DNA of 39,325 nt from Paracoccaceae bacterium (GTDB lineage: Bacteria; Pseudomonadota; Alphaproteobacteria; Rhodobacterales; Rhodobacteraceae). A program made the position numbers and the translations under genes. The DNA is taken from assembly GCA_021775315.1 (NCBI GenBank), contig JAJFIC010000036.1, forward strand, positions 1-39,325, in the 5' to 3' direction. The notes under the pieces are model-generated. The model ran no database searches, had not been told where the DNA came from, and worked only from the letters and a program-made list of their open reading frames with translations. Shown here in pieces: positions 1-39,325 of the stretch (positions within the stretch are counted from its first letter, which is position 1; each line of letters begins with the position of its first letter).

Positions 1-1029
1 GGCGCGCCGCTTGGCTTTGCCCAAAGTGATGTCACACTGAGCGGGCACGCCATTGAGGTGCGGCTATACGCCGAAGACCCGGCGCAGGATTTCCTGCCAT
101 CAACCGGGGAAATCGTGCGCTGGCAGCCTGCGGTGGGCGATAATATCCGCATTGATGATGGCATCGTCAGCGGTCAGATGATTTCACCGTTTTACGATCC
201 GATGCTGGCCAAAGTGATCGCTTATGGTCCTGATCGCGACACCGCGCGGCGCAGATTGGTGGCGGCGTTAAGTGACACGGTTTTGTTTGGCCCCGCCAGC
301 AACCGGGATTTTCTGCTGGATGTATTAAACCGGCAAAGCTTTTGCGACGGGCAGGCCACGACCGCCTTTATTGCGGAGGAATACGGCGAGGATATTGCCA
401 GCCATCTGGCCCTTGGTTTTGACGATATCGCGCTGACAGCGGCGGTGCTGTATGAGGCGTTGCAGGATCAAACGGTGACGTTGGCCGGGCATGTGCCGCG
501 TGAATTGCTGGGTTGGGGCAGCCCCGGCGGGCTGAGTGCGCGTCTGGTTCTGGGCGACGGGGCGACGCGGTATGCGATGACCCTGCAACAGTCTCGCGAT
601 GGTTCGCTTAGCGTCAGTCACGACGGCCAAAGCGTGGTTATCACCGGGCAAGGGAATGACAAGCGGATCAACGGCGTGCGTGCGGATATTCGCGCCAGCC
701 ATTATGACGGTGAGCGGGTTTTCATCTCGACCAGTCGGCGGGCTTATGCATTGCTGCATGTTCGCACCACTTCCGTCGTTGATACCGTTGGCGATGGGGG
801 GCGGATAACCGCGCCAATGCACGGCAATCTGATCGGGGTTTTCGTGGCTGTCGGGGATCATGTGGCGGCGGGAACGCGGCTTGCGGTGTTAGAGGCCATG
901 AAGATGCAGCATGAATTACTGGCACCCGAGGCTGGTACTGTCACGGCGGTTCTGGTTGCTGAGGGTGCGCAGGTTCCGGCGGGTAGTTTGCTGATTGAAA
1001 TTGACGTTGAAGGGGTTGAGACCGCCTAG
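1..1029 (+). CDS. Acyl-CoA carboxylase biotin-containing alpha subunit, C-terminal part (5' end outside window)
   Basis: This is the C-terminal part of a biotin-dependent acyl-CoA carboxylase alpha subunit of the methylcrotonyl-/propionyl-CoA carboxylase type. The frame is open from base 1, so the ATP-grasp part of the biotin carboxylase lies outside the window. The visible part begins in the biotin carboxylase C-terminal domain (GHAIEVRLYAEDP, around base 43-81). A linker/BT region follows, then a biotinyl domain at the end with the EAMKMQH motif. The biotinylated Lys is encoded by AAG at 901-903. The subunit carboxylates biotin with ATP and bicarbonate in the cytoplasm and needs a beta carboxyltransferase subunit, which is not in the window. 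Methylcrotonyl-CoA carboxylase (leucine degradation) is a reasonable guess, but the substrate cannot be fixed from this fragment. A terminator-like hairpin lies 33 bases after the stop. Confidence 0.9.
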   Translation, partial: GAPLGFAQSDVTLSGHAIEVRLYAEDPAQDFLPSTGEIVRWQPAVGDNIRIDDGIVSGQMISPFYDPMLAKVIAYGPDRDTARRRLVAALSDTVLFGPASNRDFLLDVLNRQSFCDGQATTAFIAEEYGEDIASHLALGFDDIALTAAVLYEALQDQTVTLAGHVPRELLGWGSPGGLSARLVLGDGATRYAMTLQQSRDGSLSVSHDGQSVVITGQGNDKRINGVRADIRASHYDGERVFISTSRRAYALLHVRTTSVVDTVGDGGRITAPMHGNLIGVFVAVGDHVAAGTRLAVLEAMKMQHELLAPEAGTVTAVLVAEGAQVPAGSLLIEIDVEGVETA

Positions 1030-1062
1030 AGCGAGGTTCTGCGTGTTTGCGGGTTATTTGCG

Positions 1063-1082
1063 CTCCGCGCGGGAGTATTTTT
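1063..1082 (+). terminator. Probable intrinsic terminator after the carboxylase gene
   Basis: CTCC (1063-1066) pairs with GGAG (1072-1075) around a GC-rich loop. It is followed by TATTTTT at 1076-1082, the layout of a short Rho-independent terminator. It lies between the carboxylase stop and the 3' end of the convergent acyl-CoA ligase. The T-run is on the plus strand, so it would serve the carboxylase transcript. The stem is only four pairs plus a possible G-T. Confidence 0.6.
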
Positions 1083-1131
1083 GGAACGCTGATATACAAG
1101 CGCAACTTGGCCGAAAAGTGGGGGCTGTTTT

Positions 1132-2676
1132 TCAGGCCGTCCCGCGCCAATATTCGTCTTTCAGGTGGCGTTTTATCAGCTTGCCGGTTTCGGTACGCGG
1201 CATCTCTGTGCGAAATTCGATTGATTCTGGGGTTTTGATTGCTGACAGGTGTTGGCGGCAAAACTTGATCAGCGTCTGTTCCAAATCCGGGCTGGCGGTC
1301 TGGTTTGGCGCAAGTTGCACAACCGCCTTGACCTCTTCGCCGAGTTCCGGGTTTGGCACACCGAACACCGCGACATCTGCGACGCCGGGATGTGTGACGA
1401 GCAGGTCTTCGGCCTCTTGCGGATAGACATTCACGCCACCGGTGATGATGGTGTATTCGCGCCGGTCGGTCAGATAAAGATAGCCGTCTTCGTCCATCCA
1501 GCCAATATCGCCCAGCGTTGACCAACCTTCGGGCGTGAAGGCCTTTTCGGTTTTCGCCGCGTCACCGTGATAGTGAAAGACTTGTCCTGCATCAAAGAAC
1601 ACATTGCCTGTCTGCCCACGTGGTTGTTCCACCCCGGCGGCATCCAAAATGCGAACCGCACCGAACAAGGCCTTACCGACCGAGCCGGGATGGGTCAGCC
1701 ATTCGGGGCTGGTCAGGGCGGTGACGCCGTTACCTTCGGTTCCGCCGTAATATTCAACCACGATCGGCCCCCACCAATCAATCATCTGGCGTTTGATTTG
1801 TTCCGGGCAGGGGGCGGCGATGTGGATGGCCCCTTGCATGCTGCTGGTGTCGTATGTGTCGCGCAATTCCTTAGGCAGTTTCAGCATCCGGATGAACATC
1901 GTTGGCACCACTTGTGTGTGGGTGACGCGCTGGGTTTGCACGATAGACAGGAAATCTTCGGCATCGAAACGCTCCATCACAATCGTGCTGGCACCCAGAC
2001 CGGCGGCGACCATCGCGGCGGCCAGAGGGGCGGAATGGTAAAGCGGGGCGGGTGACAGGTAGGTTGAAGCAGCACTCATCCCCGCCAGATCTTCGCAGAC
2101 CGGCAGGACGACCGGGCTGAGGTGCTCAATGCCAGCGTCGGGGGTTTTCCTGAGGATGCCTTTGGGTTTGCCGGTTGTGCCGGATGAATACAACATCGCC
2201 GCCCCGGCCCGTTCGCCGTCCACGGGTGTTGTGGGCATGGTTTCGGTCAACGTGTCCCAGGATTGATATCCCTGAAGGGGGGTATCGAGCATGAAATAGT
2301 CAATGCCGTTGCCAACGGTTTGGCGAATTTCCTGCGCGATTTCGCGGTATTTTGGTGAGGTTACAAACAGTTTGGCACCACAATCGGCCAGAATGAATGC
2401 GGCCTCGGCACTGGTCAGGTAGCGGCTGATCGGGGTGAAAATCACGCCAGAGCGTTGTGCGGCCCAGACCAGCACCAAAAGCGACAGCCGGTTTTCAAGG
2501 AAAAACGCGATGTGATCGCCCGGCCCGATGCCCATGTGACGCAACGCGTGGGCCGCTTGGTTTGAGGCCGCCTCAAGCCCAGCAAAAGTCAGTGCATCAC
2601 TGGAACCTGCCATCTGATAGGCGATTTTGTCAGGCGTTATGGTGGCATGATAGGCTGGATGCTTGATCGGTTTCAC
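1132..2676 (-). CDS. AMP-dependent acyl-CoA synthetase/ligase
   Basis: Member of the ANL (acyl-AMP ligase) superfamily. It activates a carboxylic acid with ATP to an acyl-adenylate and transfers it to CoA. With the chosen start it has 514 residues, normal for the family. The nucleotide-binding loop YSSGTTGKPKG is at about residues 163-173. A YYGGTEG motif and a GDIGWMDEDGYLYLTDR stretch follow. The C-terminal catalytic Lys is in RTETGKLIKR (about residue 499). The start is set at GTG (2676), because AAAGGAG lies five bases upstream of it; an in-frame ATG at 2694 has no ribosome site and would place that AAAGGAG inside the gene. It is transcribed divergently from the SDR genes. The acid substrate is unknown; a medium-chain, branched or aromatic acid is possible. 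Confidence 0.88.
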   Translation of the reverse strand: MKPIKHPAYHATITPDKIAYQMAGSSDALTFAGLEAASNQAAHALRHMGIGPGDHIAFFLENRLSLLVLVWAAQRSGVIFTPISRYLTSAEAAFILADCGAKLFVTSPKYREIAQEIRQTVGNGIDYFMLDTPLQGYQSWDTLTETMPTTPVDGERAGAAMLYSSGTTGKPKGILRKTPDAGIEHLSPVVLPVCEDLAGMSAASTYLSPAPLYHSAPLAAAMVAAGLGASTIVMERFDAEDFLSIVQTQRVTHTQVVPTMFIRMLKLPKELRDTYDTSSMQGAIHIAAPCPEQIKRQMIDWWGPIVVEYYGGTEGNGVTALTSPEWLTHPGSVGKALFGAVRILDAAGVEQPRGQTGNVFFDAGQVFHYHGDAAKTEKAFTPEGWSTLGDIGWMDEDGYLYLTDRREYTIITGGVNVYPQEAEDLLVTHPGVADVAVFGVPNPELGEEVKAVVQLAPNQTASPDLEQTLIKFCRQHLSAIKTPESIEFRTEMPRTETGKLIKRHLKDEYWRGTA

Positions 2677-2849
2677 AGGGGCTCCTTTGTTCATGGCAGC
2701 GGGTGACGCGCACCACGCTGGCCCCGCAGGATGCGTGATTTTTTGGTGTGGTTAAAGGGTTTCCTGCCATCTGTGCGGGCTTGTGGAAAAAACAGGCTAT
2801 CGCCGCGGTTCAACCACGGGCACTATCGCGTGAGATTTTGGGGGAAAAC

Positions 2850-3590
2850 ATGGCAGCTTTGGGACAACCGACAGCCTTGGTCACGGGCGCAACCAGTGGC
2901 ATTGGTCGCGCGATTGCGCTGGCACTGCGCGATCAGGGCTACCGCGTCACCGCGACCGGGCGCAACGCGCGCGCGCTTGAAAGCCTTGCGGCTGAACCTG
3001 ACATTGACCCGATTGGCCTTGATCTGACTGATCGTGCGGCGATGACCGCTGCGTTCAAAAATGCGCATTTTGATGTGTTGGTTAACAATGCCGGGATGAT
3101 CCCGAAACCACAGCCGTTCGATCAAATGCAGCTTGGCGAAATTGATGCGACGCTTGCGGTCAATCTTGGTGCGGTGCTGTCCCTGACGCGATTGGTGCTG
3201 CCGGCAATGATTGCGGCCAAATCCGGTCATGTGTTTTTCACCAGCTCAATCGCGGCGCACACGCCTTACCCCAATCTGGCGGTTTATGGCGCAACCAAAG
3301 CCGCGATTTCCAGCTTTGCCGGGGCGTTGCGCGGGGATGTGTCAGGCACGGGTCTGCGCATTACCGAGATCGTCGCGGGCCGGGTGGAAACCGCGCTTTA
3401 TAACGATGTGCTGAGCGCTGAAGCGCGCGCCGCGCTTTATGCGGATTATGACGCGGTTCAGCCCGCAGATGTGGCGCAAATCCTGGTGGCGGTGTTGGCG
3501 ATGCCTGCCCATGTTGATGTCACCCGGTTTGATAGTCTGCCGACCGCACAGTTTATCGGTGGCGGCGGTGCTGCAACAAAGGAATGTTGA
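2850..3590 (+). CDS. Short-chain dehydrogenase/reductase (SDR), first of a pair
   Basis: Classical SDR of 246 residues that should oxidise or reduce an alcohol/ketone with NAD(P)(H) in the cytoplasm. It shows the cofactor motif TGATSGIG (residues 12-19), NNAG (79-82), the catalytic Ser in FTSSIA (about 132) and YGATK (Tyr146, Lys150). The ATG at 2850 is preferred over an upstream in-frame start at 2748, because GGGGA lies just before it and the protein then begins right at the Rossmann fold. The stop is immediately followed by the ATG of the next SDR, so the two are almost certainly co-transcribed. The substrate is not known. The late sequence resembles the YdfG-like 3-hydroxy acid dehydrogenase group, but this is only an impression. 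Confidence 0.88.
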   Translation: MAALGQPTALVTGATSGIGRAIALALRDQGYRVTATGRNARALESLAAEPDIDPIGLDLTDRAAMTAAFKNAHFDVLVNNAGMIPKPQPFDQMQLGEIDATLAVNLGAVLSLTRLVLPAMIAAKSGHVFFTSSIAAHTPYPNLAVYGATKAAISSFAGALRGDVSGTGLRITEIVAGRVETALYNDVLSAEARAALYADYDAVQPADVAQILVAVLAMPAHVDVTRFDSLPTAQFIGGGGAATKEC

Positions 3591-4340
3591 ATGAAAGATT
3601 TGTCTGTGGTCATTGTCGGGGGTGGCAACGGTCTGGGCCTTGTGTTGGCCGAGATGGTGGTCACGGCGGGGGCGCGGGCTGTTGGGGTCATTGATCTCGA
3701 TGAAAAAGCGGCGCAAGCGGCGTTGATCCCGGCCAGACAGGCGGGGTTAAAGACCGCTTTTGCGGGTTGTGATATTCGCACGCAGGCGTCGGCCCATGCG
3801 GCCCTGAATGCGGTGGTGGCGGACATTGGTGGTCTGGATACGCTGGTGAATTCAGCGGCGATTTACTCGCGCAAAGCTTTGCTTGATATTACTGACGCGG
3901 ATTGGGATGCCTCAAACGCGGTCAATATCAAGGGCAGTTTTCACATGATGGTCGCGGCGGTAAATCTGATGCGCACGCAGATAACAGACGCGCCGATCAA
4001 GGGCCGGATCGTCAACATCACCTCGGTCGATGCGTTCAAGGCGCATCCGCAAAACGCCCACTACGCCGCCACCAAAGCAGCACTTGTCAGCCTAACGAAA
4101 TCCTTTGCCCAAGAGGTTGCGCCTGACGGTATTCTGGTCAACTCGGTTGCCCCCGCTGGCATGGCCACCGAAAAGGCCCGCGCCGCTGGTTTCCTGGGGG
4201 AACTGGCCGCTGCCAGCCCGTTGGGGCGGGGTGGCACACCGCAGGAAATGGCCGAATGGGTTTTGATGGCTGGCGGGCCGAAAAACACCTATATGACCGG
4301 TGAAAACATAATCGTTTCGGGTGGCTATATCTATGCTTGA
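3591..4340 (+). CDS. Short-chain dehydrogenase/reductase (SDR), second of a pair
   Basis: Classical SDR of 249 residues. The cofactor loop is VGGGNGLG (about 9-16), a less common variant of TGxxxGIG. An Asp at the end of beta-2 (VIDLDE, Asp35) points to NAD(H) rather than NADP(H). The usual NNAG appears as NSAA (87-90). The catalytic residues are intact: Ser145 in NITSVDA, Tyr158 and Lys162 in YAATK. The ATG directly follows the TGA of the preceding SDR, and AAGGAA at the end of that gene acts as its ribosome site. Two different SDRs in one operon suggest consecutive or alternative oxidation steps on a hydroxy compound, possibly a sugar acid given the uronate-dehydrogenase-like gene downstream. 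No specific substrate can be read. Confidence 0.87.
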   Translation: MKDLSVVIVGGGNGLGLVLAEMVVTAGARAVGVIDLDEKAAQAALIPARQAGLKTAFAGCDIRTQASAHAALNAVVADIGGLDTLVNSAAIYSRKALLDITDADWDASNAVNIKGSFHMMVAAVNLMRTQITDAPIKGRIVNITSVDAFKAHPQNAHYAATKAALVSLTKSFAQEVAPDGILVNSVAPAGMATEKARAAGFLGELAAASPLGRGGTPQEMAEWVLMAGGPKNTYMTGENIIVSGGYIYA

Positions 4341-4398
4341 GGGTGCCTTTCGGCCCCGATAGGCTGCGCCGCAAACCACCACCGGGATTGGAGCATTG

Positions 4399-5211
4399 AT
4401 GAAACAGTTTAACCGCATTTTGATCACCGGGGCGGCTGGCCGACTTGGCACTGAGTTGCGCAAAGGCTTGTCGCATCTGGCGGAGCATGTGCGCATCACG
4501 GATCGGGTCGAGATGGTTGATGTGCAACCGCATGAGGAAGCGGTGATTTGCGAGCTGGGCGATTATGACGGCGTCATGGCGATGACCAAAGACGTCGATG
4601 CAATCGTGCATTTTGGCGGTGCGCCCACAGAAGTTGGGTTTGAGGAAACGCTCGACAGCAATATTCGCGGCTCGTACCACATTTATGAAGGCGCGCGAAA
4701 ACACGGGGCCAAACGGGTGATCTATGCCAGCTCGGTGCACGGCATCGGCTATCACACGCTTGAGGCGAAAATCGACGCTGACACCCCACCCCGACCGGAT
4801 AGTCTTTATGGTGTATCCAAGAATTTCGTTGAAAGCCTGTCGCGGCTTTATTTCGACAAGTTCGGCATTGAAAGCCTGTGCTTGCGGATATTCTCGTCTT
4901 TTGAGGAACCGGCTGACCGGCGCATGTTATGGAGCTGGCTGTCTTATGCCGATTGCGTCCAATATGTCGAACGTGGTCTGACCGCGCCGCGTTTGGGCCA
5001 CACAATTGGGTTTGGCACCTCAGACAACCGGGTCAAACCTTTGGATGACCGCAAAGCCGGGCATATCGGGTTTCAGCCACAAGACAGTGCTGAGGTTTAT
5101 CGCGCCAAGGTCGAAGGCAAGACGGATATACCTGATCCTGCGACTGATGCGGTTAAATATCTGGGCGGCTGGTTTTGCGATTTGCCGCACCCGGATGAAA
5201 TGGAAAAATAA
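4399..5211 (+). CDS. NAD-dependent epimerase/dehydratase family protein, uronate dehydrogenase-like (copy 1)
   Basis: Extended-type SDR of 270 residues. It has TGAAGRLG (10-17) for NAD binding, the active-site stretch YASSVHGIGYH (110-119) and YGVSK (Tyr137, Lys141). This arrangement resembles uronate dehydrogenase, which oxidises hexuronic acids to aldarolactones, but related sugar dehydrogenases share it. ATG 4399 is chosen over TTG 4396, with GGAG at 4390-4393 giving five bases of spacing. It follows the SDR pair by 58 bases and is probably in the same operon. A second, clearly related gene lies at 30395-31246 in another operon. The assignment to uronate rather than another sugar substrate is uncertain. 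Confidence 0.82.
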   Translation: MKQFNRILITGAAGRLGTELRKGLSHLAEHVRITDRVEMVDVQPHEEAVICELGDYDGVMAMTKDVDAIVHFGGAPTEVGFEETLDSNIRGSYHIYEGARKHGAKRVIYASSVHGIGYHTLEAKIDADTPPRPDSLYGVSKNFVESLSRLYFDKFGIESLCLRIFSSFEEPADRRMLWSWLSYADCVQYVERGLTAPRLGHTIGFGTSDNRVKPLDDRKAGHIGFQPQDSAEVYRAKVEGKTDIPDPATDAVKYLGGWFCDLPHPDEMEK

Positions 5212-5245
5212 CGGTCGCCTGGCCTTTGGCAAACGGCCCGCAATG

Positions 5246-6151
5246 TCAGGAATTGCGCGACAGCATCCAATCCAGAAACTGCTGCTGATGCAGGCTTAGC
5301 GGGCGGTCATTCGGCGCGACAAGATAGATGCCTTGCCCGGTTTCCAGCCACTTGTCCGACACTTGGCATAACCGACCTTGGGCAATCAGGTGTTTGGTCA
5401 GGTGTTCCCAGCCAAGGGCCACGCCCTGTCCCAAAAGCGCACTCCAAATCGCTGAATGATAATCGGAAAATGCCAAATCTTCGCGCATGTTGGCGTGGCC
5501 GATACCGTTGGTGCGAAACCAGTCGGCCCAGTTTACCCGCTGACGTTCGGGTTCCAGCGTGTGCAAAAGGTCCATCTGCGGCAGCGCTGAAATGTCTGAG
5601 ATTTCAGGGTGTTGCGCCACATAATCCGGCGAGGCAACGGCGCAAACCCGTTCGGGGGCCAACAGCCAGGCGTCCAGACCCGCCCAATTGCCATTGCCCA
5701 GCCGCGACGACAGATCATAGTCGCCTTTGCGCAAATCAACCTTGTCGCTGCGGTTTTCATCAATGGCCAGCGCAATTTCGGGGTGCTGGGCCTTGAATTC
5801 GGGTAGATGCGGCAACAGCCACAGTGACACAAAAGACGACGAAAAGCTGACCCTGACCTTGGGGCTTTGCGACGGCGCCGCAATGACCGAGGCGGCATCG
5901 TTCAGCCGCGCCAGCACGGCAGTACATTCAGCGGCAAAAACTTGCCCCTCGGGTGTCAACGCGAGGGTGCGGTGGGCGCGATCAAACAGCTTGACGCCCA
6001 GTCCGTTTTCTACGGCGCGCACTGATTTGCTGATGGCGGGTTGGGATACGCCCAGTTCCAGCGCTGCGGCGGTAAAGGTCAGATGTCGCGCCACGGCCTC
6101 GACCACATAAAGGTGGTTGAGGGAGGGCAGTTTTCGGCGAAGCGGATGCAT
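5246..6151 (-). CDS. LysR family transcriptional regulator, GcvA-like
   Basis: LysR-type regulator of 301 residues. The N-terminal winged helix-turn-helix spans about residues 23-60 (TFTAAALELGVSQPAISKSV), and a periplasmic-binding-protein-like effector domain follows. The beginning KLPSLNHLYVVEAVARHLTF is typical of the GcvA/AmpR-like branch. The gene is divergent from the dimethylglycine-dehydrogenase-like gene at 6244, with 92 bases between starts, so it is the likely regulator of that gene and the MttB homologue behind it. An inverted repeat overlaps its start codon and suggests autoregulation. No good ribosome site is visible before the ATG. The effector is unknown; a methylated amino compound would fit the neighbours. 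Confidence 0.88.
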   Translation of the reverse strand: MHPLRRKLPSLNHLYVVEAVARHLTFTAAALELGVSQPAISKSVRAVENGLGVKLFDRAHRTLALTPEGQVFAAECTAVLARLNDAASVIAAPSQSPKVRVSFSSSFVSLWLLPHLPEFKAQHPEIALAIDENRSDKVDLRKGDYDLSSRLGNGNWAGLDAWLLAPERVCAVASPDYVAQHPEISDISALPQMDLLHTLEPERQRVNWADWFRTNGIGHANMREDLAFSDYHSAIWSALLGQGVALGWEHLTKHLIAQGRLCQVSDKWLETGQGIYLVAPNDRPLSLHQQQFLDWMLSRNS

Positions 6152-6165
6152 AACCTGAAGTTATG
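6149..6165. promoter_or_regulatory. Inverted repeat at the lysR start, candidate LysR operator
   Basis: CATAAC and GTTATG form a perfect six-base inverted repeat with five bases between them. Within it TAACCTGAAGTTA fits the T-N11-A form of LysR binding sites. The repeat overlaps the lysR ATG and lies about 80 bases upstream of the divergent flavoprotein gene. Binding here could repress lysR and activate the flavoprotein/MttB transcript. The role is inferred from form and position only. Confidence 0.5.
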
Positions 6166-6243
6166 ACAGGCATGACCCTTTTGCAAGTTCACAACGCAAG
6201 CGCAAAGGCCTAGCGTTTAGCAAAGTCCCAAAGGAGAAATGTG

Positions 6244-8685
6244 ATGAAATCACACGCGCGCGTTGTTGTTGTTGGCGGTGGCTGTGTCGGTGCCGGAATT
6301 CTTTATGGCCTGACCAAACATGGATGTTCTGACGTGGTGATGCTGGAACGCAGCCAGCTAACGTCAGGTTCAACGTGGCACGCGGCGGGGTTGCTGGTGA
6401 CGTTTGTGCGCTCAACCAATGTCAGCCGGATGACGCAGGAAACTATCAACATCTACGGCGAGGTGGAAAAAGAGATCGGCAGCTCGATCGGTCTGAACAA
6501 GGTCGGGCAGTTGCGCGTCGCCAATTCAGTTGCGCGGATGGATGAGTTTCGCAGCTATATCGGCGTGGCAGAAGCCGCCGGGATCGAGGCGGAATTGCTG
6601 ACCCCCGAGCAGGTACAGGAACGCCACCCATTTCTGAACCCTAACGAGAATATTCAGGGCGGCATTTTCCACGCGCAAGACGGTTATGTGAACCCATCCG
6701 ATGTGACGATGGCGATGACCAAACTGGCCCGCGACAAAGGGGCCGTAATCGAACAGGGAACCGAGGCCGAGGCTTATGACGCCCTGCCCGGCGGTGGTTG
6801 GAAAGTGACCACCAATAAGGGTGACATCACTTGCGACCATCTGGTTTTCGCAACCGGCAATTACGCCCGTGAAAACGCAAAACGGGTTGGGCTTGATTTG
6901 CCGTGCATTCCGATTGTGCATCAATACTGGACCACAGAAACCGTTCCGGAACTGCTGGAACGGCGCAAACAGGGCTTGCCGCAATTCCCGATCCTCAGGG
7001 ATGAAGATTACGGTGCGTACCTGCGTGAAGATGTCGGCGGGCTGCAATTTGGCCCGTATGAGGTGGAAAAAGACCTGAAACTTTGGGCCGTTGACGGCGT
7101 GCCAAAGGACTTCGGCATGGATCTGCTGCCCGAGGATTTCGAGGCCTGTGAAACCCAGTGGGAAAAGGCGCTGGAACGGATACCGACGCTTGGCACCGTT
7201 GGGATCAAATCCAACACACGCGGCCCGTTCCAGATGACCCCGGACGAGATGCCATTATGTGGCCCGGCGCCGGGCCTTCAGAACCTGTGGCTGGCCGAGG
7301 GCGTGCCGGGTGGCATTCTGTGGGGCGGCACCATGGGCGAACGGCTTGCGCGCTGGATTCTGACGGGTGATCCCGGCATGGATATGTCGGAAATTGATGC
7401 GCGGCGTTTTGGCAATTACGTCTCAAAACGCTGGACGGCCGACAAGGTGCACCAGACTTGGGGCACGCATATGGAACCGCATATCCCCGGCGAAGATCGC
7501 CCGGCGGCACGGCCCGCCAAGACGGCTGGGTCTTATGACATTCTGACCGCCAAGGGCGCTGTCTGGTCTGTGATGGACGGCTGGGAAGTGCCGCGTTGGT
7601 TTGCACCCAACCCAGAATTGGCCATCCCAGAAAATAGTTTTCGGCGCACCGAGCACATGAAATATGTGCGCAACGAAGTTCGCGCGGTGCGCGAGGCTGC
7701 GGGCCTGATCGACTTGGCACCGATGACGAAATTCAGCGTCAAAGGGCCGGGCGCGGCGCGCTGGCTGGATGGGTTATTCGCCAACGCGCTGCCCAGAATT
7801 GGCCGGGTGGGTCTGACCGTGGCATGCAATGCAAAGGGCGGTATTAAGGGCGAATATACCGTCACGCGCTATGGCGAGAACGATTTTTATCTGGTTTCGA
7901 CCCCCACTGGCGAGGTGCTGAACTGGGATGAATTGTCCCGTGCTTTGCCTGATGATGGCAGTGTGATCCTGCAAAACCTGTCAGAAAGCCTTGGGGTTCT
8001 GGCACTGGCCGGGCCGAAATCGCGCGACATCCTGCAACCCCTGACCGACAACGATCTGTCAAACGAGGCCTTCCCGTGGCTGACCGCGCAGATGGGCGAG
8101 GTTGGTTATGCGCGTGACGTGCATCTGTTGAGGGTGGGCTATACGGGTGAGTTGGGTTGGGAGTTGCATTTCCCGATGGCTTATAGCCGTCATTTGGTTG
8201 ATCTGTTGATCAAAGCCGGTGAACCACACGGCATGAAGCTGTTTGGCCTTGAGGCGCTTGAATCGCTGCGGCTGGAAAAATCTTACCGCGCGTTTCGCCG
8301 TGAATTGGCGCCGGACATCTCGCCGCTTGAGGCGGGGCTGGACCGTTTTGTTAAACTTGAAAAAGGCGATTTTGTTGGCCGCGAGGCGCTGTTGGCGCAA
8401 ACCGCGTCTGGTTTGACCCGCCGTCTTGTCACAATGAAACTGCCTGAAGGCCCGACATCGGTGATCGCCGATGAAGGCGTTTATCAAAACGGCAAACTGG
8501 TTGGGCGTGTGACCTCGGGCGGCTATTCCTATCATTTCAGCCACGATATCGCGATGGCGCTGGTTGATCCGGCCCTAAGCGCGCTCGGCACCAAGTTTGA
8601 GGTTCTTATCCATAATGAAATGCGCCAAGGCGAAGTGGTGGGCGACAGTATGTATGACCCAACCAGCGCCCGCGCCCGAATGTAG
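6244..8685 (+). CDS. FAD-dependent oxidoreductase with C-terminal GcvT domain, dimethylglycine/sarcosine dehydrogenase-like
   Basis: Two-part flavoenzyme of 813 residues, the length of dimethylglycine and sarcosine dehydrogenases. The N-terminal DAO-type FAD domain begins with VVVVGGGCVGAG (7-18) and contains STWHAAGL. In dimethylglycine dehydrogenase the His of this motif carries FAD covalently; here it is His46. A middle FAO-type linker and then a GcvT aminomethyltransferase fold fill about residues 430-810, ending with the conserved GGYSYHFSHDIAMALV stretch. In the family the FAD part oxidises an N-methyl group and the GcvT part captures the one-carbon unit on tetrahydrofolate. ATG 6244 is preferred to GTG 6241, because AAGGAG (6231-6236) is seven bases from it. 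The MttB gene starts nine bases after the stop. The exact N-methylated substrate is not known. Confidence 0.88.
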   Translation: MKSHARVVVVGGGCVGAGILYGLTKHGCSDVVMLERSQLTSGSTWHAAGLLVTFVRSTNVSRMTQETINIYGEVEKEIGSSIGLNKVGQLRVANSVARMDEFRSYIGVAEAAGIEAELLTPEQVQERHPFLNPNENIQGGIFHAQDGYVNPSDVTMAMTKLARDKGAVIEQGTEAEAYDALPGGGWKVTTNKGDITCDHLVFATGNYARENAKRVGLDLPCIPIVHQYWTTETVPELLERRKQGLPQFPILRDEDYGAYLREDVGGLQFGPYEVEKDLKLWAVDGVPKDFGMDLLPEDFEACETQWEKALERIPTLGTVGIKSNTRGPFQMTPDEMPLCGPAPGLQNLWLAEGVPGGILWGGTMGERLARWILTGDPGMDMSEIDARRFGNYVSKRWTADKVHQTWGTHMEPHIPGEDRPAARPAKTAGSYDILTAKGAVWSVMDGWEVPRWFAPNPELAIPENSFRRTEHMKYVRNEVRAVREAAGLIDLAPMTKFSVKGPGAARWLDGLFANALPRIGRVGLTVACNAKGGIKGEYTVTRYGENDFYLVSTPTGEVLNWDELSRALPDDGSVILQNLSESLGVLALAGPKSRDILQPLTDNDLSNEAFPWLTAQMGEVGYARDVHLLRVGYTGELGWELHFPMAYSRHLVDLLIKAGEPHGMKLFGLEALESLRLEKSYRAFRRELAPDISPLEAGLDRFVKLEKGDFVGREALLAQTASGLTRRLVTMKLPEGPTSVIADEGVYQNGKLVGRVTSGGYSYHFSHDIAMALVDPALSALGTKFEVLIHNEMRQGEVVGDSMYDPTSARARM

Positions 8686-8694
8686 GGCATCACA

Positions 8695-10194
8695 ATGGCA
8701 AAACCCATCCGGGCCGGACGCGCCGCCCGCACCCGCGCCCGTAACGAGGCCCCGATCATCTATAAGCCGACGCTTGATCGCGATATTGCCCCGATAAACC
8801 TGCTGGGCGAAGAAGGCGTGGCCCGCATTCATAACGCCGCCATGCAGATCCTTGAAACCATCGGGGTCGAGTTTCGCGACCCCGTGGCACTTGCCGACTG
8901 GAAACGCCGCGGCGCGGAAGTCAGCGGGCAAAACGTGCGCATCGGTCGCGAGATGCTGATGGATTTGATTTCTGCCGTGCCGTCCGGGTATCGTTTTAAC
9001 GCCCGCAATCCGGACTGCAGTGTCACCGTCGGCGGCAATAGCTCGATCTTTGCCAATGTTTATGGAGCGCCTTTTGTTTACGGGCTGGATGGGCAACGCC
9101 GCCCGTCGACGCTGGATGATGCGCAGAATTTCTTTCGTCTGGCGCAGCTTAGTACGTCGATGCATGTCACAGGGATTTTGCCGGTGGAACCGCAGGACGT
9201 GCCGGTGCCCATCCGGCATCTGGAACTTTTGCCATCGGCCCTGCGTCTCAGCGACAAACCTGTGATGGGCAGTGTTGCCTCGGAATCCGCTGCTAAAGAC
9301 ACGATTGAAATGCTGCGCCTTGTGTTTGGGCAGGATTACATGGATCAAAACGTGGTGGTGACCGCGTTGTTGAACTGCAATTCACCGCTGGTCTGGGACG
9401 AGACGATGCTGCAATCTTTGCGCGTCTATGCCGCCGCCAACCAGCCGGCCTTGTTGACGCCGTTCCTGTTGGCGGGGGCCAGTGGCCCGGCCAGCCCGAT
9501 GGGCGGTGTGGCGCAACTGATCGCCGAGGCGCTGGCCGGTATGGCCTATGCGCAGATCATCCGGCGCGGTTGTCCGATGGTGCTGGGTGTGGCGTTGTTC
9601 GGCGTTTCGATGAAAACCGGCGCGCCGATGTGCGGCACACCCGAGCCGAGTTTGATGAACCTTTTGGTGGGTCAGATGGCGCGGTTTTACGACGTTCCGT
9701 GGCGATCTTGCACCATGTGGACCGGTGGCAAGGCGGTTGATCTGCAAGCGGGATATGACAGTGCCAACACCATGTGGCCGGTGCTGCTGGGGGGCTGTAA
9801 TTACATCATGCACGCCGCTGGATTTGTCGAGGGCGCGCTGGGCGTGTCGTATTCGAAATGGGTGCAGGATTCGTATCAACTCGACGGGTTTTACCGGTTC
9901 TTTCGGGGTTTGCAGGACGAAGATCTGGATGCCATTATCGGCGATATTTCCGATGTCGGTCCGGGTGGGCATTTTCTGGGCACCACGCACACGCGGGAAA
10001 ACCCGTTTGTTGTCAATCCTTTGCAGAATAACGACAGCTATGAACAATGGGTCGAGGATGGCGCGAAAAGCGCTGACATCGTTGGGCAGGAAGAGGCAAA
10101 GCGCCTGTTGGACAGCTTTGTAGCGCCACCACTTGCGGCCGATGCTGATGCGGCATTGAGCGAGTTCACCGCCAAGCACAGCGCCGCAGAGTAA
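8695..10194 (+). CDS. Trimethylamine methyltransferase (MttB) superfamily protein, non-pyrrolysine (copy 1)
   Basis: MttB/COG5598-type TIM-barrel methyltransferase of 499 residues. The whole frame is free of internal stops, so it lacks the in-frame amber codon that encodes pyrrolysine in true trimethylamine methyltransferase. It belongs with the non-pyrrolysine homologues such as MtgB (glycine betaine:corrinoid methyltransferase). Segments shared with the second copy at 15333 include NSPLVWDETML, SMKTGAPM/SMKSGAPM, GQMARFYDVPWR and DVGPGGHFLG. It lies nine bases behind the flavoprotein with AGGG as a weak ribosome site, so the two form one transcript. Known homologues transfer methyl from a quaternary amine to a corrinoid protein, but no corrinoid protein is encoded in the window. 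The substrate and methyl acceptor are open questions. Confidence 0.85.
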   Translation: MAKPIRAGRAARTRARNEAPIIYKPTLDRDIAPINLLGEEGVARIHNAAMQILETIGVEFRDPVALADWKRRGAEVSGQNVRIGREMLMDLISAVPSGYRFNARNPDCSVTVGGNSSIFANVYGAPFVYGLDGQRRPSTLDDAQNFFRLAQLSTSMHVTGILPVEPQDVPVPIRHLELLPSALRLSDKPVMGSVASESAAKDTIEMLRLVFGQDYMDQNVVVTALLNCNSPLVWDETMLQSLRVYAAANQPALLTPFLLAGASGPASPMGGVAQLIAEALAGMAYAQIIRRGCPMVLGVALFGVSMKTGAPMCGTPEPSLMNLLVGQMARFYDVPWRSCTMWTGGKAVDLQAGYDSANTMWPVLLGGCNYIMHAAGFVEGALGVSYSKWVQDSYQLDGFYRFFRGLQDEDLDAIIGDISDVGPGGHFLGTTHTRENPFVVNPLQNNDSYEQWVEDGAKSADIVGQEEAKRLLDSFVAPPLAADADAALSEFTAKHSAAE

Positions 10195-10198
10195 CGCG

Positions 10199-11332
10199 CT
10201 AGAGCAGAGCGCTAAGGCCGGAAACCAGCCGGTCGAAATCCTCGTCATTGTTCCACAGATGTGGTGTGATCCTGAGCGAGCCACCGCGCTCGGACAGATA
10301 GACACCGTCTTGGGCCAGTTTTTGCAGCAAATCCTTGGGCGCGCCTTTGGGCAATCCGGCGCCAATGAAATGCGGGCCACGCGCGGCCTCGGGCGTTGGT
10401 GACAGGCCAAGTGCGGTCAGGCGTGCGCTAAGCGCGCGGTTTCTGTCTGCCAATGTCGCCTCGATATTGGCCACGCCCCAATCGGTTAGCTGCTGCAATG
10501 CCGCGACAACCCCGGGCATCAGGGCGAAATTGGCGCGCTCGCCCATGTCATAGCGTACCGCGCCGGGCGCATATTCGTCGGTGTAGTTCACAAGGCCTGA
10601 GAAATCCTGGCTGTCTTTGCGGGCAACCCAGCCCTCTTCCAGCGGGTCACCGTCGCGCTGGTGCGGGGCGGCGTATAAAAACCCGGTCGCATAGGGGCCA
10701 AGCAGCCATTTGTAGCAGGCAACGACCGCAAAATCAGGCCGGATGGCGGCAAAATCCGTGACCATTGCCCCGGCGGATTGCGTCAGATCTAGCACCAAGG
10801 CCGCGCCGACCTGATCACACCGCGCCCGCACGGCGGCCAGATCAATCACCGCACCGTTGGTCCACAGCACGTTGGGCAGGGCGGCCACCGCGCAGCGTTC
10901 GTCAATGGCGGCCAGCACAGACCCGGTCAGGGTGTCGCCGTTTGCGGCCTCAACCCGGATCACCTCGCCGCCCTGTTCGCGTACCAAACGTTGCCAAGGA
11001 TAGACATGCGACGGGAACTGGTTTGCCAGCATCACCACACGCCGCCCCGGCCCGACAGACAGGTTTTTGGCCGCTGTTTCCATACCGTAAGACGCGGATG
11101 GCACAATGGCCACGCCGTCAGGAACGGCGTTGACCAACCCGGCAAACAAAGCGCGGGCGTGGTCAACGCTGTCATAAAAATCCGGGATCGTCAGTGTCCA
11201 TGGTGTGGATTTGCGGCGCACGCCACCGTCAATGGCAGTTACCACTGAATGCATCAGCGGCGACATATAGGCGGTGTTCAGATAGGCCACCTCGGGCGGG
11301 ATCGAAAAAAGATGGCGTTGGCAGGAAATCAT
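10199..11332 (-). CDS. PLP-dependent class V aminotransferase family protein
   Basis: Fold-type I PLP enzyme of 377 residues in the class V group (cysteine desulfurase, kynureninase, isopenicillin N epimerase relatives). The PLP-binding Lys is Lys208 in VACYKWLLGP, and the cofactor-contacting Asp is Asp182 in LDLTQSAGA. ATG 11332 is chosen over TTG 11335, with CGGAG seven bases upstream. It converges on the first MttB gene with only four bases between stops, and diverges from the GntR operon across about 155 bases. It could share the GntR-controlled intergenic region. The family includes lyases, epimerases and transaminases, so the reaction is not determined. Removal of an amino or beta substituent from the demethylated product is plausible from context only. 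Confidence 0.83.
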   Translation of the reverse strand: MISCQRHLFSIPPEVAYLNTAYMSPLMHSVVTAIDGGVRRKSTPWTLTIPDFYDSVDHARALFAGLVNAVPDGVAIVPSASYGMETAAKNLSVGPGRRVVMLANQFPSHVYPWQRLVREQGGEVIRVEAANGDTLTGSVLAAIDERCAVAALPNVLWTNGAVIDLAAVRARCDQVGAALVLDLTQSAGAMVTDFAAIRPDFAVVACYKWLLGPYATGFLYAAPHQRDGDPLEEGWVARKDSQDFSGLVNYTDEYAPGAVRYDMGERANFALMPGVVAALQQLTDWGVANIEATLADRNRALSARLTALGLSPTPEAARGPHFIGAGLPKGAPKDLLQKLAQDGVYLSERGGSLRITPHLWNNDEDFDRLVSGLSALL

Positions 11333-11453
11333 CAATTGCTCCGTAACTATAGCGCGGCTTGGGGGATTCTCCCGTGGCCGATCTGCGCATTGTTGCTGTC
11401 ATTGTCAGCGGTTTCAATGGGGCGTGTCTTTGGGTCTTGCAAAATCTCGAATA

Positions 11454-11472
11454 TTGTATACAAAAAGTATAC
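11454..11472. promoter_or_regulatory. GntR(FCD)-type operator before the gntR gene
   Basis: A perfect ten-base palindrome TTGTATACAA (11454-11463) is followed by a second GTATAC (11467-11472), 11 bases from the first. Palindromes of the TTGTATACAA form are typical FCD-GntR operators. The pair ends 16 bases before the TTG start of the GntR gene, where bound protein would block transcription or initiation. It lies in the divergent region shared with the class V PLP enzyme. Autoregulation is inferred. Confidence 0.65.
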
Positions 11473-11488
11473 GAACGGAGAGCGCCCC

Positions 11489-12193
11489 TTGCCCAAAGAC
11501 AACAAACTCAACTGCCTGACCGATCTGCGCACCCGCATTCTGACGTTGGATATCGCGCCGGGTGAAGATCTGGACGAGGCGAACCTGTGCGAAACCTACG
11601 GTATTTCCCGAACACCTTTGCGCGAGGTCCTGCAACGTCTGAACGGCGAGGGATATGTCAGGCTGGAACAAAACCGAGGTGCCAAAGTGGCGTCAATGGA
11701 TCTGGCGGTGATGCGCAGCTTCTTTCAGACAGCGCCGCTGATTTACGCCACGGTATCCAGACAAGCCGCTGAAAATCGGCAGGCGCGCCAGATCGGCCCG
11801 CTTAAAGACACGCAAAGCCAGTTCCTTAAGGCGATATCGTCAGGTGACGCGGGCGGTGCCGCCATTCACAACCATCGCTTCCATGAACAGATCGGTGAGA
11901 TGGCGCAAAATCCCTATTTGCTGCCCAGCCTCAACCGGATGCTGATCGACCACACACGGCTGGGTCAGACGTTTTACCGGCCAGCCTCGCCTGCGGAAAC
12001 CATGCTGATCATCAAGGCCGGTCAACACCATGATCTGATGATTGACGCGATTGAGGCGCAAGATCCTGACCTTGCCGTCGATCTGACGCTGGAACATTGG
12101 GACCTGTCGCGCGACCGTCTGGAACGCTTTGTGCGGCCTGATCCGTTACCGCTTGATATGATTTCGTCAAAGGACAAAAAACATGCAGTTTGA
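11489..12193 (+). CDS. GntR family transcriptional regulator, FCD subfamily
   Basis: GntR regulator of 234 residues. The N-terminal winged helix contains CETYGISRTPLREVLQRLNGEG, the recognition helix pattern of the family. The all-helical FCD effector domain follows, with metal/effector-type His residues in NHRFHEQIGEMAQNPYL and GQHHDLMIDAI. The start is taken as TTG at 11489, eight bases after CGGAG (11476-11480). Longer in-frame starts would run back through the promoter and the GTATAC operator and add non-family sequence. It is the first gene of an operon and overlaps the DapA-family gene by 11 bases. It probably represses its own operon until a pathway compound binds. The effector is not known. 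Confidence 0.87.
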   Translation: MPKDNKLNCLTDLRTRILTLDIAPGEDLDEANLCETYGISRTPLREVLQRLNGEGYVRLEQNRGAKVASMDLAVMRSFFQTAPLIYATVSRQAAENRQARQIGPLKDTQSQFLKAISSGDAGGAAIHNHRFHEQIGEMAQNPYLLPSLNRMLIDHTRLGQTFYRPASPAETMLIIKAGQHHDLMIDAIEAQDPDLAVDLTLEHWDLSRDRLERFVRPDPLPLDMISSKDKKHAV

Positions 12194-13091
12194 AGGCATT
12201 TATACCCCGGTTGTGACACCCTATCACGACGATTTCTCCCTTAACCAAGGCGCGCTGGCCGCAACAATTGAATATCTGATTGATGCGGGTGTGCATGGCA
12301 TCGTCGTCGCCGGAACCACGGGTGAATATTACGCCCAAAGCATGCAGGAACGCATTGATCTGATGCCTGTGTGCAAATCGCTGATCGCAGGCCGGGTGCC
12401 GATGATTGTCGGCACGGGGGCGATGCGGACCGAAGACAGCATTGTTTATGCTGAGGCCGCCAAGGCCACTGGCGCCGACGCGCTGTTGGTTGCGACACCG
12501 CCCTATGCCTACCCGACGGCGCGCGAAATTGCCCTGCATGCGCTGGCAATTGACCGCGCGGCAAACATGCCGGTTATGCTTTACAATTATCCCGGCCGGA
12601 TGAGCGTCAATATGGATGAAGAAACGCTCGATCGTCTGGGCCGCAGCCCGAATTTCTGCGCCATCAAGGAAAGCTCGGGCGATCCAAATCGGTTGCACAT
12701 GCTGGCGCGGGATTATCCGCATATACAACTAAGCTGCGGCATGGACGATCAGGCGCTGGAATTTTTCGCCTGGGGCGCACGCAGTTGGGTGTGTGCCGGG
12801 TCGAATTTCGCCCCCAAGGCGCATATCGCGCTTTATCAGGCCTGCGCGGTTGAGGGCGATTTCGCCAAAGGCCGCGCTATCATGTCGGCGATGTTGCCGC
12901 TGATGCGGGTCTTGGAACAGGGCGGAAAATTCGTCCAATGCATCAAATACGGCCTGACATTGCAGGGCATAGACGCGGGCCCACCGCGCCGACCGCTGCA
13001 ACCGCTGAACAAAGACGACAAGCGCCAATTGGGCGAAGTGGTCAAGACCATGAACACAACCATTGCCCGCATCACAGGAGTGGCCCAATGA
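12183..13091 (+). CDS. Dihydrodipicolinate synthase/N-acetylneuraminate lyase (DapA) family protein
   Basis: Class I aldolase-type (beta/alpha)8 enzyme of 302 residues. The DapA-family residues are all visible: GTTGE (44-48), catalytic Tyr134 in LYNYPG and Schiff-base Lys162 in IKESSGD. Members form a Schiff base with a 2-oxo acid and then add, cleave, dehydrate or deaminate. A housekeeping lysine-pathway DapA is unlikely, because the gene sits inside a catabolic operon between GntR and an aldehyde dehydrogenase. In known pathways DapA-family members paired with an aldehyde dehydrogenase include 5-keto-4-deoxyglucarate dehydratase and pyrroline-4-hydroxy-2-carboxylate deaminase, both yielding alpha-ketoglutarate semialdehyde. 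Either type would suit. The ribosome site AAAGGA lies inside the end of gntR. Confidence 0.88.
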   Translation: MQFEGIYTPVVTPYHDDFSLNQGALAATIEYLIDAGVHGIVVAGTTGEYYAQSMQERIDLMPVCKSLIAGRVPMIVGTGAMRTEDSIVYAEAAKATGADALLVATPPYAYPTAREIALHALAIDRAANMPVMLYNYPGRMSVNMDEETLDRLGRSPNFCAIKESSGDPNRLHMLARDYPHIQLSCGMDDQALEFFAWGARSWVCAGSNFAPKAHIALYQACAVEGDFAKGRAIMSAMLPLMRVLEQGGKFVQCIKYGLTLQGIDAGPPRRPLQPLNKDDKRQLGEVVKTMNTTIARITGVAQ

Positions 13092-14578
13092 CCGATCTGT
13101 TGACACATGCCGAATATCAGGCCCTTGCAAAGGCGCTGGACCCGCCGCGAACCGCCTTTATCGACGGGAAATTCCGGGCGGGGCAGGGTGCCACAATGCC
13201 AACGCACAATCCAGCCACGGGCGAGGTGATTTGCGAGATTGCCAGCTGTAACAGTGACGATGTGGATATCGCGGTTGCCAAAGCCCGCGATGCATTTGAT
13301 CAGGGCCATTGGGCGCGTCTGCATCCCACAGAACGCAAGGATGTTCTGATTGGGTTTTGCAAACTGATAACCCGCAACCGGCGTGAATTGGCGGTGCTGG
13401 AGAGCTTGGACAGCGGCAAGCCTATTCGCGATTGCGAACTGATTGATGTTCCGGAAACCATCAGCACGATCAAATGGCACGCCGAAGCAATCGACAAGAT
13501 CTATGACCAAACCGGCCCGGCCGGGGATGATGCGATTTCGATGATCGTGCGCGAACCTATTGGTGTGGTGGTGGCCATTCTGCCGTGGAATTTCCCGCTT
13601 TTGATGATGGCGTGGAAAATCGGCCCGGCACTGGCGGCTGGCAATGCCGTGATTGTCAAACCGGCCGAGCAAACCTCGTTAACCGCGCTGCGTCTGGCCG
13701 AACTGGCGATGGAGGCCGGGCTGCCCCGTGGCGTTCTGCAAGTTCTGCCCGGCGATGGGCCGAGCGTTGGCGAGCCTTTGGGCCGACATCCCGATGTTGA
13801 CATGGTCAGCTTTACCGGCTCGACCGAAACCGGGCGGCGTTTTTTGCACTATTCCGCTGACAGTAACCTCAAGAAAGTCGTGCTGGAATGTGGCGGTAAG
13901 AATCCGGCTGTGGTTCTGGAAGATGCGGAAAACCTTGATCATGTGGCCGGGCATGTGGTGAACGCCGCATTCTGGAACATGGGTGAGAATTGTTCAGCAG
14001 CGTCGCGCCTGATCGTGCATAGCGCGGTCAAAAAGCCGTTGATGGATCGTATCCTTGCGCGTCTGCGCGACTGGAAAACCGGCGATCCGCTGGACCCGGC
14101 CAATCATCTGGGCGCGCTGATTGATGCTGCGCATTGCGCCAAGGTTGCAGGCTATCTGACCCCAAACGCTGTGACCGGTGGTGAAATTGACGGGCCTTAC
14201 GTCGCGCCCACGATCTATGATGTGACCAAAGATGATGTAAAAGCGCGGGACGAGATTTTCGGCCCGGTTTTAAGCGTGATCGAGGTCAACAGCCGGGACG
14301 AGGCCGTGGCGCTGGCCAATGACACCGATTATGGCCTGACCGCCAGTGTGTTCACCGGCAACATCCGCGCCGCTTTGCTAACCGCGCGCGAAATCAAGGC
14401 CGGAACGGTTTCGGTCAATTGCTATGGCGAGGGTGATATTTCCACCCCGTTTGGCGGCTTCAAGCAATCTGGGTTTGGTGGGCGCGATAACGGTCTGGCC
14501 GCGCATGACCAGTTTACCGAATTGAAAACCATCTGGGTCGATCTGACCGACCCTTCTGCCGGGGATGCAATCACATGA
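13088..14578 (+). CDS. NAD(P)-dependent aldehyde dehydrogenase (first of two)
   Basis: Aldehyde dehydrogenase of 496 residues, full family length. It has the oxyanion Asn168 in ILPWNFP, the NAD(P)-contact motif VKPAEQTS and FTGSTETGR. The general-base Glu267 is in LECGGKN and the catalytic Cys302 in MGENCSAASR. ATG 13088 overlaps the TGA of the DapA-family gene (ATGA), which gives translational coupling and decides this start over an upstream in-frame one inside the preceding gene. Sequence style is that of betaine/gamma-aminobutyraldehyde dehydrogenases. In context it would oxidise a semialdehyde or amino-aldehyde produced by the lyase or by the flavoprotein of the same operon. The exact substrate cannot be read. 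Confidence 0.9.
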   Translation: MTDLLTHAEYQALAKALDPPRTAFIDGKFRAGQGATMPTHNPATGEVICEIASCNSDDVDIAVAKARDAFDQGHWARLHPTERKDVLIGFCKLITRNRRELAVLESLDSGKPIRDCELIDVPETISTIKWHAEAIDKIYDQTGPAGDDAISMIVREPIGVVVAILPWNFPLLMMAWKIGPALAAGNAVIVKPAEQTSLTALRLAELAMEAGLPRGVLQVLPGDGPSVGEPLGRHPDVDMVSFTGSTETGRRFLHYSADSNLKKVVLECGGKNPAVVLEDAENLDHVAGHVVNAAFWNMGENCSAASRLIVHSAVKKPLMDRILARLRDWKTGDPLDPANHLGALIDAAHCAKVAGYLTPNAVTGGEIDGPYVAPTIYDVTKDDVKARDEIFGPVLSVIEVNSRDEAVALANDTDYGLTASVFTGNIRAALLTAREIKAGTVSVNCYGEGDISTPFGGFKQSGFGGRDNGLAAHDQFTELKTIWVDLTDPSAGDAIT

Positions 14579-15336
14579 GCCGCGTCGGGTTTATCGGCAC
14601 GGGCCACATCGCCGCCCCAATGGCGCGGTTTTTGGTGCGCAAGGGGCATGATGTCATCGTGTCAGAACGCAATGCTGTGGTCGCAGGCGCATTAGTGGCG
14701 GCGTTCCCGGAAATCAAAATCGCGGATAATCAGGGCGTCGTGGACAATGCCGACATCGTGTTTCTGTGTATGCGCCCGCATATTTGGGGCGACGTCGTGC
14801 CGGGTTTGACCTTCCGCGCCGATCAGCAGATCGTTTCGGTGATGGCCGGGGTGACATTGGCCGAACTTCGCACGGCCTGCGCCCCTGCCAGCCAGATTTC
14901 CATGACGATCCCGATCGGGTTTCTTGAATTTGGCGGCTGCCCGCTGCCCGCTTGCCCCGACGGCGAGACACTGGGTGCGTTGTTTGCGCCTGAAAATCCA
15001 GTGCTGCCGGTGCCGGACGAGGCGGCCTTTACCCAACATTTCGCCGCCTCAGCCATGTTATCAGCCGTGCTTGGCGTGATGGAGGAAGGCGCCGATTGGT
15101 TGGGCGCGACCACGGGGGATAGAAAACAGGCCGAGGTTTATGTGGCGGCCCTGATTTCGGGATTTCTGGCGGATATGCCAAAGGACGGCCAAGCCCGGCT
15201 GGCAGAATACAAGAACGGGCTGGCGACAAAAGGCACGCTGAATTTGCAGATGGTCGAAGGGCTGGAAGACGGCGGTGCCATCGAAACCTTACGCACGACA
15301 CTCACGGAAATCGGCAAACGGATGACCCTGACATGA
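14575..15336 (+). CDS. NAD(P)-binding protein, pyrroline-5-carboxylate reductase-like
   Basis: Protein of 253 residues with an N-terminal Rossmann fold (VGFIGTGHIAAP, 4-15) and a helical C-terminal half, the layout of pyrroline-5-carboxylate reductases and related 6-phosphogluconate-dehydrogenase-like enzymes. The VFLCMRPH and QIVSVMAGVTLAELR stretches match the P5CR pattern (FLAVKPQ..., ...AGVTLA.L). The family reduces a cyclic imine with NAD(P)H. The C-terminal half is less typical, so it may act on a different imine, amino or keto compound. It overlaps the aldehyde dehydrogenase and the second MttB gene by ATGA on each side, so expression is tightly linked to both. A role in handling a cyclic imine formed by the operon's flavoprotein is an inference. 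Confidence 0.75.
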   Translation: MSRVGFIGTGHIAAPMARFLVRKGHDVIVSERNAVVAGALVAAFPEIKIADNQGVVDNADIVFLCMRPHIWGDVVPGLTFRADQQIVSVMAGVTLAELRTACAPASQISMTIPIGFLEFGGCPLPACPDGETLGALFAPENPVLPVPDEAAFTQHFAASAMLSAVLGVMEEGADWLGATTGDRKQAEVYVAALISGFLADMPKDGQARLAEYKNGLATKGTLNLQMVEGLEDGGAIETLRTTLTEIGKRMTLT

Positions 15337-16886
15337 GCGCGCCGGACCTCGCCCCGACAAGGCGCGGCGGACGTGGCGCGCGACGCGAGATGCGCGCCCA
15401 ACATGATTTCACAATGCTGCCCGCGCTCAAGCGCAACCTGCCGCTGACCGAACCGATGGACGCAGAACAAATCGCCCGGATTGATGCCGCGTCAATGGCG
15501 ATCCTGCAAGAGGTCGGCGTGGTTTTTCGCGACCCCATCGCGCTAGAAGATTGGCGTCAGGCAGGGGCTGATGTACGTGGTGAAACTGTGTATCTGGACG
15601 AAGCCCTTGTGCGAAGCCTGATTTCGACAATTCCGTCAAGTTTTACCTATCACGCCAGAAACCCCGCCAATAACCTGCCTTTTGGCAAAGACCGTTCGAT
15701 TTTCGTGCCCATGACCGGCGCGCCTTATCTGCGTGATCTTGATGACGTCCGGCGCAACCCGACGCTTGATGATCTGGCGAATTTTCACAAGCTCAGCCAT
15801 ATGATGCCGTCGATGCATTCCAGCGCGCATCACATTGTCGAACCTTATGATCACGCCATCAGCCACCGGCATCTGCGCATCACCTATTCGTCGATGAAAT
15901 ACAGCGACAAGACCTTTATGGGCATGACCACCAGCCCCAAAAATGCCGAGGATGTGCTGGACATGGCAGCGATCCTGTTTGGCGAGGATTTTCTGGAAAC
16001 CCATCCCGTTGTAACGGGAAACTGCAACGGCAATTCACCGCTGGTCTGGGACGAAACAATGCTGGGCGCGATGCGCGCCTTTGCCCGGCGCAACCAGCCG
16101 GTTTTATGCTCGCCCTTCGTTCTTGGCGGGGCCAACACCCCGGCCAGCGTCGCCCCCACAGTGGCGCAATTGAACGCCGAGGCTTTGTCGGCACTGGCCT
16201 ATACCCAAGTGATCCGCAAAGGCACGCCTGCGATTTATGGCCATTATCTGGCGACCGTGTCGATGAAATCCGGCGCGCCGATGGCGGGAACGCCGGAAAT
16301 CAGTCTGATGAATTTCATGATCGGCCAGATGGCGCGGTTCTACGATGTGCCCTGGCGGACCTCGAACACTTTGGGCGGGTCCAAAACCTTTGACGCCCAA
16401 GCGGGCTATGAAAGTGCGACGACCCTGATGGCGGTGATGATGGCGGGGGCGAATTACATCTGGCATTCCGCTGGCTGGAACGAGGCCGGGATGCATTGCT
16501 CGACGGCGAAATTTGTGGTCGATGCCGAACAATGCGCCATGGCGTACCGCATGGCCGAGGGTATCCGCTGGGACGATTTTGACGAAGCTCTGGCAGCGGT
16601 GCGCGATGTCGGCCCCGGTGGGCATTATCTGGGCCACCCGCACACGCTTGAAAACTTTGAACGCGGGTTTTTTATGCCCGAGATGTTTGACAATAACTCG
16701 ATCGAACAATGGCAGGCCGAAGGCGCGGTTGAGACCAACGAGCGTGGCTTGAAACGCGCCCGGCATTTGCTGAATGAATACGAAGAACCACATCTGGACC
16801 CGGCCAAGAACGAGGCACTGCTGGATTACATAGCGCGGCGCGAGCGTGAAATTCCCGCGGCAGACGCCCTTAATCAGGATTATTAG
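15333..16886 (+). CDS. Trimethylamine methyltransferase (MttB) superfamily protein, non-pyrrolysine (copy 2)
   Basis: Second MttB/COG5598 protein, 517 residues, clearly paralogous to the one at 8695. It shares FRDPIALEDW/FRDPVALADW, NSPLVWDETML, SMKSGAPM, GQMARFYDVPWR and DVGPGGHYLG. The frame has no internal amber codon; the TAG at 16884-16886 is its true end, since the frame closes again four codons later. It overlaps the P5CR-like gene by ATGA and is followed 11 bases on by a flavoprotein gene. Known non-pyrrolysine members demethylate glycine betaine, proline betaine, carnitine or related compounds with a corrinoid protein as acceptor. None is encoded nearby. The first 35 residues are rich in Arg and Pro and precede the conserved domain. 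Substrate unknown. Confidence 0.85.
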   Translation: MSAPDLAPTRRGGRGARREMRAQHDFTMLPALKRNLPLTEPMDAEQIARIDAASMAILQEVGVVFRDPIALEDWRQAGADVRGETVYLDEALVRSLISTIPSSFTYHARNPANNLPFGKDRSIFVPMTGAPYLRDLDDVRRNPTLDDLANFHKLSHMMPSMHSSAHHIVEPYDHAISHRHLRITYSSMKYSDKTFMGMTTSPKNAEDVLDMAAILFGEDFLETHPVVTGNCNGNSPLVWDETMLGAMRAFARRNQPVLCSPFVLGGANTPASVAPTVAQLNAEALSALAYTQVIRKGTPAIYGHYLATVSMKSGAPMAGTPEISLMNFMIGQMARFYDVPWRTSNTLGGSKTFDAQAGYESATTLMAVMMAGANYIWHSAGWNEAGMHCSTAKFVVDAEQCAMAYRMAEGIRWDDFDEALAAVRDVGPGGHYLGHPHTLENFERGFFMPEMFDNNSIEQWQAEGAVETNERGLKRARHLLNEYEEPHLDPAKNEALLDYIARREREIPAADALNQDY

Positions 16887-16897
16887 AATGGCTTGCC

Positions 16898-18229
16898 ATG
16901 AAAGTGCGTAGCCTGCCTAACGACCCCGGCCCGGCAGGCTGGAATTGTCTGTTGCCAGCGCCATCGCCGGCGCAGGTGCTGACGGGGTCTGAAACTGCTG
17001 ACTGGCTGGTGGTCGGTGGTGGGTTTGCCGGGCTTGCCGCCGTGCGCCGCTTGTCCCAACTGCACCCGTCTGATCGGATTGTTCTGCTTGAGGCACGCCG
17101 CATCGCCGAGGGTCCCGCCGGGCGCAATTCCGGGTTTATGATTGATTTGCCGCACGATCTGGCCTCAGCCGATTACGGTGGGGCGATTGCGGAGGACAAA
17201 GCCCAGACCCACGCCAACCGTGCCGCAATCCGCTTTGCCGAACAGATGGCGCAGGATTTCGACTTGCCAGCCGAGGCGTTTGTCCAGTCGGGCAAGATCA
17301 ACGCAGCGGCCACGGAAAAAGGCCACGACCACAACCGGGATTACGCCGCCCATCTGGCGCAGATGGACGAGCCGTGCAGATTGCTGGGCGCGGGCGATAT
17401 GGCCCGGATTACCGGAACGCAGTATTACCAAAGCGGTTTGTTCACACCGGGAACGGCCATGATCCAACCGGCGATGTTTGTGCGCGGTATCGCGGGTGCA
17501 TTGGCGTCTGAGCGTGTGCGTATTCTTGAAAACAGCCCGGTGATTGCGCTGGATCGCGATGGCGACTGGGTGGCCACGACACCCAAAGGTCGCGTGACGG
17601 CGCCGCGCGTGATCCTTGCGGTGAACGGACATGCAAACAGCTTTGGTTATTTCCCCAAACGCCTGATGCATGTGTTCACCTATGCCTCAATGACCCGCGC
17701 GCTAAGCCAAGATGAGGACCGGGTTCTGGGCGGCGAGGCGACGTGGAATATGACCCCAGCCGATCCAATGGGCACCACGGTGCGCCGGGTTGCGGGCCTT
17801 GGCGGCAGCCGGATTATCATCCGAAACCGGTTCACCTATGATCCTGCGATGGTTGTGTCGGACCGGCGGATTGCGCATGTGGCCAAGGATCACAGACGGG
17901 CCTTTGCCGCGCGGTTTCCGATGCTGAAAGAGGTTGAATTTGACTATAGCTGGGGCGGGCGATTATGCCTGAGCTGGAACAATGTCGCCGCCTTTGGCGA
18001 GGTCGCGCCGCAGCTTTATGCCGCTTGCTGCCAGAACGGTCTTGGCACGGCCAAAGGCACGCTGAATGGAATGCTGGCGGCGGAAATGGCCTCGGGCATC
18101 GCTTCGGAATTGTTATCAGCACAACTGGCCACAGCCGCGCCCAAACGTGTGCCGCCGTCGCCTTTCGATTGGATCGGTGCCACGGCGCGGTTGAAGTATT
18201 CTGAATATATAGCAGGCCGCGAGATGTAA
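16898..18229 (+). CDS. FAD-dependent oxidoreductase of the D-amino-acid oxidase/glycine oxidase type
   Basis: DAO-superfamily flavoprotein of 443 residues without a GcvT tail. The dinucleotide-binding motif VVGGGFAGLAA starts at about residue 38, with a GRNSGFM stretch after it as in gamma-glutamylputrescine oxidase (PuuB)-like proteins. The C-terminal FAD contact is around SWGGRLCLSWNN and GLGTAKGTLNG. The family oxidises a C-N bond to an imine. It is the last gene of the GntR-led operon, 11 bases after the second MttB gene. It would suit oxidation of the secondary or tertiary amine left by demethylation, giving an aldehyde or cyclic imine for the aldehyde dehydrogenase or the P5CR-like protein. 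That order of steps is inferred. No strong ribosome site is visible before the ATG. Confidence 0.83.
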   Translation: MKVRSLPNDPGPAGWNCLLPAPSPAQVLTGSETADWLVVGGGFAGLAAVRRLSQLHPSDRIVLLEARRIAEGPAGRNSGFMIDLPHDLASADYGGAIAEDKAQTHANRAAIRFAEQMAQDFDLPAEAFVQSGKINAAATEKGHDHNRDYAAHLAQMDEPCRLLGAGDMARITGTQYYQSGLFTPGTAMIQPAMFVRGIAGALASERVRILENSPVIALDRDGDWVATTPKGRVTAPRVILAVNGHANSFGYFPKRLMHVFTYASMTRALSQDEDRVLGGEATWNMTPADPMGTTVRRVAGLGGSRIIIRNRFTYDPAMVVSDRRIAHVAKDHRRAFAARFPMLKEVEFDYSWGGRLCLSWNNVAAFGEVAPQLYAACCQNGLGTAKGTLNGMLAAEMASGIASELLSAQLATAAPKRVPPSPFDWIGATARLKYSEYIAGREM

Positions 18230-18290
18230 GGCGGCTTTGCTTTGAGGACCAATACCTGTGATGCCAGTTTTGATTAGCCGAAACCGTGGC

Positions 18291-19439
18291 TTAGCGACAC
18301 AACGCTTGTGCCATGTCGTCAATCAGATCGTTTACATCCTCGATCCCGACCGAAATGCGCAGCAGGTTTTGCGGCAGGCCGGTATCCGGCTCGACCGTGT
18401 GGCGATGCTCGATCAGGCTTTCAACACCGCCAAGTGATGTCGCCCGGTGGAACAGATTGAGCTTGCCCGTGACCCGCAAAGCATCCACCGCGTCGCCTTT
18501 GATCAGAACCGACAACAGACAGCCAAAGCCGCCGGTCATTTGCTGTGCTGCCAATGTGTGACCGGGATGGCTGGGCAGGCCGGGGTAAAGCACGCCTTCG
18601 ACCGCCTCATGGCCCAGTAGAAAATCCGCCAGCTTTTGCGCGTTTTGTGACATGCGTTCGACCCTAAGCGGCAGGGTGCGCATGCCGCGCACAAGCAACC
18701 AGGCCTCAAACGGGCCGATGACCGCACCGGCGTCGTTGCGGTCGCTGGTGATCGCCTGCCAAACCTGATGGTCCTTGTTCGCCGTGGCCAGCGCACCGGC
18801 AAGCACATCGGAATGGCCGTTGATCGCTTTGGTGGCGGAATGCATGACGATGTCCGCGCCAAACTCCAACGGCTGTGACAAGATCGGTGTGGCGGCGGTT
18901 GCGTCAACGACCAGCAGCGCGCCAGCAGCATGGGCGCAATCTGCGGCAAACCGGATATCGACGATTTTCAGCAGCGGATTTGACGGGGTTTCGATGAACA
19001 CCAAATCCGGGGAATGAGTTTCGCAGGCTTGGTTGAGCGCAGCGGTGTCTGTGCAATCAACCTCAAATAACCGGATCTGTCTGCGGCTGGTGAAATCCCG
19101 GATCCATTTGATCGCGCCCCAGTAAGTGCCGGTCTGCACTACCACCGAACCACCGGTTTTGACGCTGCGAAAAACAGCCGCGACAGCCGCCATGCCGGAT
19201 GGAAACAACAGCGCCTCTTGGGCGTTTTCCAGTTTGGCCAGAATGTTTTCGGCGAGCCGGGCCGTGTCGTTGTGGTTGCGCAGGTACACATTGTCGGGGT
19301 TGAGCGGTTGATTGCTTGTGTCGCGCACAAATGTTGTGGACAGCCGGATCGGTGGTACGACCCCGCCGCTGGCCGTATCAATTGCGCCTGCGGCCTGCGC
19401 GGCAATCGTCGCCGGTTTCAGATCATCGCGATTTTTCAT
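18291..19439 (-). CDS. Cys/Met metabolism PLP-dependent enzyme (cystathionine gamma-synthase/lyase family)
   Basis: Fold-type I PLP enzyme of the cystathionine gamma-synthase/methionine gamma-lyase family, 382 residues from ATG 19439. PLP Lys204 is in MHSATKAINGHSD, Asp179 in LVVDATAATP and the Tyr-x-Arg phosphate-contact pair is Tyr52/Arg54 in VYLRNHND. The usual NPT after this motif and the VDNT motif are altered (NDT, VDAT), so it sits away from the best-known members. A longer GTG start at 19484 is possible, but AGGAC lies seven bases before ATG 19439. It would catalyse beta/gamma elimination or replacement on a sulfur-containing or O-substituted amino acid. It is downstream of the aminotransferase at 19582 on the same strand, separated by 142 bases, and converges on the GntR operon. 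Confidence 0.85.
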   Translation of the reverse strand: MKNRDDLKPATIAAQAAGAIDTASGGVVPPIRLSTTFVRDTSNQPLNPDNVYLRNHNDTARLAENILAKLENAQEALLFPSGMAAVAAVFRSVKTGGSVVVQTGTYWGAIKWIRDFTSRRQIRLFEVDCTDTAALNQACETHSPDLVFIETPSNPLLKIVDIRFAADCAHAAGALLVVDATAATPILSQPLEFGADIVMHSATKAINGHSDVLAGALATANKDHQVWQAITSDRNDAGAVIGPFEAWLLVRGMRTLPLRVERMSQNAQKLADFLLGHEAVEGVLYPGLPSHPGHTLAAQQMTGGFGCLLSVLIKGDAVDALRVTGKLNLFHRATSLGGVESLIEHRHTVEPDTGLPQNLLRISVGIEDVNDLIDDMAQALCR

Positions 19440-19535
19440 TCCGGTTGTCCTGTTCTGGTCACCCTTGCGGGTCTCTGACGTCACTGCGGCATTGATTTAC
19501 GCCCTGTGCGCCAGAGTCAACCTGAGCGAGCCAGT

Positions 19536-19560
19536 CGGGCGGATTTGTCTGACCCGCCCG
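19536..19560. other. GC-rich stem-loop between two minus-strand genes
   Basis: CGGGCGG (19536-19542) and CCGCCCG (19554-19560) form a perfect seven-pair stem with an 11-base loop. It lies between the stop of the class III aminotransferase and the start of the Cys/Met PLP enzyme, both on the minus strand. There is no T-run on either side, so a simple intrinsic terminator is doubtful. It could slow readthrough or protect the aminotransferase mRNA end. Confidence 0.4.
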
Positions 19561-19581
19561 TGCGTGCTGACTTCACCAATG

Positions 19582-20934
19582 TCAGGCAGCGCCAAGCCCC
19601 GCATCCAGTGCGGACAGAATGCCGTTTACGTCGTCAGTTGTCAGAACCAGTGGCGGTGACAGGATGATATTTGGCCCGGACACCCGCACCATGACGCCAT
19701 TGGCATAGGTCACTTCGTGAATGCGCGCGATCTGGTCTTTGCCAAGCGGCGCTTTGCTGGCCCGGTCGCCCACCAGTTCCAGCGCGCACATCAGGCCGTG
19801 ACCGCCACGCACATCGCCGACGATCTCGTGCTTTTCACCCAGCTTTTTCAGACCGGCAAACAGTTCGGCCCCGCGCGCAGCGGCGTTTTCATGGACGTTC
19901 AGCCTTTCAGTTTCCTTGAGGCAAGCAATCGCCGCCGCGGCCCCGACGGGATGGCCGGAATAGGTGTAGCCGGACCCGATTGCGGCCTTGCCGGATGTGT
20001 CGCTTTCAAACACTTCGACAACTTCCTCGGAAATCATCACTGCGCCAAACGGGAAATAGCCGTTTGTGATCGCTTTGGCGGTACACATGAAATCAGGCTT
20101 CACGCCCCAATGCCGCGCCCCGGTCCAGCTGCCGGTGCGCCCAAAGGCCGTGATGACCTCGTCTGAGATCAGCAAAATACCATGCTTGTCGCAAATCGCA
20201 CGCACGGCTGGCATAAAGCTTTTGTGCGGCGGGATGACGCCGCCTGCGCCCAGAATAGGTTCCATGATAAAGGCCGCAATGGTTTCACCGCCTTGAAACG
20301 CGATCTCGTCTTCCAGCGCTGCAATGCACAGATTGGACAGCTTTTCCGGATCTGTTTCGTTGAACGGATTGCGATAAGTGTAGGGTGCCGGGATGTGAAA
20401 ACAACCGGGCAGCAGAGGTTCGTACTGCGTGCGGAAATTCGCGTTACCATTGACCGAGGCACCGCCGGTATGCGTGCCATGATAGCCCTTTTTCAGGCTC
20501 AGATATTTGGTCCGGCCACTTTCGCCGCGAATTTTGTGATACTGCCGCGCCAGTCGCAGCGCGATTTCGACGGAATCCGACCCGCCAGAGGTGAAAAATG
20601 CCCGGCTCAGCCCGTCAGGGGCAAAGAAGTCGCGCAACATATAGCTCAGCTCGATCACCGCGTCGTTGCTGGTGCCGCGAAAGGTCGAATAATAGGGCAG
20701 GGCGTCCAACTGTTGGGCGATGGCGTCTTTGACCGGCTGGCAGGAATAGCCAAGATTGACGTTCCACAGCCCGCCAACGGCGTCGATAGTTTCATGGCCG
20801 TCGACATCGGTGATCCGAACCCCCTTGCCGCCGGTAATAATGGCCGGAGGGTTCGCCAGACTGTCCGCCGGATGCGCCATTGGATGCCACATGTGGCGGG
20901 CATTGTTTTCTTTCAGAAAGTTTGAGTCTTTCAT
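19582..20934 (-). CDS. Class III (omega) aminotransferase
   Basis: PLP-dependent class III aminotransferase of 450 residues. It has the Asp258 motif LISDEVITAFGRTG, PLP Lys287 in CTAKAITNGYFPFGA and the GSGYTYSGHPV phosphate-cup stretch near residue 320. The N-terminal MWHPM is typical of omega-amino acid/amine:pyruvate transaminases. It moves an amino group from an omega-amino acid or amine to pyruvate or a related oxo acid; beta-alanine, taurine and putrescine types look alike at this level. ATG 20934 has AAAGGAG seven bases upstream. The HAD gene lies 30 bases upstream on the same strand, and the two probably form an operon. It may remove amino groups from products of the neighbouring amine pathway, but this is inference. 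Confidence 0.9.
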   Translation of the reverse strand: MKDSNFLKENNARHMWHPMAHPADSLANPPAIITGGKGVRITDVDGHETIDAVGGLWNVNLGYSCQPVKDAIAQQLDALPYYSTFRGTSNDAVIELSYMLRDFFAPDGLSRAFFTSGGSDSVEIALRLARQYHKIRGESGRTKYLSLKKGYHGTHTGGASVNGNANFRTQYEPLLPGCFHIPAPYTYRNPFNETDPEKLSNLCIAALEDEIAFQGGETIAAFIMEPILGAGGVIPPHKSFMPAVRAICDKHGILLISDEVITAFGRTGSWTGARHWGVKPDFMCTAKAITNGYFPFGAVMISEEVVEVFESDTSGKAAIGSGYTYSGHPVGAAAAIACLKETERLNVHENAAARGAELFAGLKKLGEKHEIVGDVRGGHGLMCALELVGDRASKAPLGKDQIARIHEVTYANGVMVRVSGPNIILSPPLVLTTDDVNGILSALDAGLGAA

Positions 20935-20964
20935 AATCTCACTCCTTTGGTCAGGCTTGGCTGC

Positions 20965-21618
20965 TTACAAGCCCAGCATTTCACGGGTTTGGGCATAGCT
21001 TGCACCGGGGTTTTGGACGTCAAAATGGACAGTTCTTAGGCCAACGGCCTCAGCGCCTGCGATATTACGCGCCTGATCGTCAACAAAAACGCAGGCTCCG
21101 GCTGTAAGCCCCAGATCGTCAAGGCAAGCGGTATAGGCGCGGGCGTCAGGTTTCAGAATTTCGGTATAGGTGGCGTCGTGAATGACGTCGAATTGTTTGA
21201 GAAAGGGCAGTTTATGGCGAAAGTCGCTGCCGTAAAACAGATCAAGCTCGTTTGACAGGATCGCAAGACGGATGTCTGCGTCACTGACGGCCTTGATGGT
21301 TGTCAGGAATTCGGGCCGGATGACCTTGCCGGGCGCGGCCCCTCGGGCGGCTTGAACGAAATCTGACATACCGGTCCAGTCGCGCCCGACCAATTTGGCG
21401 ACCTCGCGGGTGCGGGTGCGCCAATAGTCCCGTTCGGAAATCTCATCCGCCTGCATTGCGCGCCACAAAGGATCGTTGTCAGGATCAAACGGGCCGCGCC
21501 ACGTTAAACTGCCTGCGGGCAGGCCCAGTGCGGCCTCAGAAAGGGCGTGAGTTTCAAACAAAGTGCGCGAAATAACGCCGCCGAAATCAAGAATAAGCGC
21601 CTGTTGCTGCTGCGTCAT
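20965..21618 (-). CDS. HAD superfamily hydrolase
   Basis: HAD hydrolase of 217 residues. Motif I is LDFGGV, with nucleophile Asp11 and Gly in place of the usual acid/base Asp two residues on. Motif II is ILSNE, motif III is the Lys in LKPDARAY and motif IV is FVDDQARN. The DFGGV form is common in the YihX/epoxide-hydrolase N-terminal/haloacid-dehalogenase-like subgroup, so the protein is probably active although the second Asp is missing. It could be a small-molecule phosphatase or dehalogenase-like enzyme. It is the first gene of the minus-strand unit, with AAGGGG before ATG 21618, followed by the class III aminotransferase. The substrate is unknown. Confidence 0.85.
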   Translation of the reverse strand: MTQQQQALILDFGGVISRTLFETHALSEAALGLPAGSLTWRGPFDPDNDPLWRAMQADEISERDYWRTRTREVAKLVGRDWTGMSDFVQAARGAAPGKVIRPEFLTTIKAVSDADIRLAILSNELDLFYGSDFRHKLPFLKQFDVIHDATYTEILKPDARAYTACLDDLGLTAGACVFVDDQARNIAGAEAVGLRTVHFDVQNPGASYAQTREMLGL

Positions 21619-22019
21619 CGCCGAATCCCCTTGGCCAGCGGAAATTCTTGACCGGCCCAGCAGTCAGCCGGGAATGGAAAACAAGGCGCGCAATCAAGGC
21701 GTAAAATCAGCATCTTAGCAAGAGATTGCATTCTGTCCTCGGATTGGATTTCGGCGTTGTTTGATTGGGTTTGGCGGATTATTGGCACGGAACGCCGTGT
21801 CCGGCAACCAAAAATGCACCTTCGGTGCGAATAACAAACCGACTGAGAAGAGGTCAAGAAATTCCACTTTTCCGCCGGGAAATGCGATAGCCCAGCCAAC
21901 GGACCTGCCGTTTTGTTTGCGGCATGGCTTGACATTTATTGCCGTCCAGATGAGGTTCATTATCTACACCAACGGTAGCGATTAGGCAGAGATGTTTTGA
22001 ATTTCAGGATTTTGCACGC
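21619..22019. other. Intergenic region of 401 bases with three small stem-loops and no convincing gene
   Basis: This stretch separates the divergent HAD and IclR genes and looks more AT-rich than its surroundings. Three short perfect stems with small loops stand in a row: CACGG/CCGTG (21786-21799), GCACC/GGTGC (21816-21828) and TTTCC/GGAAA (21869-21882). Open frames cover the region on both strands, but none has a recognisable domain or a ribosome site, so none is called. A TTGACA-like element lies at about 21928, but no good -10 follows at 16-18 bases. The region should hold the promoters of both flanking genes; a decayed gene or a structured leader is possible. Confidence 0.5.
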
Positions 22020-22778
22020 ATGAAAACCGTCGATAAGGCAATGAAAGTTCTTAGCCAGTTTTCCTTGGCGCACAAGGAAATCGGGTTGAGCGAAATGGCC
22101 CGGATGGCCGAATTGGACAAGGCCGCGACCCGCCGTTTGCTGGTCGCTTTGTCGGAATACGGTTTTGTTGAACAGGTTGCAGAGACCCGCAAATACCGGT
22201 TGGGATACGGGTTTCTGGCACTGGCCCGCATTCGCGAGGCGACGGTTCCATTGACCAAGGCGGCGCAGGATGTGGCGAACTGGCTGGCCGCAGAAACCAA
22301 CGAGACGGTTCATCTGAGCGTGCCGGGCGCACATGCAATGTCGACATTGGCGTTTTGCCTGCCGGAACGGGGCAATGTGATCAACCTGCGGGCGGCGGAT
22401 ACCTACCCGTTTCACGCGGCCTCGTCCGGGTTGGTGTATTTGGCGTTTTGTTCGCCGGCGACACAGGCCAGATTGCTGGCCTTAAAACGCGAAAAGCTGA
22501 CGACCGAGACAGTGACTGACGTCGCCGCCCTTAAGGCGCTGTTAAAACAATTCAAATCCGACGGATATTCGCAAAGCCGCAATGTCTTTGAATTTGGCGT
22601 GGCCAGTGTGGCGATGCCGTTCTTTTCAGACGGGCCTGACCCGACCGGCACGATTTCAATCGCTGTGCCGGATGCAAATATGAACGCTGAACGACGTGCT
22701 GATCTGGTCGTCAAGCTGGGGGAGGCACGGGCGCGGCTGGAAAAGGCCCTGACCGGGCTTTCCCTGGTTTCGGCCTGA
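22020..22778 (+). CDS. IclR family transcriptional regulator
   Basis: IclR-type regulator of 252 residues with an N-terminal winged helix (KAMKVLSQFSLAHKEIGLSEMARMAELDKAATRRLLVAL, in which DKAATRRLL is the recognition helix). A GAF-like effector domain with typical IclR stretches follows: YRLGYGFLALA, VHLSVPG, YPFHAASSGLVYLAF and VASVAMPFF. It is followed in the same direction, after 117 bases, by the Tm-1-like/Tct/aldehyde dehydrogenase genes, which it most likely controls. The effector is probably a carboxylate taken up by the Tct system. An AGGA lies about ten bases before the ATG. Inverted repeats upstream of the Tm-1-like gene and of tctC are candidate sites for it. Confidence 0.88.
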   Translation: MKTVDKAMKVLSQFSLAHKEIGLSEMARMAELDKAATRRLLVALSEYGFVEQVAETRKYRLGYGFLALARIREATVPLTKAAQDVANWLAAETNETVHLSVPGAHAMSTLAFCLPERGNVINLRAADTYPFHAASSGLVYLAFCSPATQARLLALKREKLTTETVTDVAALKALLKQFKSDGYSQSRNVFEFGVASVAMPFFSDGPDPTGTISIAVPDANMNAERRADLVVKLGEARARLEKALTGLSLVSA

Positions 22779-22813
22779 TCTGGCCTGTTGTTTGCGCATG
22801 TTTCATGGAACTC

Positions 22814-22844
22814 CAGAAACCCAGCACCGCGAGGTGCGTTTCTG
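22814..22844 (+). promoter_or_regulatory. Stem-loop in the leader between iclR and the Tm-1-like gene
   Basis: Outer arms CAGAAAC (22814-22820) and GTTTCTG (22838-22844) pair perfectly over seven bases. Inside, GCACC (22824-22828) pairs with GGTGC (22833-22837) around a GCGA loop, which is a GNRA tetraloop. Only a three-base bulge (CCA) breaks the 12-pair stem. It overlaps the end of TGGAACTCCA (22806-22815), an imperfect palindrome that could be an IclR site. No T-run follows, so a leader structure or processing site is favoured over a terminator. Confidence 0.5.
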
Positions 22845-22895
22845 CAAAAGATATGCGCCCGGGCGCCAACCACCTGCCACTAAAAGGAGAGACCG

Positions 22896-24131
22896 ATGGT
22901 AGATAAAACAATTCTGGTTGTCGGAACCTACGACACCAAAAACGACGAACTGGAATATATGGCAGCGCGCATTCGCGCCCAAGGCGGTGGCGTGCTGTCG
23001 ATGGATGTCAGCGTGTTGGGGGATCCTGAAAAGCCGACGGATTATTCCAAGCATCAGGTGGCCGAGGCTGGTGGCAGTTCTATTCAAGCCGCGATTGACA
23101 GTGGCAGCGAACATCTTGCGATGAACATCATGTCAGACGGTGCCTGCGTTCTGGCGCAAAAACTGCTGGCCGAGGGGAAATTCGACGGTGTGGTTATTCT
23201 TGGCGGCACCATGGGCACGGATCTGGCGCTGGATGTGTGCCAATCCCTGCCGTTGGGCGTGCCAAAATATGTGGTGTCCACCGTGTCGTTTTCGCCGGTA
23301 ATTCCGGCAGAGCGTTTGTCGGCTGACATTCAGATGATCCTTTGGGCTGGTGGGCTTTATGGGTTGAACTCGATCTGTAAATCTTCGCTGTCACAGGCCG
23401 CCGGGGCCGTTTTGGGGGCCGCCCGCGCGGTGGAGCCTGCAAGCGGGGATCGTCCGGTTGTCGGTATCACGTCGCTTGGCACCTCGTGCCTGAAATATGT
23501 CAAAGCGTTGAAACCAGCGCTTGAAGAACGCGGCTATGAGGTGGCGATTTTCCATTCTATGGGCATGGGCGGCATGGCGTTTGAATCTATCGCGGCAAGC
23601 AACGGTTTTGTCTGTGTGATGGATTTCACCGCTTGCGAGCTGGGCAATCTGATGGTTGGCTCAGTCATTAACGCAGGCCAGGATCGGCTGTTGTCGGCGG
23701 GTCGTGCAGGCATTCCACAGATCGTGGCACCCGGTTGTTTCGATCTGATTGATTTTGCCGGTTGGCAGGAAATCCCGGCGCAATTTCAGGATCGCCCGAT
23801 CCATATTCACAACAAGCTGATCAAAAACACGGCCTTTAACGCTGAGGAGCGGCGCGGCACGGCGCGGGAATACACCCAACGTCTGGGGCAAAGTGCGGCA
23901 CCGGTTCATCTGATCTTACCGAATCAGGGAATCGAGGAATGGGATCGCCCCGGTGGCGATGCCCATGATCCCGAGGCGTTGACGGCTTTCATGGATGAAA
24001 TGCGCAAATCGGTGCAGCCTCAGACCCGTATGACGGAACTGGATTGCCATATCAACGACGTTGAATTCACTGACAAAGCCTTGGAAATCTTTGACGGGTG
24101 GGTCGCAAGTGGCGTGGTCGCCAAGGCCTGA
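22896..24131 (+). CDS. Tm-1-like ATP-binding domain protein (UPF0261 family)
   Basis: Protein of 411 residues of the UPF0261/Tm-1-like family, named after the N-terminal domain of the tomato Tm-1 resistance protein. It begins with the family signature ILVVGTYDTKNDELEYMA, has the glycine-rich GGTMGTDLAL and SVSFSPVI regions, and a second half with ITSLGTSCLKYV, FHSMGMGGMAFE and APGCFDLIDF. The length equals the stand-alone family. The biochemical function in bacteria is not established. In many genomes a Tm-1-like protein is next to or fused to a TIM-barrel phosphoenolpyruvate-hydrolase-family protein; that partner is absent here. AAAGGAGAG lies just before the ATG. It is followed by the TctCBA transporter and an aldehyde dehydrogenase, so it may process an imported carboxylate. 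Confidence 0.88.
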   Translation: MVDKTILVVGTYDTKNDELEYMAARIRAQGGGVLSMDVSVLGDPEKPTDYSKHQVAEAGGSSIQAAIDSGSEHLAMNIMSDGACVLAQKLLAEGKFDGVVILGGTMGTDLALDVCQSLPLGVPKYVVSTVSFSPVIPAERLSADIQMILWAGGLYGLNSICKSSLSQAAGAVLGAARAVEPASGDRPVVGITSLGTSCLKYVKALKPALEERGYEVAIFHSMGMGGMAFESIAASNGFVCVMDFTACELGNLMVGSVINAGQDRLLSAGRAGIPQIVAPGCFDLIDFAGWQEIPAQFQDRPIHIHNKLIKNTAFNAEERRGTAREYTQRLGQSAAPVHLILPNQGIEEWDRPGGDAHDPEALTAFMDEMRKSVQPQTRMTELDCHINDVEFTDKALEIFDGWVASGVVAKA

Positions 24132-24187
24132 ATGGGCGATGGCCAAAGGGTGGTTTTGAAATGTTCTGCCAAGCATCTTGACAGGTC

Positions 24188-24204
24188 GTCGCAGTATATG
24201 CGAC
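24188..24204. promoter_or_regulatory. Inverted repeat upstream of tctC, candidate operator
   Basis: GTCGCA and TGCGAC form a perfect six-base inverted repeat with a five-base AT-rich spacer. It sits 57 bases before the tctC start and directly after a TTGACA sequence at 24178-24183, which may be a -35 element; the -10 at the right spacing is poor. It may be the site through which the IclR regulator controls transport. This rests on form and position only. Confidence 0.45.
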
Positions 24205-24261
24205 ATTTTACGCTCCATTGGTGTTAATAATGAACCGATAATCCGACTGGGAGGTCGAAAT

Positions 24262-25194
24262 ATGAGCAAATTTAAAGTTGCCCTGGCCGCGTCGTTGCTT
24301 TTTGCAACAACCGCTATGGCTGAATATCCTGAAAAGCCCGTCTCGTTCATCGTGCCGTGGCCTCCGGGAGATCTGGAAGACGTGCTGACGCGAATGATCG
24401 CTGACGACTTTCAAAAAGAATATGGTGTTGCGGCGGCTGTCGTGAACAAACCCGGTGGCGGCGGTGGCCCGTTCCCCGGTGCAATCGAAGTGGCAGGCGC
24501 ACCTGCTGACGGCTATACCATCGGCTCGTTCATCATCGCGGTGCCTGTTGTTGGCCCGTTCATCGGTATTCCTGAACTGGACCCGAACCCGTTCGAGCCT
24601 TTGGGCAATTTCCTGACATATCCGTTCGTGATCGCCGCTGGTGAAAACGCGCCATATGACGACATTGCCGGGCTTGCGGCCCATGCGCAAAACAACGAAG
24701 TGGCACTGGGCCATTTTGGCGCGCCGCTGGTTCCAACTAAGGTGACATTGGCACTGGCCAAAGCAAAAGGCTTTGAGTTTGCGTCAGACGCTGCGTTTGA
24801 CATGCTTGACTGTAACACGCTGGCTTCGGGCGATGTGGACGTGATCAACACCACGCTGCAACTGATCCTGCCTTGCCTTGACAAGGTCAAGATTCTGGCC
24901 TCGATCGGGGGCGAGCGGATCAGCCTGACACCGGACGCACCAACCGTTGCTGAACTGGCACCGGAACTGGATGTGGCATTGTGGAACGGCTTGTTCGTTC
25001 ACAAAGACACACCACAGGACGTGCGTGAAAAGATTATTGCGGTCGCTAAAAAGACTGTGATGTCTGACGCTGCCCAGAAACTTGCCGCTGAAACTGGTGC
25101 GCTGGTTTACTGGCAGGATGCGGCTGATGTTAACGCACAGATCGACAAAGATATCGCCACACTTGGCACGATCGGCAAAATGCTGGAAGAATAA
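24262..25194 (+). CDS. tctC: Tripartite tricarboxylate transporter substrate-binding protein
   Basis: Periplasmic binding protein of 310 residues of the TctC/BugT family. The N-terminal signal peptide is visible: basic MSKFK, a hydrophobic stretch and cleavage probably after TAMA, before EYPEK. Family features follow: KPVSFIVPWPPGD, the VVNKPGGGGG loop and ADGYTIGSF. It captures a carboxylate and delivers it to the TctA/TctB membrane complex. The ATG at 24262 is selected because GGGAGG lies seven bases before it and the signal peptide begins there; an upstream in-frame start at 24178 would put about 28 unrelated residues before the signal. It heads the transporter genes, and a strong stem-loop separates it from tctB. 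The substrate is not known; tricarboxylates, dicarboxylates and aromatic acids are all used by this family. Confidence 0.9.
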   Translation: MSKFKVALAASLLFATTAMAEYPEKPVSFIVPWPPGDLEDVLTRMIADDFQKEYGVAAAVVNKPGGGGGPFPGAIEVAGAPADGYTIGSFIIAVPVVGPFIGIPELDPNPFEPLGNFLTYPFVIAAGENAPYDDIAGLAAHAQNNEVALGHFGAPLVPTKVTLALAKAKGFEFASDAAFDMLDCNTLASGDVDVINTTLQLILPCLDKVKILASIGGERISLTPDAPTVAELAPELDVALWNGLFVHKDTPQDVREKIIAVAKKTVMSDAAQKLAAETGALVYWQDAADVNAQIDKDIATLGTIGKMLEE

Positions 25195-25213
25195 TCCAGC
25201 CTGATTAGAAATT

Positions 25214-25246
25214 GCGCCGACCGGTCTGAAAATGATCGGTCGGCGT
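25214..25246 (+). terminator. Stem-loop between tctC and tctB, partial terminator or mRNA-stabilising hairpin
   Basis: CGCCGACCG (25215-25223) and CGGTCGGCG (25237-25245) pair perfectly, and the stem continues inward for three pairs (one G-U) to a seven-base loop. GTGTTTG follows, so the T-run is weak. Such a hairpin after the binding-protein gene of a transporter operon usually raises the level of binding protein over the membrane subunits by partial termination or by blocking 3' decay. It lies 20 bases after the tctC stop and 51 before the tctB start. Confidence 0.65.
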
Positions 25247-25296
25247 GTTTGCAAATAACGGTTTCCAATTGGCGCTTTGCGCCGCCCGGGGGGTAT

Positions 25297-25836
25297 ATGC
25301 AACGTTTCAAGACACTTCAGGACATGTTCAAACGCTACCGCCGACCCGGAGATTTGGTTTTTGCCGTTCTGTTTCTGGCTTTTGCGCTTTTTCTGATGCT
25401 CAGCCTTGATGACCAGACCACTTGGGTGAAACGCACTAAAACCGTTTCGCAACCTGCTTTTTGGCCGACTGTCGCCGTTTGGGTAATGCTTGGCTTTGGT
25501 CTGTTGCATCTGATCGGCTCGTTGGTTTCGCCTCGGATCTCGGGGCGACTGACCGAGGTGATCTTCTGGCTCAGATCCGTGGAATTTGCTGGTTGGTTCA
25601 TGGCCTATGTGCTGCTGGTGCCGCGTCTTGGCTATTTGCCATCCACGATCATCTTTACCGTTTCGCTGGCGTTTCGCCTTGGTTACCGCAGGTGGCAGGC
25701 GTTGCTGTCAGCGGCTGGCATTGGCGTTTTGATCGTCTTGATCTTTAAGACCTTTTTGCAGGTCAAGGTTCCCGGTGGGCAAATATACGAAATGCTGCCG
25801 GGCACGCTGCGCGCGTTCATGCTGACCTATTTTTAA
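25297..25836 (+). CDS. tctB: Tripartite tricarboxylate transporter small membrane subunit
   Basis: Small membrane protein of 179 residues of the TctB family. Four hydrophobic segments can be seen: about residues 21-38 (LVFAVLFLAFALFLMLSL), 56-76 (WPTVAVWVMLGFGLLHLIG), 98-135 (two short spans around WFMAYVLLVPRLGY and TIIFTVSLAF) and 143-160 (LLSAAGIGVLIVLIF). This matches the four-helix layout of the family. It forms the integral membrane complex with TctA. ATG 25297 is chosen because it follows a G-rich ribosome site and the basic N-terminus fits an inside-first topology; an upstream in-frame start at 25249 lies within the leader. The tctA ATG is 11 bases after the stop. Confidence 0.85.
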   Translation: MQRFKTLQDMFKRYRRPGDLVFAVLFLAFALFLMLSLDDQTTWVKRTKTVSQPAFWPTVAVWVMLGFGLLHLIGSLVSPRISGRLTEVIFWLRSVEFAGWFMAYVLLVPRLGYLPSTIIFTVSLAFRLGYRRWQALLSAAGIGVLIVLIFKTFLQVKVPGGQIYEMLPGTLRAFMLTYF

Positions 25837-25847
25837 GGACAAATACG

Positions 25848-27371
25848 ATGGAAGCATTGTTTTCAGGGGTAGAGCTGTTGGCCCGTTGGGATGTTCTGGC
25901 GGCTTTGCTGATCGGGTCCATCGGCGGTGTTGTGATCGGTGCCATCCCCGGCGTTGGTGCAGCCGTCGCCATTGCCATTCTGTTGCCCGCAACCTTTTCG
26001 CTGGATCCAATCGTGGGGCTGACCATCCTTTTGGGGATTTACGGCTCGTCTATGTATGGCGGGGCGCTGCCGGCCATTCTGATTAACACACCGGGCACGG
26101 CTGTTAATGCGTTGACAACCTATGACGGCTATCCAATGACCAAACGGGGCGAGGCACGTCGTGCGCTGGCGCTGGCCTATTCGGCGTCGTTCTTTGGCGG
26201 GGTGTTTTCGATCATCTGCCTGATCGTTCTGTCACCCGTACTGGCCCTGATCGCCCCGCATTTTGGCAGTCGCGAGATTTTTTTGGCGGCCTTGCTTGGC
26301 ATCGTGCTGGTGGTTCTGGCCCATCGGGGGCAAATATTCGCTGCCGGGATGCTGGCGGCCTTCGGGCTTTTCCTGAACACTGTCGGGCTTGAGCCGGTGA
26401 AATACACCCGGCGCTTTACCTTTGATCAGTCATGGCTGACCGGCGGCTTTGATCTGATCGTTGTTGTTCTGGGCCTGTTCGCGCTGTCGCAGGCTTTCAT
26501 CCTGCTGGTGGACAAAGACAACACACCGCATCCCCAACCGATCAAAGGCTCGATGTTTGGCAATCTTGGCGAGCTGTTCAAGTTCAAGCGGGTGGCTGCG
26601 GCCTCGTCCAGCTTTGGGGTGATGATGGGCATGATCCCGGGCGTGGGCGAGTTCACGGCCCAATTCATGTCATACACATATGCCCGGAAAACCTCAAAAA
26701 AGCCCGAACTGTTCGGCAAGGGTTCCCCCGAAGGCCTGATCGCGTCCGAGGCTGCCAACAACGCCGTGCCCGGTGCCGCCATGATCCCGCTTTTGGCGCT
26801 TGGTATTCCCGGCGAAGCGTTGACCGCTATGATGCTGTCGGTGTTTTACGTTCACAACGTCATTCCCGGCCCGCAATTGTTCCAGAACAATCTGGATTTT
26901 GTCTATGCGCTTTATATCGCGATGCTGTTGCTGAATGTCATCGTGATCGTATTTCTGATCTTTTCGACCAACATTCTGGTCAAAGTCATCCAAATCCCGA
27001 CGCGGTTTTTGGGCGTTATCATCCTGACGCTTAGTTTTGTCGGGGTCTATTCGCTGCGAAACTCGGTCACGGATTGCGCGGTTGCCGCAGGTTTTGGGGT
27101 TTTGGGATTGGTTCTGAAACGTCTGAACCTGCCGATTGTGCCGATCATCCTTGGCATGGTTCTGGGTCAGATCATGGAGGTCAAATTGCGCAGCTCCATG
27201 GCGCGGGTGAAAACACCGCTTGATTTCGTCGACCGGCCTATCGCGGCAATTCTGGCCGGGCTTTTGCTGTTGGTGATCGTCCTGCATATCCGCACGCTTT
27301 TCAAAGAACACAAAAACCGGATCGCAGAACAAGACCACGATCACGACGTCCACGACAGCCAACAAAGGTAA
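25848..27371 (+). CDS. tctA: Tripartite tricarboxylate transporter large permease subunit
   Basis: Polytopic membrane protein of 507 residues of the TctA family, with about 11-12 hydrophobic segments. The duplicated family motif is plain: GAIPGVGAAVAIAILLPATF near residue 32 and GMIPGVGEFTAQF near residue 263. LGIYGSSMYGGALPAILINTPGT and ALGIPGEALTAMMLS are the other conserved stretches. It carries the carboxylate across the inner membrane with ion coupling. The C-terminal tail is unusual: hydrophilic and rich in Asp and His (DHDHDVHD), which might bind a metal. The following aldehyde dehydrogenase starts eight bases after the stop, so transport and metabolism are coupled in one transcript. 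Confidence 0.92.
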   Translation: MEALFSGVELLARWDVLAALLIGSIGGVVIGAIPGVGAAVAIAILLPATFSLDPIVGLTILLGIYGSSMYGGALPAILINTPGTAVNALTTYDGYPMTKRGEARRALALAYSASFFGGVFSIICLIVLSPVLALIAPHFGSREIFLAALLGIVLVVLAHRGQIFAAGMLAAFGLFLNTVGLEPVKYTRRFTFDQSWLTGGFDLIVVVLGLFALSQAFILLVDKDNTPHPQPIKGSMFGNLGELFKFKRVAAASSSFGVMMGMIPGVGEFTAQFMSYTYARKTSKKPELFGKGSPEGLIASEAANNAVPGAAMIPLLALGIPGEALTAMMLSVFYVHNVIPGPQLFQNNLDFVYALYIAMLLLNVIVIVFLIFSTNILVKVIQIPTRFLGVIILTLSFVGVYSLRNSVTDCAVAAGFGVLGLVLKRLNLPIVPIILGMVLGQIMEVKLRSSMARVKTPLDFVDRPIAAILAGLLLLVIVLHIRTLFKEHKNRIAEQDHDHDVHDSQQR

Positions 27372-27378
27372 TTCCCGA

Positions 27379-28863
27379 ATGCTTGACCAATCACGTATCG
27401 ACGCGCTTCGCCACACCGCAATCGCGCCGCAAAAACTGTTTATCGACGGCGGCTGGCGCGATGGCACCGGCGAAACGCTGGACGTGATTTCACCCATTGA
27501 CGGGCAGGTGCTGACCACGCTGTCGCGGGCAAGTGCTGGTGATGTGCACACCGCTATTGCCGCTGCACGGCGCGCTTTTGACGATGGCCGCTGGTCGCGC
27601 ATGGCCCCTGCCGGTCGTAAAGCGGTGCTGCTGAAACTGGCCGCGTTGATCGAGGCGAATGCGCTTGAGTTGGCAGTCTTAGGTGTGCGGGATAATGGCA
27701 CAGAACTTGGTATGGCGCTGAAGGCAGAACCGGGTTCTGCCGCTGGAACCTTTCGCTATTACGCCGAGGCGCTGGACAAAGTTTATGGCGAGATTGCCCC
27801 GACTGACCCCAATTTTCTTGGTATGATCCACAAAACACCGGTTGGCGTGGTTGGCGCGATTGTGCCGTGGAATTTCCCGATGATGATCGGCGCATGGAAG
27901 ATCGCCCCGGCATTGGCTGCGGGCAACTCTGTGGTGTTGAAACCAGCGGAAACCGCGTCGCTGTCGTTGCTGCGACTGGCGGAATTGGCGGCCGAGGCTG
28001 GTCTGCCCGATGGTGTGCTGAACGTGGTGACTGGTCAGGGATCGGTTGCAGGTGAGGCGTTGGCGCTGTCGATGGATGTGGATGTGCTGGTGTTTACCGG
28101 TTCTGGCGGTGTTGGTCGGCGTCTGTTGGAATATTCCGCCCGCTCGAACCTCAAACGCTGTTATCTGGAACTTGGCGGCAAATCGCCAAATCTAATTTTC
28201 GCCGATGCGCCTGATCTGGAAGTAGCGGCGCAAGTGTCCGCGATGGGGATTTTCCGAAACTCGGGTCAGGTCTGTGTGTCAGGCTCGCGCTTGTTGGTTG
28301 AAGACTGTATTCACGACGATTTTGTCGCCGCCGTGGCCCGCCATGCGGCAGCCCTTAAAGTGGGTGATCCGCTGGATGTGAACAGCGATGTCGGCGCGAT
28401 CAATTCGTTAACCCAGCTCAAAGGCAATCTTGGATTTGTCGAAACTGCGGTGCAAGAGGGATCAACCATTGCGCTTGGCGGTGCGCGGATTTTGCGAGAA
28501 TCCGGTGGTTATTATATGGAACCGACGATTGTCACCGGCGTAAAGCCTGACCACCGGTTGGCGCGTGAAGAGGTGTTCGGCCCCGTATTGGGAGTCTTGC
28601 CGTTTTCCAGCGACGCCGAGGCCCTGAAAATCGCTAATGCATCGGATTATGGTCTGGCGGCGGGCGTGTGGACCAGCAACCTTAGCCGCGCCCATCGCAT
28701 GGTGGCCGGTATTCAGGCCGGGGTTGTGCACGTCAACACGTATGGCGGCCCTGACAACACAGTGCCGCTGGGCGGGGTCAAGCAATCAGGCAATGGGCAC
28801 GACAAATCCCTGCACGCGTTTGACAAATATTTCGACCTGAAAACCGCTTGGATCAAGCTTTAG
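27379..28863 (+). CDS. NAD(P)-dependent aldehyde dehydrogenase (second of two)
   Basis: Aldehyde dehydrogenase of 494 residues. It has Asn165 in IVPWNFP, VLKPAETASLS, FTGSGGVGRR, general-base Glu264 in LELGGKSPN and catalytic Cys299 in SGQVCVSGSR. The last helices (VNTYGGPDNTVPLGGVKQSGNGHD) are as in gamma-glutamyl-aminobutyraldehyde (PuuC-like) and related enzymes. It is the last gene of the IclR-Tm-1-TctCBA unit and starts eight bases after tctA. It is clearly distinct from the aldehyde dehydrogenase at 13088, with different active-site surroundings. It may oxidise an aldehyde derived from the imported carboxylate. The cofactor and substrate cannot be fixed. Confidence 0.9.
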   Translation: MLDQSRIDALRHTAIAPQKLFIDGGWRDGTGETLDVISPIDGQVLTTLSRASAGDVHTAIAAARRAFDDGRWSRMAPAGRKAVLLKLAALIEANALELAVLGVRDNGTELGMALKAEPGSAAGTFRYYAEALDKVYGEIAPTDPNFLGMIHKTPVGVVGAIVPWNFPMMIGAWKIAPALAAGNSVVLKPAETASLSLLRLAELAAEAGLPDGVLNVVTGQGSVAGEALALSMDVDVLVFTGSGGVGRRLLEYSARSNLKRCYLELGGKSPNLIFADAPDLEVAAQVSAMGIFRNSGQVCVSGSRLLVEDCIHDDFVAAVARHAAALKVGDPLDVNSDVGAINSLTQLKGNLGFVETAVQEGSTIALGGARILRESGGYYMEPTIVTGVKPDHRLAREEVFGPVLGVLPFSSDAEALKIANASDYGLAAGVWTSNLSRAHRMVAGIQAGVVHVNTYGGPDNTVPLGGVKQSGNGHDKSLHAFDKYFDLKTAWIKL

Positions 28864-28883
28864 GCCTACTGCGAAAAGCAGAA

Positions 28884-28909
28884 CCCAGCCGCGACATTTA
28901 CTGGCTGGG
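28884..28909. terminator. Stem-loop between convergent aldehyde dehydrogenase and WYL regulator genes
   Basis: CCCAGCC (28884-28890) and GGCTGGG (28903-28909) pair perfectly with a 12-base loop, 20 bases after the aldehyde dehydrogenase stop. A smaller CTGC/GCAG stem lies just before it (28869-28881). There is no clear T-run on either strand. Its place between convergent genes suggests a role in ending or protecting both transcripts, but the call as terminator is weak. Confidence 0.4.
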
Positions 28910-28932
28910 CCGCTTGCCCGATTTGATTGTGG

Positions 28933-29643
28933 CTATGGTTTGCTGAGAACGTCGGTTTGCCTTCGTTTCGCTGTGGCTGCTTCCCAGTCTCTGATCAGCA
29001 CCGCCCGACGTTTAGGGTATTTCTCTTCAAGCACACCAAGTGACAGCACCCGATCTGTTCTGAAATGCCTGTAATCCTGTCGTGTTTCGCACCAGGCAAC
29101 GATGTACCGAACCGAGTTCAGATAGGCGATAAGCAGCGGCCAAATCACGCGATCCGTTTGTCCGCCAGTAATATCTTTGTACGTGAGTTTCAGTTTGGAT
29201 CGGTCTCGAATTGCTCGTCGCAGCGCGGCCCCGTCAAACAGTTCATGATTGCGTGGCTCAGTCGGAATTGATCTGGAACTTGCATCCAGAATGACCGGGC
29301 GGAGTTCCGGTGGCACAGCCTCTGACAATTTTGAAACCAAATCCCAAGCTGCGCTGGCAAGCGATGGATCAGATTGTGAGGCGACCCATTCCGCACCTAG
29401 GGCCGCAGCTTCCAACTCATCTGCGGTCAACATCAACGGCGGCATATCGTATCCATCGTCCAGCACATAGCCAGTACCGGCCTCGCCTGTGACCGGAACG
29501 CGCTGTGCAATAAGCTCGGCCATGTCGCGGTAGAGGGTCCGAATGGATATTTCCAATTCATCAGCAAGACTCCTTCCTGTGACGGGGGATCGATTGGCCA
29601 GTAGAATCTGGATAATCTGAAAAAGCCGTTCCGTGCGACGCAT
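28933..29643 (-). CDS. HTH transcriptional regulator with WYL domain (YafY type)
   Basis: Regulator of 236 residues. The N-terminal HTH (RTERLFQIIQILLANRSPVTGRSLADELEISIRTLYRDMAEL) is the DeoR/HTH_11 form found in YafY proteins. The C-terminal half (SKLKLTYKDITGGQTDRVIWPLLIAYLNSVRYIVAWCETRQDYRHFRTDRV) is a WYL-type ligand domain. Such regulators usually sit next to one small target gene and act from the shared intergenic region. Here that gene is the SRPBCC protein at 29754, transcribed divergently. A strong inverted repeat lies between them. The ligand is unknown. Base composition in this and the next gene appears less GC-rich than the flanking operons, which may mean recent acquisition of the pair. 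Confidence 0.87.
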   Translation of the reverse strand: MRRTERLFQIIQILLANRSPVTGRSLADELEISIRTLYRDMAELIAQRVPVTGEAGTGYVLDDGYDMPPLMLTADELEAAALGAEWVASQSDPSLASAAWDLVSKLSEAVPPELRPVILDASSRSIPTEPRNHELFDGAALRRAIRDRSKLKLTYKDITGGQTDRVIWPLLIAYLNSVRYIVAWCETRQDYRHFRTDRVLSLGVLEEKYPKRRAVLIRDWEAATAKRRQTDVLSKP

Positions 29644-29663
29644 TTTTTACTCCTACTGCCAGA

Positions 29664-29687
29664 CTGCTGCCATAACGGTGTCAGCAG
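29664..29687. promoter_or_regulatory. Operator-like inverted repeat in the WYL regulator / SRPBCC divergent region
   Basis: CTGCTGCCA (29664-29672) and TGTCAGCAG (29679-29687) form nine-base arms with eight matches around a six-base centre. This CTGnCA-N6-TGnCAG form resembles sites described for YafY-type WYL regulators. It lies about 20 bases upstream of the regulator start and about 67 bases upstream of the SRPBCC start, a position that allows autorepression and control of the SRPBCC gene. Confidence 0.6.
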
Positions 29688-29753
29688 GGCAACCTTATTG
29701 GATAGATAGCGCAACATAAAAATCGATGTTTTCGACGAGATAAGGAACTCAAA

Positions 29754-30215
29754 ATGCTACATTTACAACGAAGCCACACTATCGACGCTACACCTGATGC
29801 CGTATGGGCGGTCCTTGGCCGCTATATGCATATAGATGATTTCGCACCCTTTATTGTATCGGTTGACGCACTGACAAATGGCGAGGACAGAGTAGGATCA
29901 AAACGGCGTAACCATTTTGAGAATGGCACGTCGGTGGTTGAAGAAGTGACCGCATGGAAACCCAACCAAGGTTTCACGGTCGCATTGTCTGACATGGCGG
30001 CCATGCCTCTTCACGAAGCCTCCTCTGAAGTGTCAATTGAGCCGAAAGGTGAGGGCACAAGCGTGAAGTGGACCTTTGATTATCGCGTGAAATACGGGCC
30101 ATTGGGGTGGCTCTTGGGTCAGACGATGATGAAAATGATGATGGGTAAAATAATCGACGCCAATCTTAAGGGGCTGGCTGACAAGGTTCTGTCAAACCAG
30201 ACCGCCGTGAATTAG
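29754..30215 (+). CDS. SRPBCC (START/Bet v1-like) family protein
   Basis: Small soluble protein of 153 residues with the SRPBCC fold. It opens with LQRSHTIDATPDAVWAVLGRYMHIDDFAPFI, the usual first strand and helix of polyketide-cyclase/dehydrase-like proteins. Later strands include SKRRNHFENGTSVVEEVTAW and GEGTSVKWTFDYRVKYGPLG. The C-terminal long helix is MMKMMMGKIIDANLKGLADKVL. The fold binds a hydrophobic ligand in a deep cavity; many members have no known reaction. It is divergent from a WYL regulator, a pairing seen widely, and may respond to or remove a toxic small molecule. AAGGA lies eight bases before the ATG. Its codon use has more A/T-ending codons than its neighbours. Confidence 0.83.
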   Translation: MLHLQRSHTIDATPDAVWAVLGRYMHIDDFAPFIVSVDALTNGEDRVGSKRRNHFENGTSVVEEVTAWKPNQGFTVALSDMAAMPLHEASSEVSIEPKGEGTSVKWTFDYRVKYGPLGWLLGQTMMKMMMGKIIDANLKGLADKVLSNQTAVN

Positions 30216-30216
30216 A

Positions 30217-30265
30217 CATTGTCTGCTATCGCCGCCATTAAAGCCGCAGTGCGCGACAGACAATG
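30217..30265 (+). terminator. Long-loop inverted repeat after the SRPBCC gene
   Basis: CATTGTCTG (30217-30225) and CAGACAATG (30257-30265) are perfect nine-base inverted repeats with 31 bases between them, starting two bases after the SRPBCC stop. No T-run follows. Further along are a T-arm-like hairpin (ATTGG/CCAAT, 30284-30301) and a small ACCC/GGGT hairpin (30315-30325). The roughly 180-base gap before the convergent epimerase gene holds nothing else recognisable. A termination or mRNA-end role is likely but not proven. Confidence 0.35.
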
Positions 30266-30394
30266 GCGCATCAAGCAACCTAGATTGGGTTCGAGTCCAA
30301 TTTGTTGAAAAGACACCCTTTGGGTAAGCGCCTGATTGCTGGTCAAATCTGTTTTACGGCTGTGTTGTGTGCTAACTCGTTGTAGTTCTAAAAT

Positions 30395-31246
30395 TTAATG
30401 TGTCTTAGAATCGTCCACCACGTTCAATTGGGCCAGCCCGCTATTGCCCAACGGCACGGTGGCGAAGGGTCCGCCGTGGCACATGTTGCCGGGGTCTTGC
30501 GCATCCTGCGGCCCTGCCTCAGCGAAAATGCTTTTGGCGTGGCTTTCGGCGTTGTCGCGTGGTCGGTAGCCCAGAAATTGGGCTTTGGAGTTATCAACCG
30601 GGGCGCGGTCATTGTTGGACACACCATAAATCACGGTGAACCCCGTCACGGGCGTGTCGATGGCGCGTTCAACCAGATGGGCCAGATCGTCATAGGACAA
30701 CCATGATCCGACGGCGCGCGGATTGCCGACTTGGGCTGCTGACAAAATTCGCATGCAAACGGATTCAACACCGCATTTGTCCCAGTAAAGGCTGGCCAGA
30801 TCTTCGGCAAAGCATTTTGCCAGACCATAAAAAGTGTCCGGGCGATGCGGCGCGTCGGTGCCGATGAAATTGGTTTTTTTGTGCATCCCGACCGCATGGA
30901 TCGAACTGGCGTAAACCACCCGGCGCACACCATTACGACGCGCGGCCTCCCAAATATTATAGGCGCCGACAATGTTGGGGCCAAGGATGGTTTCAAACGG
31001 TCCCTCGTCGCCAAACGCGCCGAAATGCACCACCATGTCAGCGTCTTTCAGCAGGGTTTCCATTTGCTCAAGACTGGCAAGATCGGCCTGCACGTAAGTT
31101 TCGGCGGGATAAAGCTTGCCAAAATTGTCGACGATATCGGACGAGACCAACTGATCCGCCAGCTTTAAAAGAGGAACCCTGAGGTGCGACCCCAAACGCC
31201 CGGCAGCACCGGTAAGGACGATCTTTTTCATTTCTGTGACTTTCAT
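30395..31246 (-). CDS. NAD-dependent epimerase/dehydratase family protein, uronate dehydrogenase-like (copy 2)
   Basis: Extended SDR of 283 residues, related to the protein at 4399. It has TGAAGRLG (12-19), the active-site stretch YASSIHAVGMH (112-122) and YGLAK (Tyr140, Lys144). The arrangement is that of uronate dehydrogenase-like enzymes. It is the last gene of the minus-strand HyuA-HyuB-aldolase unit, 39 bases after the aldolase stop. Two starts are possible: ATG 31246 and ATG 31231 (MKKIVLTG), and neither has a good ribosome site; the shorter one matches the N-terminal length of the related copy better. The C-terminal tail after residue 250 differs from copy 1. Substrate uncertain; a sugar acid or hydroxy acid lactone is possible. 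Confidence 0.8.
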   Translation of the reverse strand: MKVTEMKKIVLTGAAGRLGSHLRVPLLKLADQLVSSDIVDNFGKLYPAETYVQADLASLEQMETLLKDADMVVHFGAFGDEGPFETILGPNIVGAYNIWEAARRNGVRRVVYASSIHAVGMHKKTNFIGTDAPHRPDTFYGLAKCFAEDLASLYWDKCGVESVCMRILSAAQVGNPRAVGSWLSYDDLAHLVERAIDTPVTGFTVIYGVSNNDRAPVDNSKAQFLGYRPRDNAESHAKSIFAEAGPQDAQDPGNMCHGGPFATVPLGNSGLAQLNVVDDSKTH

Positions 31247-31285
31247 TTTAGGTGTTTGCCTGTGGGTATCGTGTTGCGCAACGGT

Positions 31286-32059
31286 TCAAACAATGGCCGT
31301 CCTGACCTCTGCCAACAGCGCATCGGACGCCTTGGCCAATAACGCGGTATCGGTGCCGCAGGCGACAAAGGTGAACCCGTCACGCAGCAATTGGGCCGCG
31401 AATTTCGCGTCCTGCACCAAGGTTCCGACGGGAATGCCAAGATCAATCAACTTTCGCGCCGCGTCCCAGATTGCGTCCCAAACGGCGCTGTCCGTGGGCT
31501 TGCCCAACAGGCCCAGATCGGCGGCAATATCAGCCGGGCCAAAGAACACGCCGGACACCCCGTCAACGCTGCCAATCTCAACTGCTTGGGCAAGGGCTGC
31601 GCGGGTTTCGATTTGCACAAGGATTGTGGTTTCCTGTTCAACCCGTTGAAAATAATCCTGTGTTCGGCCGAATTTATTGGCCCGGGTCGAGCCGGAAACG
31701 CCCCGAATTCCACGCGGCGGATAGCGCGTGGCGGCAACCGCCGCTTGTGCCTCGGCGACCGATTGCACCATCGGAAACAGCAACCCCGGCGCGCCGATAT
31801 CCAACAGGCGCTTGACTTTGACCGTGTCGTTCCAATCAGGGCGCACAATCGCGGTGCTGTTGCTGGCGGCAAAAACCTGAAGCTGCGCCATGACGGAATT
31901 CAAATCGTTTGGCGAATGCTCCATATCCAGCAAAACCCAGTCATAGCCAGCGGGCGCCACCACCTCGGCTGCGTAATTGCTTGAAAGGCTGACCCACAAA
32001 CCGATCTGTTTGTCGCCCTGTCGGATGGCTTGGGTGAAGGCGTTGGTTTTAAGCGTCAT
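31286..32059 (-). CDS. HpcH/HpaI family aldolase
   Basis: Class II-type 2-oxo-acid aldolase of 257 residues in the HpcH/HpaI family, a metal-dependent (beta/alpha) barrel. Expected residues are present: His48 in LLDMEHSPND, Arg73 in IVRPDW, metal-binding Glu151 in VQIETRAAL and Asp177 in VFFGPADIAADLG. The family cleaves or forms 4-hydroxy-2-oxo acids, usually giving pyruvate and an aldehyde. ATG 32059 overlaps the TGA of the HyuB gene (TGATG), so translation is coupled; a TTG one codon upstream is less likely. With HyuA/HyuB it suggests a route in which a ring amide or lactam is opened and the resulting oxo acid split. The exact substrate is not known. Confidence 0.88.
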   Translation of the reverse strand: MTLKTNAFTQAIRQGDKQIGLWVSLSSNYAAEVVAPAGYDWVLLDMEHSPNDLNSVMAQLQVFAASNSTAIVRPDWNDTVKVKRLLDIGAPGLLFPMVQSVAEAQAAVAATRYPPRGIRGVSGSTRANKFGRTQDYFQRVEQETTILVQIETRAALAQAVEIGSVDGVSGVFFGPADIAADLGLLGKPTDSAVWDAIWDAARKLIDLGIPVGTLVQDAKFAAQLLRDGFTFVACGTDTALLAKASDALLAEVRTAIV

Positions 32060-33765
32060 CAAAAAACCTCGCCGAGTTTGGCGCGGTTCAAAACGTCGGT
32101 AATGTCGCTTTCGGCCATGCTATAAACGCTGCGCGCCGTTTCCGCTGTGATGTATCCCAGTGCCAGATCGCGTTTTACTTGCGCGCGCGTGCGCCCAGAC
32201 GGTGCGCCATATCCGGCACCACCGGGAAAGGCCATCATCACTTTGCGGCCATGGCCGACGAATTGTTTGCCTTTGCCCTGCATTTTTGTGCCGTCATCCA
32301 GCGCGATTTTGGTCGCTCCACCTTGCCCGCCGCCGCGCCGCCCGCGCGCCGGATGATCGACCCTGTCAAACATCGCCTGCAGGTCAAATTCGTACCCCTC
32401 GCGCGCGCCAACCTCCATCAACTGGCCCAGACCACCGCGAAAAGTGCCCGTGCCGCCGCTGCCCGGACGCAGTTCCTTGCGCCAGATGATTACCGGGCCG
32501 ACCTGTTCGGTGGCCTCAACCGGCATCGTCATAACGCCCGATGGAAACGCCGTGGCGTTCATGCCGTCAGATTTTGGTCTTGCGCCTGAACCACCTGAAT
32601 TAAAAGTCAGAACCTCGGCTAGCACCGCGTCTTTGGGGGCAGGGGCGTCTGTGCGGGGGCGCAGGCTGACCTGAAAATTGCACAAACACCCGGCACCCTC
32701 GGCCGGAACAGTGTTTGGCAACAGTTTATCAAGTGCGTCGAAAATCGTGTCAGGCACCATGTGGCCGATCACATGGCGCAACGCGACCGGTGCAGGGTGC
32801 ACCGCATTGACGATCGAATTTTCCGGGGCGGTGATTTCAAACGGCGCAAGCGAGGCGGCGTTGTTGGGGATTTCCGGCGCAATCGCACATTTCAGCGCAT
32901 AACAGGCATAGGCCTTGGTATAGACCAGCGGCACGTTGATGCCCTTTTTATCAAGGCCCGACGTGCCCGCCCAATCACACATGACCCGGTCTTGTTCAAA
33001 CGACACTTTGACCCTCAGATCAATCGGGGTGCTGTAGCCATCAATCTGCATTTCACCGCTTGCTGATTTGCGTGGCAGGGCATTGATCCGCTCAAGCGTC
33101 GCGATGCGGGAATTTGTCAGGATGAAATCTGAAATGCCGTGCAAATCGGCCAGTTTAAATTCCAGCATCATGTCGATCAGACGGCGATGCCCGATTTCGT
33201 TACAGGTTGCCAGCGCGTAAATATCCCCGACCAGTTGATCCGGTTCGCGCACATTGCCACGAATGATCTTGATCAGCGTTTGATCAACTTGGCCCTGATC
33301 GACCAGCTTCATGATCGGGATATACAACCCTTCCTCAAAAACCGAGTTCGCATCCGCCCCAAAGCCACGCCCGCCAATGTCAACGATATGCGCGGTGCAG
33401 GCAAAAAAACCAACCAGTGCGTCGCCGTGATAGGACGGCGTGACCACGGTGATGTCGTGCAGATGCCCGGTGCCTTCCCACGGGTCATTGGTGATATAAA
33501 CATCGCCTGGCCGCATATGCGCACGCCCGATCCGCCGGATAAAATGCGGCACGGCATCGGCCATAGCGTTGACATGCCCCGGCGTGCCGGTCACCGCTTG
33601 GGCCAGCATTTGGCCACGATCGTCATAGACCCCGGCGGACAGATCGCCAGCCTCGCGGACCGAGGTTGAAAATGCTGTGCGCACCAGCGCTTGGGCTTGT
33701 TCTTCGACCACCGAAATCAGGCGGTTCCACATGACCTGATAGGCAACGCGCGAAATCTCAGCCAT
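32059..33765 (-). CDS. hyuB: Hydantoinase B/oxoprolinase family protein
   Basis: Protein of 568 residues of the HyuB family, the partner subunit of HyuA. It opens with ISRVAYQVMWNRLISVVEEQAQALVRTAFSTSVREAGDLS, and continues with the conserved NDPWEGTGHLHDITVVTP and FFACTAHIVDIGG stretches. It ends with a glycine-rich part (GSGGTGTFRGGLGQ). ATG 33765 is used, because GAAGG lies six bases upstream and the family sequence starts there; a longer in-frame start would run back through hyuA. It overlaps hyuA by eight bases and the aldolase by one. With HyuA it should catalyse ATP-dependent opening of a cyclic amide (5-oxoproline, N-methylhydantoin) or carboxylation of a ketone; which of these cannot be told. 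Confidence 0.9.
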   Translation of the reverse strand: MAEISRVAYQVMWNRLISVVEEQAQALVRTAFSTSVREAGDLSAGVYDDRGQMLAQAVTGTPGHVNAMADAVPHFIRRIGRAHMRPGDVYITNDPWEGTGHLHDITVVTPSYHGDALVGFFACTAHIVDIGGRGFGADANSVFEEGLYIPIMKLVDQGQVDQTLIKIIRGNVREPDQLVGDIYALATCNEIGHRRLIDMMLEFKLADLHGISDFILTNSRIATLERINALPRKSASGEMQIDGYSTPIDLRVKVSFEQDRVMCDWAGTSGLDKKGINVPLVYTKAYACYALKCAIAPEIPNNAASLAPFEITAPENSIVNAVHPAPVALRHVIGHMVPDTIFDALDKLLPNTVPAEGAGCLCNFQVSLRPRTDAPAPKDAVLAEVLTFNSGGSGARPKSDGMNATAFPSGVMTMPVEATEQVGPVIIWRKELRPGSGGTGTFRGGLGQLMEVGAREGYEFDLQAMFDRVDHPARGRRGGGQGGATKIALDDGTKMQGKGKQFVGHGRKVMMAFPGGAGYGAPSGRTRAQVKRDLALGYITAETARSVYSMAESDITDVLNRAKLGEVF

Positions 33766-35866
33766 TTGCGGCCTTCTTTTGGTCTTGTGTTGCGCGCAGA
33801 TGCATGTCGATGCACCCATCCGCCAGCGCGCTGGCATCGCGGCTGGACGGCACCACGATCGAGGTTTCCTGTTCGGTAATGATCGCAGGGCCGCTGACCC
33901 GGATGCCGGGATCAAACCCGGTGCGCGGATAGATCAGCGCGTCGGTCCGCACGCCTAAGGCCGCGTCAAACAATTGCCGGGCGTCTTGGCTGACTGTGTT
34001 GCCTGCTGGCGGCACCTCAGCGACCGGGATTGCGGCGTCGGTTTTTGTGAAGGCGTTGACCGACCAAACTGTCACTTCAACCTCCATCCCGTCGACTTTG
34101 CGGCCAAACAGGTTGATGTAATCGCGTTCAAACAGATCAAGGAAACTTTGCGCGTCCGGGGTGTTTGCAAGCTCTGGCGACAGCATCACCGGGAATTCCC
34201 AGCCTTGGCCGCAATAGCGCATGTAGACTTTGAATTCGGTCAGGATATCCGCGCGTGCATCGCAGGACTTCACAAATTTGGTCGCCTCTTGCGCCATGTC
34301 GGCAAACAGGTGGCGCACGGTGTCGGCGTTGAAATCTGAAAGCCGCATGAACACGCTACGGTTTGCCTCAAAACTGAACGGCGCGCGTAAAAATCCGATG
34401 GCCGAGCCGACCCCGGCCCCTTGCGGCACAAGACAGCGCGCCACGCCTAGTTTTTCGCACAACCGCCCGGCATGCAGCGGGGCAGCACCACCAAAGGCGA
34501 TCATGGTATATTCCGACAGGTCCTCGCCATTTTCGACCGCATGAACCCGCGCGGCGTTGGCCATGTTTTCATCCACAACCTCGGCCAGCCCCCAAGCGGC
34601 CTCAACCGCATCCATTTCTAGACGTTTCCCCAGCAAATCGACAAGCGCCTGTTGCGCCGCTATGGGGTGCAATGGGATCGAACCACCAGCGAAATTATCC
34701 GCGTCAAGTTTACCCAGAACCAGATCGGCATCTGTTACCGCCGGTTGGTCGCCGCCTCGCCCATAGCACGCTGGCCCCGGTTCAGAACCGGCACTTTCCG
34801 GCCCGACACGGATTTGGTTCATAACGTCAACATGGGCAAGCGAGCCGCCGCCCGCGCCAATTTCCACCATGTCGATGACCGGGATTGAAATCGGCATGCC
34901 TGAGCCTTTTTTGAACCGATAGGTCCGCGCGACTTCAAACACCCGGCTGGTTTTGGGCGTCTGATTGCGGATCAGGCAAATCTTGGCCGTCGTGCCGCCC
35001 ATGTCAAACGACAGGACCTTGTCCAGACCATGCCGCGCCGCAATGTCAGCGGCAAAAACCGCGCCACCAGCAGGCCCGCTTTCCACCAGACGCACCGGAA
35101 ATTCAGCCGCACTTTCAAGCGAGATGATGCCGCCGCCTGAATGCATCAGAAAGATCGAACAATCGACACCTTCGTCCTTAAGTCGACCCTTAAGACGGCT
35201 GAGATAGCTTTTCATCAGCGGCTTGATAAAGGCGTTGGCGATGGTGGTGTTGAACCGCTCGTATTCCCGCATTTGCGGTGATACCTCGGAGGATATCGAC
35301 AGCATGACACCCGGCAGGCGTTCGGCAAACACGTCGCGCAGCAGGGTTTCGTGGGCGTCGTTCATATAGGAATGCAGCAACCCGATGGCGACGCTTTCAT
35401 ATTGCGCGAGCCGCAATTCATCGGCGAGTGCTTCGACCTCGGCCCGGTCAAGCGGGATCAGCACCTGACCGTTGGCATCCATGCGCTCTTTCACCGTGTA
35501 GCGGCGATTGCGCGGCAGCAGGGGTTCGGGCAGGGTCAGGTTCAGGTCATATTGCTCGAACCGGCTTTCGGTGCGCATCTCGATCACGTCGCGAAACCCT
35601 TGGGTCGTGACCAGCGCGGTCTTGGCGCCGCGCCGCTCAATCAGCGCATTGGTTGCAAGCGTGGTGCCGTGAATGATCTGACCGATTTCGCTGGGCTGGA
35701 TGTTGCCGCTGGCACAGACTTGGTGGATGCCTTCAATGATCGCCTGTTCTGGCGCTTGGTAGGTGGTCAGAACCTTGGTTGAATACCTGTCCTCGCCAAC
35801 CTCAAGCACCACGTCGGTGAAGGTCCCGCCGATATCAACACCCATGCGAATTGCAGAATTTGCCAT
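33758..35866 (-). CDS. hyuA: Hydantoinase/oxoprolinase family protein, ATPase-type subunit A
   Basis: Protein of 702 residues of the HyuA family with an actin/ASKHA-type ATP-binding fold. The N-terminal phosphate loop GVDIGGTFTDVV (9-20) is typical. HGTTLATNALIERRGAKTALVTTQGFRD, and later SFDMGGTTAKICLI and GAGGGSLAHVD, are further family stretches. It works with HyuB on a cyclic amide such as 5-oxoproline or N-methylhydantoin, or in related acetone/acetophenone carboxylases. ATG 35866 is preferred, because the family sequence starts at once; a start at 35920 would add unrelated residues. A LysR gene lies upstream on the same strand, and this gene begins the catabolic part of the unit. N-methylhydantoin would fit a region rich in N-methyl metabolism, but that is inference. 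Confidence 0.9.
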   Translation of the reverse strand: MANSAIRMGVDIGGTFTDVVLEVGEDRYSTKVLTTYQAPEQAIIEGIHQVCASGNIQPSEIGQIIHGTTLATNALIERRGAKTALVTTQGFRDVIEMRTESRFEQYDLNLTLPEPLLPRNRRYTVKERMDANGQVLIPLDRAEVEALADELRLAQYESVAIGLLHSYMNDAHETLLRDVFAERLPGVMLSISSEVSPQMREYERFNTTIANAFIKPLMKSYLSRLKGRLKDEGVDCSIFLMHSGGGIISLESAAEFPVRLVESGPAGGAVFAADIAARHGLDKVLSFDMGGTTAKICLIRNQTPKTSRVFEVARTYRFKKGSGMPISIPVIDMVEIGAGGGSLAHVDVMNQIRVGPESAGSEPGPACYGRGGDQPAVTDADLVLGKLDADNFAGGSIPLHPIAAQQALVDLLGKRLEMDAVEAAWGLAEVVDENMANAARVHAVENGEDLSEYTMIAFGGAAPLHAGRLCEKLGVARCLVPQGAGVGSAIGFLRAPFSFEANRSVFMRLSDFNADTVRHLFADMAQEATKFVKSCDARADILTEFKVYMRYCGQGWEFPVMLSPELANTPDAQSFLDLFERDYINLFGRKVDGMEVEVTVWSVNAFTKTDAAIPVAEVPPAGNTVSQDARQLFDAALGVRTDALIYPRTGFDPGIRVSGPAIITEQETSIVVPSSRDASALADGCIDMHLRATQDQKKAANG

Positions 35867-35922
35867 AAAACCCGATCCTAAGACTTCGCTACTATGTCTA
35901 TAGCGCCCGGCTAAAATCACGT

Positions 35923-35933
35923 CTAATTATTAG
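35923..35933. promoter_or_regulatory. Palindrome upstream of hyuA
   Basis: CTAATTATTAG is a perfect 11-base palindrome centred 62 bases upstream of the hyuA start, in the 82-base gap after lysR. AT-rich palindromes in this position are typical of LysR activation sites, and CTAAT half-sites are used by GcvA-type proteins. TTGATA, read on the minus strand just upstream (about 35937-35942), could be a -35 element. The role is inferred. Confidence 0.45.
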
Positions 35934-35948
35934 TTTGTATCAAAAGGA

Positions 35949-36869
35949 TCATTTATTTGGATCAATGCCACCTTCCATAACTGACCGCGCCGAAAGCTCG
36001 CCCGCCAACAGCGCCGCCTGTTCAACATACGAGGCCGAGTTGCCAGCGTCATATCGGGCGCAAAAGCTTAACGCATCTGGCAGCCAAAGATAGCGCAGCG
36101 GCACCAGCCGCCTTTCGCGCAGCTCATTGCGCACCATGGATTCCGGCAGGCAGGCAATGCCAAGCCCATCAATCGTCATCTGCAAACAGGCCGCCATGTT
36201 GGTTGATGGCACCAGTCTGACCGAAAACTCCCTCGCACCCGCAATATGCTTGGAAAGCTGTTCAAACGGCAAAGTGCCGCGGGCATGGGTCAACACCGGA
36301 TGCTGCGCAATGTCACGCAAAGACAGAACCCGGTCGCCCATTCCAAGTTCGGGCGAAGCCACCCAGATCATCGAATAGCTGCCGAGATCAACCGCACCAG
36401 CGGTCTGGCGATTGAACGGACCACTTTGCAGGGCAAGGTCGATGGACCGGTTGAACAAAGCGGTCGACAGGTTGGCCGACAAATCAACAGTCAGGTCGAC
36501 CAGCACATTCGGGAACCGTCTTTTGACGGCCTTAAGATACGGGCCAAGCCAAGAATGAACGATCATTTCAGTGACGCCAAGGCGCATGACACCTTCAAAC
36601 AGCGCACCATCATCGGCTGCGGCAACCATCCCGTCCACAGCGCGTAAAACCTGACGCGCATGTGCCAGCAAAGTTTCGCCTTTGGGCGTCAGGCGCACCG
36701 AACCTGCGTCACGCTCCATCAATTTGACGCCCATCTGGCCTTCAAGCCCGGCTATCCGGGCCGAGATATTCGGCTGGGTCGTTGCCAGCCGTTCCGCCGC
36801 GCGCCGGAAACTGCCAAGATCCGTCACCTCAACAAAGGCTTCAAGCTGTTTGATCGTGATGACTGCCAA
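35949..36869 (-). CDS. LysR family transcriptional regulator upstream of hyuAB
   Basis: LysR-type regulator of 306 residues. The N-terminal HTH is ITIKQLEAFVEVTDLGSFRRAAERLATTQPNISARIAGLE (about 4-43), followed by the two-lobed effector domain. The start is TTG at 36869, since the family sequence begins at once and no in-frame ATG lies close upstream; a G-rich stretch upstream is a weak ribosome site. It is upstream of hyuA in the same direction with 82 bases between, so it may be co-transcribed and is the likely regulator of hyuAB-aldolase-epimerase. Palindromes on both sides of the gene could be its sites. It is divergent from the alpha/beta hydrolase at 37060 and may control that too. Effector unknown. 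Confidence 0.86.
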   Translation of the reverse strand: MAVITIKQLEAFVEVTDLGSFRRAAERLATTQPNISARIAGLEGQMGVKLMERDAGSVRLTPKGETLLAHARQVLRAVDGMVAAADDGALFEGVMRLGVTEMIVHSWLGPYLKAVKRRFPNVLVDLTVDLSANLSTALFNRSIDLALQSGPFNRQTAGAVDLGSYSMIWVASPELGMGDRVLSLRDIAQHPVLTHARGTLPFEQLSKHIAGAREFSVRLVPSTNMAACLQMTIDGLGIACLPESMVRNELRERRLVPLRYLWLPDALSFCARYDAGNSASYVEQAALLAGELSARSVMEGGIDPNK

Positions 36870-36891
36870 AGGTTCGCCCCGGTTTTGAGTG

Positions 36892-36907
36892 TGTAGACAG
36901 GGCTACA
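36892..36907. promoter_or_regulatory. LysR-type box upstream of the lysR gene
   Basis: TGTAG and CTACA form an inverted repeat with a six-base centre, 23 bases upstream of the TTG start of lysR. Form and place suit an autoregulatory LysR site. A similar TGTAG half-site follows at about 36939-36943. Evidence is by pattern only. Confidence 0.45.
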
Positions 36908-36961
36908 ATAGTCGCCCGTCAGATTTTAACCAGACGTTGTAGACCGCTGATGTCGGCCTTG

Positions 36962-36973
36962 ACCCAATTGGGT
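36962..36973. promoter_or_regulatory. Perfect 12-base palindrome between lysR and the hydrolase gene
   Basis: ACCCAATTGGGT is a perfect 12-base palindrome, 86 bases upstream of the alpha/beta hydrolase start in the divergent region. It could be an operator for a regulator other than the neighbouring LysR, because its form differs from the TGTAG-type site. No matching copy was noticed elsewhere in the window. Confidence 0.35.
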
Positions 36974-37059
36974 GCAAAGGGTTGATTTCCCGGCTTCAGG
37001 GCCGCACCATCGCGGTGAAAATCCAACCGGATTTTGAGGCGACGAGGGAAATTAGCGCG

Positions 37060-37770
37060 ATGACACAAGCGACCGTCCTGCTGATACCCGGCCTGCTATG
37101 CGACCAGACAGTCTGGCGGCCTTTGATGGCAACGCTGAACGGTGCCGCAGAAATTGCCGATCTTTCAACGCAAGATGACCTGACGCAAATGGCCAAGGAT
37201 TGTCTGGCAGCCTATCCCGGCCCATTGCGGGTGGCAGGGCATTCAATGGGCGCGCGCGTGGCAATGGAAATGGCGCGACTTTGCCCAAAGCGGGTCACGC
37301 GTCTGGTGCTGCTAGATACCGGCATCCACCCGCTTCGCGACGGCGAGGTGGCCAAACGCGCTGAGATTGTGCGCTTTGCACATGAACACGGCATGGCAGC
37401 ACTTGCGGCGCGTTGGTTGCCGGGGATGGTGCATACACCCAACCAGCAAAACACGGCATTGATGCAATCGCTGACCGACATGGTGCTGCGCATGGACCCG
37501 GACTTGCACGCCCGCCAGATTAACGCGCTGGTTACCCGGCCTGATGCCTCGGCCTATTTGGCCGAAATTTCATGCCCGGTGCTGCTGGTGGTGGGCGAGC
37601 AGGATCAATGGAGCCCGGTTTCCCAGCATCGCGACATGCTGCAATTGCTACCCGACGCGCAGCTTGAGGTGATCCAGCAGGCGGGTCATTTCGCCCCGAT
37701 TGAACAACCCGAAAAGGTCGCGCGCCTGACGGCGGATTTCCTGACGCGGGATGATAATAACAAAGGCTAA
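37060..37770 (+). CDS. Alpha/beta hydrolase
   Basis: Alpha/beta-hydrolase fold protein of 236 residues. The catalytic triad is readable: nucleophile Ser62 in VAGHSMGAR, Asp182 in VVGEQDQWSPV and His210 in QQAGHFAPIEQPE. The oxyanion region is LIPGLLCDQTVW near the N-terminus. The C-terminal HFAPIEQPEKV is common in carboxylesterases and enol-lactone-hydrolase-type proteins. ATG 37060 is chosen because GAGGGA lies nine bases upstream and the fold begins at once; a start at 36982 would run through the leader. It converges with the MaoC-type gene and the two 3' ends overlap by four bases. It is divergent from the LysR gene. It probably cleaves an ester, lactone or thioester; the substrate is not known. 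Confidence 0.86.
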   Translation: MTQATVLLIPGLLCDQTVWRPLMATLNGAAEIADLSTQDDLTQMAKDCLAAYPGPLRVAGHSMGARVAMEMARLCPKRVTRLVLLDTGIHPLRDGEVAKRAEIVRFAHEHGMAALAARWLPGMVHTPNQQNTALMQSLTDMVLRMDPDLHARQINALVTRPDASAYLAEISCPVLLVVGEQDQWSPVSQHRDMLQLLPDAQLEVIQQAGHFAPIEQPEKVARLTADFLTRDDNNKG

Positions 37771-38261
37771 GAATCGGTCTTTGCGGCGTCGCCATCTTGA
37801 TTTCGGGGAAAAATCCCCTTGCTGACAAATTCCATGACCGGTGTGTTTTGTTGATTGCTGACCGTGACTTGACTGACGACAAAGCCGATATTTGGCCGGC
37901 TTTTTGACGCCACGGTATCCAGAACCTCCATATGAACGCTGAGCACATCACCGGGATAAACCGGGCGCAGCCATTTCAGGCTGTCAATCCCCGGCGAGCC
38001 TAACGAGCGCCCCCGGGTTTTCATGTTCTCAACCAGCATCGCCATTGTCATCGCACAAGTATGCCAACCGCTGGCGCAAAGCCCGCCGAATAACGAGCTT
38101 TTGGCCGCCTCATGGTCCAGATGAAAGAATTGCGGGTCATATTTCTGGGCAAATTCAACGATTTCTTCTTCGGTCACGGCATAGGCGCCAAAGCTCTGAA
38201 CCTGCCCGACCGAGAAGGTTTCAAACGGGATTAGTTCCGCCATTTCAGGTATATCTGTCAT
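37767..38261 (-). CDS. MaoC family dehydratase (hot-dog fold hydratase)
   Basis: Hot-dog fold protein of 164 residues of the MaoC-like/R-specific enoyl-CoA hydratase family. The hydratase motif appears as FAQKYDPQFFHLDHEAAKSSLFGGLCASGWHT, with the catalytic Asp and His in YDPQFFHLD. LKWLRPVYPGDVLSVHMEV is the second conserved part. It would hydrate or dehydrate an acyl-CoA such as a mesaconyl- or enoyl-CoA. Two starts are near: ATG 38261 with a GAGG upstream, and an internal Met six codons on; the first is used. The stop codon overlaps that of the convergent hydrolase. The 245 bases between its start and the divergent MFS gene hold no other gene. The acyl-CoA substrate is unknown. Confidence 0.87.
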   Translation of the reverse strand: MTDIPEMAELIPFETFSVGQVQSFGAYAVTEEEIVEFAQKYDPQFFHLDHEAAKSSLFGGLCASGWHTCAMTMAMLVENMKTRGRSLGSPGIDSLKWLRPVYPGDVLSVHMEVLDTVASKSRPNIGFVVSQVTVSNQQNTPVMEFVSKGIFPRNQDGDAAKTDS

Positions 38262-38506
38262 TGTTTCGCCGCCTCAAACCTGGGTCTGAAACCACAATTA
38301 ACCACCGCCTTTAGGCGCTGGCAACCGAAGAACAGTGGCGTGACGCAACGGATATTGCGGCTGTGCCAGCAAAGCGCCGCTGCTCGGCAGAAGGGCGTGC
38401 AAAACCCACCGCCAAAGTTTTTGACCATCCGCCATAGAACCGCGGTTAATCATCGCCTACTGTCCTTGCACGCGCTGCAATCGGCACTCTCAAAGGGACG
38501 GAAATT

Positions 38507-39325
38507 TTGGACCAACGCTATATCGTTCTGTTTGGCGCTTGCCTGACGCAGTTCACCATTATCGGGCTTTTGTTTTCCTACGGCTTGTTCTTCAAAGCCT
38601 TTGAGACCGAGTTTGGCTGGTCACGCACCTTGCTTTCTGCCAGCTCAGCACTGGCGTTTTTCATGATGGGTGTTCTGGCCATCGTCGGCGGGCGGATGAA
38701 CGACAAATACGGCCCCAGAATTGTGCTGGGCTTTACCGGGGTGGTCTATGGCATTGGCTTTGTGCTGATTTCGCAAGTGTCAGAACCCTGGCATCTATTC
38801 CTGATTTTCGGCACTTTCATCGGCCTTGGCCTTGGCACGCATGACGTCGTCACCCTGTCGACAATCGCGCGCTGGTTTGACAGTCGTCGCGGCATTATGA
38901 CCGGCGTGGTCAAGGTTGGCACAGCCGCCGGTCAAATCACGATACCCCCACTGGCGGCGGTGCTGATCGTCAGTTTTGGCTGGCGGTCGGCCCTTGTTAT
39001 CTTGGGCAGTTCTGCAATCATATTGCTGTTGATCGCGGCCCTTTCCATGAAACGCCCGCCCGTGATTGAAGGGGCCACTTCTGAGCGCGAGATGACCGGG
39101 ATTACCTACCCCGAGGCCCGGCGCACCCGCACATTCTGGACGCTTTGCGCCATCCAGTTTCTGTTTTTTCCGGCCCTGATGACCATCCCGCTGCATCTTG
39201 CGGTACATGGTATGGATCTCGGCATGACACCGGCCAAGGCCGCGACGCTTTTGTCGGTGATCGGGGCTGCCAGTATTGGCGGGCGTCTGATGGTTGGCGG
39301 GCTGGTTGACCGAATTGGCGGCAAA
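38507..39325 (+). CDS. Major facilitator superfamily transporter, N-terminal part (3' end outside window)
   Basis: The plus-strand frame from TTG 38507 (TTG GAC CAA CGC) stays open to the window edge and gives 273 residues of an MFS permease. The first helix is IVLFGACLTQFTIIGLLFSYG. The MFS signature between helices 2 and 3 is clear as GGRMNDKYGPR, and the second-half copy begins near the edge as GGRLMVGGLVDRIGG. Other helices are VLGFTGVVYGIGFVLI, LFLIFGTFIGLGLG and ALVILGSSAIILLLIAAL. This looks like the monocarboxylate/oxalate-formate-type branch. The start is TTG with a G-rich GGGACGG stretch upstream; no better start is seen. It is divergent from the MaoC-type gene. The substrate is unknown; a carboxylate is likely. 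The last third is missing. Confidence 0.85.
   Translation, partial: MDQRYIVLFGACLTQFTIIGLLFSYGLFFKAFETEFGWSRTLLSASSALAFFMMGVLAIVGGRMNDKYGPRIVLGFTGVVYGIGFVLISQVSEPWHLFLIFGTFIGLGLGTHDVVTLSTIARWFDSRRGIMTGVVKVGTAAGQITIPPLAAVLIVSFGWRSALVILGSSAIILLLIAALSMKRPPVIEGATSEREMTGITYPEARRTRTFWTLCAIQFLFFPALMTIPLHLAVHGMDLGMTPAKAATLLSVIGAASIGGRLMVGGLVDRIGGK

Follow-up and report, generated by a model that had tools for sequence, protein, structure and literature searches.

The window, by which we mean the whole 39,325-nucleotide stretch of Paracoccaceae bacterium DNA that was analysed, contains two genes of the MttB family on the forward strand, MttB1 (8695..10194) and MttB2 (15333..16886). The initial annotation had placed two homologues here that share long stretches and lack an in-frame amber codon, and our analysis bore this out. 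Both ORFs are present and span the Pfam family MTTB (PF06253) almost fully, with 557 bits for MttB1 and 715 bits for MttB2 against a curated cut-off of 25; the two proteins are 44% identical over 473 aa, and neither has an internal in-frame stop. The TAG in the MttB2 ORF is its normal terminal stop. At the position of Pyl334 in the TMA enzyme (PDB 7xcl), MttB1 has Trp (TGG) and MttB2 has Leu (TTG). The pyrrolysine-type MttB model TIGR02369 gave 202 and 286 bits, below its cut-off of 525, and a pyrrolysine reading was rejected, none of the ten MttB matches of the genome having an internal stop codon. The solved relatives 2qne and 9yce matched MttB1 with 325 bits and MttB2 with 364 bits; 9yce is named glycine betaine methyltransferase (MtgB), and 2qne is the same sequence in the alignment. 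The fold of both proteins is clear from sequence. MttB1 is predicted to be a non-pyrrolysine MttB-family betaine:corrinoid methyltransferase and MttB2 a proline/hydroxyproline-betaine:corrinoid methyltransferase.

Each MttB gene has a flavoprotein gene as its neighbour, as had been noted before. The one beside MttB1 (6241..8685, forward strand) stops 9 bp upstream of it and encodes a DMGDH-like protein with DAO, FAO_M, GCV_T and GCV_T_C domains, the C-terminal GcvT domain being folate-binding. Divergent from this pair lies a LysR-type regulator (5246..6151, reverse strand; Pfam LysR_substrate and HTH_1). From 24 MttB1-type loci we scanned the seven at >=70% identity and one plasmid locus, and a ninth, L047, was viewed through annotation alone. 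A LysR-family ORF, 28-52% identical, adjoins the pair in all eight loci scanned, on the same strand in L056. Convergent with MttB1 is a class V aminotransferase (10199..11335, reverse strand; Aminotran_5, 78 bits), whose membership in the pathway is uncertain.

The best solved relatives of the MttB1 neighbour are the dimethylglycine dehydrogenases 5l46, 4pab and 4p9s (558-565 bits); it shares their domain architecture and resembles them over nearly its full length, differing in that the genome carries 14 FAO_M genes, this one included. Dimethylglycine dehydrogenases remove a later N-methyl group oxidatively and form methylene-folate, not methyl-folate. The protein is predicted to move a second N-methyl group onto tetrahydrofolate. 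A DMGDH-like gene adjoins five of the ten MttB genes of the genome, compared with a mean of 0.17 and a maximum of 3 under random placement (20,000 trials). Eight of the 14 FAO_M genes, one of which a contig end truncates, have no MttB gene as neighbour, which indicates that DMGDH-like enzymes also occur without MttB.

The second operon lies on the forward strand and is compact, with gene overlaps of 4 bp. It begins with a GntR/FCD regulator (11249..12193), which has a 63% identical counterpart in Yoonia. The next gene encodes a DHDPS-family enzyme (12183..13091; DHDPS, 209 bits), a predicted HypD-like deaminase that shares 66% and 68% identity with its counterparts in the epimerase-bearing Leisingera and Cereibacter loci and 85% with that of Yoonia; in the PDB it has many relatives, the best at 148 bits and none standing out. 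For the aldehyde dehydrogenase that follows (13088..14578; Aldedh, 516 bits), the ATG at 13088, which overlaps the preceding gene by 4 bp, is a likelier start than the listed ORF start at 12938. The pyrroline-5-carboxylate-reductase-like enzyme (14575..15336; F420_oxidored, 56 bits) reached 167 bits with NCBIfam PRK06476, below the cut-off of 254, and showed no match to the Aminobacter reductase at E 1e-8. After MttB2, with a gap of 11 bp, comes a DAO-family flavoprotein without a GcvT domain (16898..18229; DAO, 131 bits). Its counterparts in MttB2-type loci are 48-50% and 64% identical, phmmer found no solved relative in the PDB at E<=1e-6, and it is predicted to be a D-(hydroxy)proline or N-methylproline oxidase. 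As judged from family and neighbourhood, the operon holds the Hpb/Hyp enzyme set of DHDPS-type deaminase, aldehyde dehydrogenase and DAO.

The two flavoproteins bear on a proposal of the initial annotation, namely that tetrahydrofolate bound in the neighbour's GcvT domain receives the methyl group straight from MttB, with no corrinoid involved. A GcvT-bearing flavoprotein does directly adjoin MttB1 and four other MttB genes of the genome. However, the flavoprotein beside MttB2 lacks this domain, the eight FAO_M genes mentioned above lie away from MttB, and the established product of dimethylglycine dehydrogenase is the methylene form of folate rather than the methyl form. We rejected the folate acceptor on the grounds that the MttB1 neighbour is a dimethylglycine-dehydrogenase homologue and the MttB2 neighbour is without GcvT, and we regard direct transfer as extremely improbable.

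To assign substrates we turned to the loci of relatives. Orthologues of MttB2 occur at 74-84% identity, some of them adjoining betaine transporters and an epimerase, and ten loci were inspected from 33 listed matches in this range. DHDPS, ALDH and DAO genes occur together in eight of the ten, and a BCCT or glycine-betaine/proline ABC transporter in five. An intact MR/MLE enzyme is present in four and was not seen intact in six, absences at plasmid loci being weak because the plasmid gene tables are incomplete. Two of these enzymes matched PDB 4e8g/4izg/4j1o with 632 and 672 bits. The PDB names 4e8g/2pmq mandelate racemase/muconate lactonizing enzyme, and we take it to be hydroxyproline-betaine epimerase. 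In Cereibacter sphaeroides 2.4.1 the MttB2 orthologue is plasmid-borne and adjoins an epimerase-type gene. Among MttB1-type loci, that of Aliiroseovarius (L054) combines LysR, DMGDH, MttB and BCCT genes with an MR/MLE enzyme of the 4e8g type (600 bits), and intact MR/MLE genes were found in two of four such loci, from which 10 ORFs were scanned. The Hpb/Hyp pathway shares with the second operon its deaminase, aldehyde dehydrogenase and DAO, and with some relatives also an HpbD-type epimerase and betaine transporters. The demethylases tested in that pathway by Zhao in 2013 and by Kumar in 2014 were reportedly Rieske oxygenases, whereas here an MttB-family enzyme stands in that place. A ring-hydroxylating (Rieske-type) oxygenase gene is found in the flank of two of the ten MttB2-type loci, so MttB2 need not be the sole demethylase there.

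These neighbours suggest, with moderate likelihood, that proline or hydroxyproline betaine is the substrate of MttB2, and we tentatively propose that MttB1 may act on a related amino-acid betaine. It is also possible, if on balance improbable, that both enzymes use the corrinoid hub described below on other quaternary amines, for example glycine betaine, carnitine or an algal betaine. In favour of this, a Pfam scan of 31 window ORFs showed no betaine-type transporter, the window contig has no MR/MLE match and hence no HpbD-type epimerase, and intact MR/MLE genes were seen in only part of the loci of either type. The genome's closest MR/MLE homologue is on contig C65 and shares about 50-52% identity with those of Leisingera and Cereibacter. 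The recurrence of HpbD-type, HypD-, HypH- and HypO-like enzymes as neighbours argues against other amines, as does the distance of MttB1 and MttB2 (only 40-43% identity) from the paralogue on contig C34. That paralogue shares 63-65% identity with the MttB proteins linked to mtgC in Sinorhizobium and Paracoccus, and would on sequence grounds be a likelier glycine betaine enzyme than MttB1 or MttB2.

The initial annotation had also remarked that no corrinoid partner is encoded nearby, and B12-binding_2, RACo_C_ter and Pterin_bind are indeed absent from the 39-kb window contig (E<=0.001). We searched for these three families genome-wide at the same threshold. The search for a corrinoid protein, an activase and cobalamin synthesis that had been proposed as a check revealed MtgC- and RamA-type genes and CobT in the same genome as MttB1 and MttB2. 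Ten MttB genes are accompanied by a single stand-alone corrinoid protein of MtgC type, which has B12-binding_2 and B12-binding domains and scored 190 bits with NCBIfam corrin_MtgC_2, below the cut-off of 370. Its gene adjoins a DUF1638 gene and lies on one strand with it and with an MtgE-type homocysteine methyltransferase (583 bits, cut-off 338, with an NCBIfam model named betaine--homocysteine S-methyltransferase). A methyl-folate:corrinoid methyltransferase of MtgD type (NF005719, 398 bits, cut-off 259) is also encoded; the ORF upstream of mtgD belongs to no Pfam or NCBIfam family, and a metF2 counterpart was not confirmed. The RACo/RamA activase domains are cut by contig ends, of which they occupy two. 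Of the two possibilities raised initially, partners encoded elsewhere or folate through GcvT, the first is supported by the MtgC-, MtgD-, MtgE-, DUF1638- and RamA-type genes and CobT of the genome, and the second finds no support. A corrinoid protein and a methyl-corrinoid:folate transferase elsewhere, co-regulated with the MttB genes, had been named together with intact docking residues as findings that would speak against a partnerless branch; of these, the two hub proteins were found. With this hub in the genome, there is no need to invoke a different methyl acceptor. The B12 protein seems to be encoded once, elsewhere, and is probably common to the ten MttB enzymes and methionine synthesis.

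We then scored MttB, MtgC and RACo as present or absent in 196 related genomes, using presence alone because the matches scored were capped at 7 per genome. All three occur in 180 genomes and none in 13 (nine of genus g7, two of g19, one of g45 and one of g65). A further g7 genome, G048, carries MttB, MtgC and RACo, unlike the nine g7 genomes with none. The three discordant genomes comprise two with MttB alone and one with the hub alone. The hub is therefore present in 180 of 182 MttB-bearing genomes, and 13 of 15 hub-less genomes lack MttB (Fisher p 2e-17, uncorrected for kinship); the near-absence of MttB from hub-less genomes further opposes direct transfer to folate. In three of four mtgC loci inspected, from 21 plasmid records, MttB adjoins mtgC or is one gene off. 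In the two genomes with MttB alone, G039 and G149, MttB is intact, neither MtgC nor RACo turned up, and the single PF02607 match is in a MetH-size frame. Fifteen weak MtgC matches were called MetH-like by score, with the frame checked in these two genomes. G039 and G149 might suggest that some MttB proteins of the group act without a dedicated hub, passing methyl to MetH cobalamin or folate, which we consider very unlikely; should that hold generally, the same could be true of MttB1 with its GcvT-bearing neighbour.

On the corrinoid-docking face, Gly372 of the TMA enzyme is retained in MttB2 but replaced by Ala in MttB1 and by Phe in 2qne (MtgB). Among the ten paralogues, conservation of the loop that contacts the partner (396-452) does not exceed that of the barrel (p 0.58). 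Docking residues do not discriminate, because MtgB does not retain the contacts reported for the TMA enzyme and the alignment may be off by one residue near Gly110. At the Pyl position, Leu is found in 2qne, 4yyc and MttB2 but Trp in MttB1, which also has Asp instead of Glu347, a residue conserved in every other aligned sequence. These two replacements would fit a view of MttB1 and MttB2 as relics, or as proteins that drifted to a non-methyltransferase role. Both genes are intact, however, MttB2 sits in a tightly overlapping operon, and relatives of the two at 70-84% identity are found across several genera, which makes such decay a slim prospect.

We regard it as highly probable that MttB1 and MttB2 are MtgB/MtpB-type betaine:corrinoid methyltransferases that use the shared hub encoded elsewhere. 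From the genes, their families and the co-occurrence we infer the partnership and the direction of methyl flow. The region would degrade proline-type betaines, with the first methyl group leaving via B12 and the second via flavin and folate. After betaine uptake, MttB would take one methyl group off the quaternary nitrogen and load it onto the cob(I)alamin of the single MtgC; from there MtgD would pass it to tetrahydrofolate, or MtgE to homocysteine, and the RamA-type activase and DUF1638 would restore oxidised cobalamin. The tertiary amine from MttB1 would enter the DMGDH-like enzyme, its next methyl group leaving as methylene-tetrahydrofolate. The product of MttB2 would be handled by the DAO, the DHDPS-type deaminase and the aldehyde dehydrogenase, which would take the ring towards 2-oxoglutarate.

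This arrangement resembles those of Ruegeria pomeroyi DSS-3 (excerpts of PMC12478193) and Phaeobacter inhibens (PMC5764234), with scattered MttB-family, MtgC, MtgD, MtgE, RamA-like and DUF1638 genes; the stand-alone MtgC, pterin-binding MtgD and homocysteine-binding MtgE are of the same types here. The excerpts describe a genetic demonstration of the hub in R. pomeroyi (PNAS 2025), where mtgC and mtgD are required both to grow on glycine betaine and to make methionine, and metF2 lies beside mtgD; the split methionine synthase of P. inhibens is the same hub (PMC5764234). They give up to seven MttB genes per MtgC, compared with ten in this genome, and their mutants test glycine betaine, whereas MttB1 and MttB2 fall into different branches with different neighbours. 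In the literature we saw, the genetic demonstration of the hub model is limited to glycine betaine. The same excerpts mention the Eubacterium MttB-superfamily enzymes MtpB, MtcB and MtyB, of which MtpB acts on proline betaine. MtgB and these enzymes form one family with MttB1 and MttB2, without pyrrolysine and with several paralogues per corrinoid protein, but the Eubacterium enzymes are from anaerobes, while ours are from Paracoccaceae and have flavoprotein neighbours. In Rhodobacter sphaeroides and Paracoccus denitrificans, proline betaine is degraded by two successive demethylations, according to excerpts of a review (PMC11337228). Apart from the primary Hpb/Hyp papers, the literature search turned up no study of a cobalamin-dependent demethylation of proline betaine in aerobes.

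The MttB-hub system is known, and MttB1 and MttB2 are plausibly new substrate-specific members of it. The absence of a neighbouring gene here is no sign of an absent partner. If the proposed role holds, MttB/DMGDH gene pairs would help to infer substrate ranges from genomes, and a set of bacteria from the sea and from root nodules would possess a B12-dependent, oxygenase-free first step on proline-type betaines.

The two proteins lie on C41, one of the 111 contigs of a 3.69-Mb genome, and both match PF06253, MttB1 (8695-10194, 499 aa) with 557 bits and MttB2 (15333-16886, 517 aa) with 715 bits. They share 44% identity across 473 aa. The initial annotation had read them as MttB homologues with no in-frame amber codon, which is correct: neither contains an internal stop codon, and the position of Pyl334 in the TMA enzyme (the pyrrolysine MttB, PDB 7xcl) is occupied by Trp in MttB1 and by Leu in MttB2. 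The top solved relative is 4yyc (405 bits for MttB1 and 500 for MttB2), followed by 2qne and 9yce with 325 and 364 bits, the latter entry being named glycine betaine methyltransferase; 7xcl scores just 79 and 105 bits.

The absence of a corrinoid partner from the window had been attributed either to partners encoded elsewhere or to another methyl acceptor. The observation itself is right, but the genes on C45, C51 and C9 support the first explanation, and the puzzle dissolves. Genome-wide searches found ten PF06253 genes and a single PF02607 match, in an MtgC-type protein on C45; a homocysteine methyltransferase of the MtgE type and a DUF1638 protein are encoded on the same strand. Contig C51 encodes a pterin-binding methyltransferase (398 bits against a cut-off of 259 for the NCBIfam methyltetrahydrofolate:corrinoid methyltransferase) and, two genes beyond it, the initial portion of a RACo/RamA activase, the remainder of which lies at the end of C9; the activase gene is split by an assembly gap across these contig ends (L017 and L018). 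The remaining Pterin_bind match, on C37, is probably an ordinary dihydropteroate synthase. The genome also encodes CobT, which belongs to aerobic B12 synthesis. Because PF02607 is also a part of MetH and matches just once, full-length MetH appears to be missing. The gene directly upstream of mtgD (L017 1743-2672) matched no Pfam or NCBIfam family, nor the methylene-folate reductase of Paracoccus aminovorans; metF2 is reported to adjoin mtgD in Ruegeria pomeroyi (PMC12478193).

This set corresponds to the three-part methionine synthase described with RamA-like and DUF1638 proteins in Phaeobacter inhibens (PMC5764234) and to MtgCDE of R. pomeroyi, in which mtgC and mtgD mutants are reported neither to synthesise methionine nor to grow on glycine betaine any longer (PMC12478193). 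The latter report places up to seven PF06253 genes, which may serve other methylated compounds, alongside mtgC and mtgD, a number that the ten found here slightly extend. The corrinoid partner of the MttB proteins has a single gene in this genome and is most likely shared.

To compare the docking face, the ten paralogues and three PDB chains were aligned at the corrinoid-binding residues known from the MttB-MttC complex (PMC9842639). The Gly372 position is kept in MttB2 and is Ala in MttB1 and Phe in 2qne (MtgB), and, among the ten paralogues, conservation of the loop gripping the corrinoid protein did not exceed that of the barrel (p 0.58). Because Gly372 varies even in MtgB, and the loop does not stand out, this comparison tells for neither reading.

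A survey of relatives used PF06253, RACo (PF14574) and the MtgC protein as probes of 196 genomes of at least 90% completeness, drawn for the order and all listed under the window's own family. MttB was present in 182, RACo in 181 and an MtgC orthologue (E below 1e-100) in 181; the other 15, exactly those without RACo, gave weak MtgC matches alone (1e-23 to 1e-27), as would be expected of MetH. MttB and the hub (the MtgC-type protein and its partners) occurred together in 180 genomes and were both absent from 13 (nine of genus g7, two of g19 and one each of g45 and g65); G048, also of g7, has MttB, MtgC and RACo. Fisher's test gives p 2e-17 for this association; it ignores kinship, and the independent losses are therefore fewer than 13. 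One genome (G157) has the hub without MttB, and two (G039 and G149) have MttB without the hub. The latter keep one MttB gene each (L074, L075), with MtgC and RACo not found, and their sole PF02607 match falls within a frame as long as MetH (1276 or 1296 aa). One of the two MttBs belongs to the C34 type (74%) and the other to the C59 type (61%), neither to the MttB1 or MttB2 type. MttB adjoins mtgC in Sinorhizobium meliloti and in P. aminovorans, the latter with DUF1638, methylene-folate reductase, MtgD and an ASKHA activase; in Aminobacter aminovorans one gene separates the two, and an MR/MLE enzyme is found in the same place. No MttB is annotated at the fourth mtgC locus inspected, that of Mesorhizobium onobrychidis.

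The flavoprotein noted beside each MttB is indeed there. An 814-aa protein with DAO, FAO_M, GCV_T and GCV_T_C domains, whose closest solved proteins are dimethylglycine dehydrogenases (DMGDH; 558-565 bits), ends 9 bp before MttB1, and a DAO gene follows MttB2 in an operon of the order GntR, DHDPS, aldehyde dehydrogenase, P5C-reductase-like, MttB2, DAO. Overlaps of 4 bp join DHDPS to the aldehyde dehydrogenase (with the ATG at 13088), the latter to the reductase, and the reductase to MttB2. Six of the genome's 14 DMGDH-like (FAO_M) genes adjoin five of the ten MttB genes, on C41, C10 (two), C21, C16 and C76 (divergent); when 14 and 10 genes were placed at random, a rough null model that takes no account of operon clustering, the mean was 0.17 such MttB genes and the maximum 3 in 20,000 trials. 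MttB1 (70-74%), a DMGDH-like ORF and a LysR-family ORF occur together in all eight loci scanned; L056 departs from the others in its gene order, in having MttB in two frames and in a DMGDH of just 50% identity. The simplest reading is a division of labour, in which the corrinoid enzyme would open the quaternary amine and the flavin enzyme would oxidise the leftover tertiary or secondary amine, passing its carbon to folate. On C10 (L021 1607-9682), an MttB gene is followed by two tandem DMGDH-like genes, as if two flavoproteins removed two successive methyl groups, and then by a class III aminotransferase. Another kind of cluster, on C84 (L042 7693-14403), combines an MR/MLE enzyme, a DMGDH-like flavoprotein and a Rieske oxygenase; the last is most like the glycine betaine monooxygenase GbcA (142 bits, under the cut-off of 670), and oxygenase-type demethylation may thus coexist in the genome.

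MttB2 orthologues (74-84%) were found on plasmids of Leisingera, Cereibacter, Yoonia, Phaeobacter, Ruegeria, Mesorhizobium and others. Among ten inspected MttB2-type loci, DHDPS, aldehyde dehydrogenase and DAO genes occur in eight, a BCCT or glycine-betaine/proline ABC transporter in five, an intact MR/MLE enzyme in four (two of them closely related Leisingera) and a ring-hydroxylating oxygenase inside the flank in two. Yoonia has the gene order of the window minus the reductase, and C. sphaeroides 2.4.1 has the orthologue and an MR/MLE enzyme in one locus. Two of these MR/MLE enzymes matched PDB 4e8g/4izg/4j1o and 2pmq/4h2h with 525-672 bits (next best, 222-225 bits). The PDB table labels these structures with a generic enolase-superfamily name alone; we take them to be HpbD of Paracoccus and Pelagibaca (hydroxyproline-betaine epimerase/proline-betaine racemase). 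An MttB1-type locus of Aliiroseovarius reads LysR, DMGDH, MttB, BCCT and an HpbD-type MR/MLE enzyme (600 bits), and a Rhodobacteraceae MAG (L053) has MttB1, Ldh_2 and MR/MLE; the single ORF tested of L052 and the two of L055 did not match MR/MLE. The window contains no epimerase, and the genome's nearest homologue, on C65, shares just about 50-52% identity with the enzymes of Leisingera and Cereibacter. Rhodobacter sphaeroides and Paracoccus denitrificans are reported to degrade proline betaine via two successive demethylations (review PMC11337228). On the strength of that report and of the neighbouring enzymes and transporters in relatives, proline-type betaines are favoured as the substrate of MttB2 and, with less confidence, of MttB1. 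Elsewhere in the window (22896-28863), genes for a UPF0261 protein, a TctCBA tripartite transporter and a further aldehyde dehydrogenase come one after another; they may supply the region with an additional substrate.

MttB1 and MttB2 are further members of an already known kind of enzyme; the predicted substrates and the proposed sharing of work by corrinoid and flavin enzymes are the points that merit a test.
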